NCBI GenBank assembly: GCA_025357215.1
Contig: JANXPR010000578.1
Span: 1 to 41,086, forward strand
Reading direction: 5' to 3'
Length of the DNA: 41,086 nucleotides
Source: Acidobacteriaceae bacterium
GTDB lineage: Bacteria; Acidobacteriota; Terriglobia; Terriglobales; Acidobacteriaceae
Under the pieces are notes generated by a model. It did no database searches and was not told the origin of the DNA. It worked only from the letters and a program-made list of their open reading frames with translations. A program made the position numbers and the translations under genes. Shown one piece after another: positions 1 to 41,086 of this stretch. Every line of letters begins with the position of its first letter. Position 1 is the first letter of the stretch.

Positions 1-112
1 GAAGCTTCACCCAGTTCTGCAATGCGCCAACGTAGTTGCCCAGGTGCAGCTTTCCGGTAGGACGCATGCCGCTGAGCACGCGAGGACGTGGATTGGTGGT
101 TTCCGTGGACAT
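1..112 (-). CDS. trpS: Tryptophanyl-tRNA synthetase, N-terminal fragment
   Basis: This gene is cut by the window edge, and only the first 37 codons are visible. They read [20 protein letters not shown] followed by [15 protein letters not shown]. This is the class I aminoacyl-tRNA synthetase nucleotide-binding start as found in TrpRS: the SGxxPTG stretch followed by HLGN, the local form of the HIGH signature, and the NYxGAxxxW segment. The enzyme would charge tRNA-Trp with tryptophan in the cytoplasm. The ATG complement is at 110-112. The start fits because the conserved motif begins about 13 residues in. TyrRS is the only close alternative, and the GNYxGA segment favours TrpRS. Confidence 0.9.
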
Positions 113-303
113 GGGTTCTTGGATATTAATGTGACGACAGTTTTCGGAGTTTCACCGACACTCTAAATCATTGTCATCCTGAGCGGAGCGCCACGCTAAA
201 TCTCTTTTTTACCAAACGTTGCGGCGCGTAGTCGAAGGATCTCAGGATTTGCCGCTATACCACGCGGTATATTCAGCAAATCCGATGTTACCACGCGCTC
301 CAT
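113..303. repeat. Intergenic region with a degenerate dispersed repeat
   Basis: No gene is visible. Positions 172-185 read tgtcatcctgagcg and 232-246 read tcgaaggatctcagg. The outer parts (atcctgag at 176-183, ctcaggat at 241-248) are inverted copies. The same core, as tgtcatcttgagcg or tgtcatcgtgagcg, recurs at about 36.43, 37.74 and 37.92 kb, so it belongs to a dispersed intergenic family in this genome. Confidence 0.55.
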
Positions 304-1122
304 TTACTTCGATTCCTTGGCTCCGGCGTGTTGTGGCGCAATGGTCTTTACCTTGACCGGCTTGGCTGGGATGCCCACGGCGATGGTGAACGGTTCGATA
401 TCTTTCGTGGCCACGCCCAGCGAGCCGAGCAGTCCGTGTTCATGCACGCGCACGCCGCTCATGACGGTTGAGTGGTACGTGATGCGCGCCTTGGGACCGA
501 TCTCGGTCTTGCGGTTGGTTACGATCATGCCGTCGTTCAAATCATGGTCATGCGAATACACGTTGGCGTAGTCGGAAATGGAGGAGCCTTCGTGGATCAC
601 GATCTCGCCGCGATCGTCCAGCAGCGTGTACTTGTGGATCACGCAATTGTCTTCCACGGTGAGGTTGTAGCCGTAAGAGAATTCCACGCGGTGGAAGATC
701 TTTACGTTTTTGCCGACATGTTTGAAGATGTGTTTCGCCAGCATGTAACGCACGCGGAAGCCCAGCCAGTGATTGATGCCGAGTGACGACTGGTCAAACA
801 TCATCCAGAACCAGATCAGCGGTTTGCGCTCAGCGTATTTGGCGGCGTCAATGTCGCCGTAATATTCCGGTTCCAGGGTGATGTTGCGCGGATCAAAGTT
901 GTACACCATGGCTTGCTCAGCCAGCGGCGCGTTGGCCGCGGGCTCGGCATACGGACGGCCCAGGTAGATTTCGTGGAGCGCATTGCGGACGACGGTACAG
1001 CGATGCTCGATGTCGCGGTTGGCGAATTGCTCATCGAGTTTCTGGATCCAGTCCAGAAACACCTTCTCCGCTGCGGGCAGCGGTTGCAGGTTGCGGTACT
1101 CGTAACGTGGCATGGGCGCCAT
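304..1122 (-). CDS. Hexapeptide-repeat (left-handed beta-helix) acyltransferase
   Basis: This is a 272-residue protein. The C-terminal half carries the irregular hexapeptide pattern of a left-handed beta-helix: GKNVKIF, VEDNCVIHKYTLL, GEIVIHEGSSISDYANVYSH, TEIGPKARI. It ends in VGIPAKPVKV, the usual tail of maltose O-acetyltransferase, NodL and WbbJ-type sugar acetyltransferases. The histidines in VYSHDHD are in the position of the catalytic base of that family. The N-terminal 100 or so residues are unlike the short maltose-acetyltransferase lead and may bind the acceptor. The acceptor cannot be told from sequence. The start at 1122 is chosen because AAGGAG lies just upstream on the minus strand; a second Met three codons in is possible. 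It looks monocistronic, between trpS and a divergent reductase. Confidence 0.8.
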   Translation of the reverse strand: MAPMPRYEYRNLQPLPAAEKVFLDWIQKLDEQFANRDIEHRCTVVRNALHEIYLGRPYAEPAANAPLAEQAMVYNFDPRNITLEPEYYGDIDAAKYAERKPLIWFWMMFDQSSLGINHWLGFRVRYMLAKHIFKHVGKNVKIFHRVEFSYGYNLTVEDNCVIHKYTLLDDRGEIVIHEGSSISDYANVYSHDHDLNDGMIVTNRKTEIGPKARITYHSTVMSGVRVHEHGLLGSLGVATKDIEPFTIAVGIPAKPVKVKTIAPQHAGAKESK

Positions 1123-1360
1123 GTGCTCCTTTTCAAATACTTTTGAACCTTAATCATATAACGGCCCAACCGGAAATCGTGCCTTTCGGCTTTACGGGAC
1201 AAAGACTTTCTTCAGGCTTTTGTCACGAAGACGAACAAGGCCGTTATTTCCCAAATTGGATTCTCCGCAGTCCAGCGTCGATTCACGATTGTTGCGCGGA
1301 TTATTTGCCGGCGAAAGTCGCGGTGGCCGATTTGGTAGGATTCAGGGCGGAACAATCCTG

Positions 1361-2197
1361 ATGACCACGTCGCAAAACTCGCCTGTCCCAGATTTTCTCT
1401 ACGGCACTGCCTGGAAGGAAGACCGTACGCCTGCGCTGACTGAGATGGCGATCAAAGCGGGCTTCCGCGGCATCGACACGGCTAACCAGCGGCGGCATTA
1501 CTACGAAGAAGGCGTGGGCCAAGGACTGGCAGCGGCGTATCGCGCCGGCGTGGCCACTCGCGCAGACCTTTTCCTACAAACCAAATACACATACCAGCCG
1601 GGGCAGGACGATCGCCTGCCGTATGATCCCAACGCCGGTTTCTCCACGCAGGTCGCGCAATCCATGGCAAGTTCGCTCCAACATCTCGGCACGGACTATG
1701 TGGACAGTTATGTCCTTCATGGTCCGGCTTCCGGCCGCGACTGGACGGAGATCGATGCTGAAGTCTGGGAAGCCATGAAGAGTGAACGCGACGCCGGGCG
1801 TACACGGCTCCTGGGCGTGAGCAACGTGGCCATCAGCCATCTGGAACAGATGGCCGCCAGCAAGACTGAGCTGCCGGCGTTTGTCCAGAACCGCTGTTAC
1901 GCGCGCTTTGGCTGGGACCGCAAAGTCCGTGCGTTCTGTCGCGAGCACAACATCACCTATCAGGGATTCTCTCTGCTCACCGCGAACGTTGAAGTATTCC
2001 GCTATCCCGCGGTCGGCGCCCTGGCAGCGCAAATGAGCGCTACACCTGCCCAGATCATATTCAGTTTCGCCCGCGCCGTGGGCATGTTACCGCTCACCGG
2101 CACCACTAATCCCGAGCACATGCAGCAAGACCTGGCCAGCCGCCAGCTACAGCTTCCCGCGGATGCCGCGCAAACCCTTGAATCTCTTGCCGGCTAG
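1361..2197 (+). CDS. Aldo/keto reductase
   Basis: This is a 278-residue single-domain TIM-barrel oxidoreductase that would reduce a carbonyl substrate with NAD(P)H in the cytosol. All four residues of the aldo/keto reductase catalytic tetrad are recognisable in order: Asp in GIDTANQ, Tyr in RHYYEEG, Lys in LQTKYTY and His in YVLHGPAS. The later LGVSNV and GTTNPEHMQQDL segments match the family's cofactor-binding end. The frame stays open upstream to 1220, but I chose the ATG at 1361 because homology to the family begins about ten residues after it. The ribosome-binding site is weak (agggcgg). Substrate is unknown. It is transcribed alone, divergent from the acyltransferase. Confidence 0.88.
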   Translation: MTTSQNSPVPDFLYGTAWKEDRTPALTEMAIKAGFRGIDTANQRRHYYEEGVGQGLAAAYRAGVATRADLFLQTKYTYQPGQDDRLPYDPNAGFSTQVAQSMASSLQHLGTDYVDSYVLHGPASGRDWTEIDAEVWEAMKSERDAGRTRLLGVSNVAISHLEQMAASKTELPAFVQNRCYARFGWDRKVRAFCREHNITYQGFSLLTANVEVFRYPAVGALAAQMSATPAQIIFSFARAVGMLPLTGTTNPEHMQQDLASRQLQLPADAAQTLESLAG

Positions 2198-2390
2198 TTG
2201 GCCAATTCGCTCCCCGCAAATGCACGCTCCCGGCAACCATCTCTAACTGATTCACTTGTAGACAGTTATAAGGCAGAACCCTGTTACCTCAGTACTCTTG
2301 AGGCAATACCAGTAGTACCGCTATATATAGGGCCTTCCGGGACAAGTTTTGCCTGCATTTTAGAAAGCAGCATTTTCAGAAAGAACGATT

Positions 2391-3590
2391 ATGCGCAGTG
2401 TTAGGTTTTGTTTTCGAAAGTTAGTGCGTGCAGCGCTTCCCGGCGCCTTGTCGCTCGCCGTGGCCGCCCTCGGCCAGGACGCAGGCCCGAACGTCGCGCT
2501 GCCCCAAAATTCCACAATCCAAAGCCCCGCGCCGAACGAAAATTCGTCCGCGCCCCAAGGCTCGCCGGCTGTCCAAGGCAATTCTCAAAGCTACTCGCAA
2601 GGCGGCTCTATCGAGCAGGAACTGGGGATCAGCCCGGTGCCGGTGCTGACCGGGTACACGAGTTATTTCACCCGCGTGAATGCCGGCCAGGTACAGGACG
2701 CGCCGGCCCTGAGCCCGTTGCTGTTGATTCCTCTCGGCGACAACTGGCTGATTGAATCCAGAGGCGCGCTTGCGGAAACTTATTCCAAAAACGCGCAAGG
2801 CGATTTTGCCGGAAAGTTCGCTTACGGTGTGGTATACGCACAGGCCAACTACATCACCAAATATGTAACGGTAACCGGCGGACGGTTTACCACGCCGTTT
2901 GGAATTTACGGCGAGCGGCTGGCGCCTAGCTGGATTCGCGCTCTGCAGGTGACGCCAACCGCGGTGCCGATTGCCAGTCTTTCGGCTCTTGGCGGCATGT
3001 TGCGCGGCGGCGTTCCCGCAGGTAGCGACAAAGTGAATTTGAACTACGCTTTCTATTTTTCCGCCAACAATACGAATCACATTGTGGCCACGGACCGTTC
3101 CACGGGCGGGCGAATCGGTTTTTTCTTCCCGAACCAGAGAGTGGAATTTGGAGCGTCTTACCAGCAGGTGTTGCAGGCTGATCGTCCGCACTCCGTGGGT
3201 GCGCACTTCATTTGGCAACCCTACCGTGTGCCGCTGAGCGTGCGGTCTGAATACGTGCGGACGTCGGGAACCAAAGGCAGTGGCTATTGGGTGGAAGGCG
3301 TGTATCGCCTCAGTCAGATCCCCAGCTTGAAACGCGTTGAGTTCGCCGCGCGGGCCCAACAGTTCTTTGCCGCGCCCAACCTGAAGGCAGCCACCATCAA
3401 GAAACTTGGCGCTTTGGGGCTGGACGCCAACCAGGCTGACGGCGGCGTGAACTACTACTTTGCGAATGATGTGCGCGGCACGGTGAACTACGGACGCCAG
3501 TTTATCGCCGGACGAAATGCGAACCTCTGGACCGTTGGCATGACTTATCGTTTTGTGATGTCGGCGTGGCCGGGCGGAGGTGCCCTGTGA
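2391..3590 (+). CDS. Putative outer-membrane beta-barrel (porin-like) protein
   Basis: This is a 399-residue exported protein. A basic start followed by a hydrophobic stretch ending near AVAALGQDA looks like a signal peptide. Next comes a low-complexity Pro/Ser/Gln/Asn linker (about residues 35-70). The rest alternates short hydrophobic and polar residues in strand-like segments with many aromatic residues (GYTSYFTRVN, YFSANNTNHIV, GVNYYFANDVRGTVNYG). It closes in WTVGMTYRFVM, typical of an outer-membrane beta-barrel with a terminal aromatic strand. TTPFGIYGERLAPSW is a pattern I associate with carbohydrate or phosphate-selective porin-like barrels. It is translationally coupled to a cytochrome and a cupredoxin downstream, so it may be the outer-membrane part of a redox unit. 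Specificity is unknown. Confidence 0.6.
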   Translation: MRSVRFCFRKLVRAALPGALSLAVAALGQDAGPNVALPQNSTIQSPAPNENSSAPQGSPAVQGNSQSYSQGGSIEQELGISPVPVLTGYTSYFTRVNAGQVQDAPALSPLLLIPLGDNWLIESRGALAETYSKNAQGDFAGKFAYGVVYAQANYITKYVTVTGGRFTTPFGIYGERLAPSWIRALQVTPTAVPIASLSALGGMLRGGVPAGSDKVNLNYAFYFSANNTNHIVATDRSTGGRIGFFFPNQRVEFGASYQQVLQADRPHSVGAHFIWQPYRVPLSVRSEYVRTSGTKGSGYWVEGVYRLSQIPSLKRVEFAARAQQFFAAPNLKAATIKKLGALGLDANQADGGVNYYFANDVRGTVNYGRQFIAGRNANLWTVGMTYRFVMSAWPGGGAL

Positions 3591-3958
3591 AATCTTTCCA
3601 AGTGAAGATGCGGCACGGGATCTCCGTGGTGTTGGTGCTGGCGGCGGTTTTTTTGGCGATGTCCGCGGCAGCCAGCGTGCCGGCAAATCCCGCCGCAGGA
3701 GAAAACGTCGAAGACAAAGCTCTGGAAACAAAAGCCAAGGACTCGGCACCATCGACCACAGCCAGCCATCCCGTGCCGGACGACAAGGCCATGCGGCTGG
3801 AAGGCGAGAAGCGGTTCCAGGCCAACTGCTCGCGCTGTCACGCGTCGCCGCCCACGTTTCCGCCCCGCATGATGGCCACCATCCTGCGCCACATGCGCGT
3901 GCGCGCGAACATCACGGACGAAGACCGCAAATTGATATTGCGTTACATGACCCAATAG
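3587..3958 (+). CDS. Small exported c-type cytochrome
   Basis: This protein has about 123 residues. It starts with GTG overlapping the stop codon of the porin-like gene (GTGA), with ggagg at 3575-3579 giving good spacing. An ATG at 3608 is the alternative start. The N-terminus has a signal peptide (VVLVLAAVFLAMSAAASVPA) and an Ala/Lys/Asp-rich linker. The functional part is short: CSRCH, a single CxxCH haem c attachment motif at about residue 78, followed by PPTFPPRMMATILRHM and a closing helix DEDRKLILRYM. The methionines there are candidates for the second axial haem ligand. This is the minimal layout of a monohaem cytochrome c domain. It should act in the periplasm, passing electrons to or from the CuA protein encoded two bases downstream. 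Confidence 0.8.
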   Translation: MKSFQVKMRHGISVVLVLAAVFLAMSAAASVPANPAAGENVEDKALETKAKDSAPSTTASHPVPDDKAMRLEGEKRFQANCSRCHASPPTFPPRMMATILRHMRVRANITDEDRKLILRYMTQ

Positions 3959-3960
3959 CC

Positions 3961-4401
3961 ATGAACATTTTCAAGCAGTACAAAATCCGGGGTTCGGTCT
4001 TGCTCGTAGCGGCGGTTTTTGCCGTTGCGTCCGTGGTCGCGTGTCTGCCGGTTTACGGGCAAGACCACGTCATCGAAATCCTGGCGGACAAAGACAGCCA
4101 TTTCAAAGTTTCAGGTCAAAACAAGCCGGTCATCACGCTCAAGGCGGGTGAGCAGGTGTTGTTGCGAATTGACGCGCGTAGAAGCAAGACATGGAGCCGT
4201 GACGGCATGGTCCACGGATTTACCATGTTGCGCGCGCGCGACCGGGCGCGGGTTATTACCTGGGATTTTGAGTTGAAGCCGGGGATAAACGAATTTACGG
4301 TGGCGGCGCCCACTGAACCGGGCGAGTATGAAGTGCTTTGCACGGTGATTTGCAGCGGCGACCACGAAGGCATGCGGATGAAAGTGATCGTTTTGCCGTA
4401 A
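3961..4401 (+). CDS. Exported cupredoxin with a CuA-type copper site
   Basis: This 146-residue protein has one N-terminal hydrophobic segment (LLVAAVFAVASVVACLPVYG, signal peptide or membrane anchor) followed by a single cupredoxin domain. The copper ligands of a binuclear CuA centre are all visible: His in MVHGFTM, then the C-terminal loop C-TVI-C-SGD-H-EG-M, which matches the Cx3Cx3Hx2M pattern of cytochrome oxidase subunit II and nitrous oxide reductase. The transmembrane hairpin and the rest of subunit II are absent, so this is a stand-alone CuA domain. It would carry electrons in the periplasm. It begins two bases after the cytochrome stop and is clearly in the same operon. Whether it serves a terminal oxidase elsewhere in the genome cannot be judged here. 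Confidence 0.8.
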   Translation: MNIFKQYKIRGSVLLVAAVFAVASVVACLPVYGQDHVIEILADKDSHFKVSGQNKPVITLKAGEQVLLRIDARRSKTWSRDGMVHGFTMLRARDRARVITWDFELKPGINEFTVAAPTEPGEYEVLCTVICSGDHEGMRMKVIVLP

Positions 4402-4467
4402 CCGCCAAGGGCCTGCGCACTCCATCGGGAGAAGGCCAGTTAGCTACATTGAGAGGGAAATCGTTAC

Positions 4468-4893
4468 ATGCAGAAGGCAGTTGATTACAAGGCAATCATA
4501 ACGGCATCAGTTCTTGGACTGGCCCTGGTCTCGTATGCGGCATCGTCCAGCACAGTTCCGTCCGGCAAGGACGGCGTGATCACAGTTGCCGGCGCGATAT
4601 CCGACAGCCAGTGCGCCTTCAACGTTCATTCCGACAGCCGGTCGCACGAGTGGATGGAAAAGAAAGGCGTTTACGGCGCCACGGACGACAAAAGCTGCAC
4701 GCAGCGGTGCGTAAAGGAAATGGGCGGCAAGTACGTGCTGGTGACCAAGAAGGACGTCTACCGGCTTGACGACCAGGTGGCGCCTGAAAGATTTGCCGGC
4801 TTGAAAGTCAAAGTCACCGGCACTCTCGATGCCAAGAAGCAGACTCTGCACGTGCTGAATATCGAAGAGGACAAAGAGAGCAAAGAGAAGTAG
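4468..4893 (+). CDS. Exported hypothetical protein (OB-fold-like, acidobacterial type)
   Basis: This is a 141-residue protein. After an N-terminal hydrophobic segment (IITASVLGLALVSYAASSS) comes a compact beta-rich domain: VITVAGAISDSQCAF, later CTQRCVKEMGGKYVLVTKKDVYRLD, then VKVTGTLDAKKQTLHVLNI. Three cysteines are conserved-looking (SQC, CTQRC). The pattern 'GxIsDsxC ... CtxxCvkxGxkYvlv ... kVtG' is one I remember from small secreted acidobacterial proteins of unknown function (a DUF5818-like label is possible but unchecked). It follows the CuA gene by 66 bases on the same strand and may share its transcript. It ends in a charged EEDKESKEK tail. Function unknown. Confidence 0.65.
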   Translation: MQKAVDYKAIITASVLGLALVSYAASSSTVPSGKDGVITVAGAISDSQCAFNVHSDSRSHEWMEKKGVYGATDDKSCTQRCVKEMGGKYVLVTKKDVYRLDDQVAPERFAGLKVKVTGTLDAKKQTLHVLNIEEDKESKEK

Positions 4894-4908
4894 CTCGTCC
4901 GAATCCAC

Positions 4909-5583
4909 TTATTTTTGTGTGACCGTAAGTTTGTGGTAGCCCACCGCCGCCGTGTCAATCTTATCCGGCAATGGAAACTGTGAGTCCAGTCCGATGTTGG
5001 GGTTCTTGGCCGTAAGGTACTTAGCCACAAAATATTGCAGAGCAATACGGGGGACTTCCACTCCGTCCAGAGTCACGGTGCGCACGTGGACTCGTCCTTG
5101 ACCACCGGATCCGGCGGCGTCTGATTCCACCATAACGTTGTGCGTCCCGCTAAACATGCCCAGCAGAGGATTGGAAGAGCGCTGTCCTTCACGAATTTTG
5201 TCGAAATCAACTTTAAGTAAAGCGGTCACCACCCCGGCGTGACCTTGCAGCGTGACTTTCTCCACTCCCTTGGGCAACTCGACGTGATCTGAAGCCAGGT
5301 AGTCGTTGATTTCTTCTTCCGTCATCACCGTCGCGACCGGCTGCGGCCGGGGACGCGCGCCGTTTTCCTGGATGAAGCCGATCTTGGCGTGCATGCTTTC
5401 CGCCAGACGGCGGGTGGAACCGCCATTTACTAAACGAGCAGAAGGCGCCTGGGCGCTCATGCCGGATTGCGTTGCCGGCTCACTGACAGGCGCTGGCCCC
5501 GCAAAGAAAACTGCGCGGCGGCTGATCAGAAAAGCGATGCTGAGCAACAAAAGCAGGTTAAGGATACGGCGGCTGGTCTTCAT
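4909..5583 (-). CDS. Exported hypothetical protein, last gene of the lepB-asmA series
   Basis: This is a 224-residue protein with a basic N-terminus and one hydrophobic helix (ILNLLLLLSIAFLI), so it is exported or anchored once. The body has no motif I can name. It contains MTEEEINDYLASDHVELPKGVEKVTLQGHAGVVTALLKVDFDKI and ends in a repetitive strand region, RVHVRTVTLDGVEVPRIALQYF. The wording 'VTLDGVEVPRxALQYFVxKYL ... LDSxFPLP.kIDTA' reminds me of small lipid- or polymer-binding periplasmic proteins found beside AsmA-like genes, but this is memory only. It lies 24 bases after the AsmA gene on the same strand and its stop converges on the upstream exported protein. A role in envelope maintenance is an inference from position. 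Confidence 0.6.
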   Translation of the reverse strand: MKTSRRILNLLLLLSIAFLISRRAVFFAGPAPVSEPATQSGMSAQAPSARLVNGGSTRRLAESMHAKIGFIQENGARPRPQPVATVMTEEEINDYLASDHVELPKGVEKVTLQGHAGVVTALLKVDFDKIREGQRSSNPLLGMFSGTHNVMVESDAAGSGGQGRVHVRTVTLDGVEVPRIALQYFVAKYLTAKNPNIGLDSQFPLPDKIDTAAVGYHKLTVTQK

Positions 5584-5607
5584 GAGTTCGGATTCTCTTA
5601 CGCGCTT

Positions 5608-8145
5608 CTAGCGGGAACGCGCGGTACTGGCAGCCGTTGCCTGGCCACCGGCAATGTGCGGCTGGTCCAGAGCGCCGGTTACGTCCCAGCGAGATGTATT
5701 GCTGGTCAGTTTCAGCTTGGCCTGCTTGTCCGCCAGAGACATGGTCCCGCTCAACTCATAGATGCGGGGTTCCGCTTTAAATTTGCTTGGCAGCACTTTT
5801 AAAGTTTGCTTGTCCAGTTCCAGGGACCCCTGGAAGCTCTGGAATTTCAATGGCTTGGTGGAATCGAGCAGCAGTGCTTTGGAGATTCCGTTGGTGATCA
5901 AGTAATCCAGCTTGCCGGAAGCGCTGGCCAGCATGTCTTTGGCGGCTGATCCGTCAAAGTGGAACGCGTATTTCAAGTCAGCCTTGCCGGTGACCCATGA
6001 AGTGGCCAGTACAATGTCTGAAGCTTCCGTCGGCAGGTGATCGAGCGCCACGCCGGTGACCGCGCCTGAAGCAGTGTAATGTGGTTGGGCGGCGCTCCAA
6101 TCCAGTTTCCAATCGCCGTCAACGTTTCCGCCGGCCAGCTTGGCGGAAATCTTTGTTATTTGCAAAGCTTTCTCGCTGACCTCTACCTTGGCCGTGAATT
6201 TTTCCAGCGGCAGTTCGGCCACGGTGAACTGGCCAAAAGAAAGTGTTCCGTTAGCGCGGAAGGCCGGCAGCTTGCCGGACGAATCGGAAGAGAAGAATGG
6301 AAGGTTCCAGCCTTTTTCGCCGGCGCCAATGAGCTGGCCGGCATCGGACAACGTGAGCTTTTCCGCATGCAGATCAAATTGCAAAGGACACGGCGGCGCG
6401 CCCTGGCATCCCCAGGGATTGCTGATGGTGCCGGTAAAGGCCACGGGAGAGTGTTCAAACTGCGCGGAAATGTTCTTGAGGGAAAGTTCGGTGTCAGTGA
6501 TTACCACGTCCGCTTCGCTGATGAGCAGACGGTCCTTGATGCCGGTGATCCACGAGGCCACGTTCTGCAAGTGGGCCGTGCCGTGAAGTCTGGATGGCGC
6601 AAAGTCGGCCCACGGGCCGCTGACGTTCAGGTCAACGATGGCGGAAGCGGTGGTGTTGGTTACGTCCGAAGGGAAGCCGCCAACCTTGCCCAGCACCAGC
6701 AGCCGTTCTAAAGGAACCATTCCCTTGGCGCCGACCCAATAGCCGTTGCCGTCCATGTTGCCCTGAATTTCCAGGGAAGTGGAGGGGCCCAGTTGGACCT
6801 GGAAAGTATCAATGGTCAGGCTGTCCGGCTGCGGCAACGGACTTTGCGGCGCGCCTTTGACCTTTCTGGCCAGCAGCGCCGGCGGAGTTTCCGGGATGCC
6901 CACATGGAAACGAATGGGACTAACTGGAAACGGCTTTTCCGCCATGGCGGATTGCAGCATGAAGGCTGACGTCATGCCGGTGCCGTGCCAGTCACGCACG
7001 CCGTCACGATAGTGGAAGCCAAAGCCGGCGCTGAAATCGCCGGTTGCGGTGAGATCGTCCGGCAGCGTGGCGCGGGCATGGCGCAGAAACAAAGTCACGA
7101 ATGACATAGGCACGCGCGTGGCCGTCATGGACATGTCGTAATTGCGCGGCGTGTTGGTGGACCACCTGAAATTGAAGACCAGTCCGCCGGGTTCCAGCGG
7201 CGTTGTGCATTTCAGGTCCATCTCGCCGTGGAGCATGTCTCCCAGGCAGCGCGCCTTGAGCTGAGGCATCTGGTTGCGATTGATGTCATAGCGGCGGAAA
7301 TTTGTCAGGTCCGCGGCAGCCGTTACGTGCAGATTGGCAAGTGTGCCTTTGAGCTGGGCTGAGCCGCTCAAGCCGCCGCGCCAGCCGCGATCATGCCCGG
7401 AGATCAAACTGGAGAACTGGCCGAGCTGGGCTTTGTCCCAGGAGAGATCCATGTTTACCGGCAGGTCTCCCAGTTGGCGCGAGCGGCGCATATCGCCTTC
7501 CAGCCTTACTGTGCCAGTGTCATTCAAATTCAGGTCGGTACGCACCGGGTGGCCTTCTAGACGTACGTGCCACACGTCTTCTGCTGCGAGCCAGAGAGCG
7601 AAATCGGTGTTGGTGAGGGTGTAAGGCTTTTTCTCCGGACCGATTTTCAAATTGATGCGGCCGCCCACGGCTTCAATGTAAGGAAAGCGGGCGCGTTGTT
7701 CCGCGCGGCGATTGGCCGTGGGTGCGCTGGGAACCTGCCCTACGCGAAGCAGCAGGGACTCAAGGTTCCAGTGGCCCTGGTTGTAGACCAGATTCATGCT
7801 GGGCGGAGTGCTATCGTCCGTGAGCTTGAGGTTGGCGATTTCCAGCCGGCCTTCCCAAAGGGACATCAGACGAAGATCGGCGGTGACTTTGCCGCAGAGT
7901 AAAAGAGGTTCCGCGCTGTAGGCGGGATCGTCCATCACCTGGAAGTTGTAAAGATCGAATCCCGGACGCGGCAGGGCGCGGAATTTTACCTGGCCGATTT
8001 TTACTTCACGTCCCATGGCTCCGCTCAGGGTCTGCGCCAACGAGTCTTTAAAGCGGACGCCGTTGATGTTGGGTGGCAGAAAGATTCCCAGGGCCAGCAG
8101 CAGGACCACGGCGATGATGATTTTGGTGCGCGTGGATTTTTCCAT
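5608..8145 (-). CDS. AsmA-family envelope protein
   Basis: This is an 845-residue protein. It starts with MEKSTRTKIIIAVVLLLALGIFL, a single N-terminal membrane helix. A typical AsmA lead follows: GREVKIGQVKFRALPRPGFDLYNFQVMDDP, then LEIANLKLTDDSTPPSMNL. The remaining ~700 residues are long runs of beta-strands with repeated 'GxxxLxGxxxNL/VxAxxDL' phrasing, ending with KLDYLITNGISKALLL, the C-terminal AsmA region. AsmA-like proteins bridge the periplasm and are thought to move or regulate lipids toward the outer membrane. The start is fixed by the TAATG overlap with the preceding lepB stop (8143-8147). The open frame extends ten codons further, but that would run inside lepB. The overlap means coupled translation with the signal peptidases. 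Confidence 0.82.
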   Translation of the reverse strand: MEKSTRTKIIIAVVLLLALGIFLPPNINGVRFKDSLAQTLSGAMGREVKIGQVKFRALPRPGFDLYNFQVMDDPAYSAEPLLLCGKVTADLRLMSLWEGRLEIANLKLTDDSTPPSMNLVYNQGHWNLESLLLRVGQVPSAPTANRRAEQRARFPYIEAVGGRINLKIGPEKKPYTLTNTDFALWLAAEDVWHVRLEGHPVRTDLNLNDTGTVRLEGDMRRSRQLGDLPVNMDLSWDKAQLGQFSSLISGHDRGWRGGLSGSAQLKGTLANLHVTAAADLTNFRRYDINRNQMPQLKARCLGDMLHGEMDLKCTTPLEPGGLVFNFRWSTNTPRNYDMSMTATRVPMSFVTLFLRHARATLPDDLTATGDFSAGFGFHYRDGVRDWHGTGMTSAFMLQSAMAEKPFPVSPIRFHVGIPETPPALLARKVKGAPQSPLPQPDSLTIDTFQVQLGPSTSLEIQGNMDGNGYWVGAKGMVPLERLLVLGKVGGFPSDVTNTTASAIVDLNVSGPWADFAPSRLHGTAHLQNVASWITGIKDRLLISEADVVITDTELSLKNISAQFEHSPVAFTGTISNPWGCQGAPPCPLQFDLHAEKLTLSDAGQLIGAGEKGWNLPFFSSDSSGKLPAFRANGTLSFGQFTVAELPLEKFTAKVEVSEKALQITKISAKLAGGNVDGDWKLDWSAAQPHYTASGAVTGVALDHLPTEASDIVLATSWVTGKADLKYAFHFDGSAAKDMLASASGKLDYLITNGISKALLLDSTKPLKFQSFQGSLELDKQTLKVLPSKFKAEPRIYELSGTMSLADKQAKLKLTSNTSRWDVTGALDQPHIAGGQATAASTARSR

Positions 8146-8930
8146 TAGTGCACCAGCCGCAGCACGCGGTTCCACCGGGTCTTACCCACAAAGTGGATCG
8201 CGGTATTCAGAAAAGCCATGATGCGCTCGCCTACGCCCTTGGGTTCAAAATCAGTCTCCGTCTGGTTCAGCGACCAGGCGATGAACAATGGGCGGCCCAT
8301 GAAGTTGGCGCGCGGCGCCAGGCCCCAGTAGCGACTGTCATTGCTGTTATCCCGATTGTCACCCATGGCAAAGTAATAGCCATCCGGGACCACCAGGTCC
8401 TGGCTGTGGATATTCGGTGGCAACGTCTTGCGGCCGGTATCGGCCACGCCGAACGATTCCAAGGGGCTTACCGCGGGGAAGTTGTCGCGATAGATGTCAC
8501 GGGTGCCATTGCGGATCACGTAAGGTTCGGCTTGGAGCACACCGTTCAAGTACAGTTTGCCGTCACGCAGATGGATGCGGTCTCCCGGCACTCCGACAAT
8601 GCGCTTCACCAGATAAGTGCCGGGCTCCGCGGGATGAACAAAAACCGCGATCTCATTGCGACGGATATCCCGGTAAGGAAACAACGGCGCAAGAAAACTC
8701 GCTTTTCCAGTAGGCACCAGGCGGTCAACGAACACGTGGTCGCCAATGAGCAGCGTGTTCTCCATGGAGCCGGACGGAATTTCAAAATGCTGGATCACAA
8801 AGGTAATGATGAACAGTCCCACCACAAACACTGACGCAAAGCCGGCAATGGACTCCGGTAGAGTCTCCTTGGGCGGCTCGGGCGGCGCGTTTTTTACTTC
8901 TTCTTCAGTCGTGGCAGGGCTGGTCAGCAA
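8145..8930 (-). CDS. lepB: Signal peptidase I, paralogue 1
   Basis: This is a 261-residue type I signal peptidase that would cut leader peptides from exported proteins at the outer face of the cytoplasmic membrane. One N-terminal transmembrane helix (FASVFVVGLFIITFVIQHF) is followed by IPSGSMENTLLIGD, holding the nucleophile Ser, and YLVKRIVGVPGDRI, holding the general-base Lys. The C-terminal box is MGDNRDNSNDSRYWG. All catalytic boxes are intact. It is the last of three tandem copies and its stop codon overlaps the start of the AsmA gene. Compared with its neighbours it has the shortest cytoplasmic lead. Divergence between the copies argues for different substrate sets or expression levels rather than recent duplication. 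Confidence 0.93.
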   Translation of the reverse strand: MLTSPATTEEEVKNAPPEPPKETLPESIAGFASVFVVGLFIITFVIQHFEIPSGSMENTLLIGDHVFVDRLVPTGKASFLAPLFPYRDIRRNEIAVFVHPAEPGTYLVKRIVGVPGDRIHLRDGKLYLNGVLQAEPYVIRNGTRDIYRDNFPAVSPLESFGVADTGRKTLPPNIHSQDLVVPDGYYFAMGDNRDNSNDSRYWGLAPRANFMGRPLFIAWSLNQTETDFEPKGVGERIMAFLNTAIHFVGKTRWNRVLRLVH

Positions 8931-8977
8931 AAAGTATGTACCTGTTTCTTGTTCTTTAAGTTCCAGTAGACCGGTTT

Positions 8978-9814
8978 CTAGTGGACCGCATGAAACATCC
9001 GGTTCCAGCGGGTCTCACCCACAAAGTGGGTGATGATGTGAAATAGGAAGAAAATGCGGTCTTGGAACGTGGTCTTGTTTACCTGGTCCGCCGGCGTTTG
9101 AAATGACCAGTAGACAAACAACGGCCGTCCAATGATATTTTCTCGCGGAATCAGTCCCCAGAAACGGCTATCTCGGCTACCACTGCGATTATCGCCCATT
9201 CCAAAGTAGTAGCCCTGTGGGATGACCAGCTCGCCCGCCTGGATGTGCGTGGGCATATCGTCTTCCCATTGCCGGGTAAGGGCATAAGCCGGCTCTCTGG
9301 GAAAATTGTCCTCGTACAGCTTGTCCTCGTGCACGGGATTAAGGTAGGGCTCTTTCTGGGCCACTCCGTTGATGAACAGGACGCCTTTTTCCAAGTGAAG
9401 ACGGTCGCCGGGGGTGCCCATGATCCGCTTGACCAGGAACAACCCTGGTTCCGATGGGTTGGGCGTGAGGAACACAATGACCTCTCCGCGATGAATGTCG
9501 CGGTAGGGAACCAGCGGGCCGGTGTAGCTGGCTTTAGCGGTTGGGCCCAGGCGATCGACAAAAACGTGGTCCCCAATCAGCAGAGTGTTTTCCATGGAAC
9601 CCGAGGGGATTTCAAAGGCTTGAAAAACGAAAGTGATGATAAACAGGCCGGATACCAGCACGGATGCAATGCTGTGAATAGACTCCGGCAAGGTCTCTTT
9701 CTGCCGCTCCGGCAGTTCAGGCGCGCCTGCCTTTTCCTTAGGATTGCCGTTGTTCTTGTCGTTTTTCTTATCGTTCTTCTTGCCGGGTTTCTTCGTTAGG
9801 CTTTTATCTTGCAA
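8978..9814 (-). CDS. lepB: Signal peptidase I, paralogue 2
   Basis: This 278-residue copy is the middle of the three. Catalytic Ser is in IPSGSMENTLLIGD and Lys in LFLVKRIMGTPGDRL; the final box is MGDNRSGSRDSRFWG. The single transmembrane helix is SVLVSGLFIITFVFQAF. The cytoplasmic lead is unusual: a Lys/Asn-rich low-complexity run (KKPGKKNDKKNDKNNGN) of about 25 residues before the conserved KETLPESI segment, which it shares with paralogue 1. The gene follows paralogue 3 by 55 bases and precedes paralogue 1 by 47 bases. The shared KETLPESI lead and closely similar end (THFVGETRWNRMFHAVH versus HFVGKTRWNRVLRLVH) show that paralogues 1 and 2 are the closest pair. Confidence 0.93.
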   Translation of the reverse strand: MQDKSLTKKPGKKNDKKNDKNNGNPKEKAGAPELPERQKETLPESIHSIASVLVSGLFIITFVFQAFEIPSGSMENTLLIGDHVFVDRLGPTAKASYTGPLVPYRDIHRGEVIVFLTPNPSEPGLFLVKRIMGTPGDRLHLEKGVLFINGVAQKEPYLNPVHEDKLYEDNFPREPAYALTRQWEDDMPTHIQAGELVIPQGYYFGMGDNRSGSRDSRFWGLIPRENIIGRPLFVYWSFQTPADQVNKTTFQDRIFFLFHIITHFVGETRWNRMFHAVH

Positions 9815-9869
9815 TGGCGTTTTCCTGGGGCGGATTTGTCAGCTTTTCGAACGCAAGTGTCTAACTTGT

Positions 9870-10877
9870 TTAGCGCACAAGACGGAATATGCGGTCCCAA
9901 CGGGCCAGTTGGAAGAAGTGGGCCAGCATTTGTCCCGAATGCAAGAGTTTATCATTTGAGGTGGCCCCTTCGGGCTCCGGCGGTCCGGCCACGGACAGAT
10001 AGATGACCAGCGGGCGTCCCATGATGCTTTCCCGGGGTACAAAGCCCCAGTAACGGCTGTCCAGGCTGCGGTCACGATTGTCACCCATCACAAAGTATTG
10101 TCCGGCGGGGACCGTAAGCTCGCCACCGTTCACAAAGCGCGGCAGGTTGCCGCGCCAGCGGCGGTCCACGTCACGCGAGTAACGGTTCGGTTGCGGGAAA
10201 TCGTCGCGGTAGGCGTCAAAACCCATCAGGTTGTGGACGGCGTAATCTTCCAACAGCGGTTTACCGTTGAGTAGAACCGTTTTGTTGGTCAGGCGAATGC
10301 GATCACCGGGAACACCCACCACGCGCTTCACGAAATACTGCGAAGGGTCAACGGGATAACGGAAAACAACGATGTCCCCATGCTTGACCGGAGTATAGGG
10401 GAGCAAACGGTCCAGGAACTCTCCGCCATGGGCGAAATGTACTTTGTCCGCCAGCAGGAAATCGCCCACCAGCAAGGTGTTTTCCATGGATTCTGATGGC
10501 ACGCGAAAAGCCTGTACCACAAACGTGATAAGGAAAACGACGATGACCAGGACCGAGGTCACAAACTTCAACCCCGTGGGACCAGCTTCAGTATGGTACG
10601 GAGCCGGCGCGGCTGGCGCTGGGGCTGGGGATGGCGCCACGATTTTATGATCGGCTGCGGCTGCTGCGGGTTCGTCCTGATTCGTAGCGATATCGTTCGT
10701 AGCGATGTCTTGGCCCGCGGGGATCGCTTCCGAATCAGCCGCATTCGCGGCGGCCGATAAATCGTTGCTGGGTTTCTCGAGTGGAGATTGAACGGCTGAC
10801 GCCTCTTCGGGCGACGCCTGCTGGTAGGAAGACTCTGGCCGAGGGTCGAGTGGTGTGTCCGAGGGGTGCGTCGTCAT
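9870..10877 (-). CDS. lepB: Signal peptidase I, paralogue 3 with long N-terminal lead
   Basis: At 335 residues this is the longest of the three. The first ~95 residues are cytoplasmic, rich in Ala, Pro, Asp and Glu (including a DIATNDIATN duplication and APSPAPAPAAPAP), and have no counterpart in ordinary LepB. The membrane helix is VTSVLVIVVFLITFVVQAF. The catalytic Ser sits in VPSESMENTLLVGD, with Glu where Gly is usual, and the Lys in YFVKRVVGVPGDRI. The final box is MGDNRDRSLDSRYWG. So it should be active. Its start overlaps the rnc stop (ATGA-type overlap at 10874-10877), placing it directly after RNase III, an arrangement also known for lepB-rnc in other bacteria, though there lepB normally comes first. 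Confidence 0.93.
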   Translation of the reverse strand: MTTHPSDTPLDPRPESSYQQASPEEASAVQSPLEKPSNDLSAAANAADSEAIPAGQDIATNDIATNQDEPAAAAADHKIVAPSPAPAPAAPAPYHTEAGPTGLKFVTSVLVIVVFLITFVVQAFRVPSESMENTLLVGDFLLADKVHFAHGGEFLDRLLPYTPVKHGDIVVFRYPVDPSQYFVKRVVGVPGDRIRLTNKTVLLNGKPLLEDYAVHNLMGFDAYRDDFPQPNRYSRDVDRRWRGNLPRFVNGGELTVPAGQYFVMGDNRDRSLDSRYWGFVPRESIMGRPLVIYLSVAGPPEPEGATSNDKLLHSGQMLAHFFQLARWDRIFRLVR

Positions 10878-11698
10878 CTATCTGCACCCGGATTCCTGCC
10901 CGGAGTTGCATCCTGGCCGGTACTCGGTGTCTCATTCGCACTCTCGGTGGTCTGCCCTTTCATGTGCTCTATCGCCTGCTGGGCCGCCAGTTGTTCCGCT
11001 TTCTTTTTGGTGGCTCCGTTGGCGCGGAAGACAAACTCCGGCTTGTTCTGGCCAATATGGAAGATGCGGGCTTCCACGGTGAACATCTTGCGGTGGTCTG
11101 GCCCTTCTTCTTTCACGGTGGCGTAGACCGGTTGCAGGCGTCCGCTGGATTGCAGAAGTTCCTGCAAGGCGGATTTGTAGTCGGCCAGGCTGAATTCACT
11201 TTCGCTTTCCGTGCTGACGCGTTCCAGCTCAGGCTGAAGAATCTGTTGGATGATGAATTCGCGAGTCAGGTCCATGCCGGCGTCGAGATACAGCGCGGCG
11301 ATCACGGCTTCCATGGCGTCAGAAAGCAAAGTGGATTTGGCGCGTCCGCCGCTGCGTTCCTCGCCTTTGCCCAAACGCAAGAAGCGGCCAAGGTCGAGCC
11401 GGGCCGCCACGCCTACCAGGTGTCCGGCGCTGACTAAATGCGCCTTGAGCTTGGAGAGCTGGCCTTCGTGGAAACCGGGGAAGCGTTCAAACAGAAGCTG
11501 GCTGGTTACCATGCCCAGCACGGCGTCACCCAGGAACTCGTATTGCTCGTTGTCCTGGATTTCGTTTTCCGCGCCGGCGGCCTTGGACTCTTCATGCGCA
11601 TGCGAACTGTGCGTGAGCGCGCGCTCCAGCAGCTCCGGACGGCGGAATTGATGTCCGAGCGTGGTTTCCAGAGCTTTCAGGTCCGAGGTCATTTCCAT
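10874..11698 (-). CDS. rnc: Ribonuclease III
   Basis: This 274-residue endonuclease cuts double-stranded RNA and matures rRNA precursors in the cytoplasm. The N-terminal nuclease domain has the signature NEQYEFLGDAVLGMV (about residues 49-63) with catalytic Glu and Asp, and the second acidic pair in LLSDAMEAVIAALYLD. A double-stranded RNA-binding domain follows: DYKSALQELLQSSGRLQPVY, then GPDHRKMFTVEA, and the closing helix ATKKKAEQLAAQQAI. The last ~30 residues form a polar tail absent from the family core. The gene starts nine bases after a TPR protein and overlaps lepB paralogue 3, so it is inside an operon. A second Met two codons in could be the real start. Confidence 0.95.
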   Translation of the reverse strand: MEMTSDLKALETTLGHQFRRPELLERALTHSSHAHEESKAAGAENEIQDNEQYEFLGDAVLGMVTSQLLFERFPGFHEGQLSKLKAHLVSAGHLVGVAARLDLGRFLRLGKGEERSGGRAKSTLLSDAMEAVIAALYLDAGMDLTREFIIQQILQPELERVSTESESEFSLADYKSALQELLQSSGRLQPVYATVKEEGPDHRKMFTVEARIFHIGQNKPEFVFRANGATKKKAEQLAAQQAIEHMKGQTTESANETPSTGQDATPGRNPGADR

Positions 11699-11707
11699 GC
11701 GGTGTGA

Positions 11708-12514
11708 TTACTGCGGTTGCGTGACTGGCGCGGGCGGTTTAGGTCCCTTGCCGGTCAAACCGAGAAGTTTTTCATGTTCCATTTCCGCCAGACGTTGCAA
11801 TTCCGGATTGGAACTGGCAAGCTGCATGGCCTGCTCCACGGAACGAAGGGCCGCGGAATATTGCTTGCGATGGTCCTGGGCCAGGGCGAGATGGTACCAG
11901 ATGTATGGGTCCGGCTTTACGCGATTGAGTTCGGCCGCGGCTTTCAGGTCCTTTTCCGCGCCGTTATCGTCTCCCGCCTTGAGCTTGGCAATACCCAGCG
12001 CGGAATAAGCCATGGACCGCAGTCCGGCCTTGTAAGCAGCGATCTGGTCGGGCGTGGCGCCGGCTGGAGGGATATACGCTGCGTCCATGGTTTGCAGCGC
12101 GCGGGTCGCGTTCTTCTTGATCTCGTCCACTTGACGGCCACGATCACGGTCCGTGGCGTTGAGATTGTCCGCCATCACGTATGCGGTCAGGACCAGGGCC
12201 ACTGGATTATCAGGATCGAAGCTGAGGGCTTTTGCGCCCATCATCAGGATGCGTCCAGTGTTTTCTTCCTGCTGGTAGGCGCGCATGGCGCCAACATATA
12301 AAGAAGCCTGTAACTCACTGGTCGGGTATTTTGCGGAAAAATCATCAGCGGCTTTTTCCAGTGCGGCGCCTCCTCGGGAGGCAAAGGCGGCGTTGTAGTC
12401 ATCAGCTTCCTGCTGGGAATGGGCATGCAGCTGGCGCGGAACCGGCGTTTGGCCCAGCGCGGCGCCCGTGGTCATGACGGCTAACGTGGCGACGATCAGG
12501 AAAGCTTTCTTCAT
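11708..12514 (-). CDS. Exported TPR-like repeat protein, single-unit form
   Basis: This is a 268-residue protein with a signal peptide (MKKAFLIVATLAVMTTGAALG). The mature part consists of helical pairs. The clearest TPR-type units are AYSALGIAKLKAGDNGAEKDLKAAAELN and IWYHLALAQDHRKQYSAALRSVEQAMQLA. The phrases DYNAAFASRGGAALEKAADDFSAKYPTSEL and FDPDNPVALVLTAYVMADNL also occur, nearly word for word, in the neighbouring 453-residue protein, so the two genes are paralogues. TPR proteins scaffold protein complexes; partner unknown. Its stop is nine bases before rnc. It probably acts in the periplasm. Confidence 0.75.
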   Translation of the reverse strand: MKKAFLIVATLAVMTTGAALGQTPVPRQLHAHSQQEADDYNAAFASRGGAALEKAADDFSAKYPTSELQASLYVGAMRAYQQEENTGRILMMGAKALSFDPDNPVALVLTAYVMADNLNATDRDRGRQVDEIKKNATRALQTMDAAYIPPAGATPDQIAAYKAGLRSMAYSALGIAKLKAGDDNGAEKDLKAAAELNRVKPDPYIWYHLALAQDHRKQYSAALRSVEQAMQLASSNPELQRLAEMEHEKLLGLTGKGPKPPAPVTQPQ

Positions 12515-12613
12515 GCGAATGATCTCTTGGCCCCAACGAACTAGGCTTTTCCCGGCGGGGGTGCGGTGCTGTTGCTATATACAAAATACTGCATTTACCC
12601 GGCTTACCGCGAT

Positions 12614-13975
12614 CTATTTGGGGGTACCAACTGGTTTCACCAGTAGCGTCAACCGGCTGCGCTCTCCCTGGGCCAGCTTCATCAGGTCGTCATTCGGAGC
12701 AAGGACGCGTACGGCGATCTCCACCGAGTTGAGTGCTTCAGCATATTTCTGCTGGTGGTCCTGGGCCAGAGCGAGGTGGTACATCACAAAGCCGTCCGGC
12801 GTACTTTTGTTGAGTTCGTAGGTGGCTTTCAGTTCTTTTTCCGCTCCGGCATCGTCACCCGTCTTGAGAGCCGTCATGCCCAGAGCCATGTGGGCCTTTG
12901 TCCTGAGATAAGTCTTGTAGACCGCCACCTGGCTGGCGCTGGCGCCGCCGGGTGCGGCAAAGCCGGTGTCAACATTCTGCAAAGCGCTGTTGGCGTTCTT
13001 CCGGATTGCGGCTACCTTTTCTAGATCTTTATCGGAAACGCTCAGGGAATCCGCCATCAAAAACGCACTCAGGGCAAGCGCCACGGGATCGTTGGGTGCA
13101 TACGCCAGGGCCTTATCGCAGATGGCCAGCATCTTGTCCGGAACATTTTCAGTCTGGTAGTCGAGCATGGACTGGAACACCAGCCGCACGCGTTCGCCCT
13201 GGGCCAGCTTGGCGATGTCTTCTTCCGGCTTCAGGGCGCGTAGGGCGTCCTGGACGGCATCCAGCGCTTCAAGGTTCCTGTGCTGGTGGTCCAGGGCCAA
13301 TGACAAGTGATAGAGCACGAAGCCATCCGGCGCGGCCTTGTTCAGATCAGCGGAAGCACGCAGTTCTTTCTCGGCGGCGGCGTTGTCTCCGGCTTTTAAT
13401 TCGGTGATTCCCAGGGCCGAATGCGCCATGGAACGCAACGAATTCTTGTAGGCGGCAAACTGCTCCGGGGTGGCGGCGGCCGGAGCGGGCAGGCCAGTGT
13501 CCACGGTCTGCAAGGCGCGAGTCGCGTTCTTTATTGCCGTGTCAATCTTTTTCTGGCGATCTTTGTCGTCATCCTTGATGACGTCGGAGAGGATGGTCGC
13601 GGACATAACCAGGGCCAGCGGATTGTCAGGATCAATGCTCAACACCTTTTCCGCCATGGCCAGGATTTTGTCCGACCGGTTCTCGGTTTGAAATTCGTGC
13701 ATGGACTTGGAGTAGAGGAACCCGCGCAGTTCGCTGGTTGGGTATTTGGCGGCAAAGTCGGTGGCCGCTTTTTCCATGGCGTCACCGCCGGAGACGGCGT
13801 AAGCGGTGTTGTAGTCAGCGAGCTCGGCTTTGGTTTTGGCCTGCGGACGGCGCTGCTCGGCGGGCGTGGGCGATGCTGACGCCTTTTGTGCATGAGAAAT
13901 GGCGCACGCCGGGACTACAAACAACAGCAGGCCAAGAAAGATGGCGACAGGCAAACGCGTCAGATAAAACTTCAT
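12614..13975 (-). CDS. Exported TPR-like protein with internal duplication
   Basis: This is a 453-residue protein with an N-terminal hydrophobic export segment (VAIFLGLLLFVVPACAI). The mature part is two copies of the unit seen once in the downstream paralogue. Copy one contains SIDPDNPLALVMSATILSD, HSALGITELKAGDNAAAEKEL and PDGFVLYHLSLALDHQHRN. Copy two contains YAPNDPVALALSAFLMAD, HMALGMTALKTGDDAGAEKEL and PDGFVMYHLALAQDHQQKY. The first section of the unit (DYNTAYAVSGGDAMEKAA) is present only before copy one, so the duplication is partial. It lies 99 bases upstream of the paralogue and 37 bases downstream of the 505-residue protein. Function unknown; a periplasmic protein-interaction scaffold is plausible. 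Confidence 0.75.
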   Translation of the reverse strand: MKFYLTRLPVAIFLGLLLFVVPACAISHAQKASASPTPAEQRRPQAKTKAELADYNTAYAVSGGDAMEKAATDFAAKYPTSELRGFLYSKSMHEFQTENRSDKILAMAEKVLSIDPDNPLALVMSATILSDVIKDDDKDRQKKIDTAIKNATRALQTVDTGLPAPAAATPEQFAAYKNSLRSMAHSALGITELKAGDNAAAEKELRASADLNKAAPDGFVLYHLSLALDHQHRNLEALDAVQDALRALKPEEDIAKLAQGERVRLVFQSMLDYQTENVPDKMLAICDKALAYAPNDPVALALSAFLMADSLSVSDKDLEKVAAIRKNANSALQNVDTGFAAPGGASASQVAVYKTYLRTKAHMALGMTALKTGDDAGAEKELKATYELNKSTPDGFVMYHLALAQDHQQKYAEALNSVEIAVRVLAPNDDLMKLAQGERSRLTLLVKPVGTPK

Positions 13976-14012
13976 AGGTGTTAGGTTTCCTCGGCTTCCT
14001 CTCCGTACGCAA

Positions 14013-15530
14013 TTAGCGTGGCGACTTATGTTCGTACGGTGAGGTCAGGCCCCTTTCGGCCGCGGCTTTGGTGTCCGCCGCGGGGTCGCCCGCGGCCAGC
14101 GCAGCCTTATAGTGCAGTTCCGCCTGATCGCGCTTTCCCTGGATGTCATAAATCCTGCCCAGGAAGATGTGGCTCCAGGCCAGCGTACGTGGATCGTGCG
14201 AAGATTCCACGGTCTGCTCAAAGGCCAAGCGGGCATCTTCCATGTTGCCGGCCCGGGTGGCCACGCGCGCCAGAATAAAGGTGGCGCGAGAGGGTTCGTC
14301 GCCACCGCGATTGTTACGCATCACCTGCTCGGCGATCTTGCGGGCGCCGTCCGCATCGCCGGACGAAAGTTTCAGCTCGGCGTCGTCCAGCATTTTGGAT
14401 TGCGGCACTACCCGGTTCGCGCTGATCACTTCCGGGGTGGCCCGCGACGCAAAAGTAATGTTGTGCACGCGCTTGCGTTCGCGGTCCAGATCAAGGTTGT
14501 GCAGGAAGTCGCCGTAGGAATCTTTCATTCCGGAAGACTCTTTTTCAAAAGCTTCCAGCGCGTCATAAAAGTCGCGGGTAAAGATAAAGCCTTCTTCCAT
14601 GGCCCGCTGCACGGTCTCATTGCGCGCGCGTTCGTCGGACTTGGCGATCGCCATGCGCGTTTCAATCGCGCGGATCAACGATTCATTTACCAGCAGGGAA
14701 ATGTCTTCCTTGAATGAAGGGTTCATCGGAGCCGATTGCAGGTCCTGAAGAATCGGCTCAAGGCGCTTCATGGAAAGTCCGTGCTTCAGCGCCAACGGTT
14801 CCAATACAAAATGAAGATACGTGTGGCGGATCTCTTCCATCCGCACATGGCCATCCTGCGTGGGCGAGATCACCACGTAATAATTGCTGCCATAATTACG
14901 CGAATCGATGTGTGAAGGCGCCAGCATGGGTTCCAGATAAACCACAAAGCGCTGTCCGGGATAGTTAGTGAAAGGCAGCTTCAGGTATGAATCCGTGCGC
15001 GTGAGTTCCTGCGAAATAGGATCGTGAAATTGCTGCACCAACGCCTGATATTCCGCTTTGTGCTTTAGCCACAGGGAGTGAGTGTCCGCGGCCGCGTAGA
15101 ACTTTCTCAGCAATGGAAGCACACCCAAAACGTGCGCGGCATCCGGAGAAAGATCGGCTTCCGGCGAAGTGGTAGTGAAGTTTGGAGGATCGGTAAGTTC
15201 AAGGGCCAGAGATATGTATTGCGTAATATCGGTCTGCGTGTTGCCGGGCTGGTGTTCGCGCTGGAAAAAACAGATCGCGTCGCGCGCGTGCAGGGCGTCC
15301 GGCGACTTCTGGATTGCCGCCTGCACTTCCGCCCGGACGGCCTGTCTTATAGGCACCGAGTTTTCCAGACCAGCATCATAGCCGCAGCTGTTCAACGCGG
15401 CCGTCATGGTGAAAAAACTCTCGGTCACTTCCAGTTGGGCTTTAGTGGCCTGGGCAAAAGCTGGGGAAGTCGCCGCCGCAAACAGTATGAAAAAGACCAG
15501 CAGGCAAGCGACAAGCTTTGGAATGTTCAA
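14013..15530 (-). CDS. Exported hypothetical protein with C-terminal TPR-like region
   Basis: This is a 505-residue protein. It begins MNIPKLVACLLVFFILFAAATSPAFA, a clear signal peptide. The start codon is TTG, supported by ggaggg upstream on the minus strand. Residues ~30-330 form a helical domain of no family I can name; it includes EEIRHTYLHFVLEPLALKHG and, further on, SLLVNESLIRAIETR. The HxxxH plus downstream Glu resembles gluzincin metallopeptidases, but the essential Glu after the first His is Thr here, so catalysis is doubtful. Residues ~385-500 are TPR-like (ARKIAEQVMRNN, SHIFLGRIYDIQGKRDQAELHYKAAL). It is the first gene of the long minus-strand series leading to rnc-lepB-asmA. Confidence 0.7.
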   Translation of the reverse strand: MNIPKLVACLLVFFILFAAATSPAFAQATKAQLEVTESFFTMTAALNSCGYDAGLENSVPIRQAVRAEVQAAIQKSPDALHARDAICFFQREHQPGNTQTDITQYISLALELTDPPNFTTTSPEADLSPDAAHVLGVLPLLRKFYAAADTHSLWLKHKAEYQALVQQFHDPISQELTRTDSYLKLPFTNYPGQRFVVYLEPMLAPSHIDSRNYGSNYYVVISPTQDGHVRMEEIRHTYLHFVLEPLALKHGLSMKRLEPILQDLQSAPMNPSFKEDISLLVNESLIRAIETRMAIAKSDERARNETVQRAMEEGFIFTRDFYDALEAFEKESSGMKDSYGDFLHNLDLDRERKRVHNITFASRATPEVISANRVVPQSKMLDDAELKLSSGDADGARKIAEQVMRNNRGGDEPSRATFILARVATRAGNMEDARLAFEQTVESSHDPRTLAWSHIFLGRIYDIQGKRDQAELHYKAALAAGDPAADTKAAAERGLTSPYEHKSPR

Positions 15531-15603
15531 CTTCAGAGTCCCTCCAAATGTGCGGGAAAACTCAAGTTTAGGCCGGATAGGGCAGGAGGGTCAATGGAAG
15601 ACC

Positions 15604-15639
15604 GGGATAGGCTACAGCAGCCGCCAAAGTTGCACCCCC
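15604..15639 (-). promoter_or_regulatory. Promoter-like element upstream of the 505-aa gene
   Basis: Read on the minus strand, this holds gtgcaactttggcg, a gap, then ctgtagcctatccc, about 74 bases before the TTG start. The same 35-36 bp with three mismatches stands on the plus strand at 29064-29098, about 90 bases before the M28 peptidase start. Similarity continues toward both genes (ttgaccc, taaactt). A conserved GCAACTTT box and CCTATCC box about 15 bases apart look like an ECF-type promoter. This is inference. Confidence 0.4.
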
Positions 15640-15655
15640 CAACGCCTTGTGGTCG
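15633..15655 (+). repeat. Inverted repeat, left copy (partner at 18559-18583)
   Basis: The 23 bases from cacccccc to cttgtggtcg here reappear inverted at 18559-18583, where the C-run is two bases longer and everything else matches. The two copies bracket the exported ExoX-like protein gene and the reverse transcriptase gene. The left copy overlaps the promoter-like element. Confidence 0.75.
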
Positions 15656-15721
15656 ACTCCCTTCGGCACCACAAGAGTGGAAAATGCGGATCTGAACAGC
15701 CCCCGCTTGGAGCGTTCTGCG

Positions 15722-15759
15722 GGGGGTAGGATCAGGGTGAAGCGCCAAAGTTATACTCC
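15722..15759 (-). promoter_or_regulatory. Second copy of the promoter-like element
   Basis: On the minus strand this reads gggagtataactttggcgcttc, then cctgatcctaccccc. The 14 bases aactttggcgcttc are identical to the copy at 29064-29098. It lies about 100 bases upstream of the copy at 15604-15639 in the same orientation, so the 505-residue gene has two tandem elements. Confidence 0.3.
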
Positions 15760-15834
15760 CTGTTGTTTAGAGCTGCGGAAGGAAAGAATACAAAATCACA
15801 GTCGTCCAGGCGTAGAATCTCCCTTGAATTGACT

Positions 15835-16689
15835 ATGACGCCTCGCTCCTTTTTACTGATATCGTTAATAGCTTTCTCAACCGGCTTCGATGCCAACAAG
15901 CCGGAACTGACGCAGCGCATCGGAGACTTGCGCGTAACGCTCTTGGGAACCAAACTACTTGAACCGGAAGCGACAAGCGATCACCATTTGGTGGTAATCC
16001 GATTTCGGGCGCAGAGCACCGCAAAGCAAGCACTTTGCGTTGGGTTCAGCGCAACACTTCAGGCAAGCTTCGGACTCCAATATCGCGGGTCAGTATCTCC
16101 CAAAGACCCTTTTAGGATCCGCGAATTGCTTCCTGGCGAAAACACCGAAGGCGAATACGAATTCTTTGTAAAGAATGGCTCAGACCCTCTGCGGGTCATC
16201 CTAAGGCCTACTGCCAAGACGCAGACGTGCAATCCAGAGAAGGATAGCTTTTCGGCAATCTGGCACACAGGTGATGAATTGAGATTCGATCTTTTGAGTT
16301 TGCCTGAAACTCCAATTACCGCTCAGCCGATCGCTTCAGGTGAATCACGTGGTAGCGAGCACGCCGGTGCTCATTCGGCTGTGGCAGATGCCCGCGCGTG
16401 CTGGGATGTCCTACAGGGCCAAGTTAATAAGTATGAAGACATACCGAAGACCGCTGCGGGAATAAGTGCGTATGTCGCGGAGCACAGAAAGAAAAGGGCC
16501 CTCGATTCTGGAGGCTGGTTCATTAGTAGGAATGGGAAACCGGCTCTCGCGCGAGGCAAGTATCAGGGAATGCTTATTCGTGAGATAGCGGAGTCGGATC
16601 CGGCCTACCTCGGCTGGATGATGTCCCTCGGGCTACCGAAAGATACCATCGACGTCATTAAGAGCGTGGTTCCAAATTTCCAAAAATAA
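15835..16689 (+). CDS. Exported protein with C-terminal ExoX/DUF3820-like motif
   Basis: This is a 284-residue protein. I chose the ATG at 15835 because it begins a signal peptide (MTPRSFLLISLIAFSTGFDA); the frame is open upstream to 15763. Residues ~25-160 are a beta-rich domain (IGDLRVTLLG, HHLVVIRFRAQ, ELLPGENTEGEYEFFV), resembling DUF4352-type immunoglobulin-like exported domains. After a linker the last ~45 residues read RGKYQGMLIREIAESDPAYLGW followed by MMSLGLPKDTI. This matches the 'GKykGxxlxeiaxxDPxYLxW' motif found at the C-terminus of exonuclease X-like and DUF3820 proteins. An ExoX-type nucleic-acid motif on an apparently exported protein is odd. It lies 55 bases before the reverse transcriptase gene on the same strand. 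Confidence 0.65.
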   Translation: MTPRSFLLISLIAFSTGFDANKPELTQRIGDLRVTLLGTKLLEPEATSDHHLVVIRFRAQSTAKQALCVGFSATLQASFGLQYRGSVSPKDPFRIRELLPGENTEGEYEFFVKNGSDPLRVILRPTAKTQTCNPEKDSFSAIWHTGDELRFDLLSLPETPITAQPIASGESRGSEHAGAHSAVADARACWDVLQGQVNKYEDIPKTAAGISAYVAEHRKKRALDSGGWFISRNGKPALARGKYQGMLIREIAESDPAYLGWMMSLGLPKDTIDVIKSVVPNFQK

Positions 16690-16744
16690 GAGTACTTGTT
16701 TCATGGAGAGCAGCCGAAGTCATAAACGCGAAACCGAGTAAACA

Positions 16745-17956
16745 ATGTCACTGCGCGACCTGTTGGCTAGAGGATATTTTCCCAAGGAATTACCGACGCC
16801 ATTCGTCACGGCATCGTTTGCGAAGTGCGTTAGTACAGCACATGCTTTGCCCGGCGATTTCGGCAAAAGTGCCGCCAACGGTAAGAAGTTGCCGGCCGCT
16901 CAAGCCTGCATGTACTCTCTAGCTCGTGGAGGTCTTCTTAGACGGCCACTCAGCATCTGCAATCCGCTGCACTATTTTCTTCTTTCCAAGGAAATAATCA
17001 ACAACTGGGTCTCAATTAAGCCGCGCGTTGCTGGATCCGCATTATCCGCGACCGCGCCCGAATTCAAGGTCAAAGGGCGCGCAATCGACGGAAAGCACCC
17101 GCAGAGCGCTCGCTCCCAATTTGCGCGGAACACCAGGTTGGGGCGACGTTACATTCTTCAAACGGATATCAATCGCTTTTACCACAGCATCTACACTCAT
17201 TCCATCTCGTGGGCTCTTCATACGAAACCGGTGGCCAAGGCGAACCATTCCCTGGCGCTTCTGGGAAACAAGCTCGACTACTGGATCAGAATGGGGCAGG
17301 ATCGGCAAACCGTCGGGATACCTATCGGGCCTGATACGTCGCTGCTTATGGCCGAGCTGATAATGCAACGATGCGACGAAACTCTGCTCCATGCTCTCCC
17401 AAAGTTACAAGGTCACCGCTTCATTGACGATTACGAACTCAGCTTCCAGACGCGAACCGAAGCTGAGGACGCATACCACTTGCTGGACGCTTCCCTAGCT
17501 GATTTTGAACTAGCTTTGAACCCGAAGAAAACTCGGGTTCTTGAACTGCCCCTTCCTTTGGAAGACCCATGGGTAACGGAACTAAGACAGTTCAAATTCT
17601 CGCGAGGTTCACAGCCAGGCCAGGCTGCCGACCTGAACAACTACTTCAGCAAGGCCTTTTCACTTCATGCCAGTAACCCAGGCGAACCAGTTCTCAGCTT
17701 TGCTGTAGCAAAATTCCGGGAAATGAAAATCGCCCCCGCAAATTGGTCCCTTTTCCAACAATTGATCCTTCTATGTGCAATCCCGGAGCCTGCCAGCTTT
17801 CCGTATGTGCTTGAGCAAATAATCATTCGAAAAAACGCAGGCGCCGCAGTACTTGTGCCGGAGCTAGAAGAGGTCGTAAATGAACTAATAGTGAGACATT
17901 CTGCACGTCGGCATTCGAGCGAAGTCGCCAATGCAGCGTGGGGTGCCTCGCACTGA
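16745..17956 (+). CDS. Abi/UG-type reverse transcriptase, polymerase part (frameshifted gene)
   Basis: These 403 residues hold a reverse transcriptase fold. Motif A is YILQTDINRFYHSIYTH (catalytic D141), the B region is GIPIGPDTSLLMAEL, motif C is HRFIDDYEL (D228, D229; FIDD in place of YADD), followed by LNPKKTRVLELP. The opening SLRDLLARGYFPKELPTPF and the non-canonical catalytic box point to the 'unknown group'/Abi-like RTs, several of which are defence RTs (DRT), rather than group II intron, retron or CRISPR RTs. I cannot assign a DRT type. The frame ends early at 17956, and its natural continuation lies in the -1 frame from 17941 to 18336. A missing G in the gggg run at 17940-17943 explains it: real mutation, sequencing error, or less likely programmed shifting. 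Confidence 0.82.
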   Translation: MSLRDLLARGYFPKELPTPFVTASFAKCVSTAHALPGDFGKSAANGKKLPAAQACMYSLARGGLLRRPLSICNPLHYFLLSKEIINNWVSIKPRVAGSALSATAPEFKVKGRAIDGKHPQSARSQFARNTRLGRRYILQTDINRFYHSIYTHSISWALHTKPVAKANHSLALLGNKLDYWIRMGQDRQTVGIPIGPDTSLLMAELIMQRCDETLLHALPKLQGHRFIDDYELSFQTRTEAEDAYHLLDASLADFELALNPKKTRVLELPLPLEDPWVTELRQFKFSRGSQPGQAADLNNYFSKAFSLHASNPGEPVLSFAVAKFREMKIAPANWSLFQQLILLCAIPEPASFPYVLEQIIIRKNAGAAVLVPELEEVVNELIVRHSARRHSSEVANAAWGASH

Positions 17957-18336
17957 ACCTGAAATTGCGCGACGCGGCCGTTGATGCCATCTCAGGATGT
18001 GACGATTCGGTCGTCGCGTTGTTAGCGCTCGACTGTGAGAAACATAAGTTGCTTTCAAAACCGCTTGACAAATCTATCTGGAACTCCCATATGACCGCCG
18101 ACGCACTCTACGAAAAGCACTGGCTTTTGGCGTATGAGGCTAATATTAAGAAGTGGTTGCCCAATAAAGGAGGAACCGATCATGTCCATAAAGACGCGAA
18201 CTTTGGATTCCTTAAGGCCAACAAAGTTTCATTCTATAATTCTCGGCTCGCCGCACCTGCGCGGCCTAAAGCAGCTAAGGTTCCTCTGCCCAAACTACCA
18301 ACTGTGGCCCAACTGATCACGTTTGCGGGCTATTGA
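17938..18336 (+). CDS. Reverse transcriptase C-terminal part, out of frame
   Basis: This segment encodes the C-terminal helical region of the preceding reverse transcriptase. From about 17941 it reads GCLALNLKLRDAAVDAIS, then DDSVVALLALDCEKHKLL, MTADALYEKHWLLAYEANIKKWLP and FGFLKANKVSFYN. This joins smoothly to EVANAAW at the end of the first frame if one base is added in the G-run at 17940-17943. A separate gene is unlikely: the segment has no ribosome-binding site at its GTG and its start lies inside the upstream frame. Helical C-terminal extensions of this size are usual in Abi/UG-type RTs. The reconstituted protein would be about 530 residues. Confidence 0.75.
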   Translation: MGCLALNLKLRDAAVDAISGCDDSVVALLALDCEKHKLLSKPLDKSIWNSHMTADALYEKHWLLAYEANIKKWLPNKGGTDHVHKDANFGFLKANKVSFYNSRLAAPARPKAAKVPLPKLPTVAQLITFAGY

Positions 18337-18415
18337 CTCGTATTCACCACTTCGATTTTCCCGTCGCCCAAGAGTTTTAATCCGACCTAACGCATGTGCC
18401 TGATACGGTCAGGGG

Positions 18416-18766
18416 TCATACGCAATTGACGATCGGGCCAGTAAGCTGCGCTATTGCGACATCGGCAGATCCATCGACATGCAACTGAGAAAAACCAATA
18501 CCGTCTGCACCCCACCAAGAGCTGTTGGATGGAGGAGGGGAAACTTGCTTGAAGTCCCCGACCACAAGGCGTTGGGGGGGGTGTTTCCGGGTCCATTCGT
18601 CAGCATAACCGTACTGCTTTCCAGAATCGCCAGTGATCAAGAAGATAAAGGGGCTGCTCTTGGGAGTGCTAATTCCTCCTTGTCGTTGTCCGCCAAACCT
18701 TTCATGCAGATCACGTCTGCGATATATTTGACCTGGCACAAAGGAGATATCCTTGTCTGTTTTCAC
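18416..18766 (-). pseudogene. Truncated ScoMcrA-like restriction nuclease N-terminus
   Basis: The first ~58 residues are a good N-terminus: FVPGQIYRRRDLHERFGGQR, then QGGISTPKSSPFIFLITG and DSGKQYGYADEW. The phrases YxRRdLHxxfGGqrqGGIsTP and GYxDgW are the opening of a common ScoMcrA/HNH-type modification-dependent restriction nuclease family. The GTG start at 18764-18766 has an aaggag site with good spacing. After ADEW the match stops abruptly and the frame runs through unrelated sequence to 18416. The break falls just beside the inverted repeat at 18559-18583. The SRA/HNH parts are missing, so the product should be inactive. It is a remnant of a gene deleted at the repeat. Confidence 0.75.
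18559..18583 (-). repeat. Inverted repeat, right copy (partner at 15633-15655)
   Basis: This is the inverted partner of 15633-15655, with two extra bases in its G/C run. It lies immediately beyond the point where the ScoMcrA-like coding sequence loses family similarity, so it marks a rearrangement breakpoint. Confidence 0.75.
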
Positions 18767-18854
18767 TAAGCACTCCTTGAGTTTTTTTTAGACAGTAGTG
18801 TACGTTTATTGAGTCACGGTAGCGATAGAACTTGTTACAAGGGGACTTTGGACG

Positions 18855-19355
18855 ATGATCAAGACCGGAACAAAGATATTCCTGCTATGTTTGACTCTGT
18901 GCAGCATCTGTATCGCTCAAGACACGCCGAAGCTTGGCTGGAAGCGGCTGGGGTCTGAATCCTTTGCCCTCAATGCGACCGAATCAAAGTATTTTGCATT
19001 GCCGAGGGGCAACCTGCGCCTCGAGTTTCAAGCCGAGGAGGCAATCTATACCGGAGTTCTGACGGCGCAACAGAAAGCAGCCTTGGATGGCAAATATTTA
19101 ACGTTGGAACATTTCAGGCAATTCCATTGTGTGAAGACGAGCATTTTGCAAGCCTCCTCCGACTGCAGAATTAATGCAAATAATGCTTTTCTGGCCATTC
19201 GAGACAAGAGGGGGCCGATAACGAAGCTAGCTGGCGCATACTCTACCGCAAAGCCGACTGGAGCAAGCGCGGGTCTTTCAGATCGGGCCAGCAAGCCCAA
19301 CAAGGTAGCCGTCACAGTCTATCTGTGGGCGTGTATCGATAACTGTCCAAAGTAG
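18855..19355 (+). CDS. Exported hypothetical protein
   Basis: This is a 166-residue protein starting MIKTGTKIFLLCLTLCSICIAQD, a signal peptide. The ATG has aagggg upstream. The mature part is short and mixed: WKRLGSESFALNATESKYFALPRGNLRLEFQAEEAIYTGVL, then CVKTSILQASSDCRIN with two cysteines, and VAVTVYLWACIDNCPK with two more at the end. Four cysteines suggest disulphides, fitting an exported protein. I recognise no family. It stands alone between the broken nuclease gene and the Cas1 operon end, inside the accessory island, and may be cargo. Confidence 0.55.
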   Translation: MIKTGTKIFLLCLTLCSICIAQDTPKLGWKRLGSESFALNATESKYFALPRGNLRLEFQAEEAIYTGVLTAQQKAALDGKYLTLEHFRQFHCVKTSILQASSDCRINANNAFLAIRDKRGPITKLAGAYSTAKPTGASAGLSDRASKPNKVAVTVYLWACIDNCPK

Positions 19356-19950
19356 GCTGATCGCGCCGCTTCAGGGATGAGGATGACCTATGCAGAAAGT
19401 TGCATGTAAAGAAGACACAATACTCGAAGAAGAATCACTCTTGGCCTTGATTTACTTCTTTGGAACGTTAGATGCCTGGGAGAAAAATCTCAAGACAAAG
19501 CAAGACCATCAGCGCGATTTCCAAATTCCGAGAGAAACAGAACCTGCGGAGGGCCGATTCCGCTCACGGACTTCTCGAGCTGCTTCGACTTTAGGCATTA
19601 CGGATGTAAAAAGCACTTTCTCGATCGGCTGATGCAACCAGGCCACGCTATCTAGATCGCGAATGAGCGTCGTGTCCCATTTGAACACGATCGCAGGAGC
19701 CCATTCGGCCGTCGCGGATTCGGGACGCCACCGAGTTCCAAGCAGAGTAGCTAGCTTCTTTTGTTGTGAGCTAGGCTCTGAGGCGTAGGCTAGCGGAGAC
19801 ACGCCATGAGAAGGACCCCAAGTATCTCCGGAAGAAATTACGGCAGGCGAAAAAGCGTTCGCGGAAAGGACGCGGATGATTCAAATGTACCTCACGCAGA
19901 AGCGCATCATGGGAAATGGAAATGGTAGCAATTTGGCTCAAGTTTCGATG
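19356..19950. other. Gap between the exported protein and cas1, mostly unassigned
   Basis: No convincing gene is present. A plus-strand frame from 19390 to 19632 (MQKVACKEDTILEEESLL...) has a start but no ribosome-binding site and no recognisable family. A short basic stretch at about 19803-19876 (HEKDPKYLRKKLRQAKKRS) ends in a stop and may be the tail of a lost gene. If the Cas1-PolB unit is a mobile element, its left end could lie here. I see no inverted or direct repeat matching the sequence after 26540. Confidence 0.4.
19509..19802 (-). CDS. Possible gene remnant, unknown
   Basis: This 97-residue frame contains protein-like text (WAPAIVFKWDTTLIRDLDSV, WLHQPIEKVLFTSVMPKVEA) that could be the middle of a larger, decayed protein. 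It has no clear ribosome-binding site or family, and it overlaps another weak frame on the opposite strand. It lies downstream of cas1 on the same strand. I include it only as a low-confidence remnant. Confidence 0.25.
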   Translation of the reverse strand: MSPLAYASEPSSQQKKLATLLGTRWRPESATAEWAPAIVFKWDTTLIRDLDSVAWLHQPIEKVLFTSVMPKVEAAREVRERNRPSAGSVSLGIWKSR

Positions 19951-21492
19951 CTAATGGGTCGAGTTCTTCTTCCGAAAAATTCCAGAGAGTTTCGCCAGTG
20001 CCTGCCAGTGCCTCGGATGCGGTTTCCGCTTTCCCGAGCGAATGTTTGACGCATAAACCTCCGAGACCGATAAGGCCGATGCAATGGCCGCAACAGTTAC
20101 TTGTCTGAGCCGAGGAAAAAGTTCTCTCTTGTATACGTCCGCGCTTAGCCACGTTGGTTGTCGAGACGAATCCCAAGAAGAGCGCTCAATCGCTTGCCGT
20201 CGCTGCGTACTAGCTCGCTTGGCCTGCGCCTCGGCGCTTTGGCATGTTAGCCTACCTTGTCTTGCAGTCTCGATCATTTGTTCCGTTGAGAAAGTTCGGC
20301 CGCAGTCCTGGCAGAATCTCTTGCCAATCCTGACCGGTTTTCCACAATATTGACAGAGCCTCTTAGGCCGGAATTCTGGTGACTGTGCGGGCTGTATAGA
20401 TGGATCGTGCACAAGCTTCCGCGAGGTTTGCGTCAGGCGAGTCGCTGGAGAGTCTCCGTTCGATCGCATTGCACTCCAAAAAGTCTTGCAGATCCACTCT
20501 GCCATGGGTCCAATCTCCTGAGCCCAGCGGGGAGCTGTCTGCGCCAACTGCTCGGCAAACGAATTCGTCAATCGGCAATTTCCATTTCTCTCTTCAAAGA
20601 ACCAGGCTCGCCTGAGCGGCTGACGAGCAATCCAGTCGAGGACGAAAAGATCTATTCGAGGCCGGAAGGCTTCCATCAAATCGCAAGCGAGACTATCGCG
20701 TCGCGGGGTGTCCATGTGTATCACTCCAAGCCCAGGGTCGAGTCCGAGTGTTGCCAAAGCAAGCCGGCATTCGGCCTCGAGAACTGCATACAGATAATTC
20801 AACATTGTGTTCGCCGGATTGGTGGCCAGGCGCTGGGACCCGGATATTTCTGACTTGCGGGTGCCGAAAACCTGCCAATGGTCGGGCACTCGTGGCCAAT
20901 CGTTCCTCGGGAAGCTGATCGGCATCATTCGCCACGCTGCCCAATATGCTCCTGCTGCTCGAGATTCAGCGACCCGAACGGCATCGAGAGAGTCAGCTTT
21001 TTCCAGTTCCGCTGCAAAGCTCGCTATTATCCGAGCTGCCTCAGCGTTGCACAGGTAGTCGCGCACCACTCTTTCTTGGCCACCAAGCTTTCGGCTGATG
21101 AGTTCCCGAGCGATCTTGAGATCGGAACCCGTTTGCGCGGCTAGAGCCTGGGCTCTTCTGAGGCGAGCGTCGGAAGGACTCACAGGACCCGATGTGGCAA
21201 TGACAAAACCATTGCGATCGAGCATGACGAACGATGCATCCTGGTCCGCGAGCCAGCGCAGAGCTGCTAGGGAAATGTTTCCGTCCGAGCCGACTACGAC
21301 GAGGCGCTTTAGTCCGTGACCAACGCGAGAAAACCTCGCTCGCCGCCGCGATCCTCCAACGCCATCTTCGAGAAGCAAATGTCCTCGATCGACTCGGGCT
21401 TGGATGCCGTAGCCAGAGAGGGTTATTACTCCCTCTTGTGGACTTAGCGGATTTTGTGACTTTGTAACGTGAATTAATGTTGTACTGGTCAC
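19951..21492 (-). CDS. cas1: Cas1-family integrase with C-terminal zinc ribbon and HTH
   Basis: This is a 513-residue protein. Residues 1-100 form the Cas1 beta domain. The catalytic helical domain holds ESRAAGAYW, the NPANTMLNYLYAVLEAEC segment, then LDPGLGVIHMDTPRRDSLACDLMEAFRP. The metal-binding triad fits E239, H259 and D271/E274, all intact. Beyond ~370 it carries extra modules not found in ordinary CRISPR Cas1: a Cys4 zinc ribbon (C380, C383, C394, C397) and a helix-turn-helix end (VTVAAIASALSVSEVYASNI, RSGKRKPHPRHWQAL). Such tails are known in casposases. The GTG start has a gggag site. No cas2 or CRISPR array lies nearby. It should integrate DNA ends into a target. The zinc-ribbon protein gene lies 63 bases upstream in the same operon. 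Confidence 0.9.
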   Translation of the reverse strand: MTSTTLIHVTKSQNPLSPQEGVITLSGYGIQARVDRGHLLLEDGVGGSRRRARFSRVGHGLKRLVVVGSDGNISLAALRWLADQDASFVMLDRNGFVIATSGPVSPSDARLRRAQALAAQTGSDLKIARELISRKLGGQERVVRDYLCNAEAARIIASFAAELEKADSLDAVRVAESRAAGAYWAAWRMMPISFPRNDWPRVPDHWQVFGTRKSEISGSQRLATNPANTMLNYLYAVLEAECRLALATLGLDPGLGVIHMDTPRRDSLACDLMEAFRPRIDLFVLDWIARQPLRRAWFFEERNGNCRLTNSFAEQLAQTAPRWAQEIGPMAEWICKTFWSAMRSNGDSPATRLTQTSRKLVHDPSIQPAQSPEFRPKRLCQYCGKPVRIGKRFCQDCGRTFSTEQMIETARQGRLTCQSAEAQAKRASTQRRQAIERSSWDSSRQPTWLSADVYKRELFPRLRQVTVAAIASALSVSEVYASNIRSGKRKPHPRHWQALAKLSGIFRKKNSTH

Positions 21493-21555
21493 GGATATGT
21501 ACTCTCCCTCGTGGGCTGATTGTCCATCATAAGAATCAAGATTTTCGGTTATCTG

Positions 21556-22083
21556 CTAGTGAATGAATGTATCGGAGCTGTAAAAGCCAAGAACGATCTT
21601 TGCTTCACAACGCGGACACGCGTGATTCCGCGAACGGCCTTTGTAGCCACAAGAGCATTCGATCCAATACTCGTACCTGATAATGGCAGTGGTTTTTTCG
21701 TCTTTCGTCCGCTGCTGGGCACAGATATCTCGCGATCGGCGTGGCGTAAGGGCTCCTGCGGCGGCCAGGGAGTCTGCGAGGAATCCAACTTGTGCTGGTC
21801 GCCGCTTGGGCCACTTTGGCTCCCGAATCACTTGCAGGGTTAACTCCACCAAATGCGGAACAAAGTTGCTCTCATAAGGCTGAGACCCTTCCTTAAAAGC
21901 TTGCGCCACACTCGCGACGTCCTGAGCTTCTGAAAGCAACGGCCAGAGTCGGTCCCACACTTGTCCAAGGATGAACCTTAAATTCCCCGATCGACCCGAG
22001 ATCTCGGTCGGGCGCATGCGTATGGGGCGGCCTCTCCCCCGTTTCTCAGAAAACGTGTCAATAGGTCTTTTGCGCTTACTCAT
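21556..22083 (-). CDS. Zinc-ribbon protein upstream of cas1
   Basis: This is a 175-residue protein from the ATG at 22083; a TTG at 22119 would add twelve residues. The start is very basic with an AT-hook-like RGRGRPIRMRP. The middle is helical (FILGQVWDRLWPLLSEAQDVASVAQAF). The end is a Cys4 cluster, ECSCGYKGRSRNHACPRCEA (C-x-C-x10-C-x2-C), a small zinc ribbon. The AT-hook-like patch and zinc ribbon suggest DNA binding, so it may be an accessory factor for Cas1 or a regulator of the divergent promoter. No named family recognised. It is the first gene of the leftward operon. Confidence 0.7.
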   Translation of the reverse strand: MSKRKRPIDTFSEKRGRGRPIRMRPTEISGRSGNLRFILGQVWDRLWPLLSEAQDVASVAQAFKEGSQPYESNFVPHLVELTLQVIREPKWPKRRPAQVGFLADSLAAAGALTPRRSRDICAQQRTKDEKTTAIIRYEYWIECSCGYKGRSRNHACPRCEAKIVLGFYSSDTFIH

Positions 22084-22321
22084 CGATTTCACCAATGGGT
22101 CATTTATGCGGAAAAACAAAGCATTTCTCGTCTAATTTTACGGAAAGTTTGAGGAATATGCTATGAGAATATGCGCAAGACATTTATTTACATTGGCTTG
22201 ACTCCGAAGGCCCGCCGGACTTGCAACTCAAAACCGACCGTATAATTCGAGCTGCCGGGACGGGTGTCACAAAGAGCCCGCTGTTAAGGCAAGAAAGAAG
22301 CTATCGATGTGAGGAGGACCC
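22084..22321. promoter_or_regulatory. Divergent promoter region of the Cas1 and polymerase operons
   Basis: This AT-richer gap separates the leftward zinc-ribbon/cas1 operon from the rightward HTH/HNH/polB operon. On the plus strand a perfect TATAAT stands at 22241-22246, about 75 bases before the TTG start at 22322; its -35 is poor. For the leftward operon TAAAAT occurs on the minus strand near 22133-22138, again with no good -35. The repeats gaatatgctatg and gagaatatgcgc around 22152-22177 could be protein-binding half-sites. No CRISPR-like repeat is present. Confidence 0.4.
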
Positions 22322-22885
22322 TTGAGACGCAAAGCACATAAGAAAAGATCAGCAAATCGGGGACGATCGAGAAGCGAGGGGCGCCGGGTCGCTCTTCCAA
22401 AGAACCTCAAACAGTATCTGCGCCTTCCGGAAGGGGACCAGGACCTCTGGAACCGCACAATGCACGTTGTTTCGAAGATGCGGTCGGAGCATCTTTCTCT
22501 TACGAAAGCGGCGCGGGAGTTTGGACTCGATCGCCAAACCGTTCTGCGACTAGCCAAATCAGCCCTACGGAAGAAAAGCAACGGGCAGTACGCGGCTCGA
22601 GCAACGGATAAGCTCTTGCGGGTCCTTGTGATCCCGACACCCGAAGGACTGTCCGAAATCGCACTCCGCAATTCCAGCCAGGCCAGCCTAGTCGGGGAAT
22701 ACTGGGCTGCGGTTCAGCGCTACCTCCAGACAGGCGACGACAACGGACTTCGAAGGTTTGAAGGAAAGCGCATCCGAGCAGCAAATCGCAAAGTAATTCG
22801 GCTCGTAACGGATGTTAAGGAACTCGACAGACTGGGTAACGCGGGAGTCCTGTCGTTTGAGTCTTTGTATGCGAGGGCATCATGA
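22322..22885 (+). CDS. Helix-turn-helix protein, first gene of the polB operon
   Basis: This is a 187-residue protein. The start is TTG with a strong gaggagg site at 22311-22317. A basic N-terminus (RRKAHKKRSANRGRSRSEGRR) leads into LWNRTMHVVSKMRSEHLSLTKAAREFGLDRQTVLRLAKSAL, where residues ~59-82 form a clear helix-turn-helix of the 'S-L-T-x-A-A-x-x-x-G-x-x-x-x-T-V' type. The rest (LLRVLVIPTPEGLSEIAL, EYWAAVQRYLQTGDDNGLRRFEGK) is conserved-looking but unnamed. It may be the operon regulator or a subunit that recognises the element's ends. HTH proteins are regular companions of Cas1 and PolB in casposons. Its stop overlaps the next gene by four bases. Confidence 0.75.
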   Translation: MRRKAHKKRSANRGRSRSEGRRVALPKNLKQYLRLPEGDQDLWNRTMHVVSKMRSEHLSLTKAAREFGLDRQTVLRLAKSALRKKSNGQYAARATDKLLRVLVIPTPEGLSEIALRNSSQASLVGEYWAAVQRYLQTGDDNGLRRFEGKRIRAANRKVIRLVTDVKELDRLGNAGVLSFESLYARAS

Positions 22886-23379
22886 ACAAATTGTCTGAAC
22901 AAGATCCGATCCAGGCATACCAGCGCAAAGCGACTGCAACCCGCCGGATTGGCAAAGGAAAGCAGTGTGCTTGCGGAGAACAAAGACCTGAAGCACTGAT
23001 TGCAGGCACTAATTCCGTTATTTGTGCTGCCTGCGAACGCAAGAATGAGGGAAAGAACACCATGGACAACCACCACGTATTTGGCAAATCGAACGATCCA
23101 ACAACGACGATTCCGATCAACGTTAACGACCATCGCGCCGAGCTGAGCGTCGCGCAACATGACTGGCCGAAAGAGACTCTGGAAAACCCCGACCGGAGTC
23201 CTCTGCTTGCAGGAGCCGCGAAGATTCGCGGGTTCACCGATACCATCGTTTTTTTGATTGAAAAAGGACTGCTGTGGATTGCAGAAATGCTCGAGGCCCT
23301 CAATGGGTTTTTGGTCGACACATTGGGCCAGAAATGGTGGATTGGAACGCCTCTGGCTCAATTTGCACCAAAGGGTTAA
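22882..23379 (+). CDS. Small Cys4 + HNH-type nuclease
   Basis: This is a 165-residue protein. Cys pairs at 29/31 and 48/51 (CAC ... CAAC) form a zinc-binding knuckle around the HNH-like core MDNHHVFGKSNDPTTTIPIN, then VNDHRAEL. H64/H65, N71 and H84 are candidates for the catalytic and metal residues (DxHHVxGxxN ... NxH). The final third (IVFLIEKGLLWIAEMLEALNGFLV) is strongly hydrophobic/amphipathic and is not part of HNH families I know. It starts inside the stop of the HTH gene (ATGA) and ends five bases before polB, so all three are co-translated. It would cut DNA. HNH nucleases are a recurring casposon component. Confidence 0.75.
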   Translation: MNKLSEQDPIQAYQRKATATRRIGKGKQCACGEQRPEALIAGTNSVICAACERKNEGKNTMDNHHVFGKSNDPTTTIPINVNDHRAELSVAQHDWPKETLENPDRSPLLAGAAKIRGFTDTIVFLIEKGLLWIAEMLEALNGFLVDTLGQKWWIGTPLAQFAPKG

Positions 23380-23384
23380 ACGAC

Positions 23385-26300
23385 ATGTCCAAGAACGAGG
23401 CGGTTCCAATATCGATTGCGGTCCGCGTCTACCCAAACGGCGCTGACCGGAAGGAGAGAAAACAATCCGGGCAACAGAGACCTACAGCAATGCTGGTTTT
23501 CGATACCGAAACATCGACTGACCCAACGCAACGTTTGCTTTTCGGAAGCTATCGCTTTGTCGTAGATGGGAAGTGTCGAGAAGAAGGACTGTTTTATGCG
23601 GACGATCTAGCCGAGGACGACCGCAAGACCCTCGAGGGATACGCCAGCTCGCACGAAGCTGATGCCCACAAGAAGAAGCTGCGGCTCCTCACTCGAAAGG
23701 AATTCCTAGTCAGGTTCTACAAGGCCGCGTACAAGGGACGCTGTCTGGTTGTTGGCTTCAATCTTCCTTTTGATTTGTCGCGGCTTGCGGTCGATGTCAA
23801 GACAGCAAGGGGGCGTTTCGCTGGCGGGTTTTCTCTTGGACTCTGGACATTTGCTAACGGCAAGGGCCAAGAGTTGCCGAGCATGCACAGGCCACGTATC
23901 GGGATCAAACAGATCGACAGCAAACGAGCGTTGAAGGGCTTTACTAGCAGGAGCACTCCCGACGCTGTTGATCTGATTCCAGACGACTCGACGACGGGGG
24001 AACCGGAAAAAGGGTTCAAGTTTCGCGGACACTTTCTGGATCTGCGCACTCTGGCCTTTGCCCTGACCGATCGTAGCTATTCGCTCGAATCGGCTTGCGT
24101 TGCATTCGGTGTCGAACATGCCAAGCAGAGAGCGGCACGCCATGCCCAGATTAACGATGAGTACATCGCTTACAACCGGCGGGACGTCCAGGCCACGGCG
24201 GAATTGGCAGAAAAACTTCTGGAAGAGTACGACAAGCATCCGATCTCACTGCAAGAAACACGAGCGTACTCGCCGGCTTCGATCGGCAAGGCCTACCTGC
24301 ACGCGATGGGAGTCACGCCTGTCCTTGAGCGTCAGGCTGATTTCCCGAAAGAGTATCTGGGTTTTGCCCAGACGGCATTTATTGGTGGAAGGACGAGCGC
24401 CCACATTCGCAAAGTCGCGGTCCCTGTCGTGTACACGGATTTCTTGTCGATGTATCCCACGGTGAATAACTTGATGAACTTATGGAGCCTCGTGATTGCA
24501 AGGCAAGTTGGTGTCAGACACTGCAAGGCAGAAATTGAAAAGTTTCTCAGTCGCTTGACTGCTGATGATCTCTTGAAGCCTGAGACTTGGAATGGACTCG
24601 CCGCGTTCGTTAAGGTTGTTCCGAATGGCGACATTCTGCCTTCGCGTGCCAAATACAGCGAACACAGCAACGACTGGCAGGTCGGGGTGAACTACCTGTA
24701 TGCGAGCGCAGACAATGCCCTTTGGTTCTCACTCCCTGATGTCGTCGCATCTGTGCTGCTGAGCGGCCGTGTGCCGAAGATCGTAGATGCTTTCCGCATC
24801 GAGCCTGAAGGGACTCTGTCTGGTCTCCAGCGCGTAAAGCTTCGCGGAACCGTTGAAGTCGATCCTGCGAAGCAGGACTTCTTCAAAGCTGTAATTGAAG
24901 AACGCAAGAGGTGTAAGCAGCGTACAGATCTTGAATCATCAGAGCGAGATCGGCTGGATAAGGCTCTCAAAGTGCTCGCGAATGCAACCAGCTACGGTAT
25001 CTATGCTGAGATGAATCGCCGAGAAGGCGACCGCGCAACTCGCGTTGCATGCCACGGCATCGATGCCGAGCCGTTCACTTGTCAGGTCGCCAACCCCGAT
25101 ATGCCTGGGGAGTATTGCTTTCCTCCTCTTGCGGCTCTGATCACCGGAGGCGCTCGACTGATGCTTGCTCTGCTCGAATACTGCGTACGGGAGCAGGGAG
25201 GGACATATGCCATGGAAGATACCGACTCCATGGCCATTGTTGCGACGAAAGATGGCGGATGCGTTCCTTGCAACGGGACCAAACTAAAGGCGCTGACTTG
25301 GGAACAGGTACGAGGCATTGTTGACCGCTTTGCGAACCTCAACCCATATGACAGGACGGTAATACCGGGCTCAATTCTCAAAATTGAGAGTGACAATTTC
25401 GAGCCCAAGACAGGTCTGCAGCGCCAGGTGTACTGCCTGGCAATTTCGGCCAAGCGCTACGCTCTGTTCGTGACGGACCATAAGGGACTGCCTGTTTTAC
25501 TGCGCAAAGGGGTAAACAATGAGGACGACCGTTGGTCGGAGCATGGCCTTGGACACTTGCTGAATCCAACCGACTCCCAGAGCGAGGATCGGGAGTGGAT
25601 TGCCCAGGTCTGGCATCATTTGATATGCAAATCTCTGGGACTGTCTTCAAGACGATTGGCATTTGCTGACCGGCCTGCCGTCGGCAGGGTCACTGTCAGC
25701 AGCCCTGCAGTCGCGAGGCCTTTGGCGAATTTGAATTCTGGCAAAAGCTATCCAAGACAAATTAAGCCATTCAATTTCCTGCTGTCATGTCACACGATGC
25801 CTTTGGGCAATCCTATCGGGACCGACCCGACCCGATTTCATTTGATCGGGCCTTACGAAACGGATGCAAGAAAATGGTCAGAAACCCAGTGGATTGACCA
25901 ATACTCGGGTAAGTTGTACCGGATCACAACGACCGATTTGCAGAACCGTTTTACAGCTCGTGTAAAGACCTACGGTGACGTTGTCACCGAATACGAATTT
26001 CATCCCGAGCCAAAGTGTGCTGATTCTGATGGGCTTCCGTGCGGTAAACAGACGGTCGGACTCCTCCACCGTCGCCATGTGCTCGTCGAGGGCATCACTT
26101 ATATCGGGAAAGAGTCAAACAGTCTGGAAGAAGTCGACCAAGGGCTAGTTCATTCCTACGACAACGTGTACACGGAATATCCCGACCTTCGTCGCGACGA
26201 ATGGCAAACCAAGATTCTTCCGGTCTTGAAGACTGTGTCTTTGCAAACACTTCAAGAGCTGACTGGCTTCTCCCGTCGTGCGTTGATTTATGCGAGGAAA

Positions 26301-26504
26301 GGCAGCAAACGACCTCACAAGAGAAATCAAATAGTTCTCACCGCGATCGCAAAGCAGTTTGCGGCAAGCGATCACGAGTCGAGCCAACAAGGAGGGAGAA
26401 CACAATGCCGTACAAAAACCCTGAAGACAAACGCCGTTGGGAAAGAGAACACCGAGCACAACGTAATGCTCAACGTCGGGCTCAGCGGTCAAACTTTGCC
26501 CTGA
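23385..26504 (+). CDS. Family B DNA polymerase with C-terminal HTH
   Basis: This is a 1039-residue DNA polymerase. The 3'-5' exonuclease motifs are intact: FDTETS (D40, E42), GFNLPFDLSRLA (~123) and YNRRDV (~263). The polymerase motifs are also present: YTDFLSMYPTVN (motif A, ~350), LANATSYGIYAEM (motif B, ~532) and MEDTDSMAI (motif C, ~611). Long thumb and C-terminal regions follow, ending (~940-990) in ILPVLKTVSLQTLQELTGF, SRRALIYARKGSKRPHKR, an HTH-like module that strongly resembles the end of the Cas1 protein. It is neither PolA nor the usual E. coli Pol II. The ATG at 23385 is taken because the frame upstream lies within the HNH gene. It would replicate the element or fill gaps after Cas1 integration. 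The last ~40 residues overlap another gene and are low complexity. Confidence 0.9.
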   Translation: MSKNEAVPISIAVRVYPNGADRKERKQSGQQRPTAMLVFDTETSTDPTQRLLFGSYRFVVDGKCREEGLFYADDLAEDDRKTLEGYASSHEADAHKKKLRLLTRKEFLVRFYKAAYKGRCLVVGFNLPFDLSRLAVDVKTARGRFAGGFSLGLWTFANGKGQELPSMHRPRIGIKQIDSKRALKGFTSRSTPDAVDLIPDDSTTGEPEKGFKFRGHFLDLRTLAFALTDRSYSLESACVAFGVEHAKQRAARHAQINDEYIAYNRRDVQATAELAEKLLEEYDKHPISLQETRAYSPASIGKAYLHAMGVTPVLERQADFPKEYLGFAQTAFIGGRTSAHIRKVAVPVVYTDFLSMYPTVNNLMNLWSLVIARQVGVRHCKAEIEKFLSRLTADDLLKPETWNGLAAFVKVVPNGDILPSRAKYSEHSNDWQVGVNYLYASADNALWFSLPDVVASVLLSGRVPKIVDAFRIEPEGTLSGLQRVKLRGTVEVDPAKQDFFKAVIEERKRCKQRTDLESSERDRLDKALKVLANATSYGIYAEMNRREGDRATRVACHGIDAEPFTCQVANPDMPGEYCFPPLAALITGGARLMLALLEYCVREQGGTYAMEDTDSMAIVATKDGGCVPCNGTKLKALTWEQVRGIVDRFANLNPYDRTVIPGSILKIESDNFEPKTGLQRQVYCLAISAKRYALFVTDHKGLPVLLRKGVNNEDDRWSEHGLGHLLNPTDSQSEDREWIAQVWHHLICKSLGLSSRRLAFADRPAVGRVTVSSPAVARPLANLNSGKSYPRQIKPFNFLLSCHTMPLGNPIGTDPTRFHLIGPYETDARKWSETQWIDQYSGKLYRITTTDLQNRFTARVKTYGDVVTEYEFHPEPKCADSDGLPCGKQTVGLLHRRHVLVEGITYIGKESNSLEEVDQGLVHSYDNVYTEYPDLRRDEWQTKILPVLKTVSLQTLQELTGFSRRALIYARKGSKRPHKRNQIVLTAIAKQFAASDHESSQQGGRTQCRTKTLKTNAVGKENTEHNVMLNVGLSGQTLP

Positions 26505-26539
26505 AGCGACGGTCGAATTGCATTCACATCAGCCAGTGA
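26405..26539 (+). CDS. 44-aa basic protein overlapping the polB end
   Basis: This short gene is in another frame of the last 100 bases of polB. A very good aaggagggag site stands nine bases or so before the ATG at 26405. The product opens MPYKNPEDKRRWEREHRAQR and continues NAQRRAQRSNFALKRRSN, highly basic and helical. 'MPYKxPExxRxxxRxxR' is a start I know from small mobile-element and phage proteins, often ahead of HNH or zinc-finger domains. Here only that leader is left. The strong translation signal makes it likely real. It could bind DNA or RNA, or be a truncated nuclease leader. Confidence 0.6.
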   Translation: MPYKNPEDKRRWEREHRAQRNAQRRAQRSNFALKRRSNCIHISQ

Positions 26540-26681
26540 AGAGTACATGGAAAACAGGCCTCAGACTCGCGATTGGCCTCGGAATCGCAGTGATTACTGC
26601 TCTCTCTGGAGTCAGAATATCAAAGGTCGGGCGGGATCTTTGAACAATTGGGGCGTCAATTCTGGCGGAACTCGATGTATT

Positions 26682-27836
26682 ATGTGCGAATCTATGCCGG
26701 AGTCGAGAAAGATCTTCCTCGTCGTTGCTGGTGGTAACGCAGCCGCGCAGCGAAATTTTGAAGACACGATTCAACGGAAACGCACAGTAGCGGAAGTCAG
26801 AACATTCTTGCCAGTCCAGCAAATTGACAACTTAGAAAAGATTTATCACGGCTCAAGTTTTATTGTCTGGGGGTCGGTTCCCGGCCCAATGAATGAATCG
26901 CGCTGGGAAAAGATGAAACCCGGAGATGTGGTTCTGATCTACAACAACGGTCGCATTCGTTTCGCTGGCGAGATCGCGGCTAAAGTGAGAAATCGAGACT
27001 TGGCTCGCTATTTTTGGCAAGAAGACCCGACCGGAAGCACCTGGGAATTCATGTATTTCATCGTAAACGAGGAGAGAACAGACGTTCCGTTCGAGAAGTT
27101 GAATCCGTTGTTTGATTACCAGGAGCACTATCGGCCCCAAGGCCTTTCCATGATCAACGAAGAGGCGGTTTCAGCGTTCGCCGAGAATTATGGCGACATT
27201 CTCGGAGTGCTCAAGAGACTCGAACGAGGGGAAGAGTTGATTCATCTACCCTCGCGCAAAGAACAGCTCATTGAGCAAATTGACGAGCGAATCGACCGCG
27301 TGTCCACAGAGCATGATGAGATGCAGTGGAGATTAATTCGCTTGGGGCAACTTGCAAAATGTGATGTCTGGGTTCCCCGGAACGACCAACCAAAGGAATA
27401 CCATGGGTACCGTTTTCGTGATTTCGTACTGAAAGAATTCCATGAAACTTTGGATGTGCCGCGCAGCATTGAGAATATTGATGTTGTCTGGAAATTTGGA
27501 CCTTATTCGATAAGATCCGCTTTTGAAATTGAGCATTCAACCTCGGTCTATTCAGGGATTCTCAGATTGTCGGACCTTCGCTCAGAAGCTCCGAACTCGA
27601 ACTATCCTTTGTTCATCGTTGCATCCGAGGATCGACGAAAGAAGGTTTTCGATGAATTGAGGCGGCCAACGTTTTCAGGTCCGTGTTTACGTCTAAACGA
27701 GGTGATTAGATTCTTGGGCTACCAGACGCTTCGCGAAATCGATGAGAGGTCGAAGGAGTCAGCAAGTTTCGATACGAACATCTTGATGACAACAAGCGAG
27801 CCAGTTCCGCAAGCCAATGCACGTAAATTCAGATAA
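26682..27836 (+). CDS. EVE/PUA-like + PD-(D/E)XK-like restriction-type protein
   Basis: This is a 384-residue protein from the ATG at 26682; a Met at 26694 (MPESRKIFLVVAGG) is equally possible, and the frame is open upstream to 26547. The N-terminal half has EVE/PUA-like phrasing: KPGDVVLIYNNGRIRFAGEI, AAKVRNRDLARYFW, WEFMYFIVNEERTDVPFEKL. The C-terminal half has ENIDVVWKFGPYSIRSAFEI, EHSTSVYSGILRLSDL and RRPTF, where Asp followed by FEIEH gives the D...ExE core of a PD-(D/E)XK nuclease. EVE-like readers fused to nucleases occur in type IV, modification-dependent restriction, so cleavage of modified phage DNA is a reasonable guess. It follows the Cas1-PolB unit but has its own gap and may be separate cargo. 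Confidence 0.6.
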   Translation: MCESMPESRKIFLVVAGGNAAAQRNFEDTIQRKRTVAEVRTFLPVQQIDNLEKIYHGSSFIVWGSVPGPMNESRWEKMKPGDVVLIYNNGRIRFAGEIAAKVRNRDLARYFWQEDPTGSTWEFMYFIVNEERTDVPFEKLNPLFDYQEHYRPQGLSMINEEAVSAFAENYGDILGVLKRLERGEELIHLPSRKEQLIEQIDERIDRVSTEHDEMQWRLIRLGQLAKCDVWVPRNDQPKEYHGYRFRDFVLKEFHETLDVPRSIENIDVVWKFGPYSIRSAFEIEHSTSVYSGILRLSDLRSEAPNSNYPLFIVASEDRRKKVFDELRRPTFSGPCLRLNEVIRFLGYQTLREIDERSKESASFDTNILMTTSEPVPQANARKFR

Positions 27837-27888
27837 TCGAATTGACACTCAGGTTTCCCTGCGACACAATCTTGACGGAATTCCTCCA

Positions 27889-28974
27889 ATGGTCAATCAA
27901 AGCGTGTTGAAGATCGTCATTTCAGCTTTCATGCTTTACTGTCCAGTATTGGGAGCCGCCGATGACGCCACTCACGTCTACGAGAAGGCCTCGGCGGGTA
28001 TCGTACTCATTAAGACTGACAAGGGTGCAGGAACGGGATTCACGGTTTCAGGAGATGGAACCATTGTCACGGCGCGCCACGTCGTTGACGGGGCCACAAA
28101 GGTAGCGATCAAGACTCAATCTGGAGATATTTACGATGATGTGTCGATCGTAGCGGAAGACGAGCGCCGCGACATTGCAATCCTAAAGATTAACGGGTTC
28201 GATCTGCCAATTGTGAGTTTGGGGAATTCAAATGATGTAAAGCCCGGCGATCGCATTTTCGTCATCGGCAATCCGCTTGGTGCTGAAAAGCTAAAGGCTT
28301 CCATCTCGGACGGAATTGTTTCGGGCCTGAGGGACTTAGAAGAAGGCTACAAAGTTCTACAGCTGACTGCGCCAGTGTCTCCAGGTAACAGCGGCGGCCC
28401 AGTGTTAAACGAATCTGGGCAGGCCATCGGGATCATCGTATTTCGCCTACGGGAAGGCGAGAATCTTAATTTTGCGGTCCCGATTAACTATGTACGCGGT
28501 CTCCTTGCTTCTAGCGAAAAATCTCAGCCTCTGCGGTCATGGAAGAAACCGGAGGGAACTACAAGCCTTTTTTCCGAAAAAGTAACGCTGCAGCCCGGAA
28601 AGTGGAAGTCAGCAAAAACGGGCGCAGTGTGGTCGGTTCGAATCCAGACCGACCACCTTTATGCCGAAAAGGAAGAACCTGAAGAAGCTCGGAAGCTTGG
28701 GGCTTTCCAGACGCTTGAAACGAAGAAGAAGGGCAACAAGTACGTTGGTTCGATTCACACCTCCTATGTGCATTGGGTAATGAATCGCATTACTGGTGAA
28801 AAGATTGTTAATAAGAGCTGTACCGTCGATTTCCTTGTTGAGATAAGTGTTGTTTCCTCAGATCGTATCGAAGGACGCCAGTTTCTCCCACTTCCGAACG
28901 CAAAATTTGACTCCAAAAGATGTAGGTTTTTAGGCGATCCAGCATGGCAAGACCTTGTCCTCATTCCAGAGTGA
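27889..28974 (+). CDS. Exported HtrA-like trypsin-family serine protease without PDZ
   Basis: This is a 361-residue protein. The ATG at 27889 starts a signal peptide (VNQSVLKIVISAFMLYCPVLGAAD). The protease domain has a full triad: His in VTARHVVDG, Asp in ERRDIAILKI and Ser in SPGNSGGPVL. LGNSNDVKPGDRIFVIGNPLG is typical of the DegP/HtrA group. No PDZ domain follows. The C-terminal ~130 residues are a different, beta-rich domain with two cysteines, not recognised. So it is a protease plus sensor-like domain rather than classic DegP. It follows the restriction-type gene by 52 bases on the same strand and is the last gene of the island. Confidence 0.82.
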   Translation: MVNQSVLKIVISAFMLYCPVLGAADDATHVYEKASAGIVLIKTDKGAGTGFTVSGDGTIVTARHVVDGATKVAIKTQSGDIYDDVSIVAEDERRDIAILKINGFDLPIVSLGNSNDVKPGDRIFVIGNPLGAEKLKASISDGIVSGLRDLEEGYKVLQLTAPVSPGNSGGPVLNESGQAIGIIVFRLREGENLNFAVPINYVRGLLASSEKSQPLRSWKKPEGTTSLFSEKVTLQPGKWKSAKTGAVWSVRIQTDHLYAEKEEPEEARKLGAFQTLETKKKGNKYVGSIHTSYVHWVMNRITGEKIVNKSCTVDFLVEISVVSSDRIEGRQFLPLPNAKFDSKRCRFLGDPAWQDLVLIPE

Positions 28975-29063
28975 TAGCAAGTTTCGCTGTTGCTGACCGC
29001 TTCGCAATCTCACTCGCTGGGACGCTTAAGTCGTGCGCTGCGCCGGGGCCCCGGCTGCGACTG

Positions 29064-29098
29064 GGGGTGCAACTTTGGCGCTTCCTGTAGCCTATCCC
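29064..29098 (+). promoter_or_regulatory. Promoter-like element upstream of the M28 peptidase
   Basis: This plus-strand copy reads ggggtgcaactttggcg, then cttcctgtagcctatccc, about 90 bases before the peptidase start. It is an inverted match (three mismatches) to 15604-15639 and shares 14 identical bases with 15722-15759. Just before it, at 29043-29054, is the perfect palindrome ccggggccccgg. Confidence 0.4.
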
Positions 29099-29186
29099 AC
29101 GCACCGTTTGACCCCTCCCCTCGCTCCATTTAAACTTCCTGCCCGACCCTGCAATGACTCTCTGCGCGATGGAAAAAGGAGTAGAT

Positions 29187-30890
29187 ATGATGACGTCCCG
29201 GCGGCTTGCCGCCTTTGTTCTGGCACTCTTTCTCTCATGTACCTTCAGCACGGCCCTGGCCCAGGAAAAAGCCGACCTGGATGCGATCTCCAAGATCCGC
29301 TATGAAGGCTTCCGCAATTCCAAGATCATGGAACTGGCCACCGGATTGATGGACCAGATTGGGCCGCGGCTTACCGGCTCACCCAACATGCGCAAGGCGA
29401 ATGACTGGACGCGCGCCAAGCTGGAAGAGTTGGGCATGTCCAACTCTCACCTGGAACCGTGGAGTCCGTTCGGCGTGGGCTGGTCGAACGAATACACCAG
29501 CGTGAACATGATTTCTCCGGACCACGCTCCGCTGCTGGCCTACGCCAAGGCCTGGACACCCGGCACCAACGGTCCGGTGAAGGCGCAGGTGATCCGCGTG
29601 ATTATCCGCGGTCCGCAGGACGTGGCCAAGTACAAAGGCAAGCTGGCGGGAAAAATTCTGCTGATCGGTGACGATGCGGACGTAAAGATGTCCACAACAC
29701 CTTTGGCCGAACGCTATGACGACAAGAAGCTGGCCGAAGAAGCCAACTACGAAATTCCCGGCGACCGCAACGATGCCCGCTTCCGCGAATTTGTCCAGCG
29801 CGCCCGCATGCAGCGCGAGTTAAACAAATTCATCGACAGCGAAAAACCCGTGGCGATGATTGACCACAGCCGCGGCGCCATCAACGGCGGAACGGTCTTC
29901 GTGCAGCAAGGCGGATCGTACAAACAAGGCCTGACGGCGGCCACTCCGCAACTGACCATGGCCACCGAACACTGGGACCGCATTGCGCGCATTCTGGCGG
30001 CGAAGAAAGAAGTTGAACTCGAAATCAACGTCAAAAACAACTTCTATGACGATGCGATGACCCAGAACAACACGATTGCCGAGATCCCCGGAACCGATAA
30101 AAAAGACGAAGTGGTTATGCTGGGCGCGCACCTGGATTCCTGGCACACCGGCACAGGAGCCACCGACAACGGCGCTGGCACAATCGTGATGATGGAAGCC
30201 ATGCGCATACTGAAAGCCGTGGGCGTGAAGCCACGGAGAACGATCCGCATTGGCCTGTGGAGCGGCGAAGAAGAAGGACTGCTGGGCTCGCAGTGGTATG
30301 TGGCACAGCATTTTGGTTCGCGGCCGGAATCGAAAGATCCCGAGCGCAAGGGCGACCCAACGGTGCTGCGTCGCGATACCGGCCCGATGACGGTGAAGCC
30401 CGATCAAGCGAAAGTTTCCGCGTACTTCAACGTAGACAACGGCAGCGGTAAAATTCGCGGAATTTACATGCAGGAAAACGCGCAAGTGGAGCCGATCTTT
30501 GCAGCCTGGATGAAACCTTTCCACGATCTGGGCATGGACACGCTGACCATGCGCAACACCGGCGGCACCGACCATCTTTCATTTGACGCCGCCGGCATTC
30601 CGGGATTCCAGTTCATACAAGACCCGCTGGAATACGACACGCGTACGCACCACTCCAACATGGACGTATACGACCGCTTGCAGCCGGAAGACTTGAAACA
30701 AGCCGCGGTGATTGTGGCGTCATTCGTGTACATGGCCGCGCAGCGCGACCAGATGTTCCCGCGCAAACCGATCGAGAAGGAACTGCCTCCGCCTCCGCCG
30801 CCGGAAGAGGAAGCGGCACCGGCTCCTGCGGCAGCTACTCCGGCTGCTGCGCCAGTTGCTAATCCGCCGGCGAAGCCGCCGTTGAATTAG
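29187..30890 (+). CDS. Exported M28-family metallopeptidase
   Basis: This 567-residue protein would be an aminopeptidase or carboxypeptidase-type zinc enzyme acting outside the cytoplasm. I place the start at 29187 because aaaggag lies right before it and the signal peptide (RRLAAFVLALFLSCTFSTALAQ) follows. The co-catalytic zinc ligands are in order: LGAHLDSW (His), GATDNGAG (Asp), SGEEEGLLGS (Glu, with the catalytic Glu beside it), YFNVDNGSG (Asp) and YDTRTHHSNMD (His). A PA-type insert likely occupies residues ~130-260. The C-terminal ~45 residues are Pro/Glu/Ala-rich (PPPPPPEEEAAPAPAAATPA), a disordered tail unusual for the family. It appears monocistronic with a hairpin terminator. Confidence 0.9.
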   Translation: MMTSRRLAAFVLALFLSCTFSTALAQEKADLDAISKIRYEGFRNSKIMELATGLMDQIGPRLTGSPNMRKANDWTRAKLEELGMSNSHLEPWSPFGVGWSNEYTSVNMISPDHAPLLAYAKAWTPGTNGPVKAQVIRVIIRGPQDVAKYKGKLAGKILLIGDDADVKMSTTPLAERYDDKKLAEEANYEIPGDRNDARFREFVQRARMQRELNKFIDSEKPVAMIDHSRGAINGGTVFVQQGGSYKQGLTAATPQLTMATEHWDRIARILAAKKEVELEINVKNNFYDDAMTQNNTIAEIPGTDKKDEVVMLGAHLDSWHTGTGATDNGAGTIVMMEAMRILKAVGVKPRRTIRIGLWSGEEEGLLGSQWYVAQHFGSRPESKDPERKGDPTVLRRDTGPMTVKPDQAKVSAYFNVDNGSGKIRGIYMQENAQVEPIFAAWMKPFHDLGMDTLTMRNTGGTDHLSFDAAGIPGFQFIQDPLEYDTRTHHSNMDVYDRLQPEDLKQAAVIVASFVYMAAQRDQMFPRKPIEKELPPPPPPEEEAAPAPAAATPAAAPVANPPAKPPLN

Positions 30891-30910
30891 AAAGTTGGTT
30901 GCAAGTTGTG

Positions 30911-30934
30911 AGGGCACGGTGAAAGCCGTGCCCT
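30911..30934 (+). terminator. Hairpin terminator after the M28 peptidase
   Basis: A perfect nine-base stem, agggcacgg / ccgtgccct, with loop tgaaag begins about 20 bases after the stop codon. A short T/A-rich run (tatatgtt) follows. The U-tract is weak, so termination may be only partly intrinsic. Confidence 0.6.
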
Positions 30935-31076
30935 TATATGTTCGCGGCGCTGAAGCCAACTCACTAACGGCGCTTTTCCCATTGCTATACTTTCTTGGCG
31001 GATCCCTCAGTCGCAAGACTGCTCAGCCAAGAGCTTTGTTTAGGCCACATCGCGACTGCGGAGAAAAGAGCTGGCC

Positions 31077-31463
31077 ATGGCTTACGACGATCAACTCGCA
31101 ATGCGCCTCCGGCGCGTTTTAGTGGCTCGCCCGAGCGTTACGGAAAAGAACATGTTTGGCGGCCTTGCGTTCTTTTTCAAAGGCAAGATGTTCTGCGGAA
31201 TTATCAAAGACGAGCTCGTGGTTCGAGTGGGGCCGGACCGCTACGAAGAATCTCTCAGCGAAGCGCACACGCGTCCCATGGATTTCACGGGACGTCCCAT
31301 GAACGGCTACGTATACGTGGAGCCTGAAGGCTGTCGCAACGAAAAAGCCGTAAAAGCCTGGGTGGAGCGTGGCGCCGAGTTTGTTGCGACGCTCAAAAGC
31401 GCAAAACCTAAGAAATCGCCGCGCAAAAGATCGCCGGCAAAACGCAAAGCGCGGGCCCGCTAA
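31077..31463 (+). CDS. TfoX N-terminal domain protein
   Basis: This is a 128-residue protein. The body is the TfoX/Sxy N-terminal fold: AYDDQLAMRLRRVL, then VTEKNMFGGLAFFFKGKMFC, GIIKDELVVRVGPD and the closing MNGYVYVEPEG segment with KAVKAWVERGAEFV. TfoX proteins were named for competence regulation in gammaproteobacteria, but stand-alone N-terminal versions are widespread and their role is unclear. The last ~20 residues are a Lys/Arg/Pro tail (KPKKSPRKRSPAKRKARAR), which suggests nucleic-acid binding. Its stop overlaps the stop of the convergent PLP enzyme gene by four bases. Confidence 0.88.
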   Translation: MAYDDQLAMRLRRVLVARPSVTEKNMFGGLAFFFKGKMFCGIIKDELVVRVGPDRYEESLSEAHTRPMDFTGRPMNGYVYVEPEGCRNEKAVKAWVERGAEFVATLKSAKPKKSPRKRSPAKRKARAR

Positions 31464-32368
31464 AACTTCACTGCCGTGGTGTTCGCACCGCACAGCAGCA
31501 CGCAGATTTTTTCTCCCGCAGAAGGTTTGTATTTTCCGGAGAGTAGTGCGGCGAACGCCGCCGCGCCGCCGGGTTCGGTGACCACGCGCATTACGTCCCA
31601 GAGTTTCTGTTGGGCTTGCTGAATGGCGGAATCCGGCACGAGGACCACTTCTTTCACAAACTTCTGGGCCAACGGAAACATCAGTTCGCCAACACGTTTG
31701 GGAGCGAGCGAATCGGATGCGAGCTTGGCGCGGCCTTGATACCATGCGGCGATTCCGCCGAGCAGTCCGCCACCGCCAACGGAGATGAAGAGCGTTTCCA
31801 TCTCGGGCCACTGGCTTTCGAGTTCGAGTCCGACGGTGCCCGCGCCCTGCAAGGTTTCCGGCTGATCATAAGCGTGGATAGTCATGGCGCCGGATTCTTC
31901 CGCCCACTTTCTGCTGGCAGCGAGCGCGTCATCATATAGATCGCCGCCGACGACCAGGTCAGCTCCGTAACTGCGAATAAGATTCTGTTTGGCCGGCGAT
32001 GACACGCTAGGCACAAAGATCTTGGCCGGCACTCCGCATTTCTGGGCAGCGAATGCCACGGCGGCTCCGTGATTGCCTCCGGAAGCAGCCACGACGCCGG
32101 CCTTCGGAACCTTGCGCGCCAACAGGTTGTTCATGGCTCCGCGGCCTTTGAACGATCCACTATGCTGGAGGAACTCCAGCTTGAAGAACAACTGGGGAAT
32201 GTCCAGGCCAAAGTTTGCTGCGGAAATTTCCACGATGGGCGTGCGGCGAATGTGCGGCTGAATGCGCTGGTAAGCCTGCGAGATGGTGTCGCGGTCGGCG
32301 GCTAAGGGCTGAGCGAGAGTGCTGCTGGCGGTGTTGTCGGTCTTGTGTGTCATAGTGTTGTGAGTCAT
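31460..32368 (-). CDS. PLP-dependent threonine dehydratase/serine racemase-like, internally shortened
   Basis: This 302-residue fold-type II PLP enzyme would act on Ser or Thr in the cytosol. The lysine that binds PLP is in HSGSFKGRGAMN, the substrate loop is ASGGNHGAAVAFAA and the phosphate-binding loop is SVGGGGLLGGIAAW. The C-terminus has TEPGGAAAFAALL. After GGIAAWYQGRAK the chain jumps to LASDSLAPKRVGELMF. The usual stretch between them (about 25-30 residues beginning VVGVEP) is missing in frame, so activity is uncertain. The first ~20 residues (MTHNTMTHKTDNTASSTLAQ) come from a 15-bp tandem repeat, and several ATGs could serve as start. Confidence 0.78.
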   Translation of the reverse strand: MTHNTMTHKTDNTASSTLAQPLAADRDTISQAYQRIQPHIRRTPIVEISAANFGLDIPQLFFKLEFLQHSGSFKGRGAMNNLLARKVPKAGVVAASGGNHGAAVAFAAQKCGVPAKIFVPSVSSPAKQNLIRSYGADLVVGGDLYDDALAASRKWAEESGAMTIHAYDQPETLQGAGTVGLELESQWPEMETLFISVGGGGLLGGIAAWYQGRAKLASDSLAPKRVGELMFPLAQKFVKEVVLVPDSAIQQAQQKLWDVMRVVTEPGGAAAFAALLSGKYKPSAGEKICVLLCGANTTAVKF

Positions 32369-32415
32369 GGTTCTTGTGAGTCATGTCTTGAGAGTCATGG
32401 TCTTGTGAGTCACGG
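32341..32415 (-). repeat. Five tandem copies of a 15-bp repeat over a gene start
   Basis: The 75 bases are five units of consensus tcttgtgagtcatgg, each with one to three changes. On the minus strand each of the first four units gives an ATG (the fifth is cac); two of these (32368 and 32353) are in frame with the PLP enzyme, and the one at 32398 soon meets a stop. The repeat therefore writes the MTHxT pentapeptide at the protein's start and may vary in copy number. Confidence 0.8.
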
Positions 32416-32478
32416 GGAAATTGTTCCTGCGAATCTCTTTTGCTGTTGCGCTCGGCCGCTTTCTACTACCGCATTTTT

Positions 32479-33219
32479 TTACCAAGCCGAATAGCCGCCA
32501 TCGACGGCGTAGGCTGCGCCGGTGATCCATGTAGATTCGTCGCTGGCCAGGAAGACGGCGAGCCCGGCGATATCTTGCGGCTGTCCAAAGCGGCCCGCGG
32601 GATGCATGGCGATGCGTTGCTGACGGGCAGCTTCGTCCATTTGGAAGGCGGCCACCAATTCAGTTTCCACAATCGCCGGACAAATACAGTTCACGCGAAT
32701 CTTTTCCGGTGCATGATCGATGGCCATGGCTCGCGTAAGCTGCAAAACAGCGCCTTTAGATGCAGCGTAAGCCACGCGGTTTCGCGCTCCCAGCATGCCC
32801 AGCACCGACCCAATGTTAATGATGCTTCCGCCGCCCGCGGTGCGCAGATGCGGCAACACGGAGCGCGATAGTTGCCACACACCGCGCACGTTGGTGTTGA
32901 ATGTCTGGTCCCAATCGGAATCGGTGAGAGACTCGGCGGTTCCGGCGCGGAGCACACCAGCGTTGTTTACCAAAATATCGATGCGACCGAAATGTTGCAG
33001 CGTGGCCTGAACAAGCTTTTGTATGTCCTGCGGATTCGCAACGTCAGCGGCGACGGCCAGACCGTTTGGGCCAACTTCATGTGCGGCGCGGTCGAGTTTG
33101 GCGCGGGTCCTTCCGGCAACGGCGACTCTGGCGCCTTCGCGCGCAAAAGCCTGGGCAATCGCCAAGCCAATTCCCGATCCGCCTCCGGTAACGATGGCAA
33201 CTTTATTCGCTAAACGCAT
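32479..33219 (-). CDS. Short-chain dehydrogenase/reductase
   Basis: This is a 246-residue classical SDR that would oxidise or reduce a hydroxyl/keto group with NAD(P). The cofactor motif is VTGGGSGIGLAIA, the structural motif is LVNNAGVL, and the active site has Ser in INIGSVLGM and YxxxK in VAYAASKGAV. The C-terminus TGAAYAVDGGYSAW is typical. The Arg in VAGRTRAK favours NADP(H). The ATG at 33219 is chosen because VAIVTGG follows directly; a TTG 30 bases upstream would add ten odd residues. Substrate unknown; 3-oxoacyl reductase-like enzymes and sugar or steroid dehydrogenases look the same here. Confidence 0.9.
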   Translation of the reverse strand: MRLANKVAIVTGGGSGIGLAIAQAFAREGARVAVAGRTRAKLDRAAHEVGPNGLAVAADVANPQDIQKLVQATLQHFGRIDILVNNAGVLRAGTAESLTDSDWDQTFNTNVRGVWQLSRSVLPHLRTAGGGSIINIGSVLGMLGARNRVAYAASKGAVLQLTRAMAIDHAPEKIRVNCICPAIVETELVAAFQMDEAARQQRIAMHPAGRFGQPQDIAGLAVFLASDESTWITGAAYAVDGGYSAW

Positions 33220-33345
33220 AGGGAGAATGTAATTTTGCGTCCGGAACAAAGGCCGGAGTCCGAAAAGCTGAGTTTAAAAAAGCGCTCGGCTGCCAACGTC
33301 GGGTAGCTGAAACGCAGAGGGTTAGAGCAACGAACGGGCGCTGTC

Positions 33346-34782
33346 TTATTCCGGCATGCTGGGTGACGGCACAATTTTATCGTCGCGATCACGGCCGGGC
33401 ATGCGGTGTTCGGTGCGTTCGTGAATAATGATCTGTCCCAGAGTACCCAGCACCACGCTGGCCACGGACGGCGTCGCCACCCGCGGTGTAGCCGGCGAGC
33501 GTTCGCTCAGTGCGGGAGAGTCCCAGTTGGGCGACGCGGATTTTTCCGTGACAAAATTTCCGCTGGTCATCCGGTACGCCGTGGTCTCCGGCAGATAACT
33601 GCGCGAGCGGACGTTACGGAGTGAAGCCTCGCTACGCGTACGGTCCGTAATGGATTGTTGCGCGCTACTTATGCGTCCTGCCTTGGCAGCGGTCGAAGCC
33701 GGGCGATGGCTGGACGCCACGATCGCCGAATTCGTCGGCCTGACGCCGGCGTTCATAGCGTTGGCACCGGCGAAATCCAGTCCCACGGAAAGCTCCGGAG
33801 AAACGATCAGGAAAGTAATCAGCAACGTTGCGGACACAGTCGCGGCAGAAAGTTTTTTCCACCACGGCATGCGGATAGGTTCCGCCAGAATATTTCTGAT
33901 GCGCGCACCCAGGAATGACGCGGAAGCGGCGAAATCCACGGCGCAAGAACGATCTCCGCGGATCATGCGGCGGCGGACCACGCTGGCCAGATTGTCGGCA
34001 TAGTCAATGCGGAAATCCGGTTGAGCGTGCACCACGGCCAGATCGCAAGCCAGTTCGCGTTCCAGGCGCATGCGGTCGCGGGCCTGCCAGATTGCCGGAT
34101 GGAAAAAGAGCAAGCCGCAGACCAAATCCGTTATGTTCGACCAGAAATAATCGCGCCGCTGGATGTGCGCCATTTCGTGGCAAAACACGCTGGCCACATG
34201 AGGCGTGGCGCCCTGGCTGGCAATTTCCTCGGGCAAGACCACGCGCGGCGTCCACCAATAAGCTGTAGCCGGTGAACTCAGCCCGGGCAGCACTACCAGC
34301 TTGCCGCGGGAGATTCCATGTTCCGCGCACATTTCGTTGAACAACACCGCCACGTCCGGCGGGGCCGGCAGACCAAGTTGAAAGAGGCGCCGCAGACGCA
34401 GATGGTTCCACGCTTTGCCGCACGCTAACAACAGCATGATGCAAAGGTAGAGGCCTAACACCGTTTGCCCCACCAGCATCATGTCATGGGCCCAGCTTTC
34501 CGGGACCGTCACCCTCCAGTGGATCGGGACAGCCGTCGCGGCCTTTGCGTTGGTAAAACCGGGGCCGCCGGAGGTCTTCAGGAAAAAGTGCTGAAAGGCG
34601 GCAGCGAGAAGCGATACCCAGTACACGGCTGCAGCCAAAACGAACGATAACCAAACCCTGAAGCGGAGATCGGGCCGTGGCAGGATTTGCGACAGGCACA
34701 GGCACACCACGAATCCCACGCCCACTTTCAAAAAGAAGCTGAGCAGAATTGCCGCGAACTGAAGATATTGAGTTGAAGCCAT
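33346..34782 (-). CDS. BlaR1/MecR1-like M56 membrane metallopeptidase
   Basis: This is a 478-residue protein. Several N-terminal membrane helices (ILLSFFLKVGVGFVVCLCL, VWLSFVLAAAVYWVSLLAAA, VGQTVLGLYLCIMLLLAC) precede the zinc protease domain with HEMAHIQRRDYF (HExxH) and, downstream, LERELACDLAVV, which supplies the third ligand. In M56 sensors this domain degrades or inactivates the partner repressor encoded next door. One more helix (ATVSATLLITFLIVSPELSVG) follows. Instead of the penicillin-binding sensor of BlaR1 there is a ~140-residue Ser/Thr/Arg-rich tail, so the signal is not obviously a beta-lactam. The ATG at 34782 is preferred over an in-frame GTG at 34800. It follows the BlaI gene by about 35 bases. 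Confidence 0.87.
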   Translation of the reverse strand: MASTQYLQFAAILLSFFLKVGVGFVVCLCLSQILPRPDLRFRVWLSFVLAAAVYWVSLLAAAFQHFFLKTSGGPGFTNAKAATAVPIHWRVTVPESWAHDMMLVGQTVLGLYLCIMLLLACGKAWNHLRLRRLFQLGLPAPPDVAVLFNEMCAEHGISRGKLVVLPGLSSPATAYWWTPRVVLPEEIASQGATPHVASVFCHEMAHIQRRDYFWSNITDLVCGLLFFHPAIWQARDRMRLERELACDLAVVHAQPDFRIDYADNLASVVRRRMIRGDRSCAVDFAASASFLGARIRNILAEPIRMPWWKKLSAATVSATLLITFLIVSPELSVGLDFAGANAMNAGVRPTNSAIVASSHRPASTAAKAGRISSAQQSITDRTRSEASLRNVRSRSYLPETTAYRMTSGNFVTEKSASPNWDSPALSERSPATPRVATPSVASVVLGTLGQIIIHERTEHRMPGRDRDDKIVPSPSMPE

Positions 34783-34817
34783 CACAAAGTTTCGCCTCAC
34801 CCGCCAAGGTGGTACGT

Positions 34818-35222
34818 CTATTTTGAGCCGCCTCCGTTGTTCTTACGGTAGTTGCGGATCAAAGCTTCCAGTTCTTCCAGTTCCGGTTCCTTCACCGGAG
34901 CGGCTTCCAGCAGGTTGACCAGAAGTTTCGCGGGCGATCCGCCAAAGTTCTGGTCGAGCAAAGTCTGTACGGAAAGTCTTCCAACCTGATCGCGGGTTAC
35001 GCAGGGCTCGAATACAAATACCCGTCCGCGATTCACATGGCGGACCTGTCCTTTTTCTTCCATGATGCGAAGAATGGTCTGGGTGGTTTTGTAGTTAGGC
35101 CGAGGCGACAGGCTGGGGTGATTAATCACTTCCTCCACAGTCCCTTGAGACAGTTCCCAAAGAACATGGAGGATACGCGTTTCCGCTCGCGTGGGCAGCA
35201 CTACGCTCTGTTGAACGGACAT
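34818..35222 (-). CDS. BlaI/MecI/CopY-family transcriptional repressor
   Basis: This 134-residue winged-helix repressor would bind a palindromic operator and be removed by the M56 protease encoded next. The DNA-binding part is LPTRAETRILHVLWELSQGT, VEEVINHPSLSPRPNYKTTQTILRIMEEKGQVRHVNRGRVF, with the 'Y(K)T(V/T)xT(I)LxxMxxKG' recognition helix. The C-terminal half (LLDQNFGGSPAKLLVNLLEA, ELEELEALIRNYRK) is the dimerisation helix pair. The typical Asn-Phe cleavage site of BlaI may correspond to QNFGGSP. The pair is likely autoregulated through the promoter just upstream. Confidence 0.92.
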   Translation of the reverse strand: MSVQQSVVLPTRAETRILHVLWELSQGTVEEVINHPSLSPRPNYKTTQTILRIMEEKGQVRHVNRGRVFVFEPCVTRDQVGRLSVQTLLDQNFGGSPAKLLVNLLEAAPVKEPELEELEALIRNYRKNNGGGSK

Positions 35223-35262
35223 TGTTTACCCTTCCATTAACCTGAACAGTCTAAATCGGGCG

Positions 35263-35305
35263 AAACTATATATGTAAAACTATGGGAAAACATCTAAATT
35301 GTCAA
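35263..35305 (-). promoter_or_regulatory. Promoter and candidate operator of the BlaI-M56 pair
   Basis: Read on the minus strand, TTGACA stands at 35305-35300, then 17 bases, then TAGTTT (35282-35277) as -10. Overlapping it is agttttacatatatagttt (35281-35263), which contains tacatatata, similar to the TACA-n-TGTA core of BlaI/MecI operators, though imperfect. The layout suits repression of the operon by its own BlaI product. Confidence 0.5.
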
Positions 35306-35360
35306 TTATTCGTTAGTAAGTTCTTAATTACCAGTAGGTTTAAGACCTCCGCGCCAACCG

Positions 35361-35807
35361 CTAAGCGCTCCTGGTTTCTCCATTCCGGGGTCCCCACGGC
35401 GAAAATAACGCCACCAGGATTCCCCCCATCCACAGCCAGTATCCCATCTGCGGCTTCAAATGGACCTGGCTGAAAACCACCCAACAGGCGATAAACATCA
35501 AGGCCACCAGCACGCGTAGTCCCCAGCTTAGACCCGATCCGGGCTTGACCAGAACAAGAATCAGCACCAGCACGAACGCCGGATTGATCCACCCGCTGAT
35601 CAGGATGGAGAAATACTGCACCGGAGAACTGTGCAGCATGCCCTGGCCTTCGTGTCCCCAGGGGATGCGCAAGGCCAGCGACGCGCATTTGTAACCCATC
35701 ACGCCCACGTCCTTGGCGCTGGCGTTTACGTCTTTCACCGCCGGCAGAAAGAACGCGGTTACAAAGACGGCAAAGCCCAGGACAACCAGAATCCAGTTTC
35801 TTCTCAC
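35361..35807 (-). CDS. Small multi-pass membrane protein
   Basis: This protein of about 148 residues has four hydrophobic helices: WILVVLGFAVFVTAFFLPAV, FSILISGWINPAFVLVLILVLV, GLRVLVALMFIACWVVFSQV and a last one, YWLWMGGILVALFSPWG. I prefer the GTG at 35807, which has aaaggag upstream and starts just before helix one. An upstream start at 35855 would put polar residues ahead. No family recognised. The pattern of a periplasmic loop after helix one (CASLALRIPWGHEGQG) is seen in many small bacterial membrane proteins of unknown role. It stands alone downstream of a convergently facing repeat-rich gap. Confidence 0.65.
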   Translation of the reverse strand: MRRNWILVVLGFAVFVTAFFLPAVKDVNASAKDVGVMGYKCASLALRIPWGHEGQGMLHSSPVQYFSILISGWINPAFVLVLILVLVKPGSGLSWGLRVLVALMFIACWVVFSQVHLKPQMGYWLWMGGILVALFSPWGPRNGETRSA

Positions 35808-35971
35808 AGTGAGTGGCGCTCCTTTACGTACTGCATTCAAAAGCAAAAGCTGCATTCACAAGCCTCGGCAGTCGAACTCTGTGCCGAACTTGGGTGACCA
35901 TGGATTTTACCCGTTCTTATGTAACGCCGCAGCCGCTCTTTATTGGCCCGAGCCCATCCATGCCCGTGTGG

Positions 35972-35991
35972 CACCGCCGCCCTCGGCGGTG
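35972..35991. repeat. Hairpin repeat family, copy 1
   Basis: Stem caccgccg / cggcggtg, loop ccct, followed by aatttt. It is preceded by tgcccgtgtgg, shared with the copy at 37337-37356. Confidence 0.65.
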
Positions 35992-36174
35992 AATTTTCCG
36001 ATCCCCTAAATGTCTGGCACGGTTGCCTGCATTTGAACATGCCCGTTTTTGGTTTCAGGTCTCGGCGATCACGTGCGATTCCGGCGATCGGACCGCTTTG
36101 CGGGCCCTATCCCTCCCTCTTCATCCCAAGGTTTAAAGCACTTACACTCCCCATCCCAATCCCTGATTGTGGAG

Positions 36175-36194
36175 CGCAGGCGCCCTCGCCTGCG
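36175..36194. repeat. Hairpin repeat family, copy 2
   Basis: Stem cgcaggcg / cgcctgcg, loop ccct, followed by tctttt. Same geometry as the other copies with different but fully paired stem bases. Confidence 0.6.
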
Positions 36195-36244
36195 TCTTTT
36201 CCGCGTCTCCGCGCCTCCGCGGTGCGCTCTTCCGGGTTTGTGTG

Positions 36245-36266
36245 GCACAGGCACTCCTGCCTGTGC
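36245..36266. repeat. Hairpin repeat family, copy 3
   Basis: Stem gcacaggca / tgcctgtgc, loop ctcc, followed by gctttt and preceded by tgtg. Stem differs from copy 4 by a paired double change. Confidence 0.65.
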
Positions 36267-36522
36267 GCTTTTCAACTCGAAGGCGGTGCCTTCCCTGAGG
36301 GCCGCGTCTTCCGTTGCTCTAACTTCGTGTTCATCTGCGTTCATCTGCGGAAATCTGCGGCGAACATCTTCTCCGCGTCTCCGCAGCGCTGTTTCCGATC
36401 ACCCGATTCCCCGATCACCCGATTCTCTACCCTTGTCATCGTGAGCGTGGCCCAAGGGAGCTTTGCGACCGCGGGCGAGTCGAACGATCTCTGCATTTTC
36501 TTCGGAAGCTAACGTTCATCTC

Positions 36523-37260
36523 TTACGCGCTTTCCGCCTTAACCTGATTCTCGGCCTTCTCCCCATCTGCGCTCATCTGCGTCGATCTGCGGCTAACTTC
36601 TTCTCCGTGCCTCCGTGTCTCCGTGGTGGGTTTTTCATGTTGGGTCGTCCATACTGTCCGGCCTCTCACCACCTTTTCCCCCTCAGTCTCCTCGCTCGGC
36701 ATCTCCGTCACCAGTTCGTCGTCTTCCGCTTCGCAAAATGTCGTGTTCTTCAAATTCAACGCCGCCGTCTGCAACGAGTACAGCAGCAGCCCGGCTTTTT
36801 TCACGCTGATCTCGTCGTCAATCAAAGCACGCTGCACCAGCATCAACGCCATCTGTATGCCGTTGCCGTCTTCCAGCGGAGGCAATTCCAGCTTCCGGGC
36901 CCGTGCTTGCAACATCCGCTCGTGCGCATAACAGTAGTTGTGCCCATTCATTCGCGGACACCCACACATCGTCCCATCTTCCCGGACCTTCTCGCATCGT
37001 GGAGCCTCGTCCGCCTTGTCCAGGTTTTTTCGAAGTCTTTCAAAAAGCTCATGCTCCACCGCATCCGCATCGCCCACCTGCCGCACCAGCTCCGGACGGC
37101 TCTGAATAAACTCTTGCGCCCGCCGAAACGCCTCGCCCGCCTCCCGCACCAGCCGCGACACCTCTTCCTGTTCGCTCCTTTGCTTTTCTTCTTCCCGCTT
37201 CCTCAACTCTTCGTATTCTTCCTGCGTGTATTTCTGTCCATCAACCGTTACGTAGTGCAC
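36523..37260 (-). CDS. Cys-cluster hypothetical protein with repeat-derived C-terminus
   Basis: This is a 245-residue protein starting with GTG. Residues ~15-85 are a charged coiled coil (EEYEELRKREEEKQRSEQEE). Next comes a small zinc-type cluster, CEKVREDGTMCGCPRMNGHN then YCYAHERML, and LELPPLEDGNGIQMALMLVQ, RALIDDEISVKKAGLLLYSLQTA. This core is one I associate with an abundant Terriglobia family of unknown function. From about residue 205 the text becomes KPTTETRRHGEEVSRRSTQM SADGEK, which is a translation of the dispersed 'accacggagacacggaggc' repeat, so the original C-terminus has been replaced or extended by repeat DNA. Confidence 0.65.
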   Translation of the reverse strand: MHYVTVDGQKYTQEEYEELRKREEEKQRSEQEEVSRLVREAGEAFRRAQEFIQSRPELVRQVGDADAVEHELFERLRKNLDKADEAPRCEKVREDGTMCGCPRMNGHNYCYAHERMLQARARKLELPPLEDGNGIQMALMLVQRALIDDEISVKKAGLLLYSLQTAALNLKNTTFCEAEDDELVTEMPSEETEGEKVVRGRTVWTTQHEKPTTETRRHGEEVSRRSTQMSADGEKAENQVKAESA

Positions 37261-37336
37261 GTGTCAACTCTCTTTTCTCCGCCCGGAGTAAAAGATGGCG
37301 TCGCAAATCCGCCGCGCCTCAACCATGCCCGTGTGG

Positions 37337-37356
37337 CACCGGCACTCCTGCCGGTG
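37337..37356. repeat. Hairpin repeat family, copy 4
   Basis: Stem caccggca / tgccggtg, loop ctcc, followed by ttcttt. Preceded by ccatgcccgtgtgg, the same lead as copy 1. Confidence 0.65.
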
Positions 37357-37664
37357 TTCTTTGCTTTTCCAAACTTCCTGCAACTTCGATTTTTGAAACT
37401 CCTCCGCGTTCCTCTGCGTCCTCTGTGGTAAAAGGCCCCAAAAACACAAAAGCGCAACCATCGGCTAACCGCCCGGTTGCGCTCTCTTCAAAACCTGAAT
37501 TGTCTTGGGCCGCAGTCCCCAGCCCAAGCGCCTATTATAGGCGAACATGCTGCGAAATGCAAGGGTTTTGTAGGACATGTACCGCACAACAAACCAACAC
37601 GCTACGCCGTCCCGCACCAATCCGCACCAACGAAATTATTGGCCAAGACTAGAACGCCAACGTA

Positions 37665-37687
37665 GAGACGTGGCACTGCCACGTCTC
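37665..37687. repeat. Strong hairpin
   Basis: Perfect ten-base stem gagacgtggc / gccacgtctc with loop act. Not next to a gene end, so it is more likely a dispersed repeat than a terminator. Confidence 0.55.
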
Positions 37688-37706
37688 CCGATGCTGCCTC
37701 AGCCCC

Positions 37707-38062
37707 GATGCTGCTTCAGAAGAACCTAACCTCTAACCCCTGTCATCTTGAGCGCCGCCGAGTTCCGCCCGGCGGAATGAAGGCAAGCCGAAAGATCCCG
37801 ACGATGCTTGGAGCATCCATGCCGCTCCCGGAGTTCTCACCATCCTCCCAGCGCCGCAGGCGCCCGTCCTCCGCCGTGCGCTTCGATGCTGCTTCAGAAG
37901 AACCTAACCTCTAACCCCTGTCATCTTGAGCGCCGCCGAGTTCCGCCCTGCGGAATGAAGGCGAGCCGAAAGATCCCGACAATGCTTGCAGCATCCATGC
38001 CGCTCTAGGGAGTTCTCACCATCCTTTGAGCGCCGCAGGCGCGCGTCCTCCGCCGTGCGCTT
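37707..38062. repeat. Two tandem copies of a 178-bp non-coding unit
   Basis: Copy A (37707-37884) and copy B (37885-38062) have equal length and differ at roughly a dozen positions. Both start gatgctgcttcagaagaacc and end ctccgccgtgcgctt, and each contains tgtcatcttgagcg, the core of the dispersed family also present at 172 and 36431. Confidence 0.85.
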
Positions 38063-38275
38063 AGCGTCCTGGTGGAAGTGGAGGTGGCGCGGCATCGCGG
38101 TAGCCCAGGCTAGCCTGGACTAGTTAACCGCTGATTTCGACGACAAGATTGGTCGCTCCAATACTCCAGCGCCGCAGGCGCGAAATTATGTAGCCCAGCG
38201 CGTAAGCGCTGGGTAAGCGAAGAAAAGAATTCCTTCCTTGCTGCCGCAGGCCCGCGCCTCTCCGATTCCGCGCGA

Positions 38276-38911
38276 TCACGGCGATTTCCTCACCCTATCT
38301 TTCCAATGCGACCACACAAACCACACCACGGCCGCCACGACCACAATCACGATCACCGCATCCATCCGGTGGAACCACAGCTTCAATCGCGGATCTTTAT
38401 TCCACTGTTCACCCAGCTTCGCTCCGACCCACGCCAACCCTAAACACCAGGGCCATGATCCGGCGAACGTGTAAACATGAAAACGCAGGCGGTTCATCCG
38501 TGCCACGCCCGCCGGCAAAGCAATAAACGTCCGGACTACCGGCAACAGGCGCGCAATAAACACCGCAGCCGATCCAAAACGATGGAAAAACTTGTCCGCC
38601 AAATCCAGATCGTGCCGCGTCAGCCAGATGTAAGCCCCGTACTTCTCCACCATGGGACGCCCACCATAATGCCCCAGCTCATACGCCAGCACCGATCCTA
38701 GATTGCATCCGATGGCCCCCGCCGTCGCGGCCCACCACAGATTGAATTGGCCTTTGTAAACCAGGTATCCGGCAAACGGCATGATCACTTCCGACGGCAA
38801 CGGAATGCACGCCGACTCAATGCCCATCAGCGCCATCACGCCCAGGTAGCCGCCGCGCGAGATCACGGCAATGATGAACGCCGCCAGCGGCGCAATAATT
38901 TTTTCCAGCAT
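38276..38911 (-). CDS. DedA-family membrane protein
   Basis: This is a 211-residue multi-pass protein of the cytoplasmic membrane. Family landmarks are GIESACIPLPSEVIMPFAGY near the start (the ExxxPxPxE re-entrant motif), GCNLGSVLAYELGHYGG in the middle, and FIARLLPVVRTFIALPAGVA with the conserved Arg residues, followed by FAGSWPWCLGLAWVGAKLGE. DedA proteins are proposed lipid scramblases or proton-dependent transporters needed for envelope stability. The first ATG at 38911 fits; the protein ends in a basic HWKDRVRKSP tail. It is flanked by repeat DNA on the left and appears to be transcribed alone. Confidence 0.92.
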   Translation of the reverse strand: MLEKIIAPLAAFIIAVISRGGYLGVMALMGIESACIPLPSEVIMPFAGYLVYKGQFNLWWAATAGAIGCNLGSVLAYELGHYGGRPMVEKYGAYIWLTRHDLDLADKFFHRFGSAAVFIARLLPVVRTFIALPAGVARMNRLRFHVYTFAGSWPWCLGLAWVGAKLGEQWNKDPRLKLWFHRMDAVIVIVVVAAVVWFVWSHWKDRVRKSP

Positions 38912-39068
38912 GGGATCGGATCACCTGGGAATAGTCTTGAACTTGCGTTAGAGATTGTAGCCGACGATGGGGCAACCTAGGGATCGACAAGCAGTGTCGG
39001 ATTGGCTAACGGCTGAGTGCTAACGGCTCGTCCCTAACGGCTAGCAGCCAGTAGCTAATAGCCGCCTT

Positions 39069-39293
39069 CTAGAAATCCTGCGAATCTTGCGTGAACGTAT
39101 ATCCTGGCAGGCTCATACCTTCGTCGGCCTTTGCGACCTTTACGCGGATGGTATCCGCTTCCGGCGCGCTCGCCGTTGCCGGACGCAGCATGGCGTACTG
39201 TGTGAACAACTCGCTGTACACCTTGGTGACCAGAAAGTTCGCGCCGCTGTCATTTGCGGTCCAAATCTGTCCAGCCTGAACGCTTTTCACCAT
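39069..39293 (-). CDS. Small hypothetical protein
   Basis: This is a 74-residue protein, MVKSVQAGQIWTANDSGANF then LVTKVYSELFTQYAMLRPAT, ending GMSLPGYTFTQDSQDF. It has no signal peptide or membrane helix. The compact start GQIWxANDSGxNFLVTKVY looks like a small beta-rich domain and I think similar short proteins are common in Terriglobia, but I cannot name a family. It lies 34 bases downstream of the HemQ-like gene on the same strand and may share its transcript. Confidence 0.55.
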   Translation of the reverse strand: MVKSVQAGQIWTANDSGANFLVTKVYSELFTQYAMLRPATASAPEADTIRVKVAKADEGMSLPGYTFTQDSQDF

Positions 39294-39326
39294 AAGCGTT
39301 AAGACTAATGACCAAGACTAGTTAGG

Positions 39327-40181
39327 TCAATCCGGCAATTTGCCGTTGAATAGATCTGGTAACCCCGCCGCCGGCACGCGCACACCCACATAAAACTGTC
39401 CAAACAGTGCGTACATGGCGCTCACTTCGTCAAAGCGCATCTCGTAAATCAGCTTCTTAAAGATCACCGGATCGTCGGCAAACAGGTCCACGCCCCACTC
39501 CCAGTCGTCCAGGCCGATGGAGCCGGTGATGATCTGTTTCACTGTCCCGGCATATCTGCGCCCCACCATGCCGTGCTCTTCCATCTGGCGCTGGCGTTCT
39601 TCAATGGGCAGGCTGTACCAGTTCTTTTCTTCGCCGCGGCGGCGGTCCATGGGATAAAAACACACATACCGCATCGGCGGAATCTGCGGAAACAGCCGCG
39701 GACGCATCGCCTCAGTCTGCCGGGTAATCGTGTCCGCGACGGCCGCGTCCCACTCCGGCGTGTGCGGCTCAACGCCCTTCTCCTGCAAAGCCCGGAACAG
39801 CTTCAGCGACGACTCGTACAATCCCAACTCCACCACGGACACATAAGACGTCGTCTGCTCCAAGTAGTCATTCAGGCGCAGCCGCGCCAGCTCCAGCTCA
39901 ACGTGTTTCAGATGGTCAAACGAGCTGCGGAAGTGGACCAGCATCAGCTCGGCTTTGTGTCCCAGCATGGAAAACAGCGCCGTCTGGCCGTTGACGTGGC
40001 TCTCCAGCTTCTCCAGCGCCGTGGCCGCTTCGCCCAGAATCTCCTTCTGTTCTTTCTCTTTGAGCTTGCGCCATTCCGGCCAGCGGAACTTGTACATCTG
40101 GTGCAACACGCTGGAGCCTTCCAGCGTTAGTGGGACTGCGAACAGCTTTTCACTTGCCGTAACCTTCATCGTGGATGCCAT
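39327..40181 (-). CDS. hemQ: HemQ/ChdC-type coproheme decarboxylase (chlorite dismutase family)
   Basis: This 284-residue protein belongs to the chlorite dismutase family, in the group that decarboxylates coproheme III to haem b with peroxide. The family text is clear: FYPMDRRRGEEKNWYSLPIE, GRRYAGTVKQIITGSIGLDD, WEWGVDLFADDPVIFKKLIY, EMRFDEVSAMYALFGQFYVG. The proximal haem His is not obvious in my reading: the segment RRYAGTVKQIITGS lines up with it and shows no His (HGMVGRRY just before contains one). The distal position characteristic of true chlorite dismutase (Arg) is also not evident. The start is MASTMKV, with a second Met four codons in. It is divergent from nth. Confidence 0.85.
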   Translation of the reverse strand: MASTMKVTASEKLFAVPLTLEGSSVLHQMYKFRWPEWRKLKEKEQKEILGEAATALEKLESHVNGQTALFSMLGHKAELMLVHFRSSFDHLKHVELELARLRLNDYLEQTTSYVSVVELGLYESSLKLFRALQEKGVEPHTPEWDAAVADTITRQTEAMRPRLFPQIPPMRYVCFYPMDRRRGEEKNWYSLPIEERQRQMEEHGMVGRRYAGTVKQIITGSIGLDDWEWGVDLFADDPVIFKKLIYEMRFDEVSAMYALFGQFYVGVRVPAAGLPDLFNGKLPD

Positions 40182-40245
40182 CCAGAAACCTCGCTGAAAC
40201 GTCAGCTATTGTGATTGTAAGCCCTGTGCTTTAAATTTTCTCTCT

Positions 40246-41086
40246 ATGCCTGTTGCCAAATCCAAGGCCCGCAAGCTTGCGGCCGCGAAAAAGCCCACAG
40301 CCAGGAAGTCCGTTAAGCCGCAACCCAAATCGAAAACGGCGGTGAAAGCCAAGCCCTCGCCAAAAGCCAAGCCCAAGGCCCAACGTGGCGCGAACGCCAA
40401 GCCCCGCTCCAAGCCAAAAGCAAATTCCGCCAAAGGCTCCAGCAAAGCATTGGCCCCGGACCGTATCCAGGCCATCCTCGCCGGACTCGACGAACGCTAT
40501 CCCAACGTCACCTGCGCGCTCACGCATCGCAACGCCTGGGAACTGCTCATCGCTACTATTTTATCCGCGCAATGTACAGACGTGATGGTGAACAAGGTCA
40601 CGCCTGTTCTCTTCTCCCAATATCCCACGCCGCAGGCCATGGCCGCTGCCACGCCGGAAGAACTTGAGCCTATCTTGCGGCCCACCGGCTTCTATCGCAA
40701 CAAAGCCAAGTCCGTTGTCGGAGCGTCCAAGGGGATCGTTGAAAAATATAGCGGCCATGTGCCCGACGAAATGGACAAGCTCCTCACTCTGCCCGGCGTC
40801 GCGCGCAAGACGGCCAACGTCGTCCTGGGAAGCTGGTTCCGCCAGGCCGTTGGCGTCGTCGTGGACACCCACGTCCATCGCATCTCGCGCCGATTGGAAC
40901 TCACCAAGGCCGACGACCCTAAGCACATCGAACAAGACCTGATGAAAGTGATCCCGCAAAACAAGTGGATCGACTTCTCGCATCAGATCATTCATCACGG
41001 ACGCGCCATCTGCATCGCGCGCAAGCCGCGCTGCGCCGAATGCAATCTGGAAAAGCTTTGCCATGCCGCGGACAAGACCTGGTCCA
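40246..41086 (+). CDS. nth: Endonuclease III, truncated by the window end
   Basis: 280 codons are visible and the frame is still open at the edge. The first ~65 residues are a Lys/Ala/Pro tail (KSKARKLAAAKKPTARKSVK...), longer and more basic than in ordinary Nth. Then the DNA glycosylase/AP lyase follows: ATILSAQCTDVMVNKVTP, the helix-hairpin-helix LLTLPGVARKTANVVL with the catalytic Lys, GVVVDTHVHRISRRL with the catalytic Asp, and the iron-sulphur loop CIARKPRCAECNLEKLC (Cx6Cx2Cx5C). So the enzyme, which removes oxidised pyrimidines in base excision repair, is essentially complete. It shares a 64-base divergent gap with hemQ. Confidence 0.94.
   Translation, partial: MPVAKSKARKLAAAKKPTARKSVKPQPKSKTAVKAKPSPKAKPKAQRGANAKPRSKPKANSAKGSSKALAPDRIQAILAGLDERYPNVTCALTHRNAWELLIATILSAQCTDVMVNKVTPVLFSQYPTPQAMAAATPEELEPILRPTGFYRNKAKSVVGASKGIVEKYSGHVPDEMDKLLTLPGVARKTANVVLGSWFRQAVGVVVDTHVHRISRRLELTKADDPKHIEQDLMKVIPQNKWIDFSHQIIHHGRAICIARKPRCAECNLEKLCHAADKTWS

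Follow-up and report, generated by a model that had tools for sequence, protein, structure and literature searches.

What kind of unit is encoded by a cas1 gene that lies beside a gene for a family B DNA polymerase (PolB) without any CRISPR array? This question is raised by a 41,086-nt stretch of DNA from a soil acidobacterium (Acidobacteriaceae bacterium, GCA_025357215.1, contig JANXPR010000578.1), hereafter called the window. Casposons are mobile elements that insert by means of Cas1, which is also responsible for writing CRISPR memories. CRISPR adaptation is proposed to have come from them, and only a few have been described in bacteria. The original prediction, made from the sequence alone, left three options open: a casposon, an immobilised relative, or a stand-alone Cas1-PolB system serving defence or DNA capture. 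Our data indicate that the window element is very likely a casposon, and that it belongs to a group that inserts at the N9-TTGAC of promoter -35 boxes and stacks on the promoter side; movement itself was not observed.

We observed the two divergent gene sets that had been predicted, with support from open reading frames and Pfam. On the minus strand lie Cas1 (19951..21492; PF01867, E=2.8e-45) and a zinc-ribbon-like protein that is conserved in several relatives (21556..22119). The predicted integrity of the Cas1 catalytic residues held: E176, H259 and D271, which we take from known Cas1 motifs to be the catalytic triad, are invariant in an alignment with 12 relatives and line up with the Methanosarcina mazei casposase (6OPM), which is also the top solved-structure match of the window Cas1. 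At its C-terminus, Cas1 carries a zinc ribbon with invariant C380, C383, C394 and C397, and an HTH. The plus strand encodes an HTH protein (22322..22885), a Cys4/HNH-like protein (22882..23379), PolB with a C-terminal HTH-like region (about 23385..26504) and a 44-aa basic protein (26405..26539), also conserved in the other copy of the element in this genome. We set the PolB start downstream of the HNH-like gene; the longest ORF begins at 23274. The predicted PolB exonuclease and polymerase motifs held and sit in conserved columns across 8 relatives; Pfam and PHROG matches were weak, and a PolB profile gave no match to solved structures at E 0.001. The Cys4/HNH, HTH, zinc-ribbon and 44-aa basic proteins are likewise present as predicted, with the HNH motif recognised by eye only and no family match for that protein in Pfam or PHROG. 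For the HTH protein, a structure model (pLDDT 89) predicts a winged-helix-like N-terminal domain, and its structural neighbours are mostly winged-helix-like, all of them weak (Z up to 5.3). We found no support for this protein as a mimic of sigma region 4 (hhalign probability 1.9%; the structural matches shown for the model include no sigma factor), and this possibility is not excluded.

The predicted absence of Cas2 and CRISPR also held, in that Cas2 was not found in the genome assembly and no CRISPR-like array was found in the window. Since the assembly is 92% complete, their absence elsewhere is unproved. A cas2 gene and CRISPR array near cas1, which would define a CRISPR-Cas adaptation module and had been named as a refutation of the prediction, were thus not found. 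The genome holds two Cas1 genes above the Pfam cut-off, both of casposon-like type. An Rfam search of six loci gave no match.

The same divergent layout, with Cas1 on one side and HTH, HNH and PolB on the other, is common in many Acidobacteriota, and more distant loci with this layout occur in Chloroflexota, Actinomycetota and Gemmatimonadota. In genome contigs these relatives were found by a profile scan, where a single-sequence scan gave no match. The viral contigs searched yielded one remote match and the plasmids searched only remote Cas1 matches (~26-35% identity), which were CRISPR Cas1 where annotated. The gene neighbourhood varies by locus and decayed copies are common, as fits a mobile element. 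The first inverted repeats flanked by a direct repeat were seen in three Edaphobacter isolate loci beside tRNA-Gln. Our systematic search combined a 14-bp direct repeat (at most 1 mismatch) with a terminal inverted repeat (TIR) and required no target sequence. A TIR with an exact 14-bp target site duplication (TSD) was detected in 16 of 69 non-redundant loci, the sole exact-repeat matches in the set, with at most 1 TIR mismatch over the first 16 bases; L050, whose TIR is gapped, adds a 17th element. As a control, we combined the left flank of one locus with the right flank of another, with duplicate loci removed, and 3 of 4,692 combinations matched. We attribute two of these to runs of N, at loci with enormous match counts. 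The third joins L116 and L105, two contigs from the same metagenome-assembled genome (MAG) that could represent opposite ends of a single element or of two elements that recombined. The elements are 5.1-17.1 kb long and, as the comparison shows, their TIRs start with GGG. For the majority of loci no TIR and TSD were called, mainly owing to early contig ends or decayed copies.

In the window, the original prediction had reported no obvious TIRs and an element spanning 19951-26539, and on both points it failed. The TIRs lie 4.3 kb and 2.6 kb outside that interval, and the whole casposon extends over 13.5 kb (15604..29098, no strand assigned; 13,495 bp). Its left TIR, GGGATAGGCTACAGCAGCCGCCAAAGTTGCACCCCC (15604..15639, plus strand), pairs with the right TIR (29063..29098, minus strand) at 33/36 identical nucleotides. 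A search for TIRs near the Cas1 and PolB stops had given no match because the true ends are kilobases away. A candidate TIR within the last 60 nt of the Cas1 gene was rejected, as intact elements have no partner for it at the PolB end, and it is also ruled out by the true TIRs located farther out; the DNA conservation at the Cas1 3' end fits HTH coding sequence together with relics of older copies. Element bounds taken from thrS synteny alone were blurred by a variable region. The island in the window has a lower G+C content, within limits that agree with 15604-29098.

Directly outside the TIRs lie two 14-bp target copies whose sequences differ from one another. Copy A, GGTCTTCCATTGAC on the minus strand (15590..15603), contains the TTGAC that forms the -35 box of a minus-strand gene for a DUF4932/TPR protein (14013..15530), with TAAACT 18 bp on. 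Copy B, ACGCACCGTTTGAC (29099..29112, plus strand), contains the -35 box of a plus-strand M28 peptidase gene (29154..30890), with TAAACT 17 bp on.

This arrangement follows a general rule. All 17 TSDs read N9-TTGAC and are exactly 14 bp long, in a search that had not selected for sequence, and outside TTGAC no part of the target is invariant. A -10-like hexamer follows at 17-18 bp from TTGAC on the promoter side, and then a host gene or tRNA; the exception is L099, where another element takes the place of the host gene. The targets include the promoters of thrS (L036), tRNA-Arg (L075), tRNA-Gln (L104, L109, L123) and, in both orientations, valS (L083, L092, L094, L098). Over 12 independent promoters, the window's two included, the mean -10 score is 5.4, compared to -1.3 for 2,354 other TTGACs from these loci, and so high a mean did not occur in 100,000 resamples (permutation p < 1e-5). 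The comparison thus shows that TTGAC makes up bases 1-5 of the -35 hexamer in a sigma70-type promoter. Since the duplication stops after base 5 of this hexamer, the promoter-side copy retains the whole promoter, and the comparison shows the host promoter intact on the gene side after insertion. The unit occurs at many chromosomal sites, so that a single conserved locus, the other finding named as a refutation, does not hold.

Past insertion is shown by an empty site. In Edaphobacter aggregans DSM 19364 (L186), tRNA-Gln adjoins its neighbouring gene with a single GTCAA-containing target between them, and three other Edaphobacter genomes carry elements and two target copies at the same tRNA-Gln promoter. 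In L109 and L123 the element is followed by the same neighbouring gene as in L186; in L104 it is followed by the end of a second element, with the neighbouring gene on the opposite side of the tRNA. A query with the joined tRNA-Gln empty site in the window's family gave tRNA matches only.

About half of the elements (9/17) adjoin another element across one shared 14-bp duplication. Beyond the distal repeat we detected the end of another element in L083, L089, L092, L097, L098, L101 and L104 (scores 15-28, with 6 the highest score among 150 random segments), and the distal flank of L094 scores 11. In L099 the neighbouring element lies on the promoter side. Beyond L094 there is a complete 5.3-kb element without a recognisable Cas1, set between two copies of the same repeat, so that the valS array reads repeat, 5.3-kb element, repeat, casposon, repeat, promoter. 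The comparison shows that stacks normally have an intact Cas1 element beside the promoter and one 14-bp repeat between elements. The simplest reading, inferred without age measurements, is that new elements enter at the regenerated promoter-side copy and that older ones become distal.

The mismatch between the window's two target copies is explained in part by a second casposon of this genome, whose sequence is divided between contigs C216 and C435. Its ends carry exactly the window's target copies, crosswise: the partner of copy A is at the end of C435 (L047, 3159-3172) and that of copy B at the end of C216 (L046, 6423-6436). The two genes flanking the window element are on separate contigs in 7/7 relatives where both were found. 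We therefore conclude that two promoters of this genome carry, or once carried, a casposon each, and that the halves of these casposons were exchanged, which makes the window element a hybrid of two insertions or a mis-joined one. Whether recombination in the cell or the assembler exchanged the halves is undecided, with neither clearly favoured. For an assembly error, which concerns the window only, speak the fragmentation of the MAG (593 contigs), the start of both C216 and C435 inside the homologous core, one of them with 25 identical bases, and the separation of the flanking genes in all seven relatives. Against it, the copies diverge strongly (59% Cas1 identity where both are readable), which makes a mis-join harder, and mobile elements commonly recombine between copies. 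On balance, an assembly error is as plausible as recombination of two casposons in the cell. Because the copies are mismatched, the insertion history of the window rests on contigs of a fragmented MAG.

How might these elements choose their sites? Published work shows that casposases integrate TIR DNA at a place set by a leader that lies outside the duplicated site (PMC6614799, PMC9939771). By analogy with the A. boonei casposase, which acts at its leader border, Cas1 would join element ends and target, beginning where the duplicated site meets the promoter, and the promoter is inferred to play the leader's part. The site may be marked by an element-encoded HTH (on Cas1, on PolB, or as the separate HTH protein) or by the host RNA polymerase holoenzyme. 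Each insertion would regenerate the site beside the promoter, with the next element landing between the previous one and the promoter, and PolB may copy the element or repair gaps. The elements would persist because the host gene is spared and anti-phage genes are carried. In a bolder reading, which we favour only by a small margin, these casposons form a class with machinery that recognises sigma70 promoters and assembles polarised stacks of defence-bearing elements, separated by repeats, at the -35 box.

The same casposon might instead read TTGAC alone, with little flank, and appear tied to promoters because insertions elsewhere damage genes and are lost. TTGAC is indeed the sole invariant part of the target, and selection against gene disruption is certain to act. 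However, insertion at most intergenic TTGACs without a -10 box should be harmless, yet 12/12 independent targets have a correctly spaced -10-like hexamer, so we consider this reading unlikely. A further possibility is that the host RNA polymerase-sigma70 holoenzyme on the promoter guides the casposon, through contact or the DNA structure that it makes. This would agree with the need for both promoter boxes, with named targets that are housekeeping and tRNA promoters, likely often occupied, and with an HTH protein that shows no relation to sigma region 4. However, direct evidence for it is lacking, the element itself encodes three HTH regions that could serve as readers, and in vitro the casposases of A. 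boonei and N. koreensis need no partner (PMC6614799). We rate this possibility as less likely than not.

Retention of an immobilised Cas1-PolB unit for stand-alone defence or DNA capture would fit the adjoining anti-phage genes and the lack of a detected CRISPR array. This option is nonetheless all but excluded, being contradicted by the TIRs, TSDs, many sites in both orientations, empty site and stacks, and by defence genes that differ among elements as cargo would. The casposon option is supported by the TIRs, the 14-bp TSDs, the many sites in both orientations, the two copies in the genome and the empty site.

By gene content the window casposon is closest to the bacterial casposon family 3, which includes AceAut-C1 and NitAL212-C1 (Krupovic et al. 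2014, PMC4046053); here again the HNH was assigned by eye. Like the window element, family 3 casposons have Cas1, PolB, HNH, an HTH protein, TIRs and TSDs, and in AceAut-C1 (PMC4046053), as in the window, zinc-binding and HTH domains are fused at the Cas1 C-terminus. In contrast to our group, promoter targeting and promoter-proximal stacking are unreported for family 3 in the main text of that paper, whose TSDs are in the supplement. Family 2, from Euryarchaeota (A. boonei, M. mazei), shares the HTH at the Cas1 and PolB C-termini and the HNH and HTH genes, and its insertion is site-specific beside housekeeping genes (tRNA), with a median TSD of 15 bp and a leader outside the TSD that decides (PMC4046053, PMC6614799). 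Its targets, however, are tRNA gene 3' ends rather than -35 boxes, its hosts belong to a different domain, and no zinc ribbon is noted in its Cas1. In a Cas1 tree, our group forms its own clade apart from CRISPR Cas1 (96/99); it was not placed with the casposase, for which the tree held a single reference on a long branch. Adaptation by Cas1-Cas2 resembles our group in its Cas1 chemistry and in an array that grows from its leader end and duplicates a short repeat as it does so, whereas our group has no Cas2 and no crRNA and its units are 5-17 kb elements with TIRs. Tn7 is similar in that site-specific insertion spares a housekeeping gene and tandem islands are known (PMC4046053), but its transposase is unrelated and its target is the glmS 3' end.

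Tandem casposons have been reported previously (PMC4046053); the accessible text of that paper does not mention promoter-polarised ones. Among accessible full texts, one paper contains both 'casposon' and 'Acidobacteria', on soil cas1 genes, and the literature searched gave no pointer to a casposon with a promoter target; most subscription journals and bioRxiv were outside its scope. Promoter targeting and polarised stacking thus appear to be new, and an earlier description is not excluded. Inserting at a -35 box without breaking the promoter is an unusual genomic lifestyle, and the stacks, with the newest element presumably on the promoter side, resemble the leader-end growth of CRISPR arrays. 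If the bolder reading is true, the group would be a present-day counterpart of the step by which transposon insertion is proposed to have turned into CRISPR array growth, with the promoter as leader. Because the ends of this large bacterial casposon group are known exactly, its target rule is precise, and an empty site and isolate hosts are available, target choice becomes testable at the bench.

The original prediction had noticed neither the TIRs and true extent nor the promoter targeting, the stacking and the defence cargo. In the window this cargo lies on the plus strand at both sides of the core. On the left are an ORF with a weak ExoX-like C-terminal match just below the Pfam cut-off (15763..16689) and a DRT4-type defence reverse transcriptase split by a frameshift into two ORFs (16745..18336), which match PADLOC Drt4 at E=1.5e-148 (model 1-403) and 4.7e-33 (model 402-507). 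On the right are a protein with a restriction-enzyme-like region (26547..27836; PADLOC REase_II, E=2.5e-8) and a trypsin-like protease (27817..28974; PF13365, E=7.3e-33). From such gene families we infer that the cargo is rich in anti-phage genes, with defence activity likewise inferred, which suggests one route by which defence islands are assembled. The defence genes vary between elements, as is typical of cargo: L109 carries type III restriction-modification, the L099 stack a type IIG system, and L036 and L183 a DNA methyltransferase and PADLOC candidate families.

The genome of the window carries a second casposon, which the assembly splits between contig C216 (L046, 1-6422) and contig C435 (L047, 1-3158). 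Its Cas1 is ~59% identical to that of the window casposon, and it has cargo of its own, a glycoside-hydrolase-like ORF adjoining Cas1. The cargo of the window casposon includes a DRT4-type reverse transcriptase (16745-18336), present as two overlapping ORFs of 403 and 132 aa. These ORFs matched successive stretches of a single PADLOC model, indicating that the gene is interrupted by a frameshift, which may be either programmed or an error. Beyond the casposon, at 37706-38062, a 178-bp unit occurs twice in tandem, with copies 93% alike.

Among the compared loci, L183 (104-5441) holds an element that has TIRs and shares the 14-bp repeat but lacks a recognisable Cas1. It encodes a DNA methyltransferase together with a PADLOC PDC-S64 protein and might be non-autonomous and mobilised by casposons. 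For L105 and L116, two contigs of one MAG, a TIR/TSD pair matches across the contigs, making them a further, tentative candidate for a swapped or split element. A casposon-adjacent flank is also common to both (~1120-1431 in L105, ~3624-3934 in L116) and adjoins repeat-protein genes.

Partial genes were observed as well. In L095, three partial PolB genes lie in series (1051-8023), one directly followed by sequence resembling a Cas1 3' end; we interpret the series as remnants of casposons that were nested or stacked. In L040 (6273-6899), L048 (3698-4249), L051 (1563-2183) and L054 (10301-10864), Cas1 fragments are reduced to the part with the zinc ribbon and the HTH. Several of these fragments begin near residue 350, and they could be either relics or a separate DNA-binding protein. 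In L099, a relative with TIRs and a target duplication, an ORF at 9550-10197 extends into the Cas1 reading frame region. By eye it resembles an IS110-type transposase, and the Cas1 N-terminus appears to have been replaced there.
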